Assembly (NCBI GenBank): GCA_030141605.1
Contig: JAQGDQ010000093.1
Coordinates: forward strand, 248,001-312,000
Source: Tubiluchus corallicola
Taxonomy: Eukaryota > Priapulida > Priapulimorpha > Priapulimorphida > Tubiluchidae
Length of the DNA: 64,000 nucleotides
Reading direction: 5' to 3'
Below are positions 1-64,000 of the stretch, piece after piece. The notes beneath the pieces were generated by a model that was given only the letters and a program-made list of their open reading frames with translations, ran no database searches and was not told where the DNA came from. The position numbers were made by a program, and so were the translations under genes. Each line of letters begins with the position of its first letter. The stretch's first letter is position 1.

Positions 1-177
1 GTAACATTTAATATAATTGTGTTTTAAAAACAGATATAAAAAATGCAAATTTACAACAACTATGTATGTAAAAGTTTGACATGGTGGGCGAATCGTAATG
101 TACATACAAATTGTGTCAATTAAATTCAAAATTATGAAAAAAAGCTTTCGATTTTATTTCTTTATTTTATTTTCAGT

Positions 178-250
178 AATAATAGTAAGAGTACTAATAC
201 TAATAGTACTAATACTAGTACTAATACTAATACTTTACTAATAGTAAGAG
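178..250. repeat. Low-complexity ACTAAT-type tandem repeat
   Basis: The stretch is built from imperfect tandem TAATAGTA and ACTAATACT units. It looks like a degenerate microsatellite with no coding content. Confidence 0.7.
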
Positions 251-390
251 CTTGCGACTGACGCATATTTAGTGTAAGGCACTCAACTGGATGTAAATTA
301 CTGAATATAAAAACGAGTACACTGATGATTATTTGCATATACTTACCTATTTACGAACTTTGTAGTGCAAATACTGCACTAATGAATTAT

Positions 391-872
391 AGTAAAACCT
401 CTTTATACAGGGTTCCTACAGAATTTTAAGATGAACTTTCCTGACCAAATATTGATTTTTAATGACCAAGATAAGCAGAAATTGTGTTACCAGTATACAC
501 ATTCAAACATTTTTGTGTATGGACATTCATACATATACTGATGTATAATGTGTCCGCCAATTATTATTTTTGGAAGAGAAATCGAAACTGGAAATATTTT
601 ATTTGAACACGAATCGCTGAAAATATGTTTGGAAAAAAATGGGTTCACGGTGATAATTTTTGAAATCCTTTCCAATTTCCCTGAATTTTCGCTCCATTTT
701 CATCATTTTCCTTCACTTTTTACCAAATTATCCTTTTCCATGACTTTCCAGAATTGCCTGTATTTTCAAGGATTTTCCCTAACCGTAGGAACTCTGGGAA
801 TTATACTGCCAACTTTGGGACTCCAGAAAAGTTAGCAGTAAGCAAATTTGGCATTATAACGAGGTTTGACTG
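391..872. mobile_element. TA-flanked MITE with a second MITE nested inside
   Basis: The left end (AGTAAAACCTCTTTATA) and right end (TATAACGAGGTTTGACTG) are imperfect inverted repeats next to TA. This resembles the ACCTCGTTATA type of Tigger/pogo-like terminus also seen at 52752. The interior, about 408-798, is a separate element with homologues at 13222 and 42284, so one MITE is inserted in another. Short open frames here are shadows of repeat sequence. Confidence 0.55.
408..798. mobile_element. CAGGGTTCC-terminus MITE, copy 1
   Basis: It begins CAGGGTTCC and ends near GGAACTCTGG. The interior has repeated TTTCCCTGA-like motifs and closely matches 13222-13615 and 42284-42629. The termini look hAT-like, but no clean 8-bp target duplication was found. 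Confidence 0.6.
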
Positions 873-1763
873 AACTGTACAAGTCACAGAACTGGATGTA
901 AAATACTGAATAACTAATCTAAAAATAAGTACATTGGTTCTTTACATATTTTTTAGCCACCTATGCAGTTTATAGTGCAAATACATCTACTGCACTAATG
1001 AGTTATAAAGCACATTCATATCCTTTGGACACTAAAACTTGCCTAGTTTTACTACAACACACTTCAATTTTCGCTTAGGCAAACGCGTTGCAACACGCTC
1101 ATGGAATAGTTTTGCTGTTAAAAATTATGTTTGTTTGTGATGTCATTAGAAGTTTAGTGCCAACTGAAGTGAGCAAGAAGCATGACCAATAAAGATGCTT
1201 TTTAAATTTTCCTGCAAAAATGTATTTAATCACATCATTCATTAAGAAACAATACAGTTCCAAGTGAATTACAGTAAGTACATCTATTTTAATTAGAATC
1301 AGAGATCATCAAAAATTTTTAGCACTAGTACAAACCACGATATCTGCAAAATAAGATACACCAATTGGTGAAGACAGGTGCACAAAATATTTAGCTCCAG
1401 GTAAAACCGCGTTATAACGCCCCCTCCTTTATAATGTCAAACTTGCTTAATGCACACATTTTTAGCAAAATAAAACATCTATATGTTCATAGACATGTAT
1501 GTATTAAGACACTTTGTTATGTAGGCTACATAAACAGGATTGACTGCATGTCTTTTTTTGTATGTGCAGCAGCTGCAGGGCAGTAAAAATGTGTGTATTG
1601 TCAGCTGACCACACCCCTTACATCTGTAATGTGAACAAGCCTATTCGCAGTTCCAGTGATCGTGAAAATAGCAAAGGCTAGGTGTATCAAACAACGCATT
1701 TGTGTACACTTGACAATGCCTCGCAGCCCAATATGTTGTAATACTAATACATATATATATATA

Positions 1764-1830
1764 CAGTAGTCGCCGCTTAATAGACTCACGGTTAATAGAT
1801 TCAATCGCTTAATTAAAAATGCCTTAGGCC
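1764..1830 (+). mobile_element. Fragment of the CAGTAGGCGCCGCTTAATAG family (left end only)
   Basis: This matches the left terminus of the full copies at 39572 and 50330, then loses similarity. No right end is present nearby. Confidence 0.5.
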
Positions 1831-2003
1831 CTATTTAAAAGCATAAGTACGATAGATATCTTTTTTTACTATTGTTACGTTGTTTTATCACTAATTATGT
1901 AAATAATCTGACTGATTCCATTTGTATGAAATACTTATGTAAAGTATGTTCGAAATGATGTTAATAATATTACTATACTAGATTTTCGGTCTTTAACTAC
2001 ACT

Positions 2004-2340
2004 CATGTCTCGGTTTGCAGGAAAAAAGCGGGGAAACGTCGGTCCGAATTTGCTGATTGTCCGTACTTACTGAAACTAAGCTAACACAGTAGGTGCAGTG
2101 TATTAGACACATGGTAATGCAGAACCAATCGCCTAATTGTCTCAAAAACGTCTAGTACGGGCTGCTCCTCGCATACAAGCTACCGTGTCGTTACACGCTG
2201 CTTGGTTGTACTGATAAATGATGTAAACAAAGTGACTGCCTGCCAACTAGTGTATGGGACTTTTAACGGATGAGATGTTGTCCGATTATTCTGATATCTG
2301 TAAAAGGGAGGTCCGGCAAACCGAGATACGGGTGTATGCA
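2004..2340 (+). mobile_element. MITE with ACACTCATGTCTCGGTTTGC termini, copy 1
   Basis: The left terminus ACACTCATGTCTCGG and right terminus CCGAGATACGGGTGTA are inverted repeats. The interior carries a CAGTAGGTGC motif and matches two further copies near 54525-54947 and 55479-55902. It lies just downstream of the CKAP2-like stop codon. Confidence 0.55.
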
Positions 2341-2557
2341 CATTGCCAAGGATCCTAATTTAAAGCTAATAAATTCAGACAGCTGGCAAAACAAGAAATC
2401 AAATTTTACAAGGAAGCTGTCTGCACACTAATCAGTAATACATATATACTTGTAAAACATGTAGCTGTAATCAATATACGATGTGTAGCTTAAAAATGTT
2501 AAGCAATAAAAATAAATAAGTGACTTGTGACCATTTCGATCTAGAGTATATCTGCAT

Positions 2558-5043
2558 CTAATAAGAAACATCTAAAGCATGATTAGGCTGGTACACCACG
2601 TTCTCCTTTTGGTCTGGATCTAAATCGCTTAGTCTAGAAATACACTGATTGTGTTCTTGCAACATTTTTGGCAAATTGGCACCACAGCGCTCCCACCTGG
2701 TGGACCGTCGGACGGGCGTCACCACAGCTGAGGGCAGTGAAAGGTCAAAATCGCCGACTGGCTTGCTCTTCCGGAATATTGGAGTGTTGGTCGACAGCGA
2801 CAGCTTGATTTCGCTCGACTGGAACACGTTCCTAGTTTCCACGTCATTCCAATTCGGAGAAAATTTCAGTCGACCTCCTCGTTCGGTGACAATGTACTGG
2901 CCGTGGTGGCACTCTGTCCAGCGACGGCGCGGTCGCTGTCGTGACTTTTTATTTGTTATATTAGCCATAGTCTTGCCAGTGGGTCTTTCATCGCACGAAG
3001 AAGATTTTTGTGCTGGAGCAGGGAAACAAATTTCATCTTCTGATATTTCTTTTGGAAGTTTGACAGGCGGCGAAAGAATTTGACAATGGTCAGATTTCTT
3101 TTCATGCGATCCACTTTGTCGAAATTCTTTGCCGCCATTGTTTGCACTTGTTGATTCCTTGTTGACTTTTTGAAAATAGTCCTTCAGACCAATGGCTAGT
3201 TCCTCGGCAGGTTTTGCCGCATGCTTACTTATCGCCTGTTCAAATATATCCATGACATCACTCACCGCCCCATTCTTTTCGGCCAACTTAGCCCTGACGA
3301 GCCAATACTTGGCCGTTTTCTTGCACAGCGGAATAGAAGTCTCAATTTCATCCAGGAGTTCTGCAACGAGTTCTTGTGGATAACCATCATCCACAAGTTG
3401 CATACACTCGTCAAGCATGCCAGCAAGTTCCCCCATGACAGGATCCGTGAATTTTCGCGGAGTGTCCTGTAGGCCGGTAAGAGTTTCGTTTAGGGACTCT
3501 CCGAAAGGTTTTTGAACGCCGGAACGTCGTTTCACCATTGGTTCACTTTGACGCTGTTTACGTTTCGTTTTCAGATCATCTGCAGATCGGCAGCCAAAGC
3601 ACATTATGTGCCGGTATCTCGTAGGTGTCTTTCCGTGTGCTTTCAGCCAAGCACTCAACTTCTCATTTAAAGTCTTTTCTTTATGTTTGCCAACCGGTAC
3701 AAATACAGACCGGCAACTTTGGGGCGTGGCAACCTTACGTACTCGCTCTTCACTCTTCTTAACTGGTGTTCCTAAACTTCTGGTACCCCTATGGTCCCCT
3801 GTTTTGCCAGACTGTAGTTGTTCATAAGACCTGCCTGCTGAAGGAGCAGAAACTCGTTTACTCGCCGACCGGGCCAAAGGATATGGTGAACCACGAAATG
3901 ATACAGACCTCCTTTTATTCCTATCACTAATCGACTTCGTCTCAATGGTGCCAAGTTCACTAGTTGAACCAAAATGCACTGTTTTACGTTTCTGTTTGTC
4001 GCGTTTTACCGGAGGCGTCGCCACTGGCAAATTACGATCGTTGCTGTCAGATACTTCTAACGTAAAAGACAAGCTCCTTTTCAGTGGTGGAGTTTGTTGA
4101 ACTGGTTTCTCCAGACCTTCCTCATTAGAACCGTCCTTCAAACTTTCATTGTTTCTGCATTTGACTTCTGAAACGCTTGTGTCTTTACAAGCCTGTGACA
4201 CGACGGTTGGTGCCTTCAGAATACCTTTAGCTTGGGAACTTGCCAAGGATGCTGTCCTTCCTTTTTTGTTAGTTACAGGGCCACACTGCAAAGAAGGGTT
4301 GCCCACAACATCTTTCCTATCAGTGTTTGTTGCAGTCTTGCAGGTAACACTTCGTCGATGTTGAGTACTCAGACTACGCCGAGGGAGTCGTTTTCCTTTT
4401 GCAATACTTACAGCTTTAGAATGTATGACAGCCTCAGCAGGTTTTTTCTGAGGCAGGATGGCAGTTTTGTTGACGTTCGGTTGAAATTTTGCACCGCCAA
4501 AACTCGTACTTCTCACCACTGGCTTACTGGCCAAAATTCTACTTTGCGAAGGTTGAGAGTTTGAAGCCTTCACCACGGATTTGGCAGTCAGAAAACTAGC
4601 AAGTTTAGAAGCAGCTGGTACAGCGTTAGTTTTTACATTTGTTCCTGCTACTGGCCACTTTGCATTTGGACACTGATTGGGCGGTTTCACATTTACGCTT
4701 GCACTTCTTACTATCCGCTTGTGAATCTCAGTTTTTTTAGGTGACAACGGTTTAGTGCTTCTACCGCTGCTTGCAGCTGACACACTGCTACAACTTCGCT
4801 TCAGTGGTGGGCCACGCTTGAAAACAATACCCGAATGCCACCTCTCCTTTGCGTCATTTTGTTTACCATTCGCTTTCTTCTTCTGACGCCAAAGTTCAAG
4901 CTTTTCTTTCATTGACAGTTGAGGTGATCTTTTTAGTTTTTTAGCTGGGGATGGAAAGTTGCATGGTGCAGCTTTCCTCTTTGATGCAGTGTTCTTCCCA
5001 TCAATAACAGCTGCCTTTTTCAAGTTCTCATTTTTTGAAATGA
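2558..5043 (-). CDS. CKAP2: CKAP2-like exon 2 (main coding exon)
   Basis: It starts after the acceptor ATTTTAG with a split Val codon and runs to TAG at 2560-2558. It carries the family domain and the C-terminal KEN box. I found no AATAAA close downstream. Confidence 0.8.
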
Positions 5044-5540
5044 CTAAAATTAAAAAAATCACAAATGAAGCAATTTTGCCATAAAAAATGAAAAGCAACT
5101 TAGTAGTTAATTTGCACTACCACTTGTTAACGTAATCACAACTGTTTTCGTCTGTATTATATTTTTTATGCCTTATAGTATACTTTGCTGATATTTATTA
5201 TGATTATGCCAGAAATAATTAAGCAAAATGAAACAGTTAAATCGTAGACTATAAGCAACATTCCATAGCAGTAAAGCTGAGAAATTTTGCTGGAATATAT
5301 GGAGGTTTAAAGAACGAAAACTATATCCGCAAATCAGCAGTTTTAATAATGCAAATTTATTAATAACACTGAATATTATAATTATTGATCAATACAATAT
5401 TTATTAGAGACTTAATTAGACTACCTACTAATACTATAGTACAAAAAAGCAAACAAAATTCGATAGTTTTCAATAAAACTTTCACGCCACTTACCAGCAG
5501 CTACGAATTTGTGACCCTCCGATTCTACCAAGTGTGACAT
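2558..5540 (-). CDS. CKAP2: CKAP2-like cytoskeleton-associated protein (two exons)
   Basis: Exon 1 is 5540-5495 (ATG, 46 nt, donor GTAAGT) and exon 2 is 5043-2558 (acceptor TTTTAG, 2486 nt). The one-plus-two nucleotide phase joins cleanly and gives 843 aa. The open frame continues into the intron upstream of 5043, but that part is not coding. The protein is basic and Ser/Lys rich. Its middle has a segment of the CKAP2 C-terminal domain type (LNEKLSAWLKAHGKTPTRYR), followed by the helical stretch DVMDIFEQAISKHAAKPAEE that I recall from CKAP2/CKAP2L. A KEN box (DQKENV) lies near the C-terminus, as expected of an APC/C-Cdh1 substrate. Known family role: spindle microtubule nucleation and stabilisation in mitosis. 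The CKAP2 assignment is by recalled motif similarity; it could be a more distant paralogue. Confidence 0.75.
5495..5540 (-). CDS. CKAP2: CKAP2-like exon 1 (start exon)
   Basis: It reads MSHLVESEGHKFVAA and then one base before GTAAGT. The phase fits the acceptor at 5043. It is too short for an ordinary ORF scan. Confidence 0.7.
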
Positions 5541-6650
5541 TCTTAAATTGAACAGAGGAAGTGCAGTTTAGAAAACTGCAAAGGCTAGATGCAGAATGCG
5601 ACACAAGCTCTCATGCAAGCTCACAATAATTTCAGTTTACGAACGAATTTTAAATAACCGCGTGCTCACAATAACAAGCACAAGTCACATTATCGAAATG
5701 TGATTGGCTAGCTACCTCAATTGGAATATGGTTACTATTAGATTGGATACACATTTTCAGTCAGGTACGTCATTCGCCGAAGGAACGTTGCTTAATTTGA
5801 TTGGCTAGGTAATAAATTGCAGTGTTGATCTAGCTTAAACCACTTTAATGTACTTCTGTACCACCAGGCAGAACAAACCAATAACATTTAGAAAGTATGC
5901 TAGAGTAAATATTTCTACCGCGTAAACTAAAGTATGCAAGAGTGCCGCGTCACCTTCTGCCGAATTATTTAACCATTCTGAAACCTTGAAATTAATATTC
6001 TTAGAAGAGCAGATTAATTTCCTAAAGTTCCCCATAAGGCAACATGAAGTAGCACGTTTATTTGAAATACTTTAACATTATGCTTTGAACCACAAGCTAG
6101 TGATTAGTTTATAGTTATCCTCTGGACCTCTTCCAAGGCTCACATTAATACTCATAATTAAATTTTGTGCTTTTTGGATACAGATAGTGCAACTGTGCAA
6201 AAATAGATGCAAATTTGATTCTTATTAATTTTATTATGATCAAAAGATTTATAATTTTAATTTAAGAAAATAATATATTAATGATTGCAACTATTTTGGA
6301 AAAAAAAGTGAAATTGCAACAAAACTTCATCACTTTTTTACAAAGTAGTTATCAATTTATTACACATACGTGTCAGTTATCATATGGAAAGATACACAAG
6401 AACACGGAAACGTACAAGATTGTTAAAATTATAACATAATTTAATTCAATTTTTCATCACAGGAAGCGAGTAATTATCATAAATCGAGTTTCCTACCCAT
6501 AACGCCAAAAATGTTTTGCCAAAAATCTCGTCCCAACACTGAGGACTGACGGGAAGCTTACGAACTTGAAAGATCAGCTGTCCCGCTGAGCTTATTGTGC
6601 TCTTTTCACGGTAACAGTTTCATGCTAAGTTAGGAATTCGATCGCCAGCA
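5541..6650. other. Upstream region of the CKAP2-like gene; no gene seen
   Basis: It should hold the promoter of the minus-strand CKAP2-like gene. It is AT-rich, and I could not place a TATA box or any recognised repeat. Confidence 0.4.
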
Positions 6651-6651
6651 C

Positions 6652-6774
6652 TCAATCGTCTGGTATCCCATCTCCCGCTGCCCCATCGGGTCCTGCTAAT
6701 CCCGACGGAAGTGGCGGATAAGAAATACCTTGACAAGAGAGAACGAAAACTTCTTGGCGAACACAGAAAGACAT
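6652..6774 (-). other. Short open frame in a locally GC-richer patch, unassigned
   Basis: It encodes 40 codons from ATG at 6774 to TGA at 6652, with a Pro/Gly-rich second half (YPPLPSGLAGPDGAAGDG). The patch is clearly richer in GC than its surroundings. A pyrimidine-rich run and an AG precede the Pro/Gly part, so it could be a terminal exon, but no partner exon was found. Confidence 0.2.
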
Positions 6775-7293
6775 TTTTTACAAGAAACAAAAACCGCCCT
6801 CAAACCCTACAACGTTAAACATTTTTACGATAATTATAATTTTGCAAGAGACAAGTTCGATCTTGCTAATGATATAATCAGCGTCTCATAATACACAATT
6901 TTTCAAACTAACTATTAAATGAGTTTACAATTGTTTACAATAATACTAGTCAGCATTGCCAAATGTGGCATACATACCCCATTATCAATATTTCCTCCTA
7001 TGAAAAATGATAGTTAACTTTACTGAAAATAGTTTAACTAAAAAATGTTTGCCTGCATTTGTAAGGTAGTAGTTGTCGCTAATCAGTTAAATATTCACGA
7101 GGAACCCAAGAAACAACAATTTTCTTCTTTTTTTGTTAATGTGAAACTATTTCGTAAGGAGGCCGTGGAATTGGGAACTACTTTTAGCAGACGTAAAGAA
7201 AAAAGCTTTTGCGTTAGGTTTTTTTACAAAGAGTTTTGTGTTATTTTGTATCTTATAAGTTTTGATAAAAACGTTTAGAGTTCTGATTAATCG

Positions 7294-7417
7294 ATGTGTC
7301 TGAAGCATTTTGTTTTCGCCGGCCTGCTATTGTTATTTGCAGGTTGTCTGTTTTGTTTGAAACAAGCGCTTACCCGGGTTACTCAAAGCGGGGAAGCCCA
7401 TTTCCCTCCTCGCAAAG
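7294..7417 (+). CDS. Candidate first exon encoding a signal anchor
   Basis: ATG at 7294 opens a frame starting MCLKHFVFAGLLLLFAGCLF, a short basic N-terminus followed by about 17 hydrophobic residues, then a soluble stretch ending PPRK. A good 5' splice site (AAAG|GTAATT) follows at 7417/7418; without splicing the frame stops five codons later. This is the layout of the first exon of a secreted or type II membrane protein. I found no downstream exon on the plus strand before the SPS gene, so the gene is unidentified and may be spurious. Confidence 0.3.
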
Positions 7418-7429
7418 GTAATTTTTTTT

Positions 7430-8778
7430 GTTAAATTTAATCATCGATGACAAGTGCTACTCTGAACCTAAAAGGAGTTCATTTTCTATGGTAAAAATGT
7501 ATTATTAAAGTTGCTAGTGTTACAACAGCGTTCTTCAGGAGATTGAAATCCAAAAATGATCAAAAATGATACTTCCGTGAAATGGTCAACAAATTTCAAA
7601 GTCCGAAAGTACACTGCAGTTAATTAGCAGCAATACCGTAACAAAGAACTACTAGACTGAATTTTGAGTTTTAAAAAAATCAATACTACCGAAACAAACA
7701 GTCCCAAACACACAAACGTACTTGCGAATATTGACTTAGTGTTATCGCTGTATAAAAACCATGAAGTTTCTTAATTTCTACAACACAGTGGAAATGGTTA
7801 CTTAATTTTAATGGAAATACCCTGAAGTAGGTTCGGACATCTAATAACTTCGAATTAAACCACCAAACACGTGCACGCCCAAATGGAAATAACATGGAAT
7901 GAAAGAAAGTTAAATTGCGTTCGTAATCATCAGACATGGTACAATGCTTCAATGCTGCCAGACTGTTTGGTCTGCAGAAAAGTGCAATTCAAACAATCAA
8001 AAAATATTATAAAATACCGAGAGACTGTTAATAAATGTACTTAAAAATTCAAACAATTAGAGAATTACACCAAAATTGAATTTATCAAGGCATCTAAAAC
8101 AAAGAAATTTACCAGAATTTAGAAACAACATCAAAATACAATTCAGTAGTTAGATAGCCAAAAGATATATGACATAACATTATATAGATAATTTAACAAT
8201 TTACCTCGCAGATTACATATCTTAATTGGCATGAAACTATGCTACACTCCACAAACAAACAAACCAATATGTTAACAATAACAGAACTTCCAATATTTAG
8301 GGAGCTGCCACTTTGATAATGAACGGTTTGTTCGAAACCGGTTGGGCAATAAATTCAATTTTGATGTAGTTACATCTAGATGTCAAATATGGATATTTCA
8401 ACTAGAGAATCAAGGAAATCTTTACTGTCAATTTTAGGATGTACTAACATTTTGTGAGCAAACTGTTTACATCGGAACACACCAAGGGCTCACAAACGCT
8501 TCTACCCCCATTCACAAAACTACGTTTGAATAAACAATGTACATACACTGACAGAATTAAGCAACTCGTAGCAACAATGGATAAAAAAACCACAAGGTCA
8601 AGCCGTAAGCTAAACATGTAATCACACAAGTACAATCAAACAGCCAGTGTGCGTTGAAAAACAATTAAAAGCTTGCGGTCTATGAAAAATCTGACAAAAC
8701 AGCGTGGATGTGAAAATATTTTACAAATGTGGATTGCTAGCCGTGTACGGAAACCGGAAAGCCATGAGCGACGTGACG
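7430..8778 (-). other. 3' flank / probable 3' UTR of the SPS gene; no SECIS recognised
   Basis: The 3' UTR of the UGA-containing SPS gene should fall here. The best hairpin seen is a perfect 9-bp stem (TTTGTGAGC at 8451-8459 with 8488-8496), but it lacks the SECIS non-Watson-Crick quartet (ATGA with GA) and the apical AA. A possible ATTAAA poly(A) signal is at 7812-7807 on the minus strand. Confidence 0.35.
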
Positions 8779-8963
8779 TTACCACAATTCTCCGTCCTTG
8801 TCCTTCGCCGGGACTTCGATGATCCGGGGTTTATCAATGATCCGCGCAGAGCGAGATCCCTTCTCCACTATACCAATGATCCACGCCTGCCGACCCTCCA
8901 GTTTTTCTATCTCTTTGCAGAATGCAGCTGCTTGTTCACGTGGCAGCGCGATCAATAATCCTC
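8779..8963 (-). CDS. SEPHS2: SPS exon 7 (last)
   Basis: It encodes [20 protein letters not shown] through [15 protein letters not shown], then TAA at 8781-8779. Confidence 0.92.
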
Positions 8964-11900
8964 CTAAAAAAACCAATCAGGAATGTGTCTCAAACTGCAG
9001 AGAAAAAATTGCTACCATAACCAAGTTAATCCAAGAACTGTATGTAGCAAACTTAAAGGAAGACAGGATGATTCTTCGTATACTACCCCATTTTCAAGTC
9101 CGATAAAAACTATACATTTCAACACAATTGATACGGTAAAAGCGTTTCTGATAATTAAATAATAGTTTAAAATCTCGAGCCCTGCTATTCATGACGTCAC
9201 AAAGTAACATAATTTTCAGCAGTAAAAATATTCCACGAGCGTGTTGCACGTGTTTGCGAAAGAGAAAATTGAAGCATAGTGCTACTGCAAGATATTCAGT
9301 GCGTTGTATTAAAACTAGGCATGTTTTAAAATAATAACTCAAACTTCAAATTTACCGCTGTACTCACGCATGAGCTGCTGAACGTGTGCAGTTTGTCACA
9401 AACTAACACATCACAGCTGAGATGTACAGCACCTGTTTTTGTGTAATGTGTTTCAGAAATGCATGCGCTAGCAAATGGCAAAATGCATGTAACAGCAAAG
9501 AACTAGTAGTGCGAAATTGCGTTTGTGTGGTAATAATTCTTTCACGCAAGTCATTTTTGAAAAAATAATTCTTCCTTTCTATATCTTAAAGAGTAGATTT
9601 TTTTGACTTAGAGTTCAAGATTGCGTCCAGTTTTACTTTAACTAATTGAGAGCTCTAAAAAACTTATAATAGCATCATTTTCCAATATTTTAGCAATCGG
9701 AATTTTCTGTAACTTTATTCTTTGTTTAAACAGTACAATATGAATATGACGAAATAGGCATATATACATAATACAACACCTTTACAACTAATGGTTTACT
9801 GGATACACACAGGTAATACGAACTCACAAAAATGAGTGAACTTTCAGCATTTTACTTAACAAGTACAGTAAACTCCGCATAACACAAAGTTTTGCGTAAC
9901 ACAAAAAATTTCAACAGAATGGATGAAATCCTTTGTTTTTCCCACTAAAAACATAACTTAACTCAAAAATTATGGCCCATTTAATCAAAATACATGAAAT
10001 TTACTTCGTCTAACTCGAAAATGCAATTTATGTTCTAGAAAAATTAAAGTTTCGTACAACTCAAAAACATTATCGTCTTCCAGGAAAATTCTGATATCTT
10101 ACAAGTCGCTCCCTCCCCGCCCCATGATTATTGGACACACAAACTGAACTGCAGTACGTAAGACGTTGGTAGCCCCACTGTCGTATTGTTTAGCAGTGTT
10201 GCGTACGTCTCGTTTTGTAACATAAAAAATCGTGTTTCACTACATAATTTGTGATTCTTTGACACGTAATTGTCATCAAATCTCGTCATTTATGTATAGA
10301 TGGGGTGACTTTGTGCCTTCTATTTAGCTCGCCGTCTGGATGAGGGGTTGAGAGTTTGTACGCTGGAAAATGGTCAACATCGCTAACTCAAAATGTCGCC
10401 TAATTCGAAGTTTTTTCGGTCCGGTTGAATTTAAGTTAAGGGGAGTTTACTATAGAATAGCTTTGAATGCATCATACTTGATAATTGCGTACTGTGGACT
10501 TTTTGACATACCCAATTGTTTACATTATTATGTATTTATGAGTTTTTCTTGTGTAGTTTACCTTTGCCCTCGCTTTCACACAGCTGTTTTACGTATATAC
10601 GCACACTGGCAGCTCACTGCTGAGATGTTTCATCAAGTGATGAAATCCACTGCAAAATTTTTTTATACAACGGACAAACAGAAATTCTGGGCCAACAAAA
10701 TTGACTGACTTTTTTGGAATCCTATTGATTTACTGAGGATGTCACATAAATTTACAAGTGAACGTGTACACGCATTTTATCATGAAACATCCAATAATTT
10801 CAAGTTTACTGAAGTCACAAAATACTTTTGGCCACACACACAACAAATTAGTTCATTAAGCGGATAAGGATTAGGTTTAGGGTTGAGATTAGGATTAGGA
10901 TAGAGTTAGGGTTAAGATATTTAAATTGGGTGGGGAATGGTAAACAGTGAATGTGAATGTACAAGTAGTTGATACTTGATGGTACTTCACATTCTCTATG
11001 AAGTGACACATTGTGCATAATTTGCACACCTTTGATAAGTGCTTGTCCATCTAGTAGTAGTATATGCACATGACTGACCGCGAATACCTATAGAATACCT
11101 CGGTTATAGAGTACTTTTCTCTAGGTCCATAGCAGGTAGGGGTGAGCATTCTCTACCAAAAAGCAAATTTGAATCGAATCGAATTTCAGTATTTCGAATC
11201 TGAACCGAATTCAAAACGTGTTTTAAAGATTTTCAAACAAGTTTTCGAACCAGTAATAAAAGCGGTCTTGCACAGATCATGCATATTACTTGATTTTGTA
11301 CTTCAGTAAAACCACTATTAGTTTGCTAAAAAAAATTTGCACAGAATCTGCAGCTAAATGATGCTAATTGCATGATGTTTCAAATATTTTGACGATAAAG
11401 AACGTATGTGGCTCAAGTGCTGAACTACTCAAATCTATAATTTCATGTTCTAAGCGAATTCGAACAAAAAATCGAACGTTCGAATGCTCACCAGGTTCAC
11501 TATAATGATGTTATACTGTACAAGTAATACAGGGATATTAGGGATGGAACAGGGGATATGGTATTTGCTAACATTAACCTACATTCTAAGTCTGCATAAC
11601 ACCGGAACTTACCGGAAGTCTCAGCGGAAATTCCCTGTAGGAGCCCAAACAGGTTTCCGCAGGCTTTTGCCACGGCTGAAGTCTTTGCTATGCAAGGAAG
11701 GTTGTGCACAACAAACGACACTTCATTCTTCTGATGGCGGGCGAGGTTCTTGGCGTGGCCAAGGATCCCAAAACCGGTGACGTCTGTCGCTCCGTGAGCG
11801 TTGTACTTATGCATCAAACGGGCAGCTAAAATAGAGGTGACTATGCATAGAAATAGCATACAAATAAAGCATTTTGTAAGTATTTAAAAAGCAAAAGATG

Positions 11901-14900
11901 CAAAAAGAAATTTATATGCTACAGATTACATGCCCTTTTCCTTGGCATTTTAAGTATCAAGAATGATAATGCAAAATTTCATTCAGACAACCAAGCAAAG
12001 TGAGGCGACACATTAAACAATCATTTGTACAAACCAGTTCTGTTGGTGCGGGACATGCTGTCCATCGCACGATCATACATCTTCTGCACATCCTCGTCGC
12101 TCACCACGAGCTTAATACGATTCCAGCGCTCCGTCTGCTCCAACCACTGATGCGCGTTCACCGCCACCTGTGTGCCGAGGGGCTTCGTCAACACAAGAAC
12201 ATCTCCCACGACTGCATTGTCTGGCCTGAAGCATAAAATGTATTCAACGACGAACATAACGACTGCCAACTTGAAGCAAACGTACAAAAAGAAATACGGT
12301 AAATCAAATCCTCGCTTAACGACTCCGAGTTTAGCAATGTTCCATTTTAACAACGCTGAACATTTGACACTTTTTATCACTTAACGACGCATGTTCCATT
12401 TTGACGATGATTTTTTTACTTCGCTCAAAACCAGTTTTTATTTTACCAACAGCTTTTTCGCCCTAATTTGATGAGTTAAAACAGTACACAATGTGTTATT
12501 CTGTTCTAAAAATGCACTAGTATGGTAAACAGTGCAATTATTATACGTGTTTTTGCTTCCTAACTGACTACTAACTAATATATACTAGCCGTTCGTATAA
12601 AGCAACACCTGGGAGCAAACTGCAAAGGAAATTTGCCTGCAACCTGTTCATATAGCAATCGGACTAAGTGTCTAGATAAAATTCCCAAGGTCGCCTTAGG
12701 GCATGGCTTTCATTCGGTAGTGTTTATAGTTTAATGGCTACCTAAGCTTAAACGTTAACGAAGGAGAAACTGCTTACCAAGTATTGGCAAAAAAGATATA
12801 CAGATGGTTCCACACAAGCAGAAAGAATTTAATTAGTAGAAATATGAATAAAACTCATAAAATGCTTTTCAGCACCATTGATTTTTGCCTCTGAAATGTG
12901 TCTTAATTCTTTTACATTGCTTCCTATGTCTTGGCTTCGCTTAACGTCGCGTTTTGCTGGAAAGCACTAGCATCGTTGACCGAGGAATTACTATGTATAA
13001 TTCAATAGCAAAAATAAGACAAGTACAGCTGTCATTGATTGGTGTGACTGCAACTCTCCAGTTCATTTAACATCTCACTTTTTGATCATTTTGACTTTGA
13101 GGTGAACAAACAATGGCAGATTTAAAAGTAAGGAATGAATAACCCAACATAGAGTCATCACATGAAGTACAAGATGGAAATTACTGCTTGCAAGAAAAAA
13201 ATTCGTAAACCTTCATTCACAGAATTCACAAATTTCCTTGACTTTCCCTGACCAAATATTGATTTTCCATGACCAAGATAAGCAGAAATTGAATTACCAG
13301 TATGCATATTCAAACATTATTTGTGTATGGAAATTCATACATATACTGTTATACAATGTGTCGCCCAATCATTATTTTTGCAACACAAATCCAAACTGAA
13401 AGCCTGGAAAATTTCATTTCAACGCGAATCTCTGAAAAATATGTTTGGCAAAATATCAGTTCACGGTGATTATTTTTGCAACCCTTTCCAATTTTTCTAC
13501 CTCGTTTTCATCATTTTCCCTGACTTTTTATCAAATTATCTTTTTCCCTGAATTTTCCATGGTTTTCCAGAATAACCTATCTTTTCAAGGATTTTCCTTG
13601 ACTGTGGGAACCCTGTTCAAACACAGAGTTCAATTGTTTACCAGTAAACAGAAACCTAAACTCAAAACTGACTGTTAAACTGTGTAAATTTACAAAATCA
13701 CCAGTTAAATCTAATGTATTTATCTTACATAATCATCTCATATTGTTGGCAAACGCTGGAAGCCACACCTCCAATGGTCATCCAAGGATTCATAACTGTC
13801 TGACCACCGGTCACTCGGGTTCCATTTTCTTCAGCGCAGTCCTGAAAAAGTGAAACTAAAAATGTCCTCTCTATAGACAAGACAATGAGGTTGCACTGCA
13901 AAGTTAGCAGTTCAAACCTAGAACCAGGTTTAATATTTTCGCATTCTTTCTGTCAAGTGGATGCCCTATCATCTGCAGCTAATTTTCCTATTTTCTCTTT
14001 CTTTTTTCCGAAATAAGGCCGACAATAAAAATACTCCCGTTTCCGTCTAATAGACTGGATAATAATTTTTTATATCGCACCCGGCCGATTTCAACTGATT
14101 CTAAATATTCCACAATTCAGCTTTAAACATTTACAAAGCTTTAAAAAAAATTTTCTCCCTCCCTCACTACTGACATCTTTTGAGCTCATGTGGTAAGACA
14201 GAAACAACTTTTTGTGTCCGGCCCAATAGCCCCTAATAAACTAAAAGTAATAAGTTTTAACTAGGCCTGTATCGATGCTTCGTGATGACTTTCATTACGA
14301 TATCGCCAAAGTGCGCCCGTGTCGTGATAATCTGAGCCAATGAAATTTAGCAAAAAACGTGAAATCATTCGAACCTTAGCTGTAGAGCGTACTCTACACA
14401 CGGAAGAAAAAGTGCAGTGAACATTAGCTGACTGAACACCTCCGCTAACAGCCATTGAAGCAGTTGAAAACACAATATGTTTAACCTATAGCAGGCTAAT
14501 TACAGTGTTTACAATCATTTTTCTAGAACTTCAAATTATATTGCAAACCAAATCAAAATCCAATGACAATCTAACTAATGCGTGTAAGGCTTGTAAGGCT
14601 CGTCAATTACCTTTTTTTTAAATGATAAATGGCAACGACAAACTGAAATTACAAAACCAATAAACAAACGATAGTAAAAAACATTGAAACTTAGATATAC
14701 AGACTGAATAGCTTCACTGCCTTCGCAGTACAAGTAGGCACAGCTTAATAGACTGACGATCAGTAGACTCGATCGTTTAAGTGACTCAAAAACACCTGGT
14801 ACGGGCCCCGCTTCTATTCAAATGTACATAAAACTGCTGGTAATTGACACAAATAACTCCGCATAATTGACTGAATATTTTTGCTTCACATACTTCAGTA

Positions 14901-17900
14901 AGACACTTTGGTGTGACTGATAAGCTTTTATGACTTTTAAATCATCTTAGTTCGCTTTTGTTCTATAATATACATGGAAACAATCACGTTAAATACAGTT
15001 TTGTTTGTAAGCAGGAACATTTATCATACGCTAATAAACTAGCCGAATGGTATGCTTTGACCCGCCTGTCCACTGCAATTGACATTGTTACCCAAGAATT
15101 CCTGGAAGCTAAGCATTTAATCACTTCCTTAGCAGTTTGCTTTTGAAGGTCTGGCTGTCTTTGCCAGAAAGTTAAATCAGTTAGTTGTTGCTGTTATGCC
15201 AGGGACACACCTACAAGGACAGGTACAGTACAACACGATAGCAAGTGGGATCTTAGATGAAACTACAGACAAAGCTGCAGGGAAACACGGGCACCACCAA
15301 CAGTTTAAGTACGCCAAGCACTACGTATTTTACGAGAATTTGTGCATCATACAACAACAGACTTTCAACATTTTTATTATTATGACAACGTTTGAGCCAA
15401 TTTCTTCATGATAAAATGAAGTAGTCGTCTTTGAAGAAATTTTTGTAATTTTGTAATCAAATAAACAGATTTGTGTAATTTAGAAAAGTATACTTCTTAA
15501 TTTATTGCTAATTCACTTACATAAATTAATATTTTAGAATCTTTTCTTTCTAATTTTTAACTGCTAAAGGAATTTAGGCGTTACTTCGTTTCTAAAATTC
15601 ATTACAAACATTTGCAATGCATACTAAGCTGGTGACTCATACTTTCTATACCAGTAATACTACACCAATCGGTTAATAGGACTAAAACACTTCGGTTCCA
15701 AAGTGAGTCTATTAAGCGGCACCTACTGTATTAGGAAACTTCGTGCTTACTGGACACTCATTAATTCATCATAGCATCATATGCTCAAGCACGTGCGTCG
15801 GGCCCAATTTGAGCAAATATGTCAAATTGGCTTAAAACCGGCCCCGACTGCAAAATTCTAAGTTGTGAGTTAAACACTCTTATTAAAACTTCAAGTAACC
15901 AAGTAATTAATCACTGTAATTAATTAATAACGCAATAGTGTGCCACAGCATATGTAACCTGTCCAACAAGTTCTCAATACCTTGAAACCGCGGATCATTA
16001 GGGGAACGACGACGTCACGTTCCTTCTCCGACAGCTTCTCGCTGACTCCCAGCAGCATCAGCATATTATCACAATCTGTAACTCCCATCGCGTACAGGTC
16101 ACTCAAAACATTCGCGCTGGTGATGCGACCCTAGCAAAACAAATCACAGTGAAATTAGAAAATTATCAACTACAATGTTAAAAGCCATTAACAACACTAC
16201 TTCTGTCCAAAAACCACATTTTTAAGCAATGGGCTTTTTCATAGTTTCGTTGTGCGTGCATGCAGTTACTGTAGGTCAAAGGTTAAGTGTACCACAGCAA
16301 CGGATCTTACCTAAAATCGTCACATGACATGTGGATAATGCAATTCATCAGTTTAATTATGCATTAGTCCATTCAGAGTGATTTATTAGCAGCATCTTGC
16401 TTGGAAACAAGAGAAAACGAACTAGGTAAGGCTCTACCTAGTTGTTAAAACTGTTGTTATTACAATAGCATGGGCTGCGAGGTGTTGTCAAGTGTACTTA
16501 AAATGCGTTGTCTAATACAATCTTTGACATTTTCACAGTCATCATCAATCGCTGGAACTGTGAAAAGGCTTATTGCAAGAAACTGCTTATTATTAATTTG
16601 AACCAAATAATAAAACATTCAACTGCAGTCCAGAAATAATTTTTGACAAACATTTTTCACACGTTTCAAATCGCTAAACGGACAATTTTTGTTTGATTAA
16701 ACAGGAATATCCACAAACTCATCATGGGCATGTTTGTGGAATTAGCGACTAGCTCAGATGATAGGTGGAACAAGGGGTGGTAGAAGCTAGAAACAACCCC
16801 CCTGACCCAAAACAATTACATACTAACATGGCATAACAAATACAGTAGATGTGCTGGATCCAGAGTTCCGGTAATTTTAATGGATCTGGCGGATCCAATC
16901 CAGATGGGGCAGAAAAGTTTGTATTTCTATTTTTCTACCGACTGTGAAAGAACTAGAGCGGGTAGGAAGAAAATATATGTTACAGTTTAATTATCTAAAC
17001 AGTCAATCCTTTCAAATAATATGAAGGATTTCAATCAGGATGTTACCGAAACCAAAATTTATGAAACGTAGAAAACCGATACTGAAACATTTTTGGAAAA
17101 TCAATTATTAAAACTGAAAAAACAAAATTCTAAAATAAGTAAAATATTTTGTTTCTTTGCTTTTATTTACTGATAAAAAATTCTAATACAAAATGGACAA
17201 GGAAGTTCTATAGTACAGAACCTCAGTTTGATCGAGTGGCTTACCTTAGAAAATGTGTTATAATGTTTTTGGATTTAAGTATTTCTAAAGATTAATGTTT
17301 AAAGATCATAATGCTTCATTAAAAATACACAAATTTTATTTTGTAAATTTTTTTTGCCTGTATTTCACAAATTATAAAATTAAACATGATTTTGCTCAAG
17401 TAAACTCAAAAGTGGTTTGATATTTCATTTGACTGGGACTGGATCTCGACATAAACTTCACAGTGGTCAGCACTGAACAATATGCAGCATTGCCGGTAAA
17501 AGCACGTCACAAGCTGTTATGTAAATGAAATTTTCGCTTTATTTGAACTAATTTAGCCAAGATTTTCCAGTGGTTTTTCACATCTAGGAAAAAAGAAAAG
17601 GTAAATTAAAAAAATACTAGTAAAACCTCAGCGAAATTTCGGCTACGGCTAATAAATTTAATATATTTCCTCGAAAATTAACCGAATGTGCAATTATCGA
17701 TAACATCCCCGATTTCTATTGATCAGAAGTCACAAAAGTATCTTAGTAATCTTCATACTGTGGTTACGTGCAGCAACAGGGCACAAAGATAGCACTATTG
17801 CCACAAAAATGACTGCTAAATATTTAGTGCTGTCTCGTCTAAGTAAAAACATGGTTTGGCAGTGTAGCCCCAGAAAGGGAACTGGACCAGTCTCATACAG

Positions 17901-20366
17901 ATCCAGATCCGATCCAGAACATCCCTACTGTAAACCTTCATAAACATTAATATTTGTGTTATAGGGTTATTGATTTCTCTGTTTTTTTCTGAAGTATTTC
18001 TTACTTCTTGTTTTGTACAAACTATCGCCACTAGGACAATGACTTAGTAATTGCTTGTACCAAACAGTACCTCATGAGTGTCACCTAGTTAAAAAAAGAT
18101 TCCTGATTCAATGTTGCTGTCAAAAAAAGGTAACGAAACGGCTGAGACAGAGGCAGTAACTTTCGGGCAGTCACTCTGTAAACTCCCTGACTAGCTCACA
18201 CTCGGTCTCTGGCAAGGCAGACTCCTGAACTGCCTTTAAGTTTGGCAAAATTGGCTCATTGGAAAGTTATCTCTCATCACATCGTATTACGTTTGGAACA
18301 TAGAGGTTAGACAAGGGAGTCAACTTAAAATAAACTGACATCGAACACTAAACCTGCAGTACAGTGTATTTTCTCACCAACGCAACGTACTAGCAAATGA
18401 TCATAAAAGAGAACAGTTACAAAGGACTACAATAACACTGGCAGTACCAGTTCTCTTACCATCATGTAGGGATCTTGAACCAGCGGATAAAAGAAATCCG
18501 TAGTTTGAACGAGAAACAAGCCTCCATGTCGAAGTGGCACAACAGCCGAGTCCATTCCAATACCTAGACAACACACTCAAAACTACGTTAGTCACTGTAC
18601 AGTAGGGGTGAGCATTCTCCGCCAGAAAGTGAATTCGAATCGAACAGAATTTCAGTATTTGGAAGTTGAATCAAACTGAGTTTGAAAGATTTTCGAACCA
18701 GTCGTAAAAAGTATATTGCATGATTTTGTTCTGCAGTAAAATCAGTATTAGTTTGTTAAAAATTTTGCACAGAAACTGCAACTAAATTGTGCTAATTGGA
18801 TGCTGTTTCAAACATTTTAAAGATAAAGAACATATGTGGCTCAAGTGTCGAAACGTTCGAATCTATAATTTTAGTTTAGAATCGAATACGAACTAAAAAA
18901 ACTCGTTCGAATCGAATTCGAACGTTCGATGCTCACCCCTACTGTGCAGACTTGTAAAGAATTAAAACCATTTGAATTGAATTACTCAAAGAGACAAAAA
19001 GTGGAATTTAAAGTTAAAAGTTTCCAAAAAGTTTCAAACATTGCGACAATACCTAATCCAGTTTCAAAGACCTACCACTAAATTGGCTGCACTTTAACGG
19101 TTATCACGGGTGTTTAAATTTACAAGTTTTATACGGCATTACTGCTAATACAAGCTCTGTACGCAATAAGACAGCATGTAAGTGATACAAAATTGAAGAC
19201 TAATGTTTTTGGGCATTAAATTGTGAAGTGTTTTCTTGTACACTAGAACACTATTTTTTGTAAACCATAAGCAGCCACAAAAAATGTTGAGAATCTAAAC
19301 TTAGTTACAAGATGGGTTCACCTTCGTCAATGTGTTATCAAAGAGAAAAAATGCTGAGCTACATGTTGGGAAGAAACTACTCAAGGTGCCACTTTCTCAC
19401 TTTCAGACTAAAGAAAAAAAATCAACTTGGTCAGCCTTTGAGCATCAGAGAAAAAATTATATTAGTTTATAGCAATTTTATGCGTATATCTTACTCGCAC
19501 TGAAAGAAATTTTGGTTTGTTTTCATTTTCAATCTCCCAAAATACTGTTCAGAAGTCGCCATTACATGACGTAATGTACCAAACGTAAATCAAGGGAAGA
19601 AAAGGCAATGTTAAATTATGTCTCAAAAGACTTTCCATGCAAATATATATTACTTAGATTTTCTACGCTACGAAGATTATTTTTCCAAACTTTACAAAAT
19701 GTTATCTAAACTTGTTTCAAATGACCTGTCGTGAAAATGGCTGCGTCTAACGGTCATCGCGGGAGTCTAAATTTACGTGTAAATACAGCGTGACTGCCGA
19801 TTGAAGTCCTGCACGCAAAAAGGCAGTATGTAAGTGATATAAAATTTCAAAACGAATTTTTTAAGCTTTATGTTTATGAAGGGTTCTCTTATTATTATTA
19901 TTATCATTATGAGTTTATTTCGCATAAAAATATACAGCTTGCAAAGAAAACTGGATGTTAGTGAAACAGATAATGGGATGTTAGCAAAGTCAGTTCTGCA
20001 AGATTCCAATTTCTCCTTTGCTTTTGCAGCTGCTAAGCAAGCACGTTCAAAAAAGATCAAAAATTTCAAATTCTTTGCAAAGCAAGCACGTTCAAAAAAG
20101 ATCAAAAATTTCAAATTCTTAAGTACTTTTTTGATAATCATTCACTCACCGATGGTATTTGAAACTGGAAACTGCATGCCCATGTATTGCGCCTGGTCAC
20201 CGTCCGGCCCATTTCCGCCGTTAAGTCCCTCCAGGAGTTTAAGCAGGGTCTCCTGAGGGACCTTACACCCTCATCCTTTTAAATCGGCGAATTTTGTGAG
20301 CCGGAAAGAGGCGTCCAGATCGTGCGCAACAGGATCAAATGGCTGTCGCAGCTCCAAAGTTGTCAT
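8779..20366 (-). CDS. SEPHS2: Selenophosphate synthetase (selenide, water dikinase) with in-frame UGA
   Basis: Seven coding exons join in phase: 20366-20150, 18563-18460, 16130-15981, 13841-13729, 12225-12035, 11825-11613 and 8963-8779, giving 390 codons plus TAA. The enzyme makes selenophosphate from selenide and ATP, the Se donor for Sec-tRNA. Family hallmarks seen: the Gly-rich catalytic loop KG-X-GCKVPQE (residues 30-39), the segment [65 protein letters not shown] and KPRIIEV. Codon 32 is TGA (20273-20271), at the catalytic Cys/Sec position, so this is an SPS2-type selenoprotein or a UGA-readthrough SPS. The chosen start [10 protein letters not shown] is the only ATG in exon 1 before the TGA in this frame, with G at -3. 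The introns hold several MITEs. Confidence 0.93.
9866..10452 (+). mobile_element. CAGTAAACTCCGCATAAC MITE, copy 1 (SPS intron 6)
   Basis: The left end CAGTAAACTCCGCATAAC and the right end GTTAAGGGGAGTTTACTA are inverted repeats flanked by TA. Homologous copies lie at 44803-45400 and 62783-63351. There is no coding capacity. The termini resemble Tigger/pogo-type elements. Confidence 0.7.
10862..10918 (+). repeat. Degenerate telomere-like TTAGG/TTAGGG repeat
   Basis: A run of GGATTAGG, TTTAGGGTT, GATTAGG and GTTAGGGTT units over about 55 bases lies inside SPS intron 6. It resembles an interstitial telomeric sequence with many substitutions. Confidence 0.55.
11137..11492 (+). mobile_element. 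hAT-like TAGGGGTGAGC MITE, copy 1
   Basis: It starts TAGGGGTGAGCATTCTC and ends GAATGCTCACC. The interior matches copies at 18603, 31109, 31897 and 60692. The last bases of its right end are altered, and its target duplication is not clear. Confidence 0.75.
11613..11825 (-). CDS. SEPHS2: SPS exon 6
   Basis: It encodes [20 protein letters not shown] through GISAETS, with acceptor TTTTAG and donor GTAAGT. Confidence 0.92.
12035..12225 (-). CDS. SEPHS2: SPS exon 5
   Basis: It encodes [20 protein letters not shown] through MSRTNRT and ends one base into an Ala codon at donor GTTTGT. Confidence 0.9.
12296..12991 (+). mobile_element. CAGTAAGTCCTCGC-family MITE, copy in SPS intron 4
   Basis: Both ends carry the AATCCTCGCTTAACGACTCC type of terminus (right end CGTTGACCGAGGAATTACT). 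The interior matches 26944-27556, 36597-37293 and 53484-54140. The right-hand SPS exon boundary (12225) is only about 70 bases away. Confidence 0.65.
13222..13615. mobile_element. CAGGGTTCC-terminus MITE, copy 2 (SPS intron 4)
   Basis: It ends GTGGGAACCCTG at 13615, with repeated TTTCCCTGAC motifs inside. It matches copies at 408 and 42284. The left end is worn. Confidence 0.6.
13729..13841 (-). CDS. SEPHS2: SPS exon 4
   Basis: It encodes [20 protein letters not shown] through CQQYEMI. It ends two bases into a Met codon at donor GTAAGA. It is too short for a simple ORF scan. Confidence 0.88.
14732..15728 (+). mobile_element. CAGTAGGCACCGCTTAATAG family, near full-length copy (SPS intron 3)
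   Basis: The left terminus is AAGTAGGCACAGCTTAATAG and the right terminus is CTATTAAGCGGCACCTACTG followed by TA. Homologues are at 39572, 41372 and 50330. There is no transposase frame, so the copy is non-autonomous. Confidence 0.7.
15981..16130 (-). CDS. SEPHS2: SPS exon 3
   Basis: It is exactly 50 codons, phase 0 on both sides, from [16 protein letters not shown] to IRGFK. The donor is GTATTG. Confidence 0.9.
16841..17932 (+). mobile_element. TA-flanked element with CAGTAGATGTGCTGGATC termini (SPS intron 2)
   Basis: TACAGTAGATGTGCTGGATC at the left pairs with GATCCAGAACATCCCTACTG then TA at the right, allowing a 2-base gap. It is about 1.1 kb, a single copy here, with no recognisable transposase. 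Confidence 0.6.
18460..18563 (-). CDS. SEPHS2: SPS exon 2
   Basis: It encodes [18 protein letters not shown] and continues to DPYMM, with acceptor TCTAG and donor GTAAGA. A TGACTAAC branch-point-like motif lies just upstream. A hAT-like MITE begins only 32-40 bases further upstream. Confidence 0.9.
18603..18941 (+). mobile_element. hAT-like TAGGGGTGAGC MITE, copy 2 (SPS intron 1)
   Basis: The inverted termini TAGGGGTGAGC and GCTCACCCCTA are flanked by an 8-bp target duplication, CTGTACAG and CTGTGCAG (one mismatch). It lies just upstream of the SPS exon 2 acceptor. Confidence 0.85.
19440..19700 (+). repeat. Dispersed repeat shared with 57360-57620
   Basis: The segment containing GCCATTACATGACGTAATGT and its neighbours is closely similar to 57360-57620 in the same orientation. 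A related pair of shorter direct repeats lies at 19084-19215 and 19741-19865. The family type is unknown. Confidence 0.6.
20037..20126 (+). repeat. 45-bp tandem duplication next to the SPS exon 1 donor
   Basis: Two adjacent copies start GCAAGCACGTTCAAAAAAGA at 20037 and 20082. They sit 25-110 bases inside intron 1 from the donor of the TGA-containing exon. Confidence 0.8.
20150..20366 (-). CDS. SEPHS2: SPS exon 1, contains the recoded TGA
   Basis: It covers codons 1-72 plus one base, donor G|GTGAGT. TGA is at 20273-20271, followed by GGGTGT. The downstream frame is clearly coding ([18 protein letters not shown]), so the TGA is read through. The exon's acceptor is GTAG at 20412 or ACAG at 20405, leaving a short 5' UTR. 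Confidence 0.9.
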
Positions 20367-22150
20367 TCCCACCTCTGGTGCTCCTTGCTGTTCCAGAACT
20401 ACTGCTGTAACCTACAAAATGCATGAGTGATTTAATAACCCAAATTCCAATTAGCTAGTAATTATTTACAAAAATGTATTTGAAAATTCACAGTAAGTGC
20501 AACAATCAGGGGTGTATCAAGACTTTACGATGCACTGGGCTGATTTGTCCCGCCCATCTCTATTGTGAATTTATGGTTGTTTATGTAATGAGGAGATTAA
20601 ACAATTACTTGTGATGTATTAGAACCGAGTTTCTACCTGGCCATTATTATTGGCCATTACTACCTGGCCGTATTTGCATAGCGCTTACATTCAAGCAGGC
20701 TGCACAACTGTTTGTTGTGTAATAACTTGTACCTGTTCGTTATGTGGCACTTATATAAAAGCTGCAATCAGTAACTGCCTGTGGTGTGTTATAAAATGAG
20801 AACTTTACTGGAATATGAAAGTATACACATTTTCCGGGGAGAATAAGAATTTTTTTCTAAAATGTGATGACCTCAAACTTTGGCGCCCTAGGCTAGAGCC
20901 TAGATAGCATATATTGGTTAATACGCCCCTGGCAACAATGGCTATATAACTAGAAGTCACAATAAGTAGATTGTCTTGCAAACCTCAAAGTAGTGATAGG
21001 TTAATAAATTAATCGAATTAATCCAAATTACAAACATGTATAAATCAACATAATCGGCGATGAACAAAATGTATGTGTTACACACATACACACGCGGTAG
21101 CCTTGCACTATCACAATACACACAATTGCAAATTGTGGTCTTCAAATTCGTTTTCGTGTGACATGCACAATGACATACACATACTTATAGGGTGATATTG
21201 CATGTGTCTATAATAATAGTTTGCGAGCGTGAAAATAACAGACAGTGACGAAACCCATGAAGAATATTATCTACATGGTCTGAAAAAAGTGCTGCAGTGT
21301 CTGAAAAATATGGATAAAACACTAAAAAATTGGTGCAAAAATTTATGGTGATATCGAATTACAACAACAAGATTACAATCGAATTACAAAATCGCCTATC
21401 ACTACACCAAAGGTAAGTTATTTTAAACTCTAATTAAACGTTTAGTGCTAAGTTAATGATACAGACATGCAAGTGTGAAAAAACAATCAGTTTGAAAATC
21501 CCAAGGACTGCAGAGATGGTAGGTGAAATAACTATCAACTACGTACAAGTTAGTCAATGAAAACTATAAAGTTTAAAGTTTGAGTTAAACACTCCAGCCA
21601 AAATCAAACCATAATATACCTATAAATTCTCTGTCTTGTTTAGTTATATGTTTTTACACTTATATAAATAAATATAATCTAGGTTTAACGTGATATCAAT
21701 GATAATAAATATAATCTAGGTTTAACATGACACCAATCACTATTAGTATTATTAACATTAAAGTCAAAATTACAAAAATTTAAATTGAACTAAAGAAAAA
21801 ATGAACTAACAATAATCCGTTTTTATTGATTATGGAAAACTGTAATTCAAAAACCTTACCCATCACAACTAAAATAACCATTCTCAAGTTTTCAAACGTG
21901 CTAACTTTACTTGATCACAGTTAAACAGGCGCTAGAAGTGGAAAAGACGACGCTTACAAACTATCCAAATCCTCCTCCAGTCGCAATTCTTATTTTAGGC
22001 GAGGCGCGAAAGGAGCAAATCAGCGTACACTGAGTACAGCACGCAACCGCTCTCTGATGCAACGAATCGAACCTCGCCATTTCCAAGGCACCGGCTCTTG
22101 GTTTTTCAGGCAAGCGGGCTTTGTTCGCAGTTTAGAAAATCAGCATTTAC

Positions 22151-22335
22151 CTGGTCTTGTCCTTCGAGTTGCTCCATGATAAGTGTCTCTTCGGGACCTC
22201 CAAAACCGTCCCGACACTATCCGACCCTTCTATCGACTGGTATTGTTGGTTTCTCGAAAATATCCCAAGTAGAAAATTTTGGGAAAACACGCCGGCAAAA
22301 ACCTTCGGTTTCCCCTCAGCAAATGGCGGCCTCAA
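22151..22335 (-). other. SEPHS2: Probable 5' UTR exon / promoter-proximal region of the SPS gene
   Basis: A good donor (CCAG|GTAAAT) ends this GC-richer segment at 22151. If it is spliced to the acceptor at 20412, its open frame meets TAG a few codons later, so it is best read as untranslated, with any ATG inside it a possible upstream ORF. The 5' boundary is not visible; 22335 marks the end of the open frame only. Confidence 0.4.
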
Positions 22336-22399
22336 GGGCGGGCGAGCAAACCACGTGTTTCCTCAGTCCAAATACCCGGATGTGCTAACGCGCCAATAG

Positions 22400-25300
22400 A
22401 TACGCATAATTCCCAGTTTCCCCTTTACAACCTTATGAGGGTCTGGATTTGTCAGGTCTACAAATTGCAAGCATTGGCCTGGTCGTTTTTCTCTAGCAGA
22501 CAATTGCTGCTAGATGAAAGATAAGTGCTGATTGCTGATTCCACCCTCATAATAATCTTACTGTCTCACAACATTACTTAAATTCTCTATCGTTTACTCA
22601 ACATTTTGAGCTTATTTTCTACTTAAATTACACTAACCGCTGTTTCTTCTGAATACAACAAATTTAGCAGCTGTTCTGCTTATAACCGACCATAAACGGT
22701 TTTGGTCATCCCCTTATATGAACTGCTGTACGTTGCAATGTTTTTTAGATGTGGACCTCATGTTTTTGTAACTATTTCTAACTTTGCAGTGGTTTTCAGT
22801 GCCTGTTTATACTACAAAGTCAAAAAATTTATGTTTGGTGATAGTGTTTTTCATTTTCCACATGAAAATAATCCACATGCGGAATGAAACGTTGTGTTTT
22901 TCATTGTAGAATGTTTATTAATAGCAATTCTTACAATAAAACGATAAAAAATCGTGGCACAGTAGCTGAAATCCCTAAAACTATAAAGGTATATACAAAC
23001 ATACTATAAACTTTTTATTTTCAAATCATTAGTGATTAATTAATTGTATTATTTTGCATTATCTCACCTTACAGCACATATTTCTTAACTTGTTTCTAGC
23101 TCTATCCATATTGCTTAACTTGTTTCACTACTCCCTGCACTTCTGTGGGTTAGTTCTGCTCAGCCCCGTTCCGTTTCGTTTCACTATATTCTGCCACATT
23201 ACATTATGTCGTATGTACCATCATGCTATTGAATATCGTACTGTTTTGATATCTTACTACATTGCACTCTTTTGCATTACATTCTATTCTCATAATTAAC
23301 TGTTATGTAATTTCTGTGTAATGTTCTGTTATATTAAAGCTAATTACTTTATGTGTGATTCTTATACAAGCAGAATTAACTGTTACAAAACTATATAGGA
23401 TGCTTCCAACACATAAGACAGCTAAATTCTTTCTTAGAATTCCTTTTTATTATAGTAAATGAGTGTATAAAATAAAGTTCTATTACAACAAAAATGTCTA
23501 TGCAACTAGTTCTTAAGACACAGACAATGTCATACCTTACGTTAATACAACAGCTATTCTATTAGAGTTTAATGTAGGCCTACAGAGAACAGAGCCAATA
23601 GTGGTGATGAGGTAGACATTATTCAGCGCAGATACTGTTTTTACTACAGCAACACGATATATGTACACTTTAGCAAAAGCATTTTAATTAGGCTCAGAAT
23701 AGTAATGGTGATTTAATTTTAATCAAATCCAGTACAATTTTTACAGTTACTGCAGGGAATCAGGAAATGGCACCCCACTACGTATAAAGTTATCACAATA
23801 ACGTACAGTAGTAGATATAGATGTATTTTTCTAACATTTTGATCACTATAATTTATTTAACGTATTTTTAAAATTCCTTTCTCTCCTTATTGCCAGATAT
23901 CAAAAATCACCGTGACGAATCGTGACACGATTCCCACTGTTATACTAACACGAATGGAACCCCTGTCCCTTTATCGCAGTCGGAGATGACGTGGCTGAGA
24001 CGCCAGCATAAGAAAAGTGCCAGATGAGCCCAAAAAAGTGTGGTTTATCTTTTTATCATTTTGTACAGAGGAGCAATCATTTCCTGACACACCCTTAGAT
24101 AATTAGTAACATTACCCAAGCTCAGTAATAACCCTAAACAGTTTAAACTGAATTACAAGGTGAATTTACACTAAACATAGAAGCAGTTTACAGACAAAAG
24201 TAACTTTTTAATTTCTTGCCAATTATTCAAGAGCATATTTTTGCTGTCGGCAAAGTGAAAAAATAATATTTCTGAACATATCTATGTCAATACAAATTAT
24301 ACCAAAAATATTAATTGCTATTATTACAATCACTGAAACTAACCTTTTGCACAAAGCTTATATGAAATAATTTTATATGTATGCACTATTTGACATGTAT
24401 GTACTGTAATGTACATCATATGTAGATGAGCAATAAATTGAATTGAACTGAATGCAGGAAAAATCTAATAAATTGAACAAATACTGCACACCAACATAAC
24501 AAGTGAAAAACACAATTAAACATAAGAATTTGAAGAAATAAAATGTAAATAACAGCTTAATAGAATTTTAACAAAATATAAGGATAACACATGGTTGTGT
24601 AAAAAATATAATATCATCTGTTAGTTACGGTGTAAATAAGTATGAAGTATAATAACTTATAAGTAGTGTATAACAATATAGATAAGGCTGATAAAAATTT
24701 AGTTATGCTAACAGTCCCATCTTTAATTAATCGCCGTAACCGGTTTAAATACAGAAATACAGAAATAAATCGTCAAAATAATTATAATTTAAGAAAGATA
24801 TGTTAACTACAGTTTGAATCAGATACCTTCTACAGCAGATAATTTAAATAATATACTCACATAAGCCTGTCTAAAGCAACACGATTTACTTACTCAACTG
24901 AATACCTGTAGAAAATATAACTATGGCACTGGAATTAGTAGTAGGAAATTATGGTGCTTTTTATGCACCCGGGCAACTGACGTTGGACTCATATAAGACT
25001 GTGACCAAAATTACATATGGGTATATAGCTAAACAGAACAGTTAAATGTAATACTAAAACTATAGATGTTTAAGTAGAAAAATATATTTGAAAACCAACT
25101 ACATAACAAGAGATCTAATCTCAGTTGAATTCTTCTAGCTCTGTAATGTTGTAATTAAATAATCACAAAACTGGTAACATCCAGTTGAAATGCAGTAGTT
25201 ACACCTGTACAGTGTACAAAGTAGGTAAAACACAAATATTTTCTAACTGTAAAGAGATACAATTAACAGCTTAAGGGTAATTTTAAGAACGAAAGACTAT

Positions 25301-26425
25301 ACAAGTTGAACACAATAGATATTTTGCACTGGGTACGTCCAAGGAATCTATAGTTGCCTGTCTCAATCTGTGTTTCTACCAAAGTTCTTTTGCAAAGAAT
25401 ATAATCTTTGACTACCCACCCCTCCCCCCATTCCTTCCAGTGACCTCAAATCCAAGAATAAAGCATCCAGCGGCACCACACTAGGTCGTGACCTTTCTTT
25501 TGATATATGGATCACGTGACAGTAGTCATATGAACTGTAGCCAAGCGAATTACTTATCATATATATCAGAAGTACACCTGGAGAATTAACATGTCAAGCT
25601 ACACTAACTTTAAATATTGAAATAAAGTAGAAAAGTGTGGTATTTTCACCGACTAAACACTTTATTCTCGCTAAATTTCACTTTGCTGATGTTTTGTGGT
25701 TGAAACGTTGACATTGTAAGATCCTTAATGTAAAATGTGAATAAGTTTATCAATAATTCAATTGGTTACCCATTGCCGTTACATTTTGATTCATAAGGAA
25801 TCACAGTTTACAAATCTGACTCAGAGAACTTATGTTAACAATTCCTATACTAAACTCTAAGACACGAATAAAAATCACTGTGAAAAATCAATACTACAAC
25901 AGTACACATAAACTGTAACAAAAATGATGTAACTATCAACAAAAAAGGAAGCTCGAATGAATATACTTGCCAACATACTATTTAAAATTAAGCATAATAA
26001 ACAAAAAAAACAGATATCTACTATCGATCGCGTACAGTTGATGAAATAAAATTGTGAAAACTCTCACATAATTAAATAATCAGCTAAATAAAGAGAATAC
26101 CTTCCAACAATTAAGTCAGATTCTTGCACGTCATCGTGAATAATCACATACATAATGACTAAGTGGTTGCATTGTAACGATTTAGTTTATGCCACAATTT
26201 GAATGCAGCGGATGAGGAGGAGTGACACATTCATTTTAATAGATGCTTAAATTATTGGCAATCTGCCAGCAAATTTTCACTCGTGTATGTTTCACTGTAA
26301 CTGATCGTAGTACATCTAGCTAAATCAGATTTGCGGCATGTTCATTCAACTATTACACTTATCAAAGGTTACTAAAGATACACTTATATGCATTGAATAA
26401 ATCTTTGGACACAATTTTTCACACA
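22400..26425. other. Intergenic AT-rich region, no gene recognised
   Basis: No exon with plausible splice sites, no RNA gene and no recognised inverted-repeat element was found. A small direct repeat (AATATAATCTAGGTTTAAC) occurs just outside it, at about 21669 and 21709. Confidence 0.5.
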
Positions 26426-26426
26426 T

Positions 26427-26664
26427 AAACTAACAATCAAAACACAGAAAGAATCAGAAAGATTGCTCATATGGAAAACTGACATAGGGAACGAATTGCC
26501 ACAAAATTTCACTTTCAAACTATCAATCAAAACAGAAAATCAGAAAGATTTCCCAAATGGAAAACTGACATAGGGAACGAATTGCTACAATATTTCACTT
26601 TCAAACTAACAATCAAACAGAGAATCAGAAAGATTTCCCATATGGAAGACTGACATACCGATCG
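26427..26664 (+). repeat. Three tandem copies of an 86-90 bp unit
   Basis: Copies start AAACTAACAATCAAA near 26427, 26517 and 26603, and each contains AAACTGACATAGGGAACGAA or a close variant. It is a degenerate local tandem triplication. Confidence 0.75.
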
Positions 26665-26943
26665 AATTTCTTCAGTCCCCATATCAAAATCACAAAAATG
26701 CAAAAATTTAATGTATAACCCCGACTTAAGTACAGTATTGCTAATAAATGCATAAATTATGCAAAAATAAAACTTTAATTAAAAATAAAACAATCTTCGG
26801 ACAGTTTCTGCTGACCTTGCCTTTATTCATAAACATAAACAAAGATAGCAGCGTGTACGTATACACGTGCATATATCATATACAAATATATCATTATAAA
26901 TCTGTAAGATCTTCAAGTAACGACCTCCTCTATATCACAAGTA

Positions 26944-27556
26944 CAGTAAGTCCTCGCCCAATATGACTCCCCGTTTAGCGACGTTTCGTTTTAAAGACGA
27001 TGAACATTTGACAACTTTTCCTCACTTAATAACGCACTTCTCATTTTAACAGCGTTTTTTTACTTTGCTTAGTCATTTTTTATTTGATCAACAACAAGTA
27101 CAACATTTACTATAAATTATGCTTTCGCTTCCCAATTTACAACTAAATGATAGTCATTTGTATCGAGTGCAATACAATCTATTCGCGATTTATACGCCTC
27201 CAGGCACCTAAATGCAAACTTTATGTGAGGGAATTTTCCCCGTTTGTGTTCCCATAGCATCAAGATTGGACTATCTAGATGAAATTGTCTCAAGGTTACC
27301 GCAGAGCTTGGCTTTCACTATGTGGTGTTTAACCACTAAATACTGGTAAGAAAAATTGTTTTCAGGCAAGCAGAAAAAAATAATCCGCAGAAATATGAGT
27401 TAACCCATTGAACGTTTAATTTATATGTATAAAGTACATTGATTTTTGCCTCTGTAACGTATCTCAATTTCTTTACCTTACTTTCTACGGAAGTATTGGT
27501 TTCGCTTAACGATGTTTTGCTGGAATGCATTAGCGTCATTAAACGAGGATTTACTG
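26944..27556 (+). mobile_element. CAGTAAGTCCTCGC MITE, best-preserved copy
   Basis: The left end CAGTAAGTCCTCGCCCAATA and right end AAACGAGGATTTACTG are flanked by TA on both sides. The interior includes GTTTAGCGACGTTTCGTTTT. It is 613 bp and non-coding. Confidence 0.75.
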
Positions 27557-27867
27557 TAATAAATTCTCCATCCAAAACTCAAATACTCATCTGCATAAAG
27601 ATACGGTTACACCAACAATCTCATTCATTATAACCTGCTAAGATAGCACCGTGACATAAACTCTCTCACATATAGCATAATAAACCTTCTCACATCTATT
27701 AAAAACACGCTTATCAAAGTATGATGTAACATATTCAATAAATGTCAAAATATATTTGAGTTTAATAAGCATTAAGGAAAACAGTAGTAAATCTTATCTA
27801 GCCATGATCCGAGAACGTCTATGAACAAGATATATACTCGTCATTTTCAAAGTTTATTGATGAGTTT

Positions 27868-28479
27868 CAGTGGCGGCTCGTAGCTAAAATTAGCAGGGGT
27901 GCTGCTTCAGAAAATTTTTAGCCATTGTTTTAATACTATGTAAAACTCAACAAACATATGTAATTTTAATGTTGTAGTTATATTTGAAAATCGGGTGTTT
28001 AATGGCCTCTTTATTAACTGCAACTTTTTAATTGAGAGACAACTGTGAAAAATTAAGCTGCTGTAGTGCACTTACAGCCACAGAGCTTATTTTTTGGAGA
28101 TGCAAGGCACCCATTATTAAATAATTTATGTTTTAAGCACACGTGCTAAGTTTACACTTTATCACATCCAAGAATATGACGGTACACGGTAAGCACGTGG
28201 CAAATGTTACTGTGTAGGAGACAGTACTTTTCTAGCTAGCAACATGCGCTAGCATACAGCAGTTATCTCAGACATGGGCGCATGGTCGCATACGCACAAC
28301 AGCCAAAAAACACCACATTGCTGTGAAGCAAACTGTACTTCCCTCACGTGCTCCGGTTTCGTACAAGTATAAAAAAAGAACTAAAAAAGAAAGACTTATT
28401 ATATAGAACATTATCGATAATAAAGAGTGAAAACAGGGGGTGCTGCATTACCACAGTACCTATACACAAGCCGCCACTG
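27868..28479 (-). mobile_element. CAGTGGCGGCT-terminus element abutting the OTU gene stop codon
   Basis: CAGTGGCGGCTCGTAG at the left and CAAGCCGCCACTG at the right are inverted ends, with AGGGGTGCTGC-like sequence inside each. It ends 23 bases from the OTUD4-like stop, so most of that gene's 3' UTR must be transposon-derived. It contains a minus-strand AATAAA at 28015-28010. Confidence 0.7.
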
Positions 28480-28502
28480 ATCAGTTCAATGCTCTCCTCA
28501 GA

Positions 28503-30998
28503 TTACATCATCTGTATGTTTGGAGGACATACGGGAAGAGGAGGCGGTGGAGTAGAAGGAAAGGGAACAGAAGGCAAAATGGGTGGCGGGGTAGGGGTGA
28601 CTGGATAGTATCCACTGGTAGGTCCAACGAATCCCGGAGGACCTGAAAAGCCACATCCTGCGTTTCGCTCTGCAAGTGTTGTCGCCATAAACTGGGAATC
28701 CAGCGGGTAGGACTTGTCCAGTCGCTGCTGATCAAACTTCGTGGAGGGAACCAAACAGCAGCCGCGTTCGTATGTGTTCAACTTATTCATGTTTATCATG
28801 TACCTCTGTTCTGGTGGCTCTTGAAGAAAGAAAGGTGGTCTCATGTCTTGCTGTGGAGTCACCACTGGTATTCCATCAGGTGCAAGATAAACATAATTGT
28901 TGTTGACCATCGGGACGTAAACAGGCTTTGAGTCGGTCACTCCATCAGTTTCGGGACTCGTGCTGACATCTAGGGGTCCAGCGACCAGCTCGCTGTTCTT
29001 CTCGTAACTGGGACTGCTCCGTTCATTGCTGCTGCTACAGTGTTCATCTGGACTCGCACTACTGCTATCTTCGTGGGCTGGTACGACTGTGGGGTAGCCA
29101 CACGAGGATGCATACCCACAACTCCAGCTGACCGTATGTGTTGACGCAGCAGTGGTCAGCGAACAGGGAGGCTGGAATGCTGTCACTTGTTGTTGCTGTT
29201 GCATCGATGCCGAGACGCGAAAACTCTCGACGCCATAGTTGAAAAAGAAACGCAAAGTTCCGGGATCTGTAAGTGGGAGGTCACTTCCTCGGGGGTCTTT
29301 GGAAGGTTCGATATTGAAGTTCACTGAACTGATATCAACACCAGGAACCACAAGGTAAGGAACATACGGCACATAGGTAACAGGAAGCTGACTTGATGTC
29401 ATCACCTGACACGAAATATCTGAAGAAGGCGGCGCAGACGAACTCAGCAATTGGGGCTCCTGAGGAATGTCACCGCATCTCTGTGCAGGAACTGGTTGGG
29501 GGGAAGAAATGCTGTGAGCACTCCCGTTAAGTGAATGTCTGGAGTCTGGTCTCCCGTAATCTTCCGGTATGTTGTCACTACAATTTACATTCGATTTTGG
29601 AACCCGGCAAGCACTCTCCATGTCAGCGGAAGAGCAACTATGATGACGTGCCCTTGGCTGAGCTTCCCAACTGCTGCGAGAATTTCCTGAGTACCAACGA
29701 GTTTTTGCTTGATATCCTCCTCTATTATAGTTATAATTTCTGTTGCCACGGCCACCACGATAGCCACGATTGAAATTCGTCTGCATTGGACACACGTTCA
29801 TTCCATGCTGGAAGCGCGGATGCGAAAATCCACTGGACACCAGGCCGTTGAATGGCATTGGATAGTAATCTCGAAAACGCTTCTTGAACATTCGCTTGCG
29901 TCCTCTTCCAGAGCCCACTCTTCCCATGGGTATGTAACTTCCGGACATGGTTCTCGCTCCTTGACTCCTCCATGGTGACAACGGTCTAGTGTTAAACGGA
30001 TGTTGCTCCAAACTCTCGTAAGGTACCTCATGTTTGTTACCGGTTTCCTCAACGAAAACTGTGACTGGGCCCTTGTCGGATGCAATCTCCTGGACATGGG
30101 CATGATAAAGAGAGCCTTCCATATGAACCAGAACTTTATCCCCGGGAATGTACTCACTAGTTAGCATCTTCAGCTCCATTTCACGCTCACACTCTCGCAC
30201 TGACTCCAGCCATACGTCAAACTCAACATTGCGGTAGTGGTCAGGATCTAATGACTTTGCCACCTTGTACGGAAGGGGTATATTTTGCGCATGCAATGTC
30301 AACGCTCGTCGCATTTCAGCGTCCCTCTTCACATGCTTAGCCTTATCTTTGTCTTTGACCTCGGTGGATGACTCCAGCTCACTAGAATCGGTATTGACCA
30401 GCACCTCCGGGGAAGGACTGTTCGGTCTGTCGCTATCCACGCTGCAGCAGCTGTCCAGTCTCATTTTCCCTAGTTTACTACGCAGCATATCAACTGCAAT
30501 GGTGATCTCTGCATCTAGATGAAACACACCTCTGTACAGGCACTCGTAAACCAGTGCCTGACAGAAGCCAGAGTGCTCGATAAACGTCTTGGGGTAAATA
30601 CTGTCGTAATGAGTTCCGCTGGAGAAACAAAGGGTCAACGTCTCCTTAAAACAGTTTCCCAGCGCATTGATAGGCGGTTTTCCAATCTCCCTGTAGATAA
30701 TTATGTCTCTTTTGAAAAGCAAAGATATGGCTTTTAATTCCACTATGCTGGCCCATGATTTCTCGTTTTTCATCTGGGAGAGGTACCATTCGAATGGCGC
30801 CTCCACCAGTGATTCGAAAAGCTCCCTGTGCAGTTCGATGAAGCAAATACAGGCATCGCGAACCTCGGAATATCGGCTCTGTGTCAGAAACAACTGTTCA
30901 GAAACGGCCCTGTACAGACACGTTGGGTCTCGAGCCGTAGATTTTCGAAACATGCCAAGAGACGCAAAATAATCGTCCAACACATTTGTGTTAACCAT
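28503..30998 (-). CDS. OTUD4: OTU deubiquitinase with Tudor-like domain (OTUD4/Otu family)
   Basis: It is a single coding exon of 831 aa from ATG at 30998 (context CACCATGG) to TAA. The frame stays open upstream, but that part is 5' UTR exon and intron: an acceptor TTTTTTACAG lies at 31062 and a MITE beyond it. The OTU domain is at about 8-160, with catalytic Asp24, Cys27 (DPTC) and His130 (THYD) present, so activity is plausible. A conserved linker (PYKVAKSLDPDHYRNVEFD, near 244-262) is followed by a Tudor-like segment near 282-334 ending VPYESLEQHP. An Arg/Gly-rich RGG-type region, a short Gln run, LRFFFNYGV (a motif shared with OTUD4) and a Pro-rich C-terminus follow. Known roles: deubiquitination and RNA-granule association in OTUD4, ovarian development for fly Otu. 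Confidence 0.88.
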   Translation of the reverse strand: MVNTNVLDDYFASLGMFRKSTARDPTCLYRAVSEQLFLTQSRYSEVRDACICFIELHRELFESLVEAPFEWYLSQMKNEKSWASIVELKAISLLFKRDIIIYREIGKPPINALGNCFKETLTLCFSSGTHYDSIYPKTFIEHSGFCQALVYECLYRGVFHLDAEITIAVDMLRSKLGKMRLDSCCSVDSDRPNSPSPEVLVNTDSSELESSTEVKDKDKAKHVKRDAEMRRALTLHAQNIPLPYKVAKSLDPDHYRNVEFDVWLESVRECEREMELKMLTSEYIPGDKVLVHMEGSLYHAHVQEIASDKGPVTVFVEETGNKHEVPYESLEQHPFNTRPLSPWRSQGARTMSGSYIPMGRVGSGRGRKRMFKKRFRDYYPMPFNGLVSSGFSHPRFQHGMNVCPMQTNFNRGYRGGRGNRNYNYNRGGYQAKTRWYSGNSRSSWEAQPRARHHSCSSADMESACRVPKSNVNCSDNIPEDYGRPDSRHSLNGSAHSISSPQPVPAQRCGDIPQEPQLLSSSAPPSSDISCQVMTSSQLPVTYVPYVPYLVVPGVDISSVNFNIEPSKDPRGSDLPLTDPGTLRFFFNYGVESFRVSASMQQQQQVTAFQPPCSLTTAASTHTVSWSCGYASSCGYPTVVPAHEDSSSASPDEHCSSSNERSSPSYEKNSELVAGPLDVSTSPETDGVTDSKPVYVPMVNNNYVYLAPDGIPVVTPQQDMRPPFFLQEPPEQRYMINMNKLNTYERGCCLVPSTKFDQQRLDKSYPLDSQFMATTLAERNAGCGFSGPPGFVGPTSGYYPVTPTPPPILPSVPFPSTPPPPLPVCPPNIQMM

Positions 30999-31061
30999 GG
31001 TGAGAAAGTGATTCACTAATTCAAAAACAAAGTTCTGCTTGTAGAGTCTTTCGGATAAAGT
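30999..31061 (-). other. OTUD4: 5' UTR part of the OTU gene exon
   Basis: The stretch between the acceptor CAG (31064-31062) and the ATG is open in frame but starts from no ATG. The upstream non-coding exon was not located. It probably lies between 31480 and 34750. Confidence 0.5.
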
Positions 31062-31108
31062 CTGTAAAAAACAAATGCAAAGTACCTTGTAAGTCAGGCT
31101 CACGAGAG

Positions 31109-31472
31109 TAGGGGTGAGCATTCTCTACATTAGCAAATTCGAATCGAATTTCTGACTTTCGAACTCAAATCGAACCGATTTTCAGCATTTCAAATTTGAA
31201 TTGAATTCGAATGAATGATTTTCGAACAAGTTTTCAAGCCACCAGTAAAAATTAGCTTCACAAAGATCATGCATATTACTCGACTTTGTTCTGCAGTAAA
31301 ACCACTAATAATTTGTTTAAAAATTCTGCACAGAAATCACAGCTAAATTATGCTAATTACATGAGGTTTCAATTGTTTTAATAATGAAGAACATACGTGA
31401 TTGAAGTGCTGAATTATTCGAATCTATAGTTTTAGGTTCGAATCGAATTCGAATGTATGATGCTCACCCCAA
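31109..31472 (+). mobile_element. hAT-like TAGGGGTGAGC MITE, copy 3
   Basis: It is flanked by a perfect 8-bp target duplication, CACGAGAG (31101-31108 and 31473-31480), the clearest proof that this family inserts like hAT elements. It lies 40-48 bases upstream of the OTU gene acceptor. Confidence 0.9.
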
Positions 31473-31896
31473 CACGAGAGTCCAAGACTGCAACCTCGCC
31501 TCAAGGACAAAGATAAAAAGCTTGGCATTTTGATACCTTTGGGCACCTTGACACTTTTTGGATTGTTGATTTCCAATACCGCATCTATCGGAGTTTTTCT
31601 CTTCCAAGCTACAACTCACTCAGGGTTCCCTCCTATCAAACAGTCTCGTTAATAATTGATCGAGGTTATCGATTCTTTTATGGATTAGTAACAGCAAATC
31701 TGCCATTTAGGGAAAGAATAACATGGTGTTGGCAGTGCCTGTCTTTTCAATTATCCAGATGAGCAGAAGTTAGAGCACATTTAAAATTTGTAGATCAACT
31801 AACTGAATCACTGCAGAACTAAAACAACCTTACATGACAGAAAGTATTAAACATAATAAAAATTTGTTACTCTTGTCATAGTTCCTACATCATAAA

Positions 31897-32240
31897 TAGG
31901 GGAGAGCATCGAACGTTCAGAATCGATTTGAACAAGTTTTTCAATTCGAATCTAAAATTATAGATTCAAATAATTCAGCACTTCAACCACATACATTGTT
32001 TTCCCATTAAAATGTTGTTTTCCCATTAGAACGTTTTGAACATCACGCAATTAGCACAATTTAGTAGCGAGAAATAGGGCCTATGCCTAGATCTTTGTAA
32101 AACTGCTTTTTACTGAGCGTGCAAAAACTTGTACGAAAATCTTTCAAACTCGATTCGAATACAAAATACTGAAATTCGCTTTTATTCGAATTCAAAGTCA
32201 CAAAATCGATTCGATTTCTGGTAGAGAATGCTCATGCGTA
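31897..32240 (-). mobile_element. hAT-like TAGGGGTGAGC MITE, copy 4
   Basis: It runs in inverted orientation from TAGGGGAGAGC to GCTCATGCGTA, with target duplication ATCATAAA/ATCATAAG. Confidence 0.8.
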
Positions 32241-32271
32241 ATCATAAGATATGGGAGTGAATAATGAATAT

Positions 32272-32740
32272 TAAAATGCATAAAGTTAATTTATACTACT
32301 GCTGCATAGAAATTTTCACGCTATATGTTAGGCGCCACTCACTCGAATATTACGACGTAACTGGACTTCACGAAATTTCATAAACACTTTGTGGCGTTCC
32401 GCAGGCACGCGCTGCTTAAACTAATTCAAACTTCTGCAGCCTCCAGTGAAACATAATCTTCATGCAAAAATATCGCAAAACTAACTATCTAATGCGAATA
32501 CTTATTATACTTTTGATGAAAATGAACAGCGCTCTCACTTTCTTCAGTCAGCACATGATGTTATTTGTGGAAAAATGGGCTTTTAAAGTGGGAGTAGCCC
32601 AAGTATGAAATGATTATCGTCTTAAACTGATTTTTTTTAAATAATGTGATACGCTTATTACCAAATCTTTCTAATCTTTCCAACATTTTTCGCGAACATT
32701 GAATTAAGCCTGACTTTCCAGAAGATAATTTGAAAGAAAA
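32272..32740 (+). mobile_element. Truncated copy of the TTAA-flanked family
   Basis: The segment is homologous to the interior of the TTAA elements at 44114-45609 and 50277-51754 (shared GCATAAAGTTAATTTATACT). It lacks recognisable ends. Confidence 0.55.
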
Positions 32741-34757
32741 ACACTACATTTTATTTTTCAAACTATTTTATTTGTGTACTAAATCATTTATAAATTGCGT
32801 ATATAATAAATAGGAGTTTTATGGAATTTTACTTGCACGCCGGGCGACTCTGAAAATCACTAGGAACTAGCATTTTGCAAGTGTGATTTTGATAAGTGGG
32901 GGTGCAGTAGAAGGTACTTCTAAGCATAAAATAGCGGGAGCAATGGTGCACTCGTATGATCGCTGGAGCCCTGGAAAAGGAAAGCATTGATTTTATATTA
33001 ATTAAAGGAAAAGTGGACAATTGCTTAGACTCAATCTCATTTCAATTTACTGTACAAAATATATATTTTCTTGGCTATAAAAGGTAACAATTGTTTCTTA
33101 TATTTGAATAATTATCTTCGAAAGTTAATTACCGATGTTGCTTAAGTCAGAAACTAACCACAGTTTGTGCAATGGTAGGCATCTTCCCTTGTGCGTCAAG
33201 CACGTTTGCATGAGTATTACTGCTCAAACGTGTGATGTCACAAAAATGGGCTCTACGTTAGAAACTAATACTGCAGTTCATGATCATGGTTATCACGGTA
33301 CCGCCTTCTGTTTATCGGCCAAGCGAATGTGACAAAAAGGCGCCGTTGCTAATCTCAGTAGATTCACTGAGCTGCACGTAACTTTGAAAGTTTAGCAAAA
33401 TTTGAGTATCCGAGGTAATTATTATTTAATCTAAGCTTTGATTTAAAAAAATCTATTGCAGTTTTCAATATTTTAGAACATTCCTTATTCTGAACTAATG
33501 TTTTTACACAATCGTCTGGTTTCCTTTAAAATATTTATACACAACTTACATCATTAAAAATAATAAATGGGCAAAAATCATAGCAAATTTCAAATTTGAC
33601 ATGAACACAATTTAGGAATAAACGTCCTGCTATGGTTTAGTTTAAGCTTAGGTTCATGTTTTCTTTTAAATAGCTGATAGTTGTGCATGTACCACACAAC
33701 CTCCATAACTGTATAACAGATTGTCCTAAAATATGTGGCAACTAAAATGCTTACTGTACTGAAGCTATATTTTAACACTTGACAAACTAAACATTAGCAG
33801 TTGGCTTGCTGTAGTTTTAACTTCTGAACTGTAATTTGGAAGTAACAAGCATATATATGTGTGTGTATATATAAGTCTACAGCACAAATGTACAGCATAA
33901 TGTTTATTAGAAAGATATTTTGTCTGCAAAAGTAGAATTTGTAAAATTATAAACTTCACGCTGATATGATGGCTATTTAATACAAAACATTTGTAGGACC
34001 AATACTAGACTACAGTGATGTAATTTGGTGTCTATCCAATTCACTTTTAATTTATTTATCTCGTAAAAAATACTGGTATAATGTTGTGGCAAGTCCACAT
34101 TTCCATATGGTATCCATATCTGCAAAAATGTTGTGACAAGTTGACAACATTGGTGCAATATTGTCGTGCTGCCTGGAATGTTGATTATTGTAATTCTCTT
34201 CTCAGCATGTAAATGTAACTTTATGTATAACTTTACTCTATGTTCTACATGCTATGCAGTGACAATCTGTGGTCCATATCAATTTCATGCACCAATAATT
34301 CGATTGAATACCACTGAATGAATATACCACTACTGTACAGACAATATCTGGTCCATAAAGTTGATTTTTAATAAGATTACAATTGTTTAATCAACATACC
34401 TAATAAGAATGAACAATCACGAAAACTATGCAACAATTAAAAGTTCACATTTAAGGCGAATTTGAACGAAAAGTACAAGTAACAAGTAAGAAAAACTGCA
34501 CGTGCACGTGAACTTGGCTTCTTCAAATAATTTTTCCACGGACGTATGGAAGCTCTAAAGAAGCATACGCCTGAATCGTAAAAAAAAATCTAAAAAGTAA
34601 TTACTTATTTTTATAAAAAGTAACTTAATGCGAAGCTTGAAAGTCCAGCCTAAAAGTATTATCTAAATGTCCTTTTTATTTTGAAAATAACCATGAATCT
34701 GCAGGACTGTTACCAACTGGCTTAAATTTTTTTATTGTTTTACAAATTTACTAATAG
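32741..34757. other. Region between the head-to-head OTU and MRPL46 genes; no gene seen
   Basis: It presumably holds the promoters of both genes and the OTU 5' UTR exon. A short TATATATGTGTGTGTATATA repeat lies near 33850. No coding exon was found. Confidence 0.4.
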
Positions 34758-34860
34758 ATGGCAGCTCCTACTAATAGAATTACAATCATGGCTGCGCCTA
34801 GTATGAGAAGCATATTTTTTACATTAATGCATCGAAAGCCACTAATAACTCATTGCTACA
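34758..34860 (+). CDS. MRPL46: MRPL46 exon 1
   Basis: It encodes the basic, hydroxylated presequence-like N-terminus, ending one base into a codon at donor GTACGT. Translation may start at 34788 instead. Confidence 0.75.
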
Positions 34861-37800
34861 GTACGTCCTTTATTGCGCTTACTTGTTTTTCGTACTAAAG
34901 TTATATTTATTTGTAAACACTTAAATGATCTGTTTGTCTCGTACTTTTAGATAAGTTAAATAAAAATTGGTATGGACGTGGACCCTGACGTACACCGAAC
35001 TTTATAGTTTAATGCAACAAGTAATCATGACTAGTGTTAAAGGAGTTATTCTTTAAATCAGTAAAAAATATAAAGTACTGTTTTGCACAGATTGTAGGAT
35101 GCAGATGCTTAGAAAATTAAACTCTGCGAGCCAGACTGACGTAGTATCACTTCCAAAGCCCCGGTGGCAACTTGTTTCTGCAGTTTGTCTGGAGAGATCA
35201 CCAATTATTTCTGCTGAGCTAAATGAGTTACAACACAAGTACCGTTCTTTGCTGGAACAGCTAGAATTTGAAAGCAGTTTGCTTTCTGACCACGAGATGT
35301 GGCATCAACAGGATCAGTATGTATAAATTCTCCAATCTTTCTTAAAATTGTTATGTTGATTGAGTGTTAAGAGTTAGTGTTGCCATAGGACTGTAACTCT
35401 TTATTTTTTTTATTTACACAAATCCATTGTATCTGAGTAAGATTTGCTGTTGAGCGCTTGATTTCTCCTTCCGAATTGTATAGAAATGGGTCGACCTAAT
35501 GTTTTTGCTCTTCTAATCTTCTTACAGAGAAGCCATGAGGAAGAGACGAGAAGCGAATTACGACGATCAGGATGACGACATTAGCCTGCAAACTGCACAA
35601 GATTTTGAAGATGCGGGGATGGAGAAGCTTCAGAGGTTTACTCCCGCCAGTCGAATAACGGGTGTGTATACTAGTGTGAGCGTAGTGGACCAGATATTAT
35701 GGTTTACTTCATTCTTAAACATAGAAGTAGATTTTTCTTCCCGATGGCTTGAAAAACTTATTGGATTTTTTTTTGTTGCATTGATCATTAAACAAATAGT
35801 AGTCTGAAAAGAGAAGTGAGGCAAGAGAATGAGAGAGAGGGGGGGGGGGAACTGGCAGTAATTGTGCTGCAAAATGTCACTTTATGAGCTTTTGACATAA
35901 CAGTGTTAGAAAAACTTGGTATTTTGTTTAAGTGATTGTTTAATCATTATTATAAATCGCTGTACGAATTCAATGCAGTATTATCACAGTACAGTGTGTA
36001 CTGACAGGAAAAATGGTCACGTGACTGCGTCTTGTTGTGGGCGCGTGAATTAGTAAGTTTTGTCAGTAGGATGGAATGGTTGCGTTTTTAACTCTGACGC
36101 ATCTTTGAATTCGTTTTATGTTTTAAACAGTGTACCAGAAGTAATTGCATTTGTGTGTTTACCGTTTTTTAATTACCATATCATGCCACTCTGTTTAATT
36201 ACCATATCATTACCATTACCATGGGTTTTTGAACTCTCTTATTGTCAGAATTAATTGTCTAATTACCATGCTCTCCACAGCATCTCTGTGCAATGAGGCA
36301 GAGCATTGCAACACAGTGCACAATAAGATGTGATGACGTGTATGTGTCTCTATGATTATCGCTTGACGCTAGCAATTTTGTAGCATGAATGAGTGGTAGT
36401 AACTTTTTCTCTGAAAAAAGATGCTCAGGCTGAATTATTTGTCAGTACTGACTGTTTCAAATTTTGTTTTGTGTTCTAATTTTTGTGAAGCACGATGCTT
36501 GCATGGAGTGAAAATAAAGTTTCATGAAATCACAGCATAATCCATGAATTTTGAAATTTCCCTGTTAACCTCTGTTTAAAGTTTGACTTAAGTGCACAGT
36601 AAGTCCTTGCTCAATGACTCCCCGTTTAGCGACGTTTGGTTTTAATGGCACTGATCATTAGACACCTTTTTCACTTAACAACACCCTGTTTCATTTTAAC
36701 GACGATTTTTTTTACTTTGTTCGAAGACAATTTTTATTTTATCAACAACTTTTTTACCTAATTTGATGCGTACCTAACACATGGCTTATTCTGTTCTAAA
36801 AATGCACTAGTAGTGTAAGCAGTGCAATTATTATACAAGTATACGTTTTTGCTGCCCGACTGACCACTAAATGTTAACCATTTGTATCAATGGAGACCTG
36901 GGAGCAATGAATTTTGCCTGCTACCTGTTGCCATAGTAACCAGACTAGATAAAATTCCCAAGGTCCGTCTTGCACTTGGTTTTGACTCTGCTGCAGTGTT
37001 TATTGTTTAATCGCAGCCTAGTCTTAAATGTTAACGAAAGAGAAACCTGTAGCAGGTTAGAAAAATATATAGGTGGTTTCAAGCAAGCAGAAAGAATTAA
37101 TCAGCAGAAACATGAGTAAAACTCATAAAACATTTAATTTATATGTTTTATGCAGCATTGATTTTTGCCTCTGGGCCGTATCTCGGTTCTTTTACGTAAG
37201 TTTCTATGGAAGTCTTGGCTTCATTTAACAGTGTTTCATTTAGCATCACATTTTGTCAGTACACATTAGCGTCGTTGAGTGAGGATTTGATGTATATAAA
37301 TTCAATTTTGTACCATACGTGTCTTGAATCTGACAATGGTTTAAATCCCATACAGTGTTTGTTGGTATCAGAGTTTAACTCTTTACCTGCAGAACATTGC
37401 TGCGCACGAGTAATATCTAAAAATAGCTTCCTCTTTCAGTTAATCTAAGCATTATTTTCAACTGTGGCTGTTTTTCATTGTTCATCTAGAAGCAGACGAG
37501 AAGAATGACCGGCAGTCACGCCATCGCAAGCTTGACCGCAAACTCTTTCTTGTTGTCAAGCAGAAATTGGGTAATGACGAGCACTGGCTGTTTCCTCAGG
37601 AGACCCATCAGGACAGTTTATCAATGAGACAGGTACGATTTGTCAAGGCTTGACTAGATTAATCATGGAATAAAGCTAATTCATTCATTATATAGTTGAA
37701 GGAAAAGCTAAAACTATCTGGGAGTTAGAGTAGTGACATTTTTTGCAAAAAAATTATACAAGTTACAACAATTAAAGTACTGTAAGTGCTTTGTCTAAAC

Positions 37801-40800
37801 TTGCCAACTCTCGTGCTGTTTTAATGCATTAAATTGGGTAAAAATTTTGTTGATAAAATAATAATATAACAATAAATAATTGTCTTGAGCAAAGTAAAAA
37901 AATCGTTGTTAAAGTGAAACGTGCGTCGTTAAGTTAAAAAAATGTCAAATGTTCTGCGTCGTTAAATGCTCGGCTATTTTTTTAAAACTGGTAACGAGCA
38001 TAGTTTTACAATAATAACCTTGTATGAGTGGCGATGAGTGCCCATGTGGACCATTTTTACAAGTTCCTTAAATTTGGCCGACTTGGAGACACAAACCAAG
38101 TGAAACTCAACTCGTTCACTAAGTGAAAGACGATACTTCAAGATGTTTAATCGTATAACAAACCCTTTATTTCTGCAAAACCACTGGTCCGCAGCATAGT
38201 ATGCATCTTTATAATAATTTCTGTAAGATCCACTTACAGTTGAATGCTAATAAAACTATTAAACAATTCTAAAATGGTGAATTTGTTACTGATTGGCCGA
38301 TCTCAACGGCATGTCTTTATCAAATTTCTTTATCTCTATCTACGTGAACTAGAGCTCGTGAACAATGCAATTTAAATTCCTTACTGTTAAATTAGATTTA
38401 ATGTATGGCACCTTGTTTTTGTCCCTGTAGATGTAGTCGGCATTGCTGAGTTCTTTTTGTAAAACTGTTAACGAGCATAGTTTTATGGTAATAACCGTGG
38501 ACAAGCATCGTCGCCTTTGCTTTTGCTCATTTTTGTATTTGTAAAATGAGTTTAATCAACGCCAAAAATGTTTGTATGCTTGCAATTGACCATAAGTCAA
38601 CATTAAGCTTTTCTAGTTATTCACACATCCTGAATCTCCATTTCATGAGGATTATTTTGATACCAACTTCATCACTCTATGTTACTTGAAAGCTGAGATA
38701 ATCCAGCTGATTTGAAGCTGTGGTGCAGGCTATGCACTGAAAAACATAACTTAGAGAAAGTCATTGTTAAAGTTAGCCATTGTTTTTGTCGCGTCTCTAC
38801 AAAACACTTAGCAACCGCACAAATGTTGGTTGCTATTTGCAAGAACATATTGAAATTATGTTTAAATCCAGTAGATGGCTCTTTCTGGCGAAGATCTGGG
38901 ATTGGCAACAAAAAAACCTGAAGCAAAATGGCAGCTTCCAAGAGCTACTATTGGAGTTTGAAAATACTAGTTTGTTTACAATTGCATTACTAGTCAGGAA
39001 AGTGGATACAGGGTTATAAAATTAAATTTTTAGTATTTTTTGAGCATTTTCTTGACAATTTCATGCAAGAATATAATTATTACAATATGTTTAGCATTTT
39101 CTTTTACAGAATACAAAAAATTGACATTTGACCAAATTTTTGGTGCATTCTACTTTGAAGCATCATAATGTAGTTTTAACTATGCCGACTTATGGAGGGT
39201 TTTGATTTACAGGCACGTATTTATCATTTGTGATTAAAACTGTACACCCTTTTAAATGTTTTTATATCCTATAAACTGTAAAATACGTGTTCTAACTGAA
39301 ACATTATTGCTAACAATCTATTGACATAAACAGTTAACAAGTTTTCTACTTTTTCTAGGTCGCAGAGAGGGCGCTATCACACAGGTGTGGAGATGAAGTG
39401 AGTGCCAAATTTATAGGAAACGCACCTATGGGATTTTATAAGTACAAATTTCCTACAGCAGTTGCAGATGAGGTCAAATGTATAGGAGCAAAAGTATGCA
39501 AATATTAATAGAAATTTTGTCGAAATAAACTGAATTAAAAATGCATTGAATACCTTTTTAAAATACTGCTACAGTAGGCACCGCTTAATAGACTCACAGT
39601 TAATAGACTCAATTGCTTAATTGACTCAAAAACGCCTGGTATGGGCCGCTTCTATTCAAATGTACATAAAAACTGCCAGTAATTGACTCAAATAACTCCG
39701 CATAATTGTGACTCAATATTTTTGCTTCACATGCTTCAATAAGACACTTTGGTGTGACTGATAAACTTTTATGACTTTTATATCATCTTAGTTTGCTTTT
39801 GTCTTATAATATACATAGAAACAATCACGTTAAATACTGTTTTGTTTGTAAGCAGGAATGTTTATCATACGCTAATAAACTAGCCTAATGGTATGCTTTG
39901 ACCCGCCTGTCCACTGCAGTTGACGTTGTTACCCAAGAATTCCTGGAAGCTAAACATTTAATGACTTGTTTAGTGGTTTGCTTTTGGAGCTCTGGCTGTC
40001 TTTCCCAGAAAGTTTAATCAGTTAGATGTTGTTGTTATGCCAGGGACGCAGGTACAGTCACGATAGCAAGCGGGAGCTTAGACGAAATACTTCAGTTCAA
40101 GCACATATTTGTGTATCATAAAACAACAGTTTTAAACGTTTTTATCATTATGAGAACTTTCTGTATCACAAAAAATGTATCAGCCAACCTTGAACGTATT
40201 TAATTTATTGCTAATTCACTTATATAAATTAATATTTTAAAATATTTTTTCTAATTTTTAACTGAACAAACGAATTTAGGCATTACTTCATTTTTAGAAT
40301 TCATTAAGAACCTTTGCAGTGCATAGTAAGCTGGTGACACATATTTTCTATACCATTAATACTGCACCCATTGGTTAATAGGCTCAGTAGATTAATTGGG
40401 TCCAAACACTTCTGTCCCAAAGTGAATCAATTAAGCAGTGCCTACTGTATAATATTGTAACATTTTTCATTGTTATTTTTGTTCTTCTGTTTGTCACCCT
40501 TCAACAGAGTTCAGCTGTGTGTTTTGAAAATTTCAAAAAAAATGTTCATTTGGCTTTTTAAATTTCCGGCTCTTGAAATACAAATGGTTCAAAAAATTGT
40601 CTTTCAGATGTGTTTGTTGACGTTTTGTTTTCGTAACACATGGATTTGCAACGTTTTTTAACTATTTTAGATTCATAGTTTTAGTTAGCTGTGGTTTATC
40701 GACATTGTTTGAGCAAATAAACAATTTGCAATGTGGCAGTCTATCGTGCTACTTGCAAACAGTAAAGTTCTTTGTTTGTTATGACCAAATTATTTTACAG

Positions 40801-41285
40801 CACGTTTTTGAAATGCTTTGATGAGATATCTTTGAGATTATGCGAGTAATGTTTAGAATCAATAGTTTAGCGGTGCATTTTATATATTTGAATTCACATT
40901 TTTTGTTGCATACCACAATTTTAGTTTTCATGGTGTGTGTATAACAACTCTGCTAGTACGTTTTTGTCTTGAGGGACATTTCTTATTGCTTACCAGTGTT
41001 CTGTTCTGCATAAATTTTTCTAATTTGAGCCGTACGGTTTCATTCTGTTTCAGGTTTTCTTCTTCAAGGCATACACGGTTTCATTCTGTTTCAGGTTTTC
41101 TTCTTCAAGACATACACAGTTTCATCCTGTTTCAGGTTTTCTTCTTCAAGGCATACACTGGAAGTCAGTGTGTCATTAAACCAAGCTATGATGTTATTGA
41201 CTACATGTGGTTAACCTGGGAAGAACTGGCTACGCATCTTCATCCGAAGTATTATGAAGCTGTAGACAATTTTCTATTCGAATGA
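34758..41285 (+). CDS. MRPL46: Mitochondrial large ribosomal subunit protein L46
   Basis: Six exons join in phase: 34758-34860, 35091-35316, 35528-35661, 37490-37632, 39359-39493 and 41136-41285, giving 296 aa. The family is a structural subunit of the mitochondrial 39S ribosome with a Nudix-like fold lacking catalysis. Signatures seen: an N-terminus starting MAAP with basic residues (import signal), PRWQLVSAVCLERSPIIS, a SLLSDHE segment, QTAQDFED, the highly conserved EADEKNDR, RKLDRKLFLVVKQKLG, AKFIGNAPMGFYKYKFP, GAKVFFFKAY and a C-terminal HPKYYEAVDNFL. Two in-frame ATGs compete: 34758 (stop codon directly before it) and 34788 (better context, A at -3 and G at +4). Both begin MAAP. Gene length matches the family (about 280 aa). 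Confidence 0.95.
35091..35316 (+). CDS. MRPL46: MRPL46 exon 2
   Basis: Its acceptor is TTGCACAG and its donor GTATGT. It encodes the region around WQLVSAVCLERS through SDHEMWHQQD. Confidence 0.88.
35528..35661 (+). CDS. MRPL46: MRPL46 exon 3
   Basis: Its acceptor is CTTACAG and its donor G|GTGTGT. It encodes EAMRKRREANYDDQDDDISL through TPASRIT. Confidence 0.9.
36597..37293 (+). mobile_element. CAGTAAGTCCTCGC MITE, copy in MRPL46 intron 3
   Basis: The left end CAGTAAGTCCTTGCTCAATG and right end GTTGAGTGAGGATTTGATG pair imperfectly. The interior matches the copies at 12296 and 26944. Confidence 0.7.
37490..37632 (+). CDS. MRPL46: MRPL46 exon 4
   Basis: Its acceptor is CATCTAG. It encodes ADEKNDRQSRHRKLDRKLFL through SLSMRQ and ends at donor GTACGA. 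Confidence 0.93.
38590..39195 (+). mobile_element. CCATAAGTCGGC-terminus MITE, copy 1 (MRPL46 intron 4)
   Basis: The ends CCATAAGTCAACATTAA and GCCGACTTATGG are inverted. Homologous copies lie at 58385-58678, 61314-61984 (inverted) and 62470-62782. Confidence 0.65.
39359..39493 (+). CDS. MRPL46: MRPL46 exon 5
   Basis: It is exactly 45 codons, phase 0 at both ends, including AKFIGNAPMGFYKYKFP, with donor GTATGC. Confidence 0.93.
39572..40447 (+). mobile_element. CAGTAGGCACCGCTTAATAG MITE (MRPL46 intron 5)
   Basis: It has perfect TA flanks (39570-39571, 40448-40449) and inverted ends CAGTAGGCACCGCTTAATAG and AATTAAGCAGTGCCTACTG. It is 876 bp and non-coding. Confidence 0.8.
41036..41158 (+). 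repeat. 41-bp tandem triplication of the MRPL46 exon 6 acceptor
   Basis: Copies at 41036, 41077 and 41118 each contain CTGTTTCAG|GTTTTCTTCT, that is, the polypyrimidine tract, the AG and the first codons of exon 6 (VFFFKAYT). The period of 41 is not a multiple of three. Confidence 0.95.
41136..41285 (+). CDS. MRPL46: MRPL46 exon 6 (last)
   Basis: It encodes VFFFKAYTGSQCVIKPSYDV through NFLFE, then TGA. The acceptor used must be the third of three tandem copies, because only that one is in frame. Confidence 0.93.
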   Translation, partial: VFFFKAYTGSQCVIKPSYDVIDYMWLTWEELATHLHPKYYEAVDNFLFE

Positions 41286-41371
41286 CAGATTATGTGTATT
41301 GTGAAAAATTAGCTATATCGATCATTTGGCAGTAGATACCAAATTTGCACAGCTACCAGACTTGCGTAATA

Positions 41372-42098
41372 CAGTAGACGGCGGTTAATAGACTCAATCG
41401 CTTAATTGTCTCAAAAACGCCTGGTACGGACCACTTCTATTCAAATATACATAAAAACTGTCAGTAATTGACTCAAATAACTCTGCATAATTGACTCAAT
41501 ATTTTTCCTTCACGTACTTAAAATAAGATATTTGTAAGTGATCAGAGAGCCTTTTCTACCTTTATGTCATCTTTACCTCATTTTGTGCACTATAATATAT
41601 GTAGAAGTGTGTAAGCAGGTACGTTTATCATGCGCTAATATGCTAGCGTAGCGGTTTTGCTTTGAATCCATTACCCGCTCGTCCACTGCAATTAACCTCG
41701 TTATCAAAGAATTTCGGGGAAGGGAAGCATTTAATCACTTATCTAGAGCCTTTTGAAGTTGAAGTTCTCATTGCAAATACACTTTTGCGCTTAATCAGTT
41801 AGTAGTCCCTGATGCAGGTACAGTAGTTTTTTGCAAATGAACAGACTTGTGTGATTTAGAAAAGTATGCCTTTTAATTTATTGCTAATTCACTTATTTAT
41901 TTAAAATTTTAAAATATTTTTTTAATTTAACTGCACAAAGGAATTTAGGCATTACTTCGTTTCTAAAATCCATCAAAAACCGTTGCAGTGCATGCTAAGT
42001 TGATGACTCTTACTTCTATACCACTAATTCTACACTCATCGGTTAACTGGGTCAAAATACTTCGGTCCCAAAGTGAGTCTATTAAGCAGCGCCTACTG
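41372..42098 (+). mobile_element. CAGTAGGCACCGCTTAATAG-family MITE just after MRPL46
   Basis: TA flanks are at 41370-41371 and 42099-42100. The ends CAGTAGACGGCGGTTAATAG and CTATTAAGCAGCGCCTACTG are inverted. It starts 86 bases after the stop codon, so the 3' UTR runs into it. A possible AATAAA is at 42158-42163. Confidence 0.75.
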
Positions 42099-42283
42099 TA
42101 GATCTGCTATTGTAAACTTGCATAAGACTTCAGTTTTAATACTGATAATTGTTGATAAATAAATTAAACATCAAAGGTTTGTTTTTCAAGTCTAAACTTA
42201 CAGTGCATTTTGTTACTATCCTTTTGAAGAACCTGATGCATTGAAAGATCCACATTTGTGTCATTCTAGCTAATGTTCATGAT

Positions 42284-42629
42284 CAGGATTCCCACATAAT
42301 TTTAAAATAAATTTTCCTGACCAAATATCGATTTTTTTTCATGAACAAGATAAGCAGAAATTGCATTACCAGTATACGTATTCAAACATTTTTGTGTATG
42401 GACATTCTTACATATAGAGATGATTAATGTGTTGGCCAATCATTATTTTTGGAACGGAAATCTAAACTGGGAACCTGCCATGGCAATATTTTATTTAAAC
42501 ATGAATTGGTGAGAAATATGTTTGAAAAAATATCGGTTCGCGGTGAGTATTTTTGCAACCCCTTCCTATTTCTCTGACTTTTTACCATAGCCTGTATTTT
42601 TAAGGATTTTCCCTGACCATGGAAACCCT
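42284..42629. mobile_element. CAGGGTTCC-terminus MITE, copy 3
   Basis: It begins CAGGATTCCCACA and ends GGAAACCCTG. The interior matches the copies at 408 and 13222. Confidence 0.6.
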
Positions 42630-42635
42630 GCATGA

Positions 42636-44113
42636 TGGCCTTTGCACCAACAGGTGGTGGAACCATCACCTGATTATAAGTTTAGTTCGGCTTTATTAGT
42701 AGAAAAGCTACTATTAATACCTTTCCTAGTATCTGCTGCTAATACTGATACATATACATATTTGTGTTTGTTTGAATCTATTGTCCAACTGTGTTATTCC
42801 TCCACCCATTGCACCTCCAAATTTGATTACCACCTGGCAAAATGGAGAAGAACAAAACCGCTTTAAACAACTGATGCCGAGAAATAACAACAAAACCGTA
42901 AACTAAAAAAACTTATAAAACAAAATAAATAGCTTATTGATTTATTTCTAATAGGATGGTTGCCCGATAAAAAAACGAGGCATGTACATTATAAAAACCT
43001 GAATAAGGTTTTTTGGCAAAACATAAATAATTATTGCAAATTCATTTTGAATACAATCAAGTAAGTTCAAAGAATATTCAATAGCAAAACATAACAAACA
43101 GCTAAAAAAGGCACAGCTAAGATTAACAATTACTTGTATTTAGTGCATTGCACAGTGGCGAAAAACAAACAAACAAACAAAAAAGTTTGAAAATTCTGAA
43201 GAAGCGATACTGAAAAAACTGCAACCGAACATACTTGTAAAATTTTTTGTACTTTAGTTCAAAGTTGTAAAATTTTTTGTACTTTAGTTCAAAGTACGTA
43301 CTCGTGACAAGCGTTTTCGAAGGATACATTCTTTGTATAGGCACTTTCTCTGTACAAGCAACTGCTGTTTATCATACCATATAATAATAAAGCACATATT
43401 CACATGCAAAAATGTTCAGTCAAACTCTTTTCCTTGCAAACAAATTAAGAAGTCTGTGCATCACAAAGATAATTGACGAAAAAGTACAAAAATACTGTGA
43501 CAATACAGTCACAAACCTTGTTACATCCCCCCAACCCCATAGTGCCAACCACGCTTAACGCCCACAATTTTTAGGAAAATAAAATGTCTATATTTGCATA
43601 CACTTGCATGTATTAACACTTTCACTACGGAAGGCAGCATGCTGCCACCTATGTTTTTCATGGACGGGAGGCAGTAGACTACCACCCAAGCTCAGCACTC
43701 AGCGCAGTTACCCAGGTCTGTTTATTTCACTGCTACGGCCATGCAAAAACATTGTAGAAAAATTTAACAGACGTGGGATTGGGGCTGCTTTGCAACAAGT
43801 ACAGCTAATCAGCCAAGCAGCATCTGAAGCCAGATACATTGCACAATACTGTACTGTATGGCACGTTCCCATGCAAAATCACTTGTAGAGATCGTTGACG
43901 ATATGTTTAGTAGATTGTTCTGCATTCTTATAAAATGATTGCATATTATGGATTAGTATTGTCTTTTGTGAAAACTATATTATAAATACATTGCAATGCA
44001 TCAGTAAAACATATTTTTAATACACACACTTCTATACAACCTATATTGTATGATCTTGCATATTTTTGGCATTAAGCATCAGTTCAGTTTTTCAATTAAC
44101 AATAAAAGCAATT
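42636..44113. other. Intergenic region between MRPL46 and CXXC1; no gene recognised
   Basis: A 30-bp tandem duplication (TTGTAAAATTTTTTGTACTT and following) lies at 43235-43294 and an AAAC repeat at 43160. A segment near 43529-43620 resembles 1396-1530. The open frame starting at 43604 matches nothing I know. Confidence 0.45.
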
Positions 44114-44526
44114 CTTAAAGGAAAGGACAATTCACTCAGCATGCTGGGTTTATTTTACTGTTATCACGTAGTTAGAAAAATATAACAGAGAAATTTGCAG
44201 AAAATTGTCTGTAAAGCATAAAGTTAATTTATACTATACAGAAATTTTCAGTGGTAGCCGCCATTCGCTTGAAAAGTATGACGTAACTAGGAGACTTTGT
44301 GACTTTTTGTGAGCACATCGTGGCTTTGAATAAGCGCCCACTTCTTAAGCTAAGACAAACTTCTGTAACTTGCCTAATGTTCATGTAAAAATATCAAAAA
44401 GTTAACTATCTAATTTTTTGTAGAAACGTATTGTACGTTTTGGCAGAAATTTGAAGTGCGTTGGGTTTCTTCTGCTGATGAACGGCGAAACGTCCAAGTG
44501 TGAAATGATCGTGATTTTTAGTGATT

Positions 44527-45520
44527 TTACTGTATCTGCATAACTCAAATCCAACAGGACCGTGCAACTTTTGCAAGGTATGGTAACGATAATAATTGGA
44601 CATCAAAATCAAAAGTTCAATAAGTTTACTTTGGGGTGAAGTTACGAGTTTTTTTAGAACGAGGTAAGCACAAACAAATAATACGCCTCCACGTGATACT
44701 AATGGCACTGTTGATGCTCTACTGTGGTTGAGAGGCCAATGAAAAGCATTTTTAACAATTCCGCAAAGCTGTTTTTGCTGAAATGATATTTAGTAGGAAC
44801 TCGAGTAAACTCCGCATAACTCAAATCCAACCAGACGGCAAAAAGTTTGAGTTAGGCGACCAGGATAGAAACTCTAAACCCTCCTCCAGATGGCAAGCTA
44901 AATAGAAAGCAGTAAGTCAATCCTCCTATACACAAACGACGAGATTTGATGACAATTACATAAAGAATAACAAATTATGTAGTGAAATATGATTTTTTAT
45001 GTTACAAAACGACACGTACACAACACTGTTAAACAATACGACAGTGGGGCTACCAATGTCTTACGTACTGCAGTTCAGTTTGTGTGTCCAATAATCGTAG
45101 GGCGGGGAGGGAGCGACTTGGTAAGACATCAGAATTTTTCCGGAAGACAATACTGTTTTTTTTTGAGTTGTATGAAACTTTTGATTTTTCTAGAGTATAA
45201 ATCGCACTTTTCAGTTATGCGAAGTAAATTACATGCATTTTGATTAAATGGACCATAATTTTTTATTCGCGTTAGATGAAGTTTTGAGTTAAGCGATGTT
45301 TTTGTGAGAGAAACGAAGGATTTCATCTGTTCCGCTGAAATTCTTTGAGTTTGGCGAAATTTTGAGTTATGCGATTTTCAGTTCCGCTGAGTTTACTGTA
45401 TCAAACTTTCTCTTATGTCTATGAACTGCACATGAACGTACTCTACGTTCGTACGCCAAACACAAGTCTTTTCTGAGTGAGGCGAAAATTTGAGTTACGC
45501 GATTTTGAGTTATGCGGAGT
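44527..45520. mobile_element. Composite CAGTAAACTCCGCATAAC-type insertion carrying a CXXC1 fragment
   Basis: The left end (CTGTATCTGCATAACTCAAA) and right end (TTTTGAGTTATGCGGAGTA) are termini of the 9866-10452 family. Inside are 44553-44800, an inverted copy of 63360-63606 (the end of a CXXC1 exon, its donor and adjacent intron), and then a second element of the same family at 44803-45400. Confidence 0.7.
44553..44800 (+). pseudogene. Captured fragment of a CXXC1 exon end, splice donor and intron
   Basis: ACTTTTGCAAGGTATGGTAA here matches the CXXC1 exon ending at 63589 and its donor, on the opposite strand. Similarity continues about 240 bases into the intron. Only about 18 exonic bases are present, so it encodes nothing. 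Confidence 0.75.
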
Positions 45521-46104
45521 ACGAGGCACTTATCCTTACTAAATTCTTCTGACGTTTTTCTCAAACATTGAAATAAGTCTTAACTTCCCAGGTTTGACCT
45601 TTCCTTTAAGTAACTCCCTGACAGAGGTAAACGATGAACTGAAGCCGATGCTCATGAATACAGCAGGTTTTTGATTGTGGCATAAACGACACAATAGTTC
45701 TATACTACAGACTAAGGCACGTTAAATTGATCTTACAATTAATACATTACATAGTGATGAATAAGCTCAAAGCTTGCATTGCTTATATCAGCCAAACAGG
45801 GTAAATATCATCATACTTAAATATCATCACTTAATAAATGAAATATCATCATACATAAATGATTTATATACATAAATTATATCCGACTCGTATCTGAAAA
45901 TGATATACTTCTCTGAAGTGTAATTTTTAAACTCTGTTTAAATTATGTTATTACATTCAAAATGAAAAAAAGAAAATTCATCAACAGGACTCTAACTTCA
46001 GACCTTCAACGTGCTATGCAGCAGAATATTCCATGGATGTAACAGTACCACCCTGTAATTCTGAATAACTATGCCACTGTTATTCATTCAGTCACTGGAA
46101 AACT

Positions 46105-46110
46105 TTTATT
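46105..46110 (-). terminator. CXXC1: AATAAA poly(A) signal of CXXC1
   Basis: It is canonical on the minus strand, 85 bases after the stop codon. Confidence 0.7.
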
Positions 46111-46194
46111 TAACAGCTACAAACGCTTAGCCCTAAACAAGGGCACATAAACAATGTACAAAACATGTACAGTGACACCTGCTGGTCATTATTG

Positions 46195-46335
46195 TCACGA
46201 AACCGGATGCATGTTGGGGGTGTTGGGATCGTGAGCTATAGTCTGGTGTAACATGAGGCCAAGAACTCCGGCTCGGTTTGCCATGGCGATGCGGCAGTTC
46301 CGCTCTTCCTCCAGCAGCTCGTCCAGTTTCAACCA
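46195..46335 (-). CDS. CXXC1: CXXC1 last exon
   Basis: It encodes WLKLDELLEEERNCRIAMAN through PNTPNMHPVS, then TGA. The acceptor is TTTTTTAG. Confidence 0.95.
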   Translation of the reverse strand, partial: WLKLDELLEEERNCRIAMANRAGVLGLMLHQTIAHDPNTPNMHPVS

Positions 46336-49300
46336 CTAAAAAATCAATAACTGATGCATCAGAAATGTTGAGTAAATAATATTCCATAACCATGACAGGA
46401 ATAACTCAGCCAATTAACTCAGCTGATATCTGTACATTGTATTAAGGTGCTGCCATCTAGGTGCTAATCTTTTTAAATTCTACTAGTTAACTTACATTCA
46501 GTGTAATTGTATGGTCCAGTGACTGCATACATACTCCCTATTTTAAATTAATGGTTGTTGTGAAGCCTGTGCAAGTTGCATAGGTTAAGTTCAATACACG
46601 AATTATGGCTGTGAAACAGGTTCTACTGACTGGTTCTGATTCTAGTTTTGCTAAATGTTCAATGCAGCAGTTTTTCTACTCATGTTTCTGTAGTAAAATA
46701 AACACTTTTCCATCGTGTAAAATGCAAAGATTTATTGTAGCTGTTTGGTTCTTATCCATGATTTTCTGTGTACATCTAAACTCAAGTATATCAAAGTGAC
46801 TCAATAACAACTTCAAATGTGATTAAGACACCACACAATAAATTAAAATCATTCATGGCTCACACCCATTTTTCAACATCTTGTTACAGATAGTAGCGAC
46901 ATTTAACTGAGAAATAAAATACAATTTAGGAAATTAGGTGTTTATTATGCAAAAATATTTAGGTACAGAATAGTTAAATGAATCCACTTAAGGGTTGACA
47001 GCATGAGTATTTAATGAATCGATGTACAAAAGACAGAGACGAGTAACCAGATTTTTTAAAGCAGGTTTTATTATAATTTGACTCAAAATTATTACATCCA
47101 CAAAACAATTCCACACTCTCGGGGGATTATTACAAAATAACAAATTTGCCTTCTACCTGAACTCTTACCTGTCACACTCTCTCTGTGTCCAACTCCACTC
47201 AGTGCACCTGAACTTGTACCTGTCACACTCTCTCCATGTCCAACTCCACCCAGCACACCTGAACTCTTACCTGCTACACTCTCTCCATGTCCAACTTCAC
47301 TCGGTGCACCTGAACTCTTACCTGTCACACTCTCTCCGTGTCCAACTCCACCCAGCACACCTGAACTCTTACCTGCTACACTCTCTCTATGTCCAACTTC
47401 ACTCGGTGCACCTGAACTCTTACCTGTCACACTCTCTCCGTGTCCAACTCCACCCAGCACACCTGAACTCTTACCTGCTACACTCTCTCCATGTCCAATG
47501 CCACCCAGCACACCCGAATTCTTACCTGCTACACTCTCTCCATGTCCAACTTCACTCAGCATACCTGAATTCTTACCTGCCACACTCTCTCCACCTCTAA
47601 CTCCACTCAGCACACCTGAATTCTTACGTTCCAAACTCTCTCCATGTCTAACTCCTCCCAGCAGACCTGCCGCGCTTTCTCCATGTCCAACTCCACCCAG
47701 CGCACCTGAACTCTTACCTGTCATACTCTCTCTATGTCTAACTCCACTCAACATGCCTGAATTTTTACCTGTTTCACTCTCTATGTCCAATTCCACCCAG
47801 CACACCTGAATTCTTACTTGTCTCACTCTCTCCATGTCCAACTCCATCTAGCACACCTGAATTCTTACCTGTCGCACTCTCTCCATGTCCAACTCCGCCC
47901 TGCGTAGCTTCTCCCATTTGTAGTGCTTGACGCACTTCCGTTTCGGTGCTCGACAAAACTGACCGTTCTCGTCGAAGACGTTCGACACCAGGGGGCAGCC
48001 GCAGACCTCATCTTGTCCAATCTAAAAGCGACACAAATGTTATGCCTCAAAACAGGACAAAAAGTTGAAAGGTCAATTGGCAATCACGCCTTTTCTATAC
48101 ATTCCGACACATGGCATGCCAACAGCACGGCCTACTGAACACGTTTGGAGCCTTGATTAAAAAGCCCAACTATTTTTCTAGGGCAATTCTCTAAGATGAG
48201 CTAATAAACTAACAGGAATGAGTAAGCCACTTTCGGATGTACATACGCATGTCATCCAGAGCAAGAAGCCAGACAGTCGCGAATCATTCAGGCAAGGTGC
48301 ATGTATCAACTAGGTCGTGAGTCATGCCGAAACCTCCTAACCTGCTGCTTCAGTTTACATAAAACTGTTCCCATTCGTGTCCATCCTTCGGTCAAGTATT
48401 CCCATACTAACATACATGTCTTGCACGATAGAAAAACGTAAAAATGTAAATTGCAAGGAAACTTTAAAACAACCAGGATGTCAGTTTCCTTTTATCGCAT
48501 TTCTAGTGTTACATATCAGGCGAGCTTGTAAGATCATGCTGGGTTGCTTGTATTAAAACTCCCATCCGATGCGAATCTTTCATGTTAAACGTGATATTGC
48601 ATCTAAAGTCAGGAAAGACTGGGGTGCAAATTTTCCTTGACTTGCCACTAGGATAAAATTGTACAGTAAAATCTGCGTACTCTATACTCTAACGTGGCTA
48701 AAACCTTTGCATTTTTTCCACTTAATTCTTAGCACAAAAGTGAGGGATTTAATTAGGTCAAATAAGATGCTAATTCTTGTTGATAAACCGTCATGCACGA
48801 GAATGTCAATGAGTCAAATAAATGATTGTCTAACTCTGTCAGATAAATGACAGTCATTCAGCATAACGTACGGCTGAATGATGAATCATCACTGATATTA
48901 AAATTAAATGTGTTGCATTTCTTCTAACTTGGCAAACAGTTTATCACATATAAAGTGTAATGCTATAAACAATGCATAGTAGAAGTAGTCGTATTTTATT
49001 GACAATTACAAGGTAAAATGAATTTTTTGTATCGCGGCTCCATCTCTTGGAGCCAACTTTGAAATGTGTCTTACTTCAGCAGGTTGAGTGTCACACTCGT
49101 GTACCCGAGTTACCTGGCTGCACAGATGTGCAGAGTTTGTTGGCTAAAACTTGCTCTAGAATCTTGAGCTCGTTTAAATATTTGAGGTTTACACTGTGAA
49201 AAATGTAAATTGTAAGTTTATAACGGTGTGAGTCAGACAAGGAGGCAAAGATGTAAGTATTTAGTATCTTATTTTTTTATTTTCTTATTTTTTGCCAAGT

Positions 49301-52300
49301 TAAAGTGAGGTAATTTTCTGTGAATTTGTTAAACTAAAAATTTCTGTTTCCTTGTTTAACAGATAAAATGTGATGGTTACACTTATGGTCATGGTTAATG
49401 GTTATGGATTGGATGATTTCATAAATAAACTGCTCAAAATTACAAAGCAACTTTTCAATGGTTTAATTTATTTGATACAAATAACCAAAAATAAGAAATT
49501 TGAAACCAAAAAAACAATAATACTTTAAGTGAGGTAATTTATTAATATGACCAGTAATATATTAGTGAACTTTACTTTAAACATTTTTTAAGCAGTTTAC
49601 CGAGTGATAAATCTTGGCTTCATAAATAAATTGCACACGCTGTAACAACATAGAAAACGCTGCTTATCTCGTCTGGTTAATAAATCCATTTAGCTTTAAA
49701 CACTCAAGTTACAACTGCTATTTTAGTTAACGGCAGAGTGTCACCACGCTGGCAAACTGTCACTTGTCACATTTTTGCTTTGCCTTTTCCAATCATCACT
49801 GCTTTTTTTACAATTCTTTATGGCAGATTCATGGTTGAGTGGATAGATCCAAATGCTTTACAGGAATGGTTATTAACTGCTGCAGGTTCGATACTCGCCC
49901 TGGGCACTTACTGTACAAAATCTGTAATCCTCTTGAATATTTACTTGCACAGGGAGGATATGTACATTCAAATGTGGCTAAGACCTCTGCTGGATCACCG
50001 ACTCATCTGAGACAGGATAACTTTTGAAGATAACTAGCCAGGTTCCAGTAATGCCACAAACATCACGTTCTCCCATTGAATACTACATTCCAGTTTGCAA
50101 TGTGCCGGAGTGTGTAAAAAACGGATTCAGATCTATGTTGAGTATCACATGGAATGCCAGGTTCCAGTAATGCTACAAACATCACGTTCTCCCACTGAAT
50201 ACTACATTCCAGTTTGCAATGTGCCGGAGTGTATAAAAAACGGATTCAGATCTATGTTGAGTATCACATGGAATTGTTAAAGGAAAGGGACGAGTAACAG
50301 TGCATGTTTGCTTTATTTTGCTGTTATTACAGTAGGAGCCGCTTAATAGACTCACAGTTAATAGACTCATTCGCTTAATTGACTCAAAAACGCCTGTAAC
50401 AAGCCACTTCTATTCAAATGTACATAAAAACTGTCGGTAATTGACTCAAATAACTCCACATAATTAACTCGATATTTTCCTTCGTGTACTTAAAAAATAA
50501 GACATTTGTATGTGCCCTAAGAGCCTTTTCTACTTCTATGTTATCCTTACTTCCCTTTTATGCATTATAATATATGTAGAAACAATCATGTTAAGTACCG
50601 TTTTGTGTGTAAACAGGAACGTTTATCATGCACTAAGACGCTAGCATAGCGGTTTTGCTTTGAATATGTTAGCCTGTTATCCAAGAATTTCTGGAAGCTA
50701 AACACTTAATCACTTGTCTAGCGGTTTCCTTTTGAAGTTCTGATCACACTTTCATGCTTAATCAATTAACAATCAAAGATGTAGGTTCAGTAATCAACCA
50801 GTTTTCCTTGTGACTTACAAGAGTAAACATCATACAGCAAATAAGAGCAAAGAGTTAAGAAGTTTGAAAAACTGCAGCTCAAAAACGCCAAGCACTAAAT
50901 GCTTTACGAGAATACGTGCATCTCACAGCAACAGATTTTCAACATTTTTGCAATTATGAGAACCTTATGAGCCAATTTCTTCGTGACAAAATGAAGCAGC
51001 CGACTTTGAAGGAATTTTTTGTAATTTCTGCAAAATAAACAGACTTGTGTGTTTTAAAAAGGTATACTTTTTAATTTATTGCTAATTCACTTATATAAAT
51101 GTGAAATCACAATATATTTTGAAATCTTTAACTGCACAAAAAAATTTAGGCATTACTTAGTTTTTAAAATTCATTAAAAGCCTTTGCAGTGCATACTAAG
51201 CTGATGACTCATACTTCTATATCTGTAATACTACACTCATCGGTTAATAGGTTCAGTCAGTTAATTGGGTCAAAACACTTCAGTCCCAAAGTGAGTCTAT
51301 TAAGGGGCACCTACTGTATTTAAACTTAGAAAAATAAAACTAAGAAATTCCCAAAAAACTGTCTGTAAAGCATAAGGTTGATATATACTAAAGCTGTATA
51401 GAAATTTTTACAATTGACTTGAAAATCCTGACATCGTGGCTTTCCGTAAGCACGCGCTGCTTACACTATTTAAAACTTTTGAAGTTTACCTAATGTTCGT
51501 GCAAAAATATCGCAATTTTTTGCAAAAGCTTATACTTTTGACAAAAATTGACAGTGCTCTGCTTTTCCGTGGTCGGCGAATGACGTCATTAGTTGAAAAA
51601 TGGGAGCGCCCAAACCTTGAAACGAACGCAACTTTAAAGTGCTTTTACTAATTATACGAGGCGCTCATCGCACTTTTATTACTAAATCCTCCTAACATTT
51701 TTTGCGAACATTGAAATAAGCTTAACTTTCAGGGAGACTTAGCATTTCCTTTAAGTATATTTACCTTGGGCTCTTTGGAATGTTCCGGACAAAGCACACG
51801 CAGTCGTTTGCAGTAGGTGCGATTCTGCGAGTTGTAGGCGTCACAGAACATGGACTGTCCCTCGATGCGGGTCTTGTAGACCGAGCCGAAGGAAGTCTGA
51901 CTTTCATACTGCAAGAAGAAACAACTAAATTAATAGCAATTACTAATTTCTATGCAAAATTCAACAGTTTTGATTAACTACAGTTAACCTCGGATATAAG
52001 GGAAACCTCGGGACCAGAAAAAAACGTCCCTTATATCCGATGTCCCTTATAGCCAAAGTTGAGTCAGACCGAGTATTTAGACCTGTACTTTTCTGCACCT
52101 TTACCCATATTTTAATGGATTATTGCTATACATTCAGTGCAAATGCTAGGGAGAAAGCTCCTTCAGTGATGTGAGACATATGTGATCGCAGAAACCGACC
52201 TATTCGAAGGCCGAGTTTGAAAAAATTTAGGTTAAAAATCAATCAATTTCGCTTTGATCATAGGGTCCCTTCTATGCGAGGTAATTCACCTGTGTTTCTA

Positions 52301-55300
52301 TTACGCGGGACCTGAAGATATCGTCCCTTATAACGGAAAGTCCACTATATCCGAGTACCTTATATACAAAGATTTTTACATAGGAAAAACAGTACGAAAA
52401 GTCGGGACCGGTGTTGGTGGTCCCTTACAAGCGAGTGTCCCTTATAAGCAAGTAGGCCTACCTTATACCCGAGGTTGACTGTAACACTGTTTAACACAAA
52501 GAGAATATTAAAATGAAATAAATTATACATATAAACAATATAAGAGAGGTAGGTTTTACAGGTAGTCGTCAACCATCGTCAGTTCTGGCAAATTGGTCAT
52601 AAAACAAACTGGACGCAAGTCAGATGCACATGTTCAAGTGGTGTGCCCCTCTATACAGATTTTGCGTGTGTACTGCGTTGTACTAAGTATGGTGGTGCCT
52701 ACGAATAATTTATCGAAATAGACAGCAATTTAAAGTTATTTGATAAAAAATGCAGTCGAACCTCGTTATACCGCCCGCCCGTTATAACGGCTGCTTCGCC
52801 ATAACACCAATTTCCGTAATATATTAAATACAGGGAATACCGCCAAGCTCGCCAACCTTGCCGCCATCTGCCATCGTCCCTTTTGATTTCAAAGTTTTGG
52901 TTTTGTTGTTTCCTTTTTAAAATTTCTGGAGTGTCCGTTATGCAGCGCTTACGCGCATCACCGATGGCGATCTACCCTGTCGAACCCCTGAACAATATTA
53001 TACTAAGCAGAATTTGATGCCTTTGTTTGTTTGTCACCATAGAAACTCGAAGAGTGTCAATTATAATACATGTATTAAAATGTGTTTACGAATTACGATT
53101 ATGCTAAAGTGTCGCCGTACTTTGGCAAAACATTTTTCCATGTGTCTCATTGCAACACGAGCGCTCACTTCATGGCCACAAGTTACGCAGTAGACGCTCC
53201 ACTCGCTGTCCTCAGCTTCGGCATCTGTCGTCTGTAATTGAGCAAATGCAAGAAATCGACATTAGAAACTTTCTGACTTGCCAAATTGAAATTGAAGAAA
53301 CACAAAAAATAAGGAGCGACTTATACTAAAACAACCTAAGAACACTGGCCAAAGACTTGGAATTGATTATAAAATCAAAAGACGTCAGTGGTTCAGTCGG
53401 TCATTTTTGAAATACGTTTCTCGCATTTGCCCCTGCAATAACCATTAAGTAAAATAAGCACGAGCTTCCAGAGCCTCAGAAATACAGTTTTCTCCTCGCT
53501 GCGTTTAGCAACGTTTCGTTTTAACGACGCTGAACATACGACACCTTTTTGTTACTTAATTCGATTTAACGATGATCTCTTTACTTTGCTCACAGCCATT
53601 TTTTATTTTATTAACAACTTTTTTTGCCTAATTTGAAGCATTGAAATGGTACATATTGCAATATTCTGTTCTAAAAACGCATTAACCTAAATAGAGCAAT
53701 TATTATAATGTTTTTATTTCTTGACTGACTACGTTCCAAATTCTAACCGTTTGTATTAAGCGATGCCAAAGTTTGATATTTTGTCTGTAACCTGTTGCTA
53801 TAACAACCAGATTAGTACTAAATGAAATTGTCTCAAGGTTGCTCCATGCAGAGCTTGGCTTTCAGTACCTGGTGTTTAACACACGGTTTTACACTGGAGG
53901 AGAAGTCGCTAGCAAGTCTAGGTAGATACCGGTAAGAAAGAGAGACGGTTTCAAGCAAACAGGAAATAATTAATCAGCAGAAAAATGATAAAACTCATAA
54001 AACGCTCAATTTATATGATTTAAGCAGCATTGATGCATTGATTTTTGGCTTTGGAACGTATCTCAATTCATTTATGATACTTCCAATGAAAGTCTCGTTT
54101 TCGTTTAACAACGTTTCGCTTAACATCGTATTCCGCGTATCCGCGGAAAATTCTCATTCCTGGCTGAGGGGTGCTTGAGGTCTTAATGCACCCCCTCATA
54201 TTAAATTTGAAAAAGTACAAGAATTGAAGCGCACCTCTTGACCGGACGCTATCATTGCGTGTTTTGCTCGGACGATGTGAGCCTCCAACTCTTGCTGTTT
54301 GATGTCCATTTCTCCAAGTCGCTGCCTTGCCTCCAGTTGCCGCCGCCGTATCCTCTCTAACGTTCTCTTGTTGTTTTCCTCTGCGATGCATGGACTCGAC
54401 TGCCACTGTTGGATGCGCTGCGGTAGTATCTCATAAATTCGACTGGAAATACAGGGATTAATCCTGAAACTCCAATAAAAGTTTGAAGAACCATGAATGG
54501 CCTATAGGATTAAACTAATATCTTGGTTTGCTGGACAAAAGCGGGGAGATGTTGGTCCAAATTTGCCGATTGTCCGTATTTACCGATATTAAGCTGATAC
54601 AGTAGGTGCCGTGTATTAGACTCGCGGCAATGTAGAATCAATCGCTTAATTGTCTCTAAAATCTCTAGTACGGGCCGCTCCTATGCAAAAGTATATAAAA
54701 ACTGTCCGCAATTGACGCAAATAACTCCGCATAATTGACTATATTTTCATATATAGAGATACACACGTGGTTACACTGACGTAGTAATGTAAACAAAGTG
54801 ACGGCCCGCCAACTAGCGGTCAGCTCGTGAAACAAGGGACTATGTCCATACTCAGTGGGGCTTTTAGCGGTCGAGATTTTGTCCGATTTTTCCAATATCT
54901 GTAAAAGCGAGGTCCGGCAAACCAAGACATGAGTGTATCTATTTCTAGCAGCTGTCGTAAAGCACATATTTTCACGATATGAGATACCAATGTCAGGTCC
55001 CAAAAAAACTTATACAATATCCACGCAAACTCCTCGAGTCTGTTCATACAAGTCTGTTCATACACCCGTAATATGGTGGCTGACAATTTGCCCAATTTCA
55101 AATTACCTTTATGGCTGCTTCCCTACCAGTTTTAAACAAACTTCAACATTTCAATGTCAAAAACTTTCTCAACAGAGAAAGAGCAATATCTGATTATACC
55201 GCACCACACTATGTCGTATTGGTAGTAGCAATAGTAGTAGTAAATTTATTGACCAAACTTGTTTTTATACAATATATTAGCAGAATGACAATCATAAAAA

Positions 55301-58300
55301 TAAAAAAATTAGTCCACCAAATTAATTAGGCGACATTAATTTAAAAAATGAAAAAACACATCGCCTAAGCAAAAAGGTGGAATGATATCAGGTACTGTCT
55401 AGTTTACGCAACACAAACACAAACTTTCTCATTTTCAACAAAGTTTGAGGAGTTTATGTTCCGATAACTGTGCATTCATATCATGGCTTGCCAGACCTCG
55501 CTTTTACGGATATCGAATACTTCGGACAAAATCTGGTCCGTTAAAAGTCCCCCACACTACGGACACAGTCCGTTATTTCGTGAACTGACCGCTAGTTGGT
55601 GGCTCGTCACTTTGTTTACATCACGTACATCAGTGTAACCACGTGTATATCTCTATGTATAGAAATATAGAGTTAATTATGCAGAGTTATTTGAGTCAAT
55701 TGGCTGACAGTTTTATAAACTTTTGCATAAGAGTGGTCCGTACTAGACGTTTTTGAGACAATTGGAAGATTGATTCTACATTACCATGACCCTAATACAT
55801 GGCGCCTACTGTATTAGTTTAGTATCGGAAAATTGGGACAATCGGCAAATTCGGACCGAGATCTCCCCGCTTTTGTTTGGCAAACCGAGACATGAGTGTA
55901 CCTAATTTTACTCTTGTTATTGGACATTGACTAATAATATTGATTTCTGTTTGGACTACTCCAAACACAAACTGCGCTCTCTTTTCCGGCCAGTTACTAC
56001 ATAAAAAGTTGAGACTGCAGAAGAAGTCGCATAAAAGCAATACGATGCTGTGCAAGGGTCCGAGTAGTACCATAGAAGTCTTAAACCCTTAACTGATCAA
56101 GGGGTTCTTATATTACAATAAAGACCAAGTAGGATAAAAATTTACCCCATGAAAATTTTGCTTAATATGTGTTACTAATTGGAGAGAATGCCCAACTGAT
56201 AACTGAGGTGCTCCTATTGGGAGAAAACCAAGTTCTTCGGCAAGTTGGCATAGATATATGAGGTAGGAAGGTTAAAAAGAGGCTTTCCACCATTGCACTA
56301 TATTGTTTACGCTATATTATTTATGCCTGCGAAAAGTTTTATAATAGCCTAACAATGTTCACTGTTTAATTCTAAGACATCCACTTTGTCTGCACTTGCA
56401 GGATCTTGTAAAATTTCATCTTCATCAGCTTCAAGCTTAGTCACCTGTACAGCTAAAGTTCCCGCCATATTACCAAATGAAGAATGTCCACACATTTTAA
56501 TATGAAATTTCCTCAACAGATTGTTAGAAAAATCTCTTTGTAGAACTGTAGATCGAATTGCAGGTTTGCAGCACTTCTCAGTTTTAAAAGTAAACACACA
56601 TGGTGCTGCCAGAAAGAAAAATACTGCAAAGTAAATTCCCAAATTTTGCCTGAATAAAAGACCAAGGGGGTAATAAGTTACCCCACAGCAGGTAGTATGT
56701 GACACTCAAGCTTTGTAAAAAAATTGTGAATAATAGTTTTCAACAAAAGCAAGGTTGCATAACAAATCTAAAGATATTTAATCACCACTAGTTTGAGAAT
56801 TTTTCGTTGTGTGCATCAATATAAAAAATCAGCAAACAGTCCAGGAGCAATTTTTTACCCCAACTTGGTCGACTAAGGGTTAAATTTGGGTTAAACCAAC
56901 TATACGTTATGTAACCATGCCTATGTAAAATCATATGCAAAAATGCATACTTTGTGGCAAGTTTGATACCGCATTCGTCTGAACAATACTTGGATCCCGA
57001 GCGAGCCTCCTCGACACAACCGGGTCCCAGACATTGGCCGGAATCATCCTCGTCCACATTCATGCTGACATCTGCTTCGTCCCCACCGGAGCCCCATTCA
57101 CGAACGTGGCCCCCACCACGAGTTCGACTCTTGTTCTGTAAAACAAATCAGAAACATCAACACAAGTTATCATTGTTTTTCTGTCTCTGACGTAGTTGTC
57201 TCTATCTCTGACGTAGTTGAATATTTCCATTTTGAAGGTAATATCTGACCAACCTACTTCAGATGAATTTCAAGTTAGGTGAGCGAGTGGTGTAGATATC
57301 GGATTGCAACCACGTGCTCTTGAGATTGAGACTAGCAGCTGTTAAAGGACAAGAAAAGGGGTACCTGAAGTAGGTTTCAGAAAAATCATCTTAAAAAATT
57401 ATATTATTTTACAGCAATTTTATACCTATATCGTACCTGCGTTGAAAGCATTTTTTTGTTTGTTTTTATTTCAAATCTCCCACAATACTGTCCCGAAGTT
57501 GCCATTACATGACGTCATATACGCAAAACGTAAATCAGGGGAAGAAAATGAAATGTTAAATTATGTCCCAAATAAACTTTCCATGCAAATCCGTATTACT
57601 TAGCATTTCGTTTACCTGCTGGAAAGACTTATGTAACTAGAAGAAATGATTAATTATTTAAAATGCTTTCACCAATTGGTAAAATGTCGCTGACTCACCC
57701 TCCAGGGTGCACCACTCACTAACCCAAAACGTACATCTTATTGACAAGATACAGTAATTTAAAATTTTAAAATTTAAGTTCAGATGTGTTAGTTTGTGAT
57801 GAACAGCACAAGTTTGACAGCTTATGCGTGAGCACAGCGATAAATTTGAAATTTGAATTTATATCTAAAACTTGTCTGTTTTCAGTACAACTAATTGAAT
57901 ACTTTATAGTAGCACTGTACTTCAAGAAATTTAGGCATTACTTCGTTTCTGAAATCTATCAAAAAAACCTTTGCAGTGCATAGTAAACTGATGACTCATA
58001 CTTCTATATTTGGAATACTACACCCATCGGTTAATAGGTTCAGTCAGTTAACTGGGTCAAAACATGTCGGTCCCAAAGTGAGCCTATTAAGCGGTGCCTA
58101 CTGTGTATATATACAACAAAGCTTCCAGTAAAGAAGAGGACCAACCAGTAGCTCAACATTTTCACATGCCAAAACACTCTTTTAAAGATATAAAAATCTG
58201 CATTATTGCAAACGCTCACAAAGCACACCATAGAAAGCAAAGGGAATTATACTGGATCAGTACACTTCAAACGGATCACCCTTTTGGGCTCAACAGAGAA

Positions 58301-61300
58301 TCCTTCATAGACTGAATACTTCATAGACGGAAATTGAAATACTAATGTTATTTTTATATATGTGTGCTTGCACGGCAAAATCATCCATAAGTCGGCAATT
58401 AACGTTTTCTAGTTATTCACAAATATCATGAACCTCCATTTCATGATGATCATTTTGATACCAAGCTCACCACTCTATGTTATTTCTAAGCTGAGATAAT
58501 CCACGTTGAAGTTGAGGTGCAGGCTACGCAGTGAAAAACGTAATTTTGAGAAAATCTCTGTTGAAGTTAGCCATTGTTTTTTATCGTATCTCTACAAAAC
58601 ACTTAGTAACTACACAAGTGTTCGTTGCTATGGACTTTGCAAGTACACATTGAAGTTATGTTTAAATTCAGTAGATAATGGTCATACATCACCTTTCTGT
58701 TAGAGCGGGGTGCCTTCCATTCTAATTTCTTGTTAGACATGGTCCTAGGATTGTAAGTGTCGTCATCGCATTCAGAGTCAACGTCCTTCCCTGGACGGAG
58801 CTACAACATTCAAGCAAGTAATTTTAAACACAAGAAGAAGTAAATTTCACAAACAACTCAAAAAACGTCTCGCTATTTGCTAATTACTGCAATTAATTTA
58901 AGAAGTACCACAGCCAGTGTTCACACAGTTGCTAAGGCAACAGCCTTGAGCGTGCATTACGTGTACAACGTGTCGCAAGAATGGCAAACTCACCAATGCA
59001 TTGTTCTCCGAAAACCCCACCACGTCCACATCTCTCTGCTCCGGGTCACTGTGCCGTGATCTCAGGTCATCTTGAGAACCCTCAAACTCGGTTGTGGCAA
59101 AAACGGCCGGCCGCAAGGACTCGCGATGCCTGCCTTCCGGTTTAGATTTCTTGGCCGGTTTTAAGGGCGTCATCCCCTGCAGAAACAGGGAAACACTTCT
59201 TGTTAGAAAGATGCAGTACAAGTCTGAAGTCACTAACATTTACCTTGGCTGTGCATGCACGAAAGTAGCACATAACTGGAGCCCAATTATCACACTTTTC
59301 TAATCCAATACAGAATATTAGACATATTAAATTCATTGATTTGTTTACATAAAGAGTTGCCAACAGCTGGCCAATTAAACAACTGATTAAACAAAGGCAA
59401 CCGATCATCTTTTGCAGGGTGTATTAAGACACCATAGAAGATAGGCTAATGCCTGCAGGGTTTATATATCATAGCTTAAACAACAATTGCTTGTGGTGTA
59501 TTAGTAGCATTGCTATTTCAATAGCTTATGGGGTTATTGTTAATGAAATGTATTTGCATGGCGCTTATATCTAAAAAGCCTATCTATCTATGTGTCTTAT
59601 ATCTATCTAGATCCAAAAACCTTAATGTGTTATTTTAACGGAGAGTACATGCTTGTTATAACTGCTTGTGGTGTGTTATTACTACTGTTATTCACAATGT
59701 AATCTGGAAATTGATTGCATCTACATCTCGGAAATTTTTGACAACCTCCAAGAAAAATAAGAAAGGAAAACTTACCGGTCCATTCACACATTCAAAACTG
59801 CTGAAAATAACCATGAGGCACAAGTGCCTTATATGGAATATGAAAAAATGCAAAGTTCTTGATGAGAGTCACAAGAATAAAAATTTTCTGGGCCATAAAA
59901 ATCTGGAGCCCCTCACAATTGGCTACAGGCTAGTTAATCTATTGGTAGATGTAGATCTTGATCAGTTGATAATCTCCAAGTAATTTGGGATTCCTAGACA
60001 TCAGCCAGACATTATTAAAAATAGATAGACTGATAGACTGATAGATATGATAAAATTTTATTTATCTCTTGTAATACACACAAAAAACAATTACATAGCA
60101 AAATAAATTGTTAATATTAGAAAAGGGGTGGCAAAAAACCTAGAGGTCAGCAAATGAGCCACGTTTGCTGATACTGATGGAACAAAATTCCATGTTTACC
60201 AAAAAAAACTGCTGCAATAATGCTGTCTCAAAAAAGCACATCTTTGCTTAACATTAGGTCCTAATGGAAAGGGGTGGCAAAGGTGCACCTCCACACGCAA
60301 CAGTAAAATGAAACTTACGAAGCTTTTGCACTGACGAAGCCGGCATTTCTGGCGTATCTTGTTGGGACCGCCAAACTTACGCATGTCCTGAGTGAAGAGA
60401 AACCAAACAAAAAAATCAATAAAACACTTACATAAAATGCAGAAAAAGACACGCACAGTTTTTTAACACACTGCTAAGTGAACAGCAAACGTTTTAAAAA
60501 ATTGCAATTAAAAGTGTTTACAAAATGCGATCACAACCTCCAGTAGTTAAAAAGTACTAATGATCTTACAAAGCTTGTCACTACCAACTGTTTTGCTCAG
60601 TTTACTTATGGTATTACATTAAAATAGTAAGAAAAATGATGAAACTGACCACAACAACGACAACAATAACAACAATGGCAATAACGATAAGTAGGGGTGA
60701 GCACTGAACGTTCGAATTCGTTTCGAACGAGTTTTTTAGTTAGAATTCGATTCAAACCTAAAAATATAGATTCGAATAATTCAGCACTTAAAATGTTTGA
60801 AACAGCATGCAATTAGCACAATTTAGCTGTAAATTCTGCGCAAAATTCTTAACAAACTAATAGCAATTTTACTGCAGAATAAAATCAAATAATATGCATG
60901 ATCTTTGTAAGGCAACTTTTGCCAGTGGTAAAAAAAGTTGTTCGCAAATCTTTCAAACTCAATTTGAATTCAATTCTGATTCGAAACACTGAAATTCAAT
61001 TCGATTCGCGTTAAAAAGTCACAAATTCAATTCGATTTGAGTTTGCTTTCTGGTACAGAATTCTCACCCCCTAACAATAAGAATGGTCTATTCTAAAATC
61101 AACTGTAAAACCTACTTTTGAAAGCAATTTGAAAAGTTCTACTATTCTTCTTAATGCACCACAAACAGTTTTTTCGTCGATGTTAGCTCTTTATAATACA
61201 GAGCAAAAACAGAATTAAATTGAAATTATTATTGCCTAGGTCTGGGTTGCTACAGCATCACTCCTCTTAGTCTCTCTTTTTCTTCAAATGTGTGGCTTGC

Positions 61301-64000
61301 AAGTCAAAACCGTCCACAAGTCGGCTTAGTTAAAACTACGTTACGATGCTTCAAAGTAGAATGCACCAAGAATTTAGTCAAATGTCAATTTTTTGTCTTT
61401 CTTATAAAAACAATTGCTAAATATATTGGCCTTTATTATTCTAGCATCAAATTATCAAGAAAATGTTTAAAAAATACTAAAAATCTGATTTTATGACCCC
61501 ATACTCACTTTTCTGGCTAGAAACCGCAATTGGAAAAAACTCCTATTTTTAAACTCTGATACATATGTTGGACATTTATATTCTAGCATCAAGTTATCAA
61601 GAAAATGTTCAAAAAACTCCGATAGTAGCTCGTGGAAGCTTTCATTTTGCTTGGGTTTTTTTTGTTGCCAATAGCAGATCTTTGTCAGGAAGAGCGATCT
61701 ACTGGATTTAAACATAAGTTCAAGGTGCTCTTGTAAAGTCCATAGCAACCAACATTTGCGTGGTTGCTAAGTGTTTTGTAGAAACGTGACAAAAACAATG
61801 GCTAACTTTAACAGTAATTTTCTCAAGGTTATGTTTTTCACTGCATAGCCTGCACTTCAACTTCAACCTGGATTATCTCAGCTTAGAAATAACATAGAGT
61901 GATGAACTTGGTATTAAAATGATCCTCATGAAATGGAATTTAAGGATGTGGATAACTAGAAGAACTTAATTGCTGACTTATGAACGATTTTGCTATGCAA
62001 GCACATTGTCAAAATCACATTTGAAGTTGTTATTGAGTCACTTTGATATGCTTGAGTTTGAACGCACACAGAAAACTGTGGATAAGAACCAAACAGCTAC
62101 AATAAATCTTTGCATTTCACACAATGGAAAAGTATTTATTTTACTACAGAAACATGAGTAGAAAAACTGCTGCATTGAACATTTAGGAAAACTAGAATCC
62201 AAACCAGTCAGTAAAACCTGTTTCACAGCCAAAATTCATTTGTCGAACTTATATTATGCAACTTGCACAGGCTTCACAATAACCATTAATTTAAAATAGG
62301 GGAGGACCAGTATGTATGCAGTCACTGGACCATACAATTACACTGAAGGAAGTTATAGTAGAATTTAACAAGATTAGCACCTAGATGGCAGCACCTTAAT
62401 ACAATGTACAAATATCAGCTTCCACACGTTTTGTGCAGGGTTGCTTTCTTCAGGTTTGCCTTTTCAAATTTCTTGAGAAAAATGCTATTAAAGTTAGCCA
62501 TTGTTTTTTGTTGTGTCTATACAAAACACTTAGCAACCGTATGAAGGTGTGCTTGCTATGGATTTTACAAGAGCATATTGAAAGTACAGTTAAATCCAGC
62601 AGATGGCTCTTCCTGACGCAGATCTTGGCTTGTTAACAGAAAAAACCGGAAGCAAAATGGCTGCTTAAACAAGCTACAATCGGAATTAGAAAATACAAGT
62701 TTTTCACAATTGCAGTGCTAATTTCTAGACAGAAAAGTGGGTAAGGAGTTATAAAATTAGATTTGTAGTATTTTTTGACATTTTCAGAGGAACGAATGAA
62801 ATCCTTCGTTTTTTTCACAAAAAACGTCACTTAACTCAAATAAAAAATTATGGTCCATTTAATCAAAATACACGTAATTTACTTCACCTAACTCAAAAAT
62901 GCAATTTGTATTCTAAAAAAAGTTTCGTGCAACTCAAAAACAGTAATGTCTTCCGGGAAAATGCTGGTGTCTTACAAGTTGCGCCCCCGAATTATTTTCT
63001 CCGGGATTGATCTTTCCTGGAAACTCAATCGGAGACACGAAGATAACTGAATACCTAACGGAGAGTGTGTAAATAACTGAACAATTTGAACTGCAGTACG
63101 TAAGACATTGGTAGCCCCACTGTCATATTGTTTAGCAGTGTTGTGTACGTGTCGTTTTGTAACATAAAAAATCATGTTTCACTACATAATTTATTATTCT
63201 TTACGTAATTGTCATCAAATCTCGCCGTTTGTGTATAAAAGGATTGATTACTGCTTTCTATTTAGCTTGCCATCTGGAGGAGGGCTTTAGAGTTTCTATC
63301 GTGGTCGCCAAACTCAGTTTATTTCCTGTCTGATTGGATTTGAGTTATGCGGAGTTTACTGGAGTTCCTACTAAATATCATTTCAGGAAAAATAGCTTTG
63401 CAGAATTGTTAAAAATGCTTTTCCTTGGCCTCTCAACCACAGTAGAGCATCAACAGTACCATTAGTATCACGTGGAGGTATATTATTTGTTTGTGCTTAC
63501 CTCATTCTAAAAAAACTCGTAACTTCACCCCAAAGTAAACTTATTGAACTTTTGATTTTTTGATGTCCAATTATTATCGTTACCATACCTTGCAAAAGTC
63601 GCACGTTCCACAGTCGACTGTACGGTAGCATGCGGAACACTCGCCGCACGTTCGACTTGACTTCTTCTTCGCACGATCGTTGCTCATCTGCAGAGACCAG
63701 GAAAAACATGACATTAGTCGTTAAGGTTAATGAACATGCAAATTTATCAAAATATTTTTTGGCCCAATAAAAAGCACCAAAACCGACGTAAAAATTGACA
63801 AAGGCTGGACAACTGGGCTTTAGTCAACCGCATGCAAACCAGCGGCTAGGTAACCGTATTTACTCATGATTCAGAATAACAAAGAGGCTGACTGACTAGC
63901 TGAGACACTGGCTGCATAACTGAGTTGCATAATTGCCTTACCCTTGATCGTTTATCAGATTTGCGCTCGTCATACTGGTGCTGCTGCCAGTCACTTTCAC
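46195..64000 (-). CDS. CXXC1: CXXC-type zinc finger protein 1 (CFP1), N-terminus off the window
   Basis: Eleven exons join in phase to 485 codons plus TGA: 64000-63942 (partial), 63687-63589, 60387-60319, 59176-58994, 58800-58693, 57135-56951, 54442-54235, 53231-53121, 51908-51765, 48021-47869 and 46335-46195. CFP1 binds unmethylated CpG DNA and recruits the SET1/COMPASS H3K4 methyltransferase. The CXXC finger is complete: CGECSAC, CGTCDFC, KFGG and KCRLRQC supply eight zinc-ligand cysteines. Then come an acidic/basic linker, CLGPGC...KYCSDECG, a coiled coil (IRRRQLEARQRLGEMDIKQQ), CVTCGHEV...MRHMEKC, YESQTSFGSVYKTRIEG, CPEHSKEPK, CGCPL and the C-terminal WLKLDELLEEE and LMLHQTIAHDP. The PHD finger should lie beyond 64000. 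Introns are heavily loaded with transposons. Confidence 0.95.
46421..46825 (+). repeat. Dispersed repeat, inverted partner at 62014-62420
   Basis: The two copies share an open frame starting MAVKQVLLTG, but differences are spread over codon positions and change many residues, so it is treated as non-coding repeat. Both copies lie in CXXC1 introns. Confidence 0.65.
47157..47908 (-). repeat. 51-bp minisatellite made from a CXXC1 exon/donor junction (15 units)
   Basis: The consensus on the minus strand contains GGAGTTGGACATGGAGAGAG then TGTGACAG|GTAAGAGTTCAG. Unit 15, at the right, is the real exon end plus donor; fourteen further units fill the intron. Nine intronic units keep CAGGTAAG exactly. 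One unit has a 12-bp deletion and another a 2-bp deletion. Confidence 0.95.
47869..48021 (-). CDS. CXXC1: CXXC1 exon whose 3' end seeds a minisatellite
   Basis: It has 51 codons, IGQDEVCGCPLVSNVFDENG through AELDMERVRQ, with donor CAG|GTAAGA. The last 30 exonic bases plus the donor are the first unit of the 51-bp array that follows. Confidence 0.95.
49828..49905 (+). repeat. tRNA-like segment, possible SINE head
   Basis: An A-box-like TGGTTGAGTGG at 49832 and a B-box-like GGTTCGATACTC at 49884 are spaced as in a tRNA. The arms do not fold into a credible functional tRNA, so a tRNA-derived SINE is more likely. Confidence 0.35.
50037..50275 (+). repeat. 119-bp tandem duplication
   Basis: Two copies start GCCAGGTTCCAGTAATGC at 50037 and 50156 and differ at only a few positions. 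The array abuts the TTAA element that starts at 50277. Confidence 0.9.
50277..51754 (+). mobile_element. TTAA-flanked element containing a nested MITE
   Basis: The ends are TTAAAGGAAAGGGA and GCATTTCCTTTAA. The interior is homologous to 44114-45609. A CAGTAGGAGCCGC element is inserted at 50330-51316. The right end is only 11 bases from the CXXC1 exon at 51765. Confidence 0.75.
50330..51316 (+). mobile_element. CAGTAGGAGCCGCTTAATAG MITE nested in the TTAA element
   Basis: It has TA on both sides (50328-50329, 51317-51318) and inverted ends CAGTAGGAGCCGCTTAATAG and CTATTAAGGGGCACCTACTG. It is 987 bp. Confidence 0.8.
51765..51908 (-). CDS. CXXC1: CXXC1 exon with YESQTSFGS
   Basis: It has 48 codons, YESQTSFGSVYKTRIEGQSM through VLCPEHSKEPK, with donor GTAAAT. 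Confidence 0.95.
51981..52481 (+). mobile_element. CAGTTAACCTCGGATATAAG MITE (CXXC1 intron)
   Basis: CAGTTAACCTCGGATATAAG at the left pairs with TATACCCGAGGTTGACTG at the right, flanked by TA. The interior repeats TCCCTTATA and AGCGAGT-like motifs several times. Confidence 0.8.
52752..52800 (+). mobile_element. Left end of a CAGTCGAACCTCGTTATACC element
   Basis: The terminus CAGTCGAACCTCGTTATACC is typical in look of Tigger/pogo-like elements. No matching right end was found. Confidence 0.4.
53121..53231 (-). CDS. CXXC1: CXXC1 exon with CVTCGH segment
   Basis: It has 37 codons ending EVSARVAMRHMEKCFAK, acceptor ATTACAG and donor GTACGG. Confidence 0.92.
53484..54140 (+). mobile_element. CAGTAAGTCCTCGC-family MITE, copy in a CXXC1 intron
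   Basis: The left end CAGTTTTCTCCTCGCTGCGT and the interior match 26944-27556. The right terminus is missing after CGCTTAACATCG. Confidence 0.6.
54235..54442 (-). CDS. CXXC1: CXXC1 coiled-coil exon
   Basis: It encodes RIYEILPQRIQQWQSSPCIA through AMIASGQE. The donor GAG|GTGCGC departs from consensus at +3 to +5. Confidence 0.9.
54525..54947 (+). mobile_element. MITE with CTCGGTTTGC termini, copy 2
   Basis: It has the same layout as 2004-2340, ending GGCAAACCAAGACATGAGTG. It forms an inverted pair with copy 3. Confidence 0.55.
55479..55902 (-). mobile_element. MITE with CTCGGTTTGC termini, copy 3 (inverted)
   Basis: It starts GCTTGCCAGACCTCGCTTTT and ends GGCAAACCGAGACATGAGTG, the reverse orientation of copy 2. 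The pair could fold into a long hairpin within the intron transcript. Confidence 0.6.
56951..57135 (-). CDS. CXXC1: CXXC1 exon with CLGPGC...CSDECG zinc-binding segment
   Basis: It encodes NKSRTRGGGHVREWGSGGDE through KYCSDECGIKLAT and ends two bases into an Asn codon at donor GTATGC. Confidence 0.92.
57278..57345 (+). repeat. Second tRNA-like segment, possible SINE remnant
   Basis: GTGAGCGAGTGGTGTAGAT resembles a tRNA A box and GAGATTGAGACT a decayed B box. It is followed by the dispersed repeat at 57360. Confidence 0.3.
57360..57620 (+). repeat. Dispersed repeat shared with 19440-19700
   Basis: It contains GCCATTACATGACGTCATAT and AAACTTTCCATGCAAAT, as in the SPS intron 1 copy. Confidence 0.6.
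57906..58104 (+). mobile_element. Right half of a CAGTAGGCACCGCTTAATAG-family MITE
   Basis: It ends CCTATTAAGCGGTGCCTACTG. The left half is absent. Confidence 0.6.
58385..58678 (+). mobile_element. CCATAAGTCGGC MITE, truncated copy beside a CXXC1 donor
   Basis: It begins CCATAAGTCGGCAATTAACG and loses similarity about 14 bases from the donor at 58692. Confidence 0.6.
58693..58800 (-). CDS. CXXC1: CXXC1 linker exon
   Basis: It has 36 codons including ECDDDTYNPRTMSNKKLEWK, with donor GTGATG. A truncated MITE starts about 14 bases after the donor. Confidence 0.75.
58994..59176 (-). CDS. CXXC1: CXXC1 linker exon, less conserved
   Basis: It has 61 codons starting GMTPLKPAKKSKPEGRHRES, a basic then acidic linker. 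It is placed by phase and splice sites (acceptor CTGCAG, donor GTGAGT) rather than by family similarity. Confidence 0.75.
60319..60387 (-). CDS. CXXC1: CXXC1 exon with the KFGG motif
   Basis: It has 23 codons, DMRKFGGPNKIRQKCRLRQC then KSF, with donor GTAAGT. KFGG is the DNA-contacting signature of CXXC fingers. Confidence 0.93.
60692..61073 (-). mobile_element. hAT-like TAGGGGTGAGC MITE, copy 5
   Basis: It is in inverted orientation with target duplication ACGATAAG/ACAATAAG (one mismatch). It lies in a CXXC1 intron. Confidence 0.85.
61314..61984 (-). mobile_element. CCATAAGTCGGC MITE, full-length inverted copy
   Basis: Its outer ends are CCACAAGTCGGC and GCTGACTTATG. The interior is the reverse complement of the 38590-39195 copy. 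Confidence 0.65.
62014..62420 (-). repeat. Inverted copy of the 46421-46825 repeat
   Basis: Similarity runs to AGCTGATATTTGTACATTG at the right edge. Family type unknown. Confidence 0.65.
62470..62782 (+). mobile_element. CCATAAGTCGGC MITE, partial copy
   Basis: It contains AAAGTTAGCCATTGTTTTTT and ACAAAACACTTAGCAACCG as in the other copies. It is truncated at both ends and meets the next element at 62783. Confidence 0.55.
62783..63351 (-). mobile_element. CAGTAAACTCCGCATAAC MITE, copy 3 (CXXC1 intron)
   Basis: Its right edge TTGAGTTATGCGGAGTTTACT is the family terminus. The left edge is truncated. The adjacent intron sequence up to the exon at 63589 is the source of the copy at 44553-44800. 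Confidence 0.7.
63589..63687 (-). CDS. CXXC1: CXXC1 exon with first part of the CXXC finger
   Basis: It has 33 codons including RTCGECSACYRTVDCGTCDF, acceptor CTGCAG and donor GTATGG. Its final 18 bases plus donor recur inverted at 44553. Confidence 0.93.
63942..64000 (-). CDS. CXXC1: CXXC1 exon (partial, cut by window edge)
   Basis: It encodes SDWQQHQYDERKSDKRSR up to donor GTAAGG, in phase with the next exon. It should be the linker between the PHD and CXXC fingers. Confidence 0.7.

Follow-up and report, generated by a model that had tools for sequence, protein, structure and literature searches.

The locus analysed here raises the question of how a selenophosphate synthetase (SPS) gene with a TGA at its catalytic position is decoded. 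The window, a 64,000-nucleotide stretch of contig JAQGDQ010000093.1 from the priapulid Tubiluchus corallicola, carries this gene on its minus strand. A first-pass annotation had described seven exons assembling in phase into a complete SPS with a single TGA at codon 32, inside KG-TGA-GCKVPQE, with coding sequence continuing on both sides, and had taken the TGA to be recoded, either by selenocysteine (Sec) insertion or by stop-codon readthrough.

The spliced window sequence bears out most of this description. Seven coding exons join in phase, with GT-AG borders throughout, to give 390 codons and a stop (Table 1). The TGA lies on the minus strand where it had been placed and is the sole internal stop of the coding sequence, while the remaining two frames contain 20 and 19 stops. 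The surrounding codons read AAA GGA TGA GGG TGT AAG GTC. The codon number and the exon count did not stand: the gene probably comprises eight exons encoding 414 amino acids, with the TGA at codon 56, because the first ATG of a leader exon captured in a spliced copy of the gene (22177) is in frame. Translation would then start at 22177, and the leader could extend beyond its captured part. The internal ATG at 20366 lies near the start of human SPS1 in the alignment described below. The intron directly 3' of the TGA exon contains a 45-bp unit twice (20031-20120), with 97% identity between the copies. Elsewhere in the window, an open frame with a CKAP2_C domain lies just downstream of the SPS gene (2558-5116, minus strand), an 873-codon open frame contains an OTU cysteine protease domain (28503-31124, minus strand), and a minisatellite of about 15 copies of a 51-bp unit is open in several frames (47155-47896).

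Table 1 Features of the SPS locus and its processed copy, numbered from the first base of the window unless a contig is named.
Feature	Position	Strand	Basis or remark
Leader exon (exon 1), 5' UTR and first 9 codons	22151-22327	-	Identical to spliced fragment G000:C2272
Leader exon start codon ATG	22177-22175	-	Only ATG in captured leader; A at -3, G at +4
Leader exon donor	22150	-	
Exon 2, rest of predicted 24-residue N-terminal extension, internal ATG at 20366, then TGA	20150-20411	-	Acceptor from processed fragment; donor gtgagt
Exon 2, coding part from internal ATG	20366-20150	-	In-phase splicing
In-frame TGA, predicted Sec, probably codon 56 (32 counted from internal ATG)	20271-20273	-	
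Hexanucleotide GGGTGT, directly 3' of TGA	20265-20270	-	
SRE-like hairpin, 14 bp, one bulged base, 12-nt loop	20223-20263	-	Predicted fold
Exon 3	18460-18563	-	In-phase splicing
Exon 4	15981-16130	-	In-phase splicing
Exon 5	13729-13841	-	In-phase splicing
Exon 6	12035-12225	-	In-phase splicing
Exon 7	11613-11825	-	In-phase splicing
Exon 8, contains stop codon TAA	8779-8963	-	In-phase splicing
Candidate SECIS (form 2): ATGA/TGAT quartet, helix II, AAAA, 4-bp apical helix, 5-bp helix I	6563-6631	-	
First AATAAA beyond stop codon, 3' of candidate SECIS	6356-6361	-	
SPS fragment	G000:C2272:145242-145337		Protein search of assembly

We compared the product with human selenophosphate synthetase 1 (SEPHS1, SPS1-Thr, PDB 3fd5), an alignment that the first-pass annotation had proposed. 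With C placed at the TGA, homology extends over residues 4-381 (E = 3e-172) and spans both flanks of the TGA. KG-TGA-GCKVPQE pairs with KGTGCKVPQD of the human protein, so that the TGA stands opposite Thr. The product also contains AIRS and AIRS_C domains (Pfam) above cut-off, and scores 258 bits with the NCBIfam model selD (TIGR00476), for which the cut-off is 125. The gene combines full-length membership of the SPS family with an in-frame UGA at the catalytic position, two of the marks of metazoan SPS2-Sec. Human SEPHS1 apparently has a function other than selenophosphate synthesis (Mariotti et al. 2015, PMC4561486).

A protein search of the assembly, which has gaps, returned eight matches to SPS at E <= 10. 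Seven correspond to exons of the window gene and the eighth is a fragment on another contig. Just one complete SPS locus was detected, which leaves some room for a second SPS gene in sequence missing from the assembly. The protein search was used because split exons escape the domain model: an AIRS family profile search of the assembly yielded nine matches, in open frames of 305-436 codons, none of them on the window's contig. In the surroundings of the fragment (locus L024), a segment identical to window positions 22327-22149 (179/179) is joined to one matching 20413-20274 (138/140). The two segments share AGGT at the joint, and the absence of the 1.7-kb intron marks the fragment as a processed copy. 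In it an upstream exon with its 3' end at 22151 is spliced to 20411, evidence that the SPS gene is transcribed and spliced now, or was so recently. Both differences between gene and copy fall at third positions of the longer frame and are synonymous, by our reading of the alignment. We rejected the fragment as a working copy, as its similarity to the gene extends no further than the codon preceding the TGA and a stop follows a few codons later; stopping short of the TGA, it cannot confirm that codon.

The processed fragment (L024, 1124-1750) consists of the leader exon and exon 2, with similarity ending at the base before the TGA. It lies antisense to a reading frame that we label Ty3/gypsy-like (RT_RNaseH, Integrase_H2C2), and a 162-bp stretch is repeated on either side of it (161/162). 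Its junctions share GCCATTT and AAGGA, a pattern that would fit two template switches in the course of second-strand synthesis. The 5' limit given for the leader exon is the end of the captured part, where 22327-22321 (GCCATTT) is the microhomology at the copy's junction. That the fragment ends at the TGA looks like chance.

The sequence immediately 3' of the TGA contains two elements, the hexanucleotide GGGTGT and a predicted hairpin whose start lies 10 nt beyond the first TGA base. The 60-nt hairpin region has a minimum free energy of -25.7 kcal/mol, and only 1 of 2000 random synonymous recodings was as stable. Of 395 windows along the coding sequence, the five most stable all start close to the TGA, from one codon upstream to four codons downstream of it. 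Against dinucleotide shuffles the hairpin is moderately unusual (z -2.3 to -2.8), and a window cutting through it showed nothing unusual (z 0.19). A fold of 151 nt places the UGA beside a stem and not at an apex, in one energy model and for a single sequence; in the minimum-energy structure the U of the UGA is the closing base of a 4-bp helix, and the centroid leaves it unpaired. Structure prediction puts a stem-loop of the Sec recoding element (SRE) type at the UGA. The motif GGG-UG[C/U] after the UGA, present here, is a trait of the insect SPS1-UGA genes. It is described as ultraconserved in those SECIS-less genes, as scattered among other metazoan SPS2 and as absent in insect SPS2 (PMC4561486).

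We searched the assembly for the machinery of Sec insertion and for other selenoproteins. Two of 13 matches to tRNA-Sec were above cut-off. One, on a 3-Mb contig, has a TCA anticodon and, in our judgement, an animal-like sequence; the other is probably bacterial and sits on a 33-kb contig whose open reading frames look bacterial. Six of the remaining 11 were extracted, and those six are tRNA-Ser genes. Two matches to SepSecS, each of exon size, exceed the cut-off. Two SBP2-like exon matches share 67% and 72% identity with a stretch of human SBP2, and could instead belong to the relative SBP2L. Bacterial-looking genes occur on contigs C1799, C1531 and C151 (loci L001, L005 and L010), and the second tRNA-Sec sits on the bacterial-looking contig of L010. 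In bacterial genomes, the AIRS-family open reading frame of L005 has Bacteroidota relatives at 70-76% identity (at least 80 loci). These contigs may represent symbionts or contaminants. A COX1 search of the assembly gave no match, so the mitochondrial genetic code was no guide to the placement of the host.

Two further genes have a TGA at a known Sec site. The tail of thioredoxin reductase (TXNRD) ends GC-TGA-G-stop and is followed, 1.4 kb beyond the stop, by a SECIS element scoring 37.7 bits with Rfam SECIS_1 (cut-off 35). A glutathione peroxidase (GPX) has a TGA at its catalytic site (VASK-TGA-GFTKANYTQL) and a weak SECIS_1 match downstream (23.1 bits, under cut-off). The genome-wide SECIS_1 search gave no matches, yet it missed the TXNRD element that later scored above cut-off, and so says nothing on absence. 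A search with the Rdx family, aimed at SelW and SelT, gave no matches either and is uninformative for genes divided into exons. The tRNA-Sec, the SepSecS-like and SBP2-like exons, TXNRD and GPX make it very probable that this genome employs selenocysteine and depends on an SPS2.

A SECIS search of the 3' UTR, which the first-pass annotation had called for, was positive with a pattern script and negative with Rfam. The script (RTGA, helix, unpaired AA or CC, GA) picked out a single candidate in the SPS 3' flank, with its ATGA at 6623, 2156 nt (2.16 kb) beyond the stop codon and within the predicted 3' UTR. Rfam scans of the window reported no SECIS, including in 6300-8790, and SECIS_1 gave no match at E <= 10 to a 161-base stretch containing the candidate. 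Among 500 shuffles of the 2439-nt UTR, 102 contained some hit at -6 kcal/mol, 8 reached an inner energy equal to that of the candidate and 7 combined an energy of -11 with a helix I of 5. Free-energy folding of the region gave no SECIS shape (z -0.38). SECIS cores include non-standard pairs, so this result is weak evidence against the element. A strict filter (ATGA/NGAT, helix I of 5, energy -11 or less), chosen after both elements had been seen, retained 3 of 20 rows in 256386 strand-bases, a total drawn from the window plus 17 partly overlapping loci. These rows are the SPS candidate and the TXNRD SECIS, the latter counted twice through overlapping loci. For the control genes TXNRD and GPX, the scanner at its usual threshold recovered the TXNRD element only; a relaxed scan of the GPX locus gave three hits, one coinciding with the weak SECIS_1 match. 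In an alignment of two SECIS sequences the 3' quartets failed to line up. We regard the SPS 3' element as a candidate, and likely, SECIS.

Between the two routes first suggested for recoding, Sec insertion is the main reading because the genome has Sec machinery, other selenoprotein genes, one complete SPS gene and a SECIS-like element. We are thus largely confident that the gene is a non-duplicated metazoan SPS2 whose UGA is decoded as Sec with the aid of the SRE hairpin. The UGA would be decoded by tRNA-Sec, SBP2 and the SECIS in the 3' UTR, the product would be a selenophosphate synthetase with Sec as catalytic residue, and SPS2 would supply the selenium donor for its own synthesis. GGGUGU and the hairpin would act as an SRE, slowing termination and favouring decoding, and they may leave room for some Sec-independent readthrough. 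This would be the usual arrangement for animals with one SPS copy, and the features of the gene match those of the non-duplicated SPS2-Sec genes in Mariotti et al. 2015. In that paper (PMC4561486), members of the class likewise have a single SPS gene with a UGA at the catalytic position, a stem-loop in the same region and Sec machinery in the genome, and the hexanucleotide occurs in some of them. The window gene differs in that its SECIS is only a candidate, and its predicted 24-residue N-terminal extension may be a further difference.

The alternative that survives best would add to Sec decoding. Under it, the single UGA of one gene would be read two ways. Long transcripts that carry the SECIS would yield Sec, and short ones, polyadenylated at an upstream site, would yield a standard amino acid, so that the gene would have both SPS2 and SPS1 activities. 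Mariotti et al. propose such dual decoding for non-duplicated SPS2 in metazoans that lack an SPS1 gene (PMC4561486). The single SPS gene found here, the readthrough hexanucleotide and the hairpin are consistent with it, and ATTAAA at 7812 and 7441 upstream of the candidate SECIS, with the AATAAA at 6361 after it, could give rise to SECIS-less transcripts. However, such short signals arise often by chance in AT-rich DNA, and we put dual decoding forward tentatively, as a possibility that we rather doubt.

We find it improbable that the gene is an SPS1-UGA of the kind present in Hymenoptera and most Paraneoptera, a copy that lacks a SECIS and inserts a standard amino acid at its UGA by readthrough. 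The insect genes with a hymenopteran readthrough element (HRE) share with ours the UGA followed by GGG-UG[C/U] and a strong structure at the UGA, and the negative Rfam scans would suit a SECIS-less copy. According to Mariotti et al. (PMC4561486), however, those genes are duplicates or survivors of SPS2 loss, whereas we found one gene, in an assembly that may be incomplete, together with selenoprotein genes and a SECIS-shaped element; the hexanucleotide, moreover, occurs in some other metazoan SPS2 genes. The reading is disfavoured because the genome, whose selenoprotein genes and Sec machinery demand SPS2, would then be without one.

A sequencing error, with TGC or TGT in place of TGA, or a dead pseudogene is very unlikely. 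The window is a single assembled sequence, but an SPS2 would be expected to have TGA at precisely this position, its catalytic Sec site. The seven coding exons are intact with no further internal stop, the hairpin is placed against the TGA, and the processed fragment points to present or recent transcription and splicing. An ascidian-type gene with an alternative 5' exon encoding Gly in place of Sec, as known in Ciona and Molgula (PMC4561486), is equally hard to credit, as tblastn of the exon residues against the window at E <= 50 found no second exon with the motif (best other matches E = 0.043 for the whole exon and 0.99 for the core) and the genome search at E <= 10 found none.

If the UGA is decoded as Sec and in no other way, this is an expected gene, though one that might be cut short at the TGA by automatic annotation. 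If dual decoding were true, it would represent, in a living genome, the ancestral state of two-way decoding that Mariotti et al. propose (PMC4561486). A literature search of titles and abstract openings found no title on such dual decoding from 2016 on. An apparently single-copy gene with a UGA, the hexanucleotide, a predicted hairpin and a candidate SECIS is a fair place to test two-way reading of the UGA, the step proposed in that work for the origin of SPS1.
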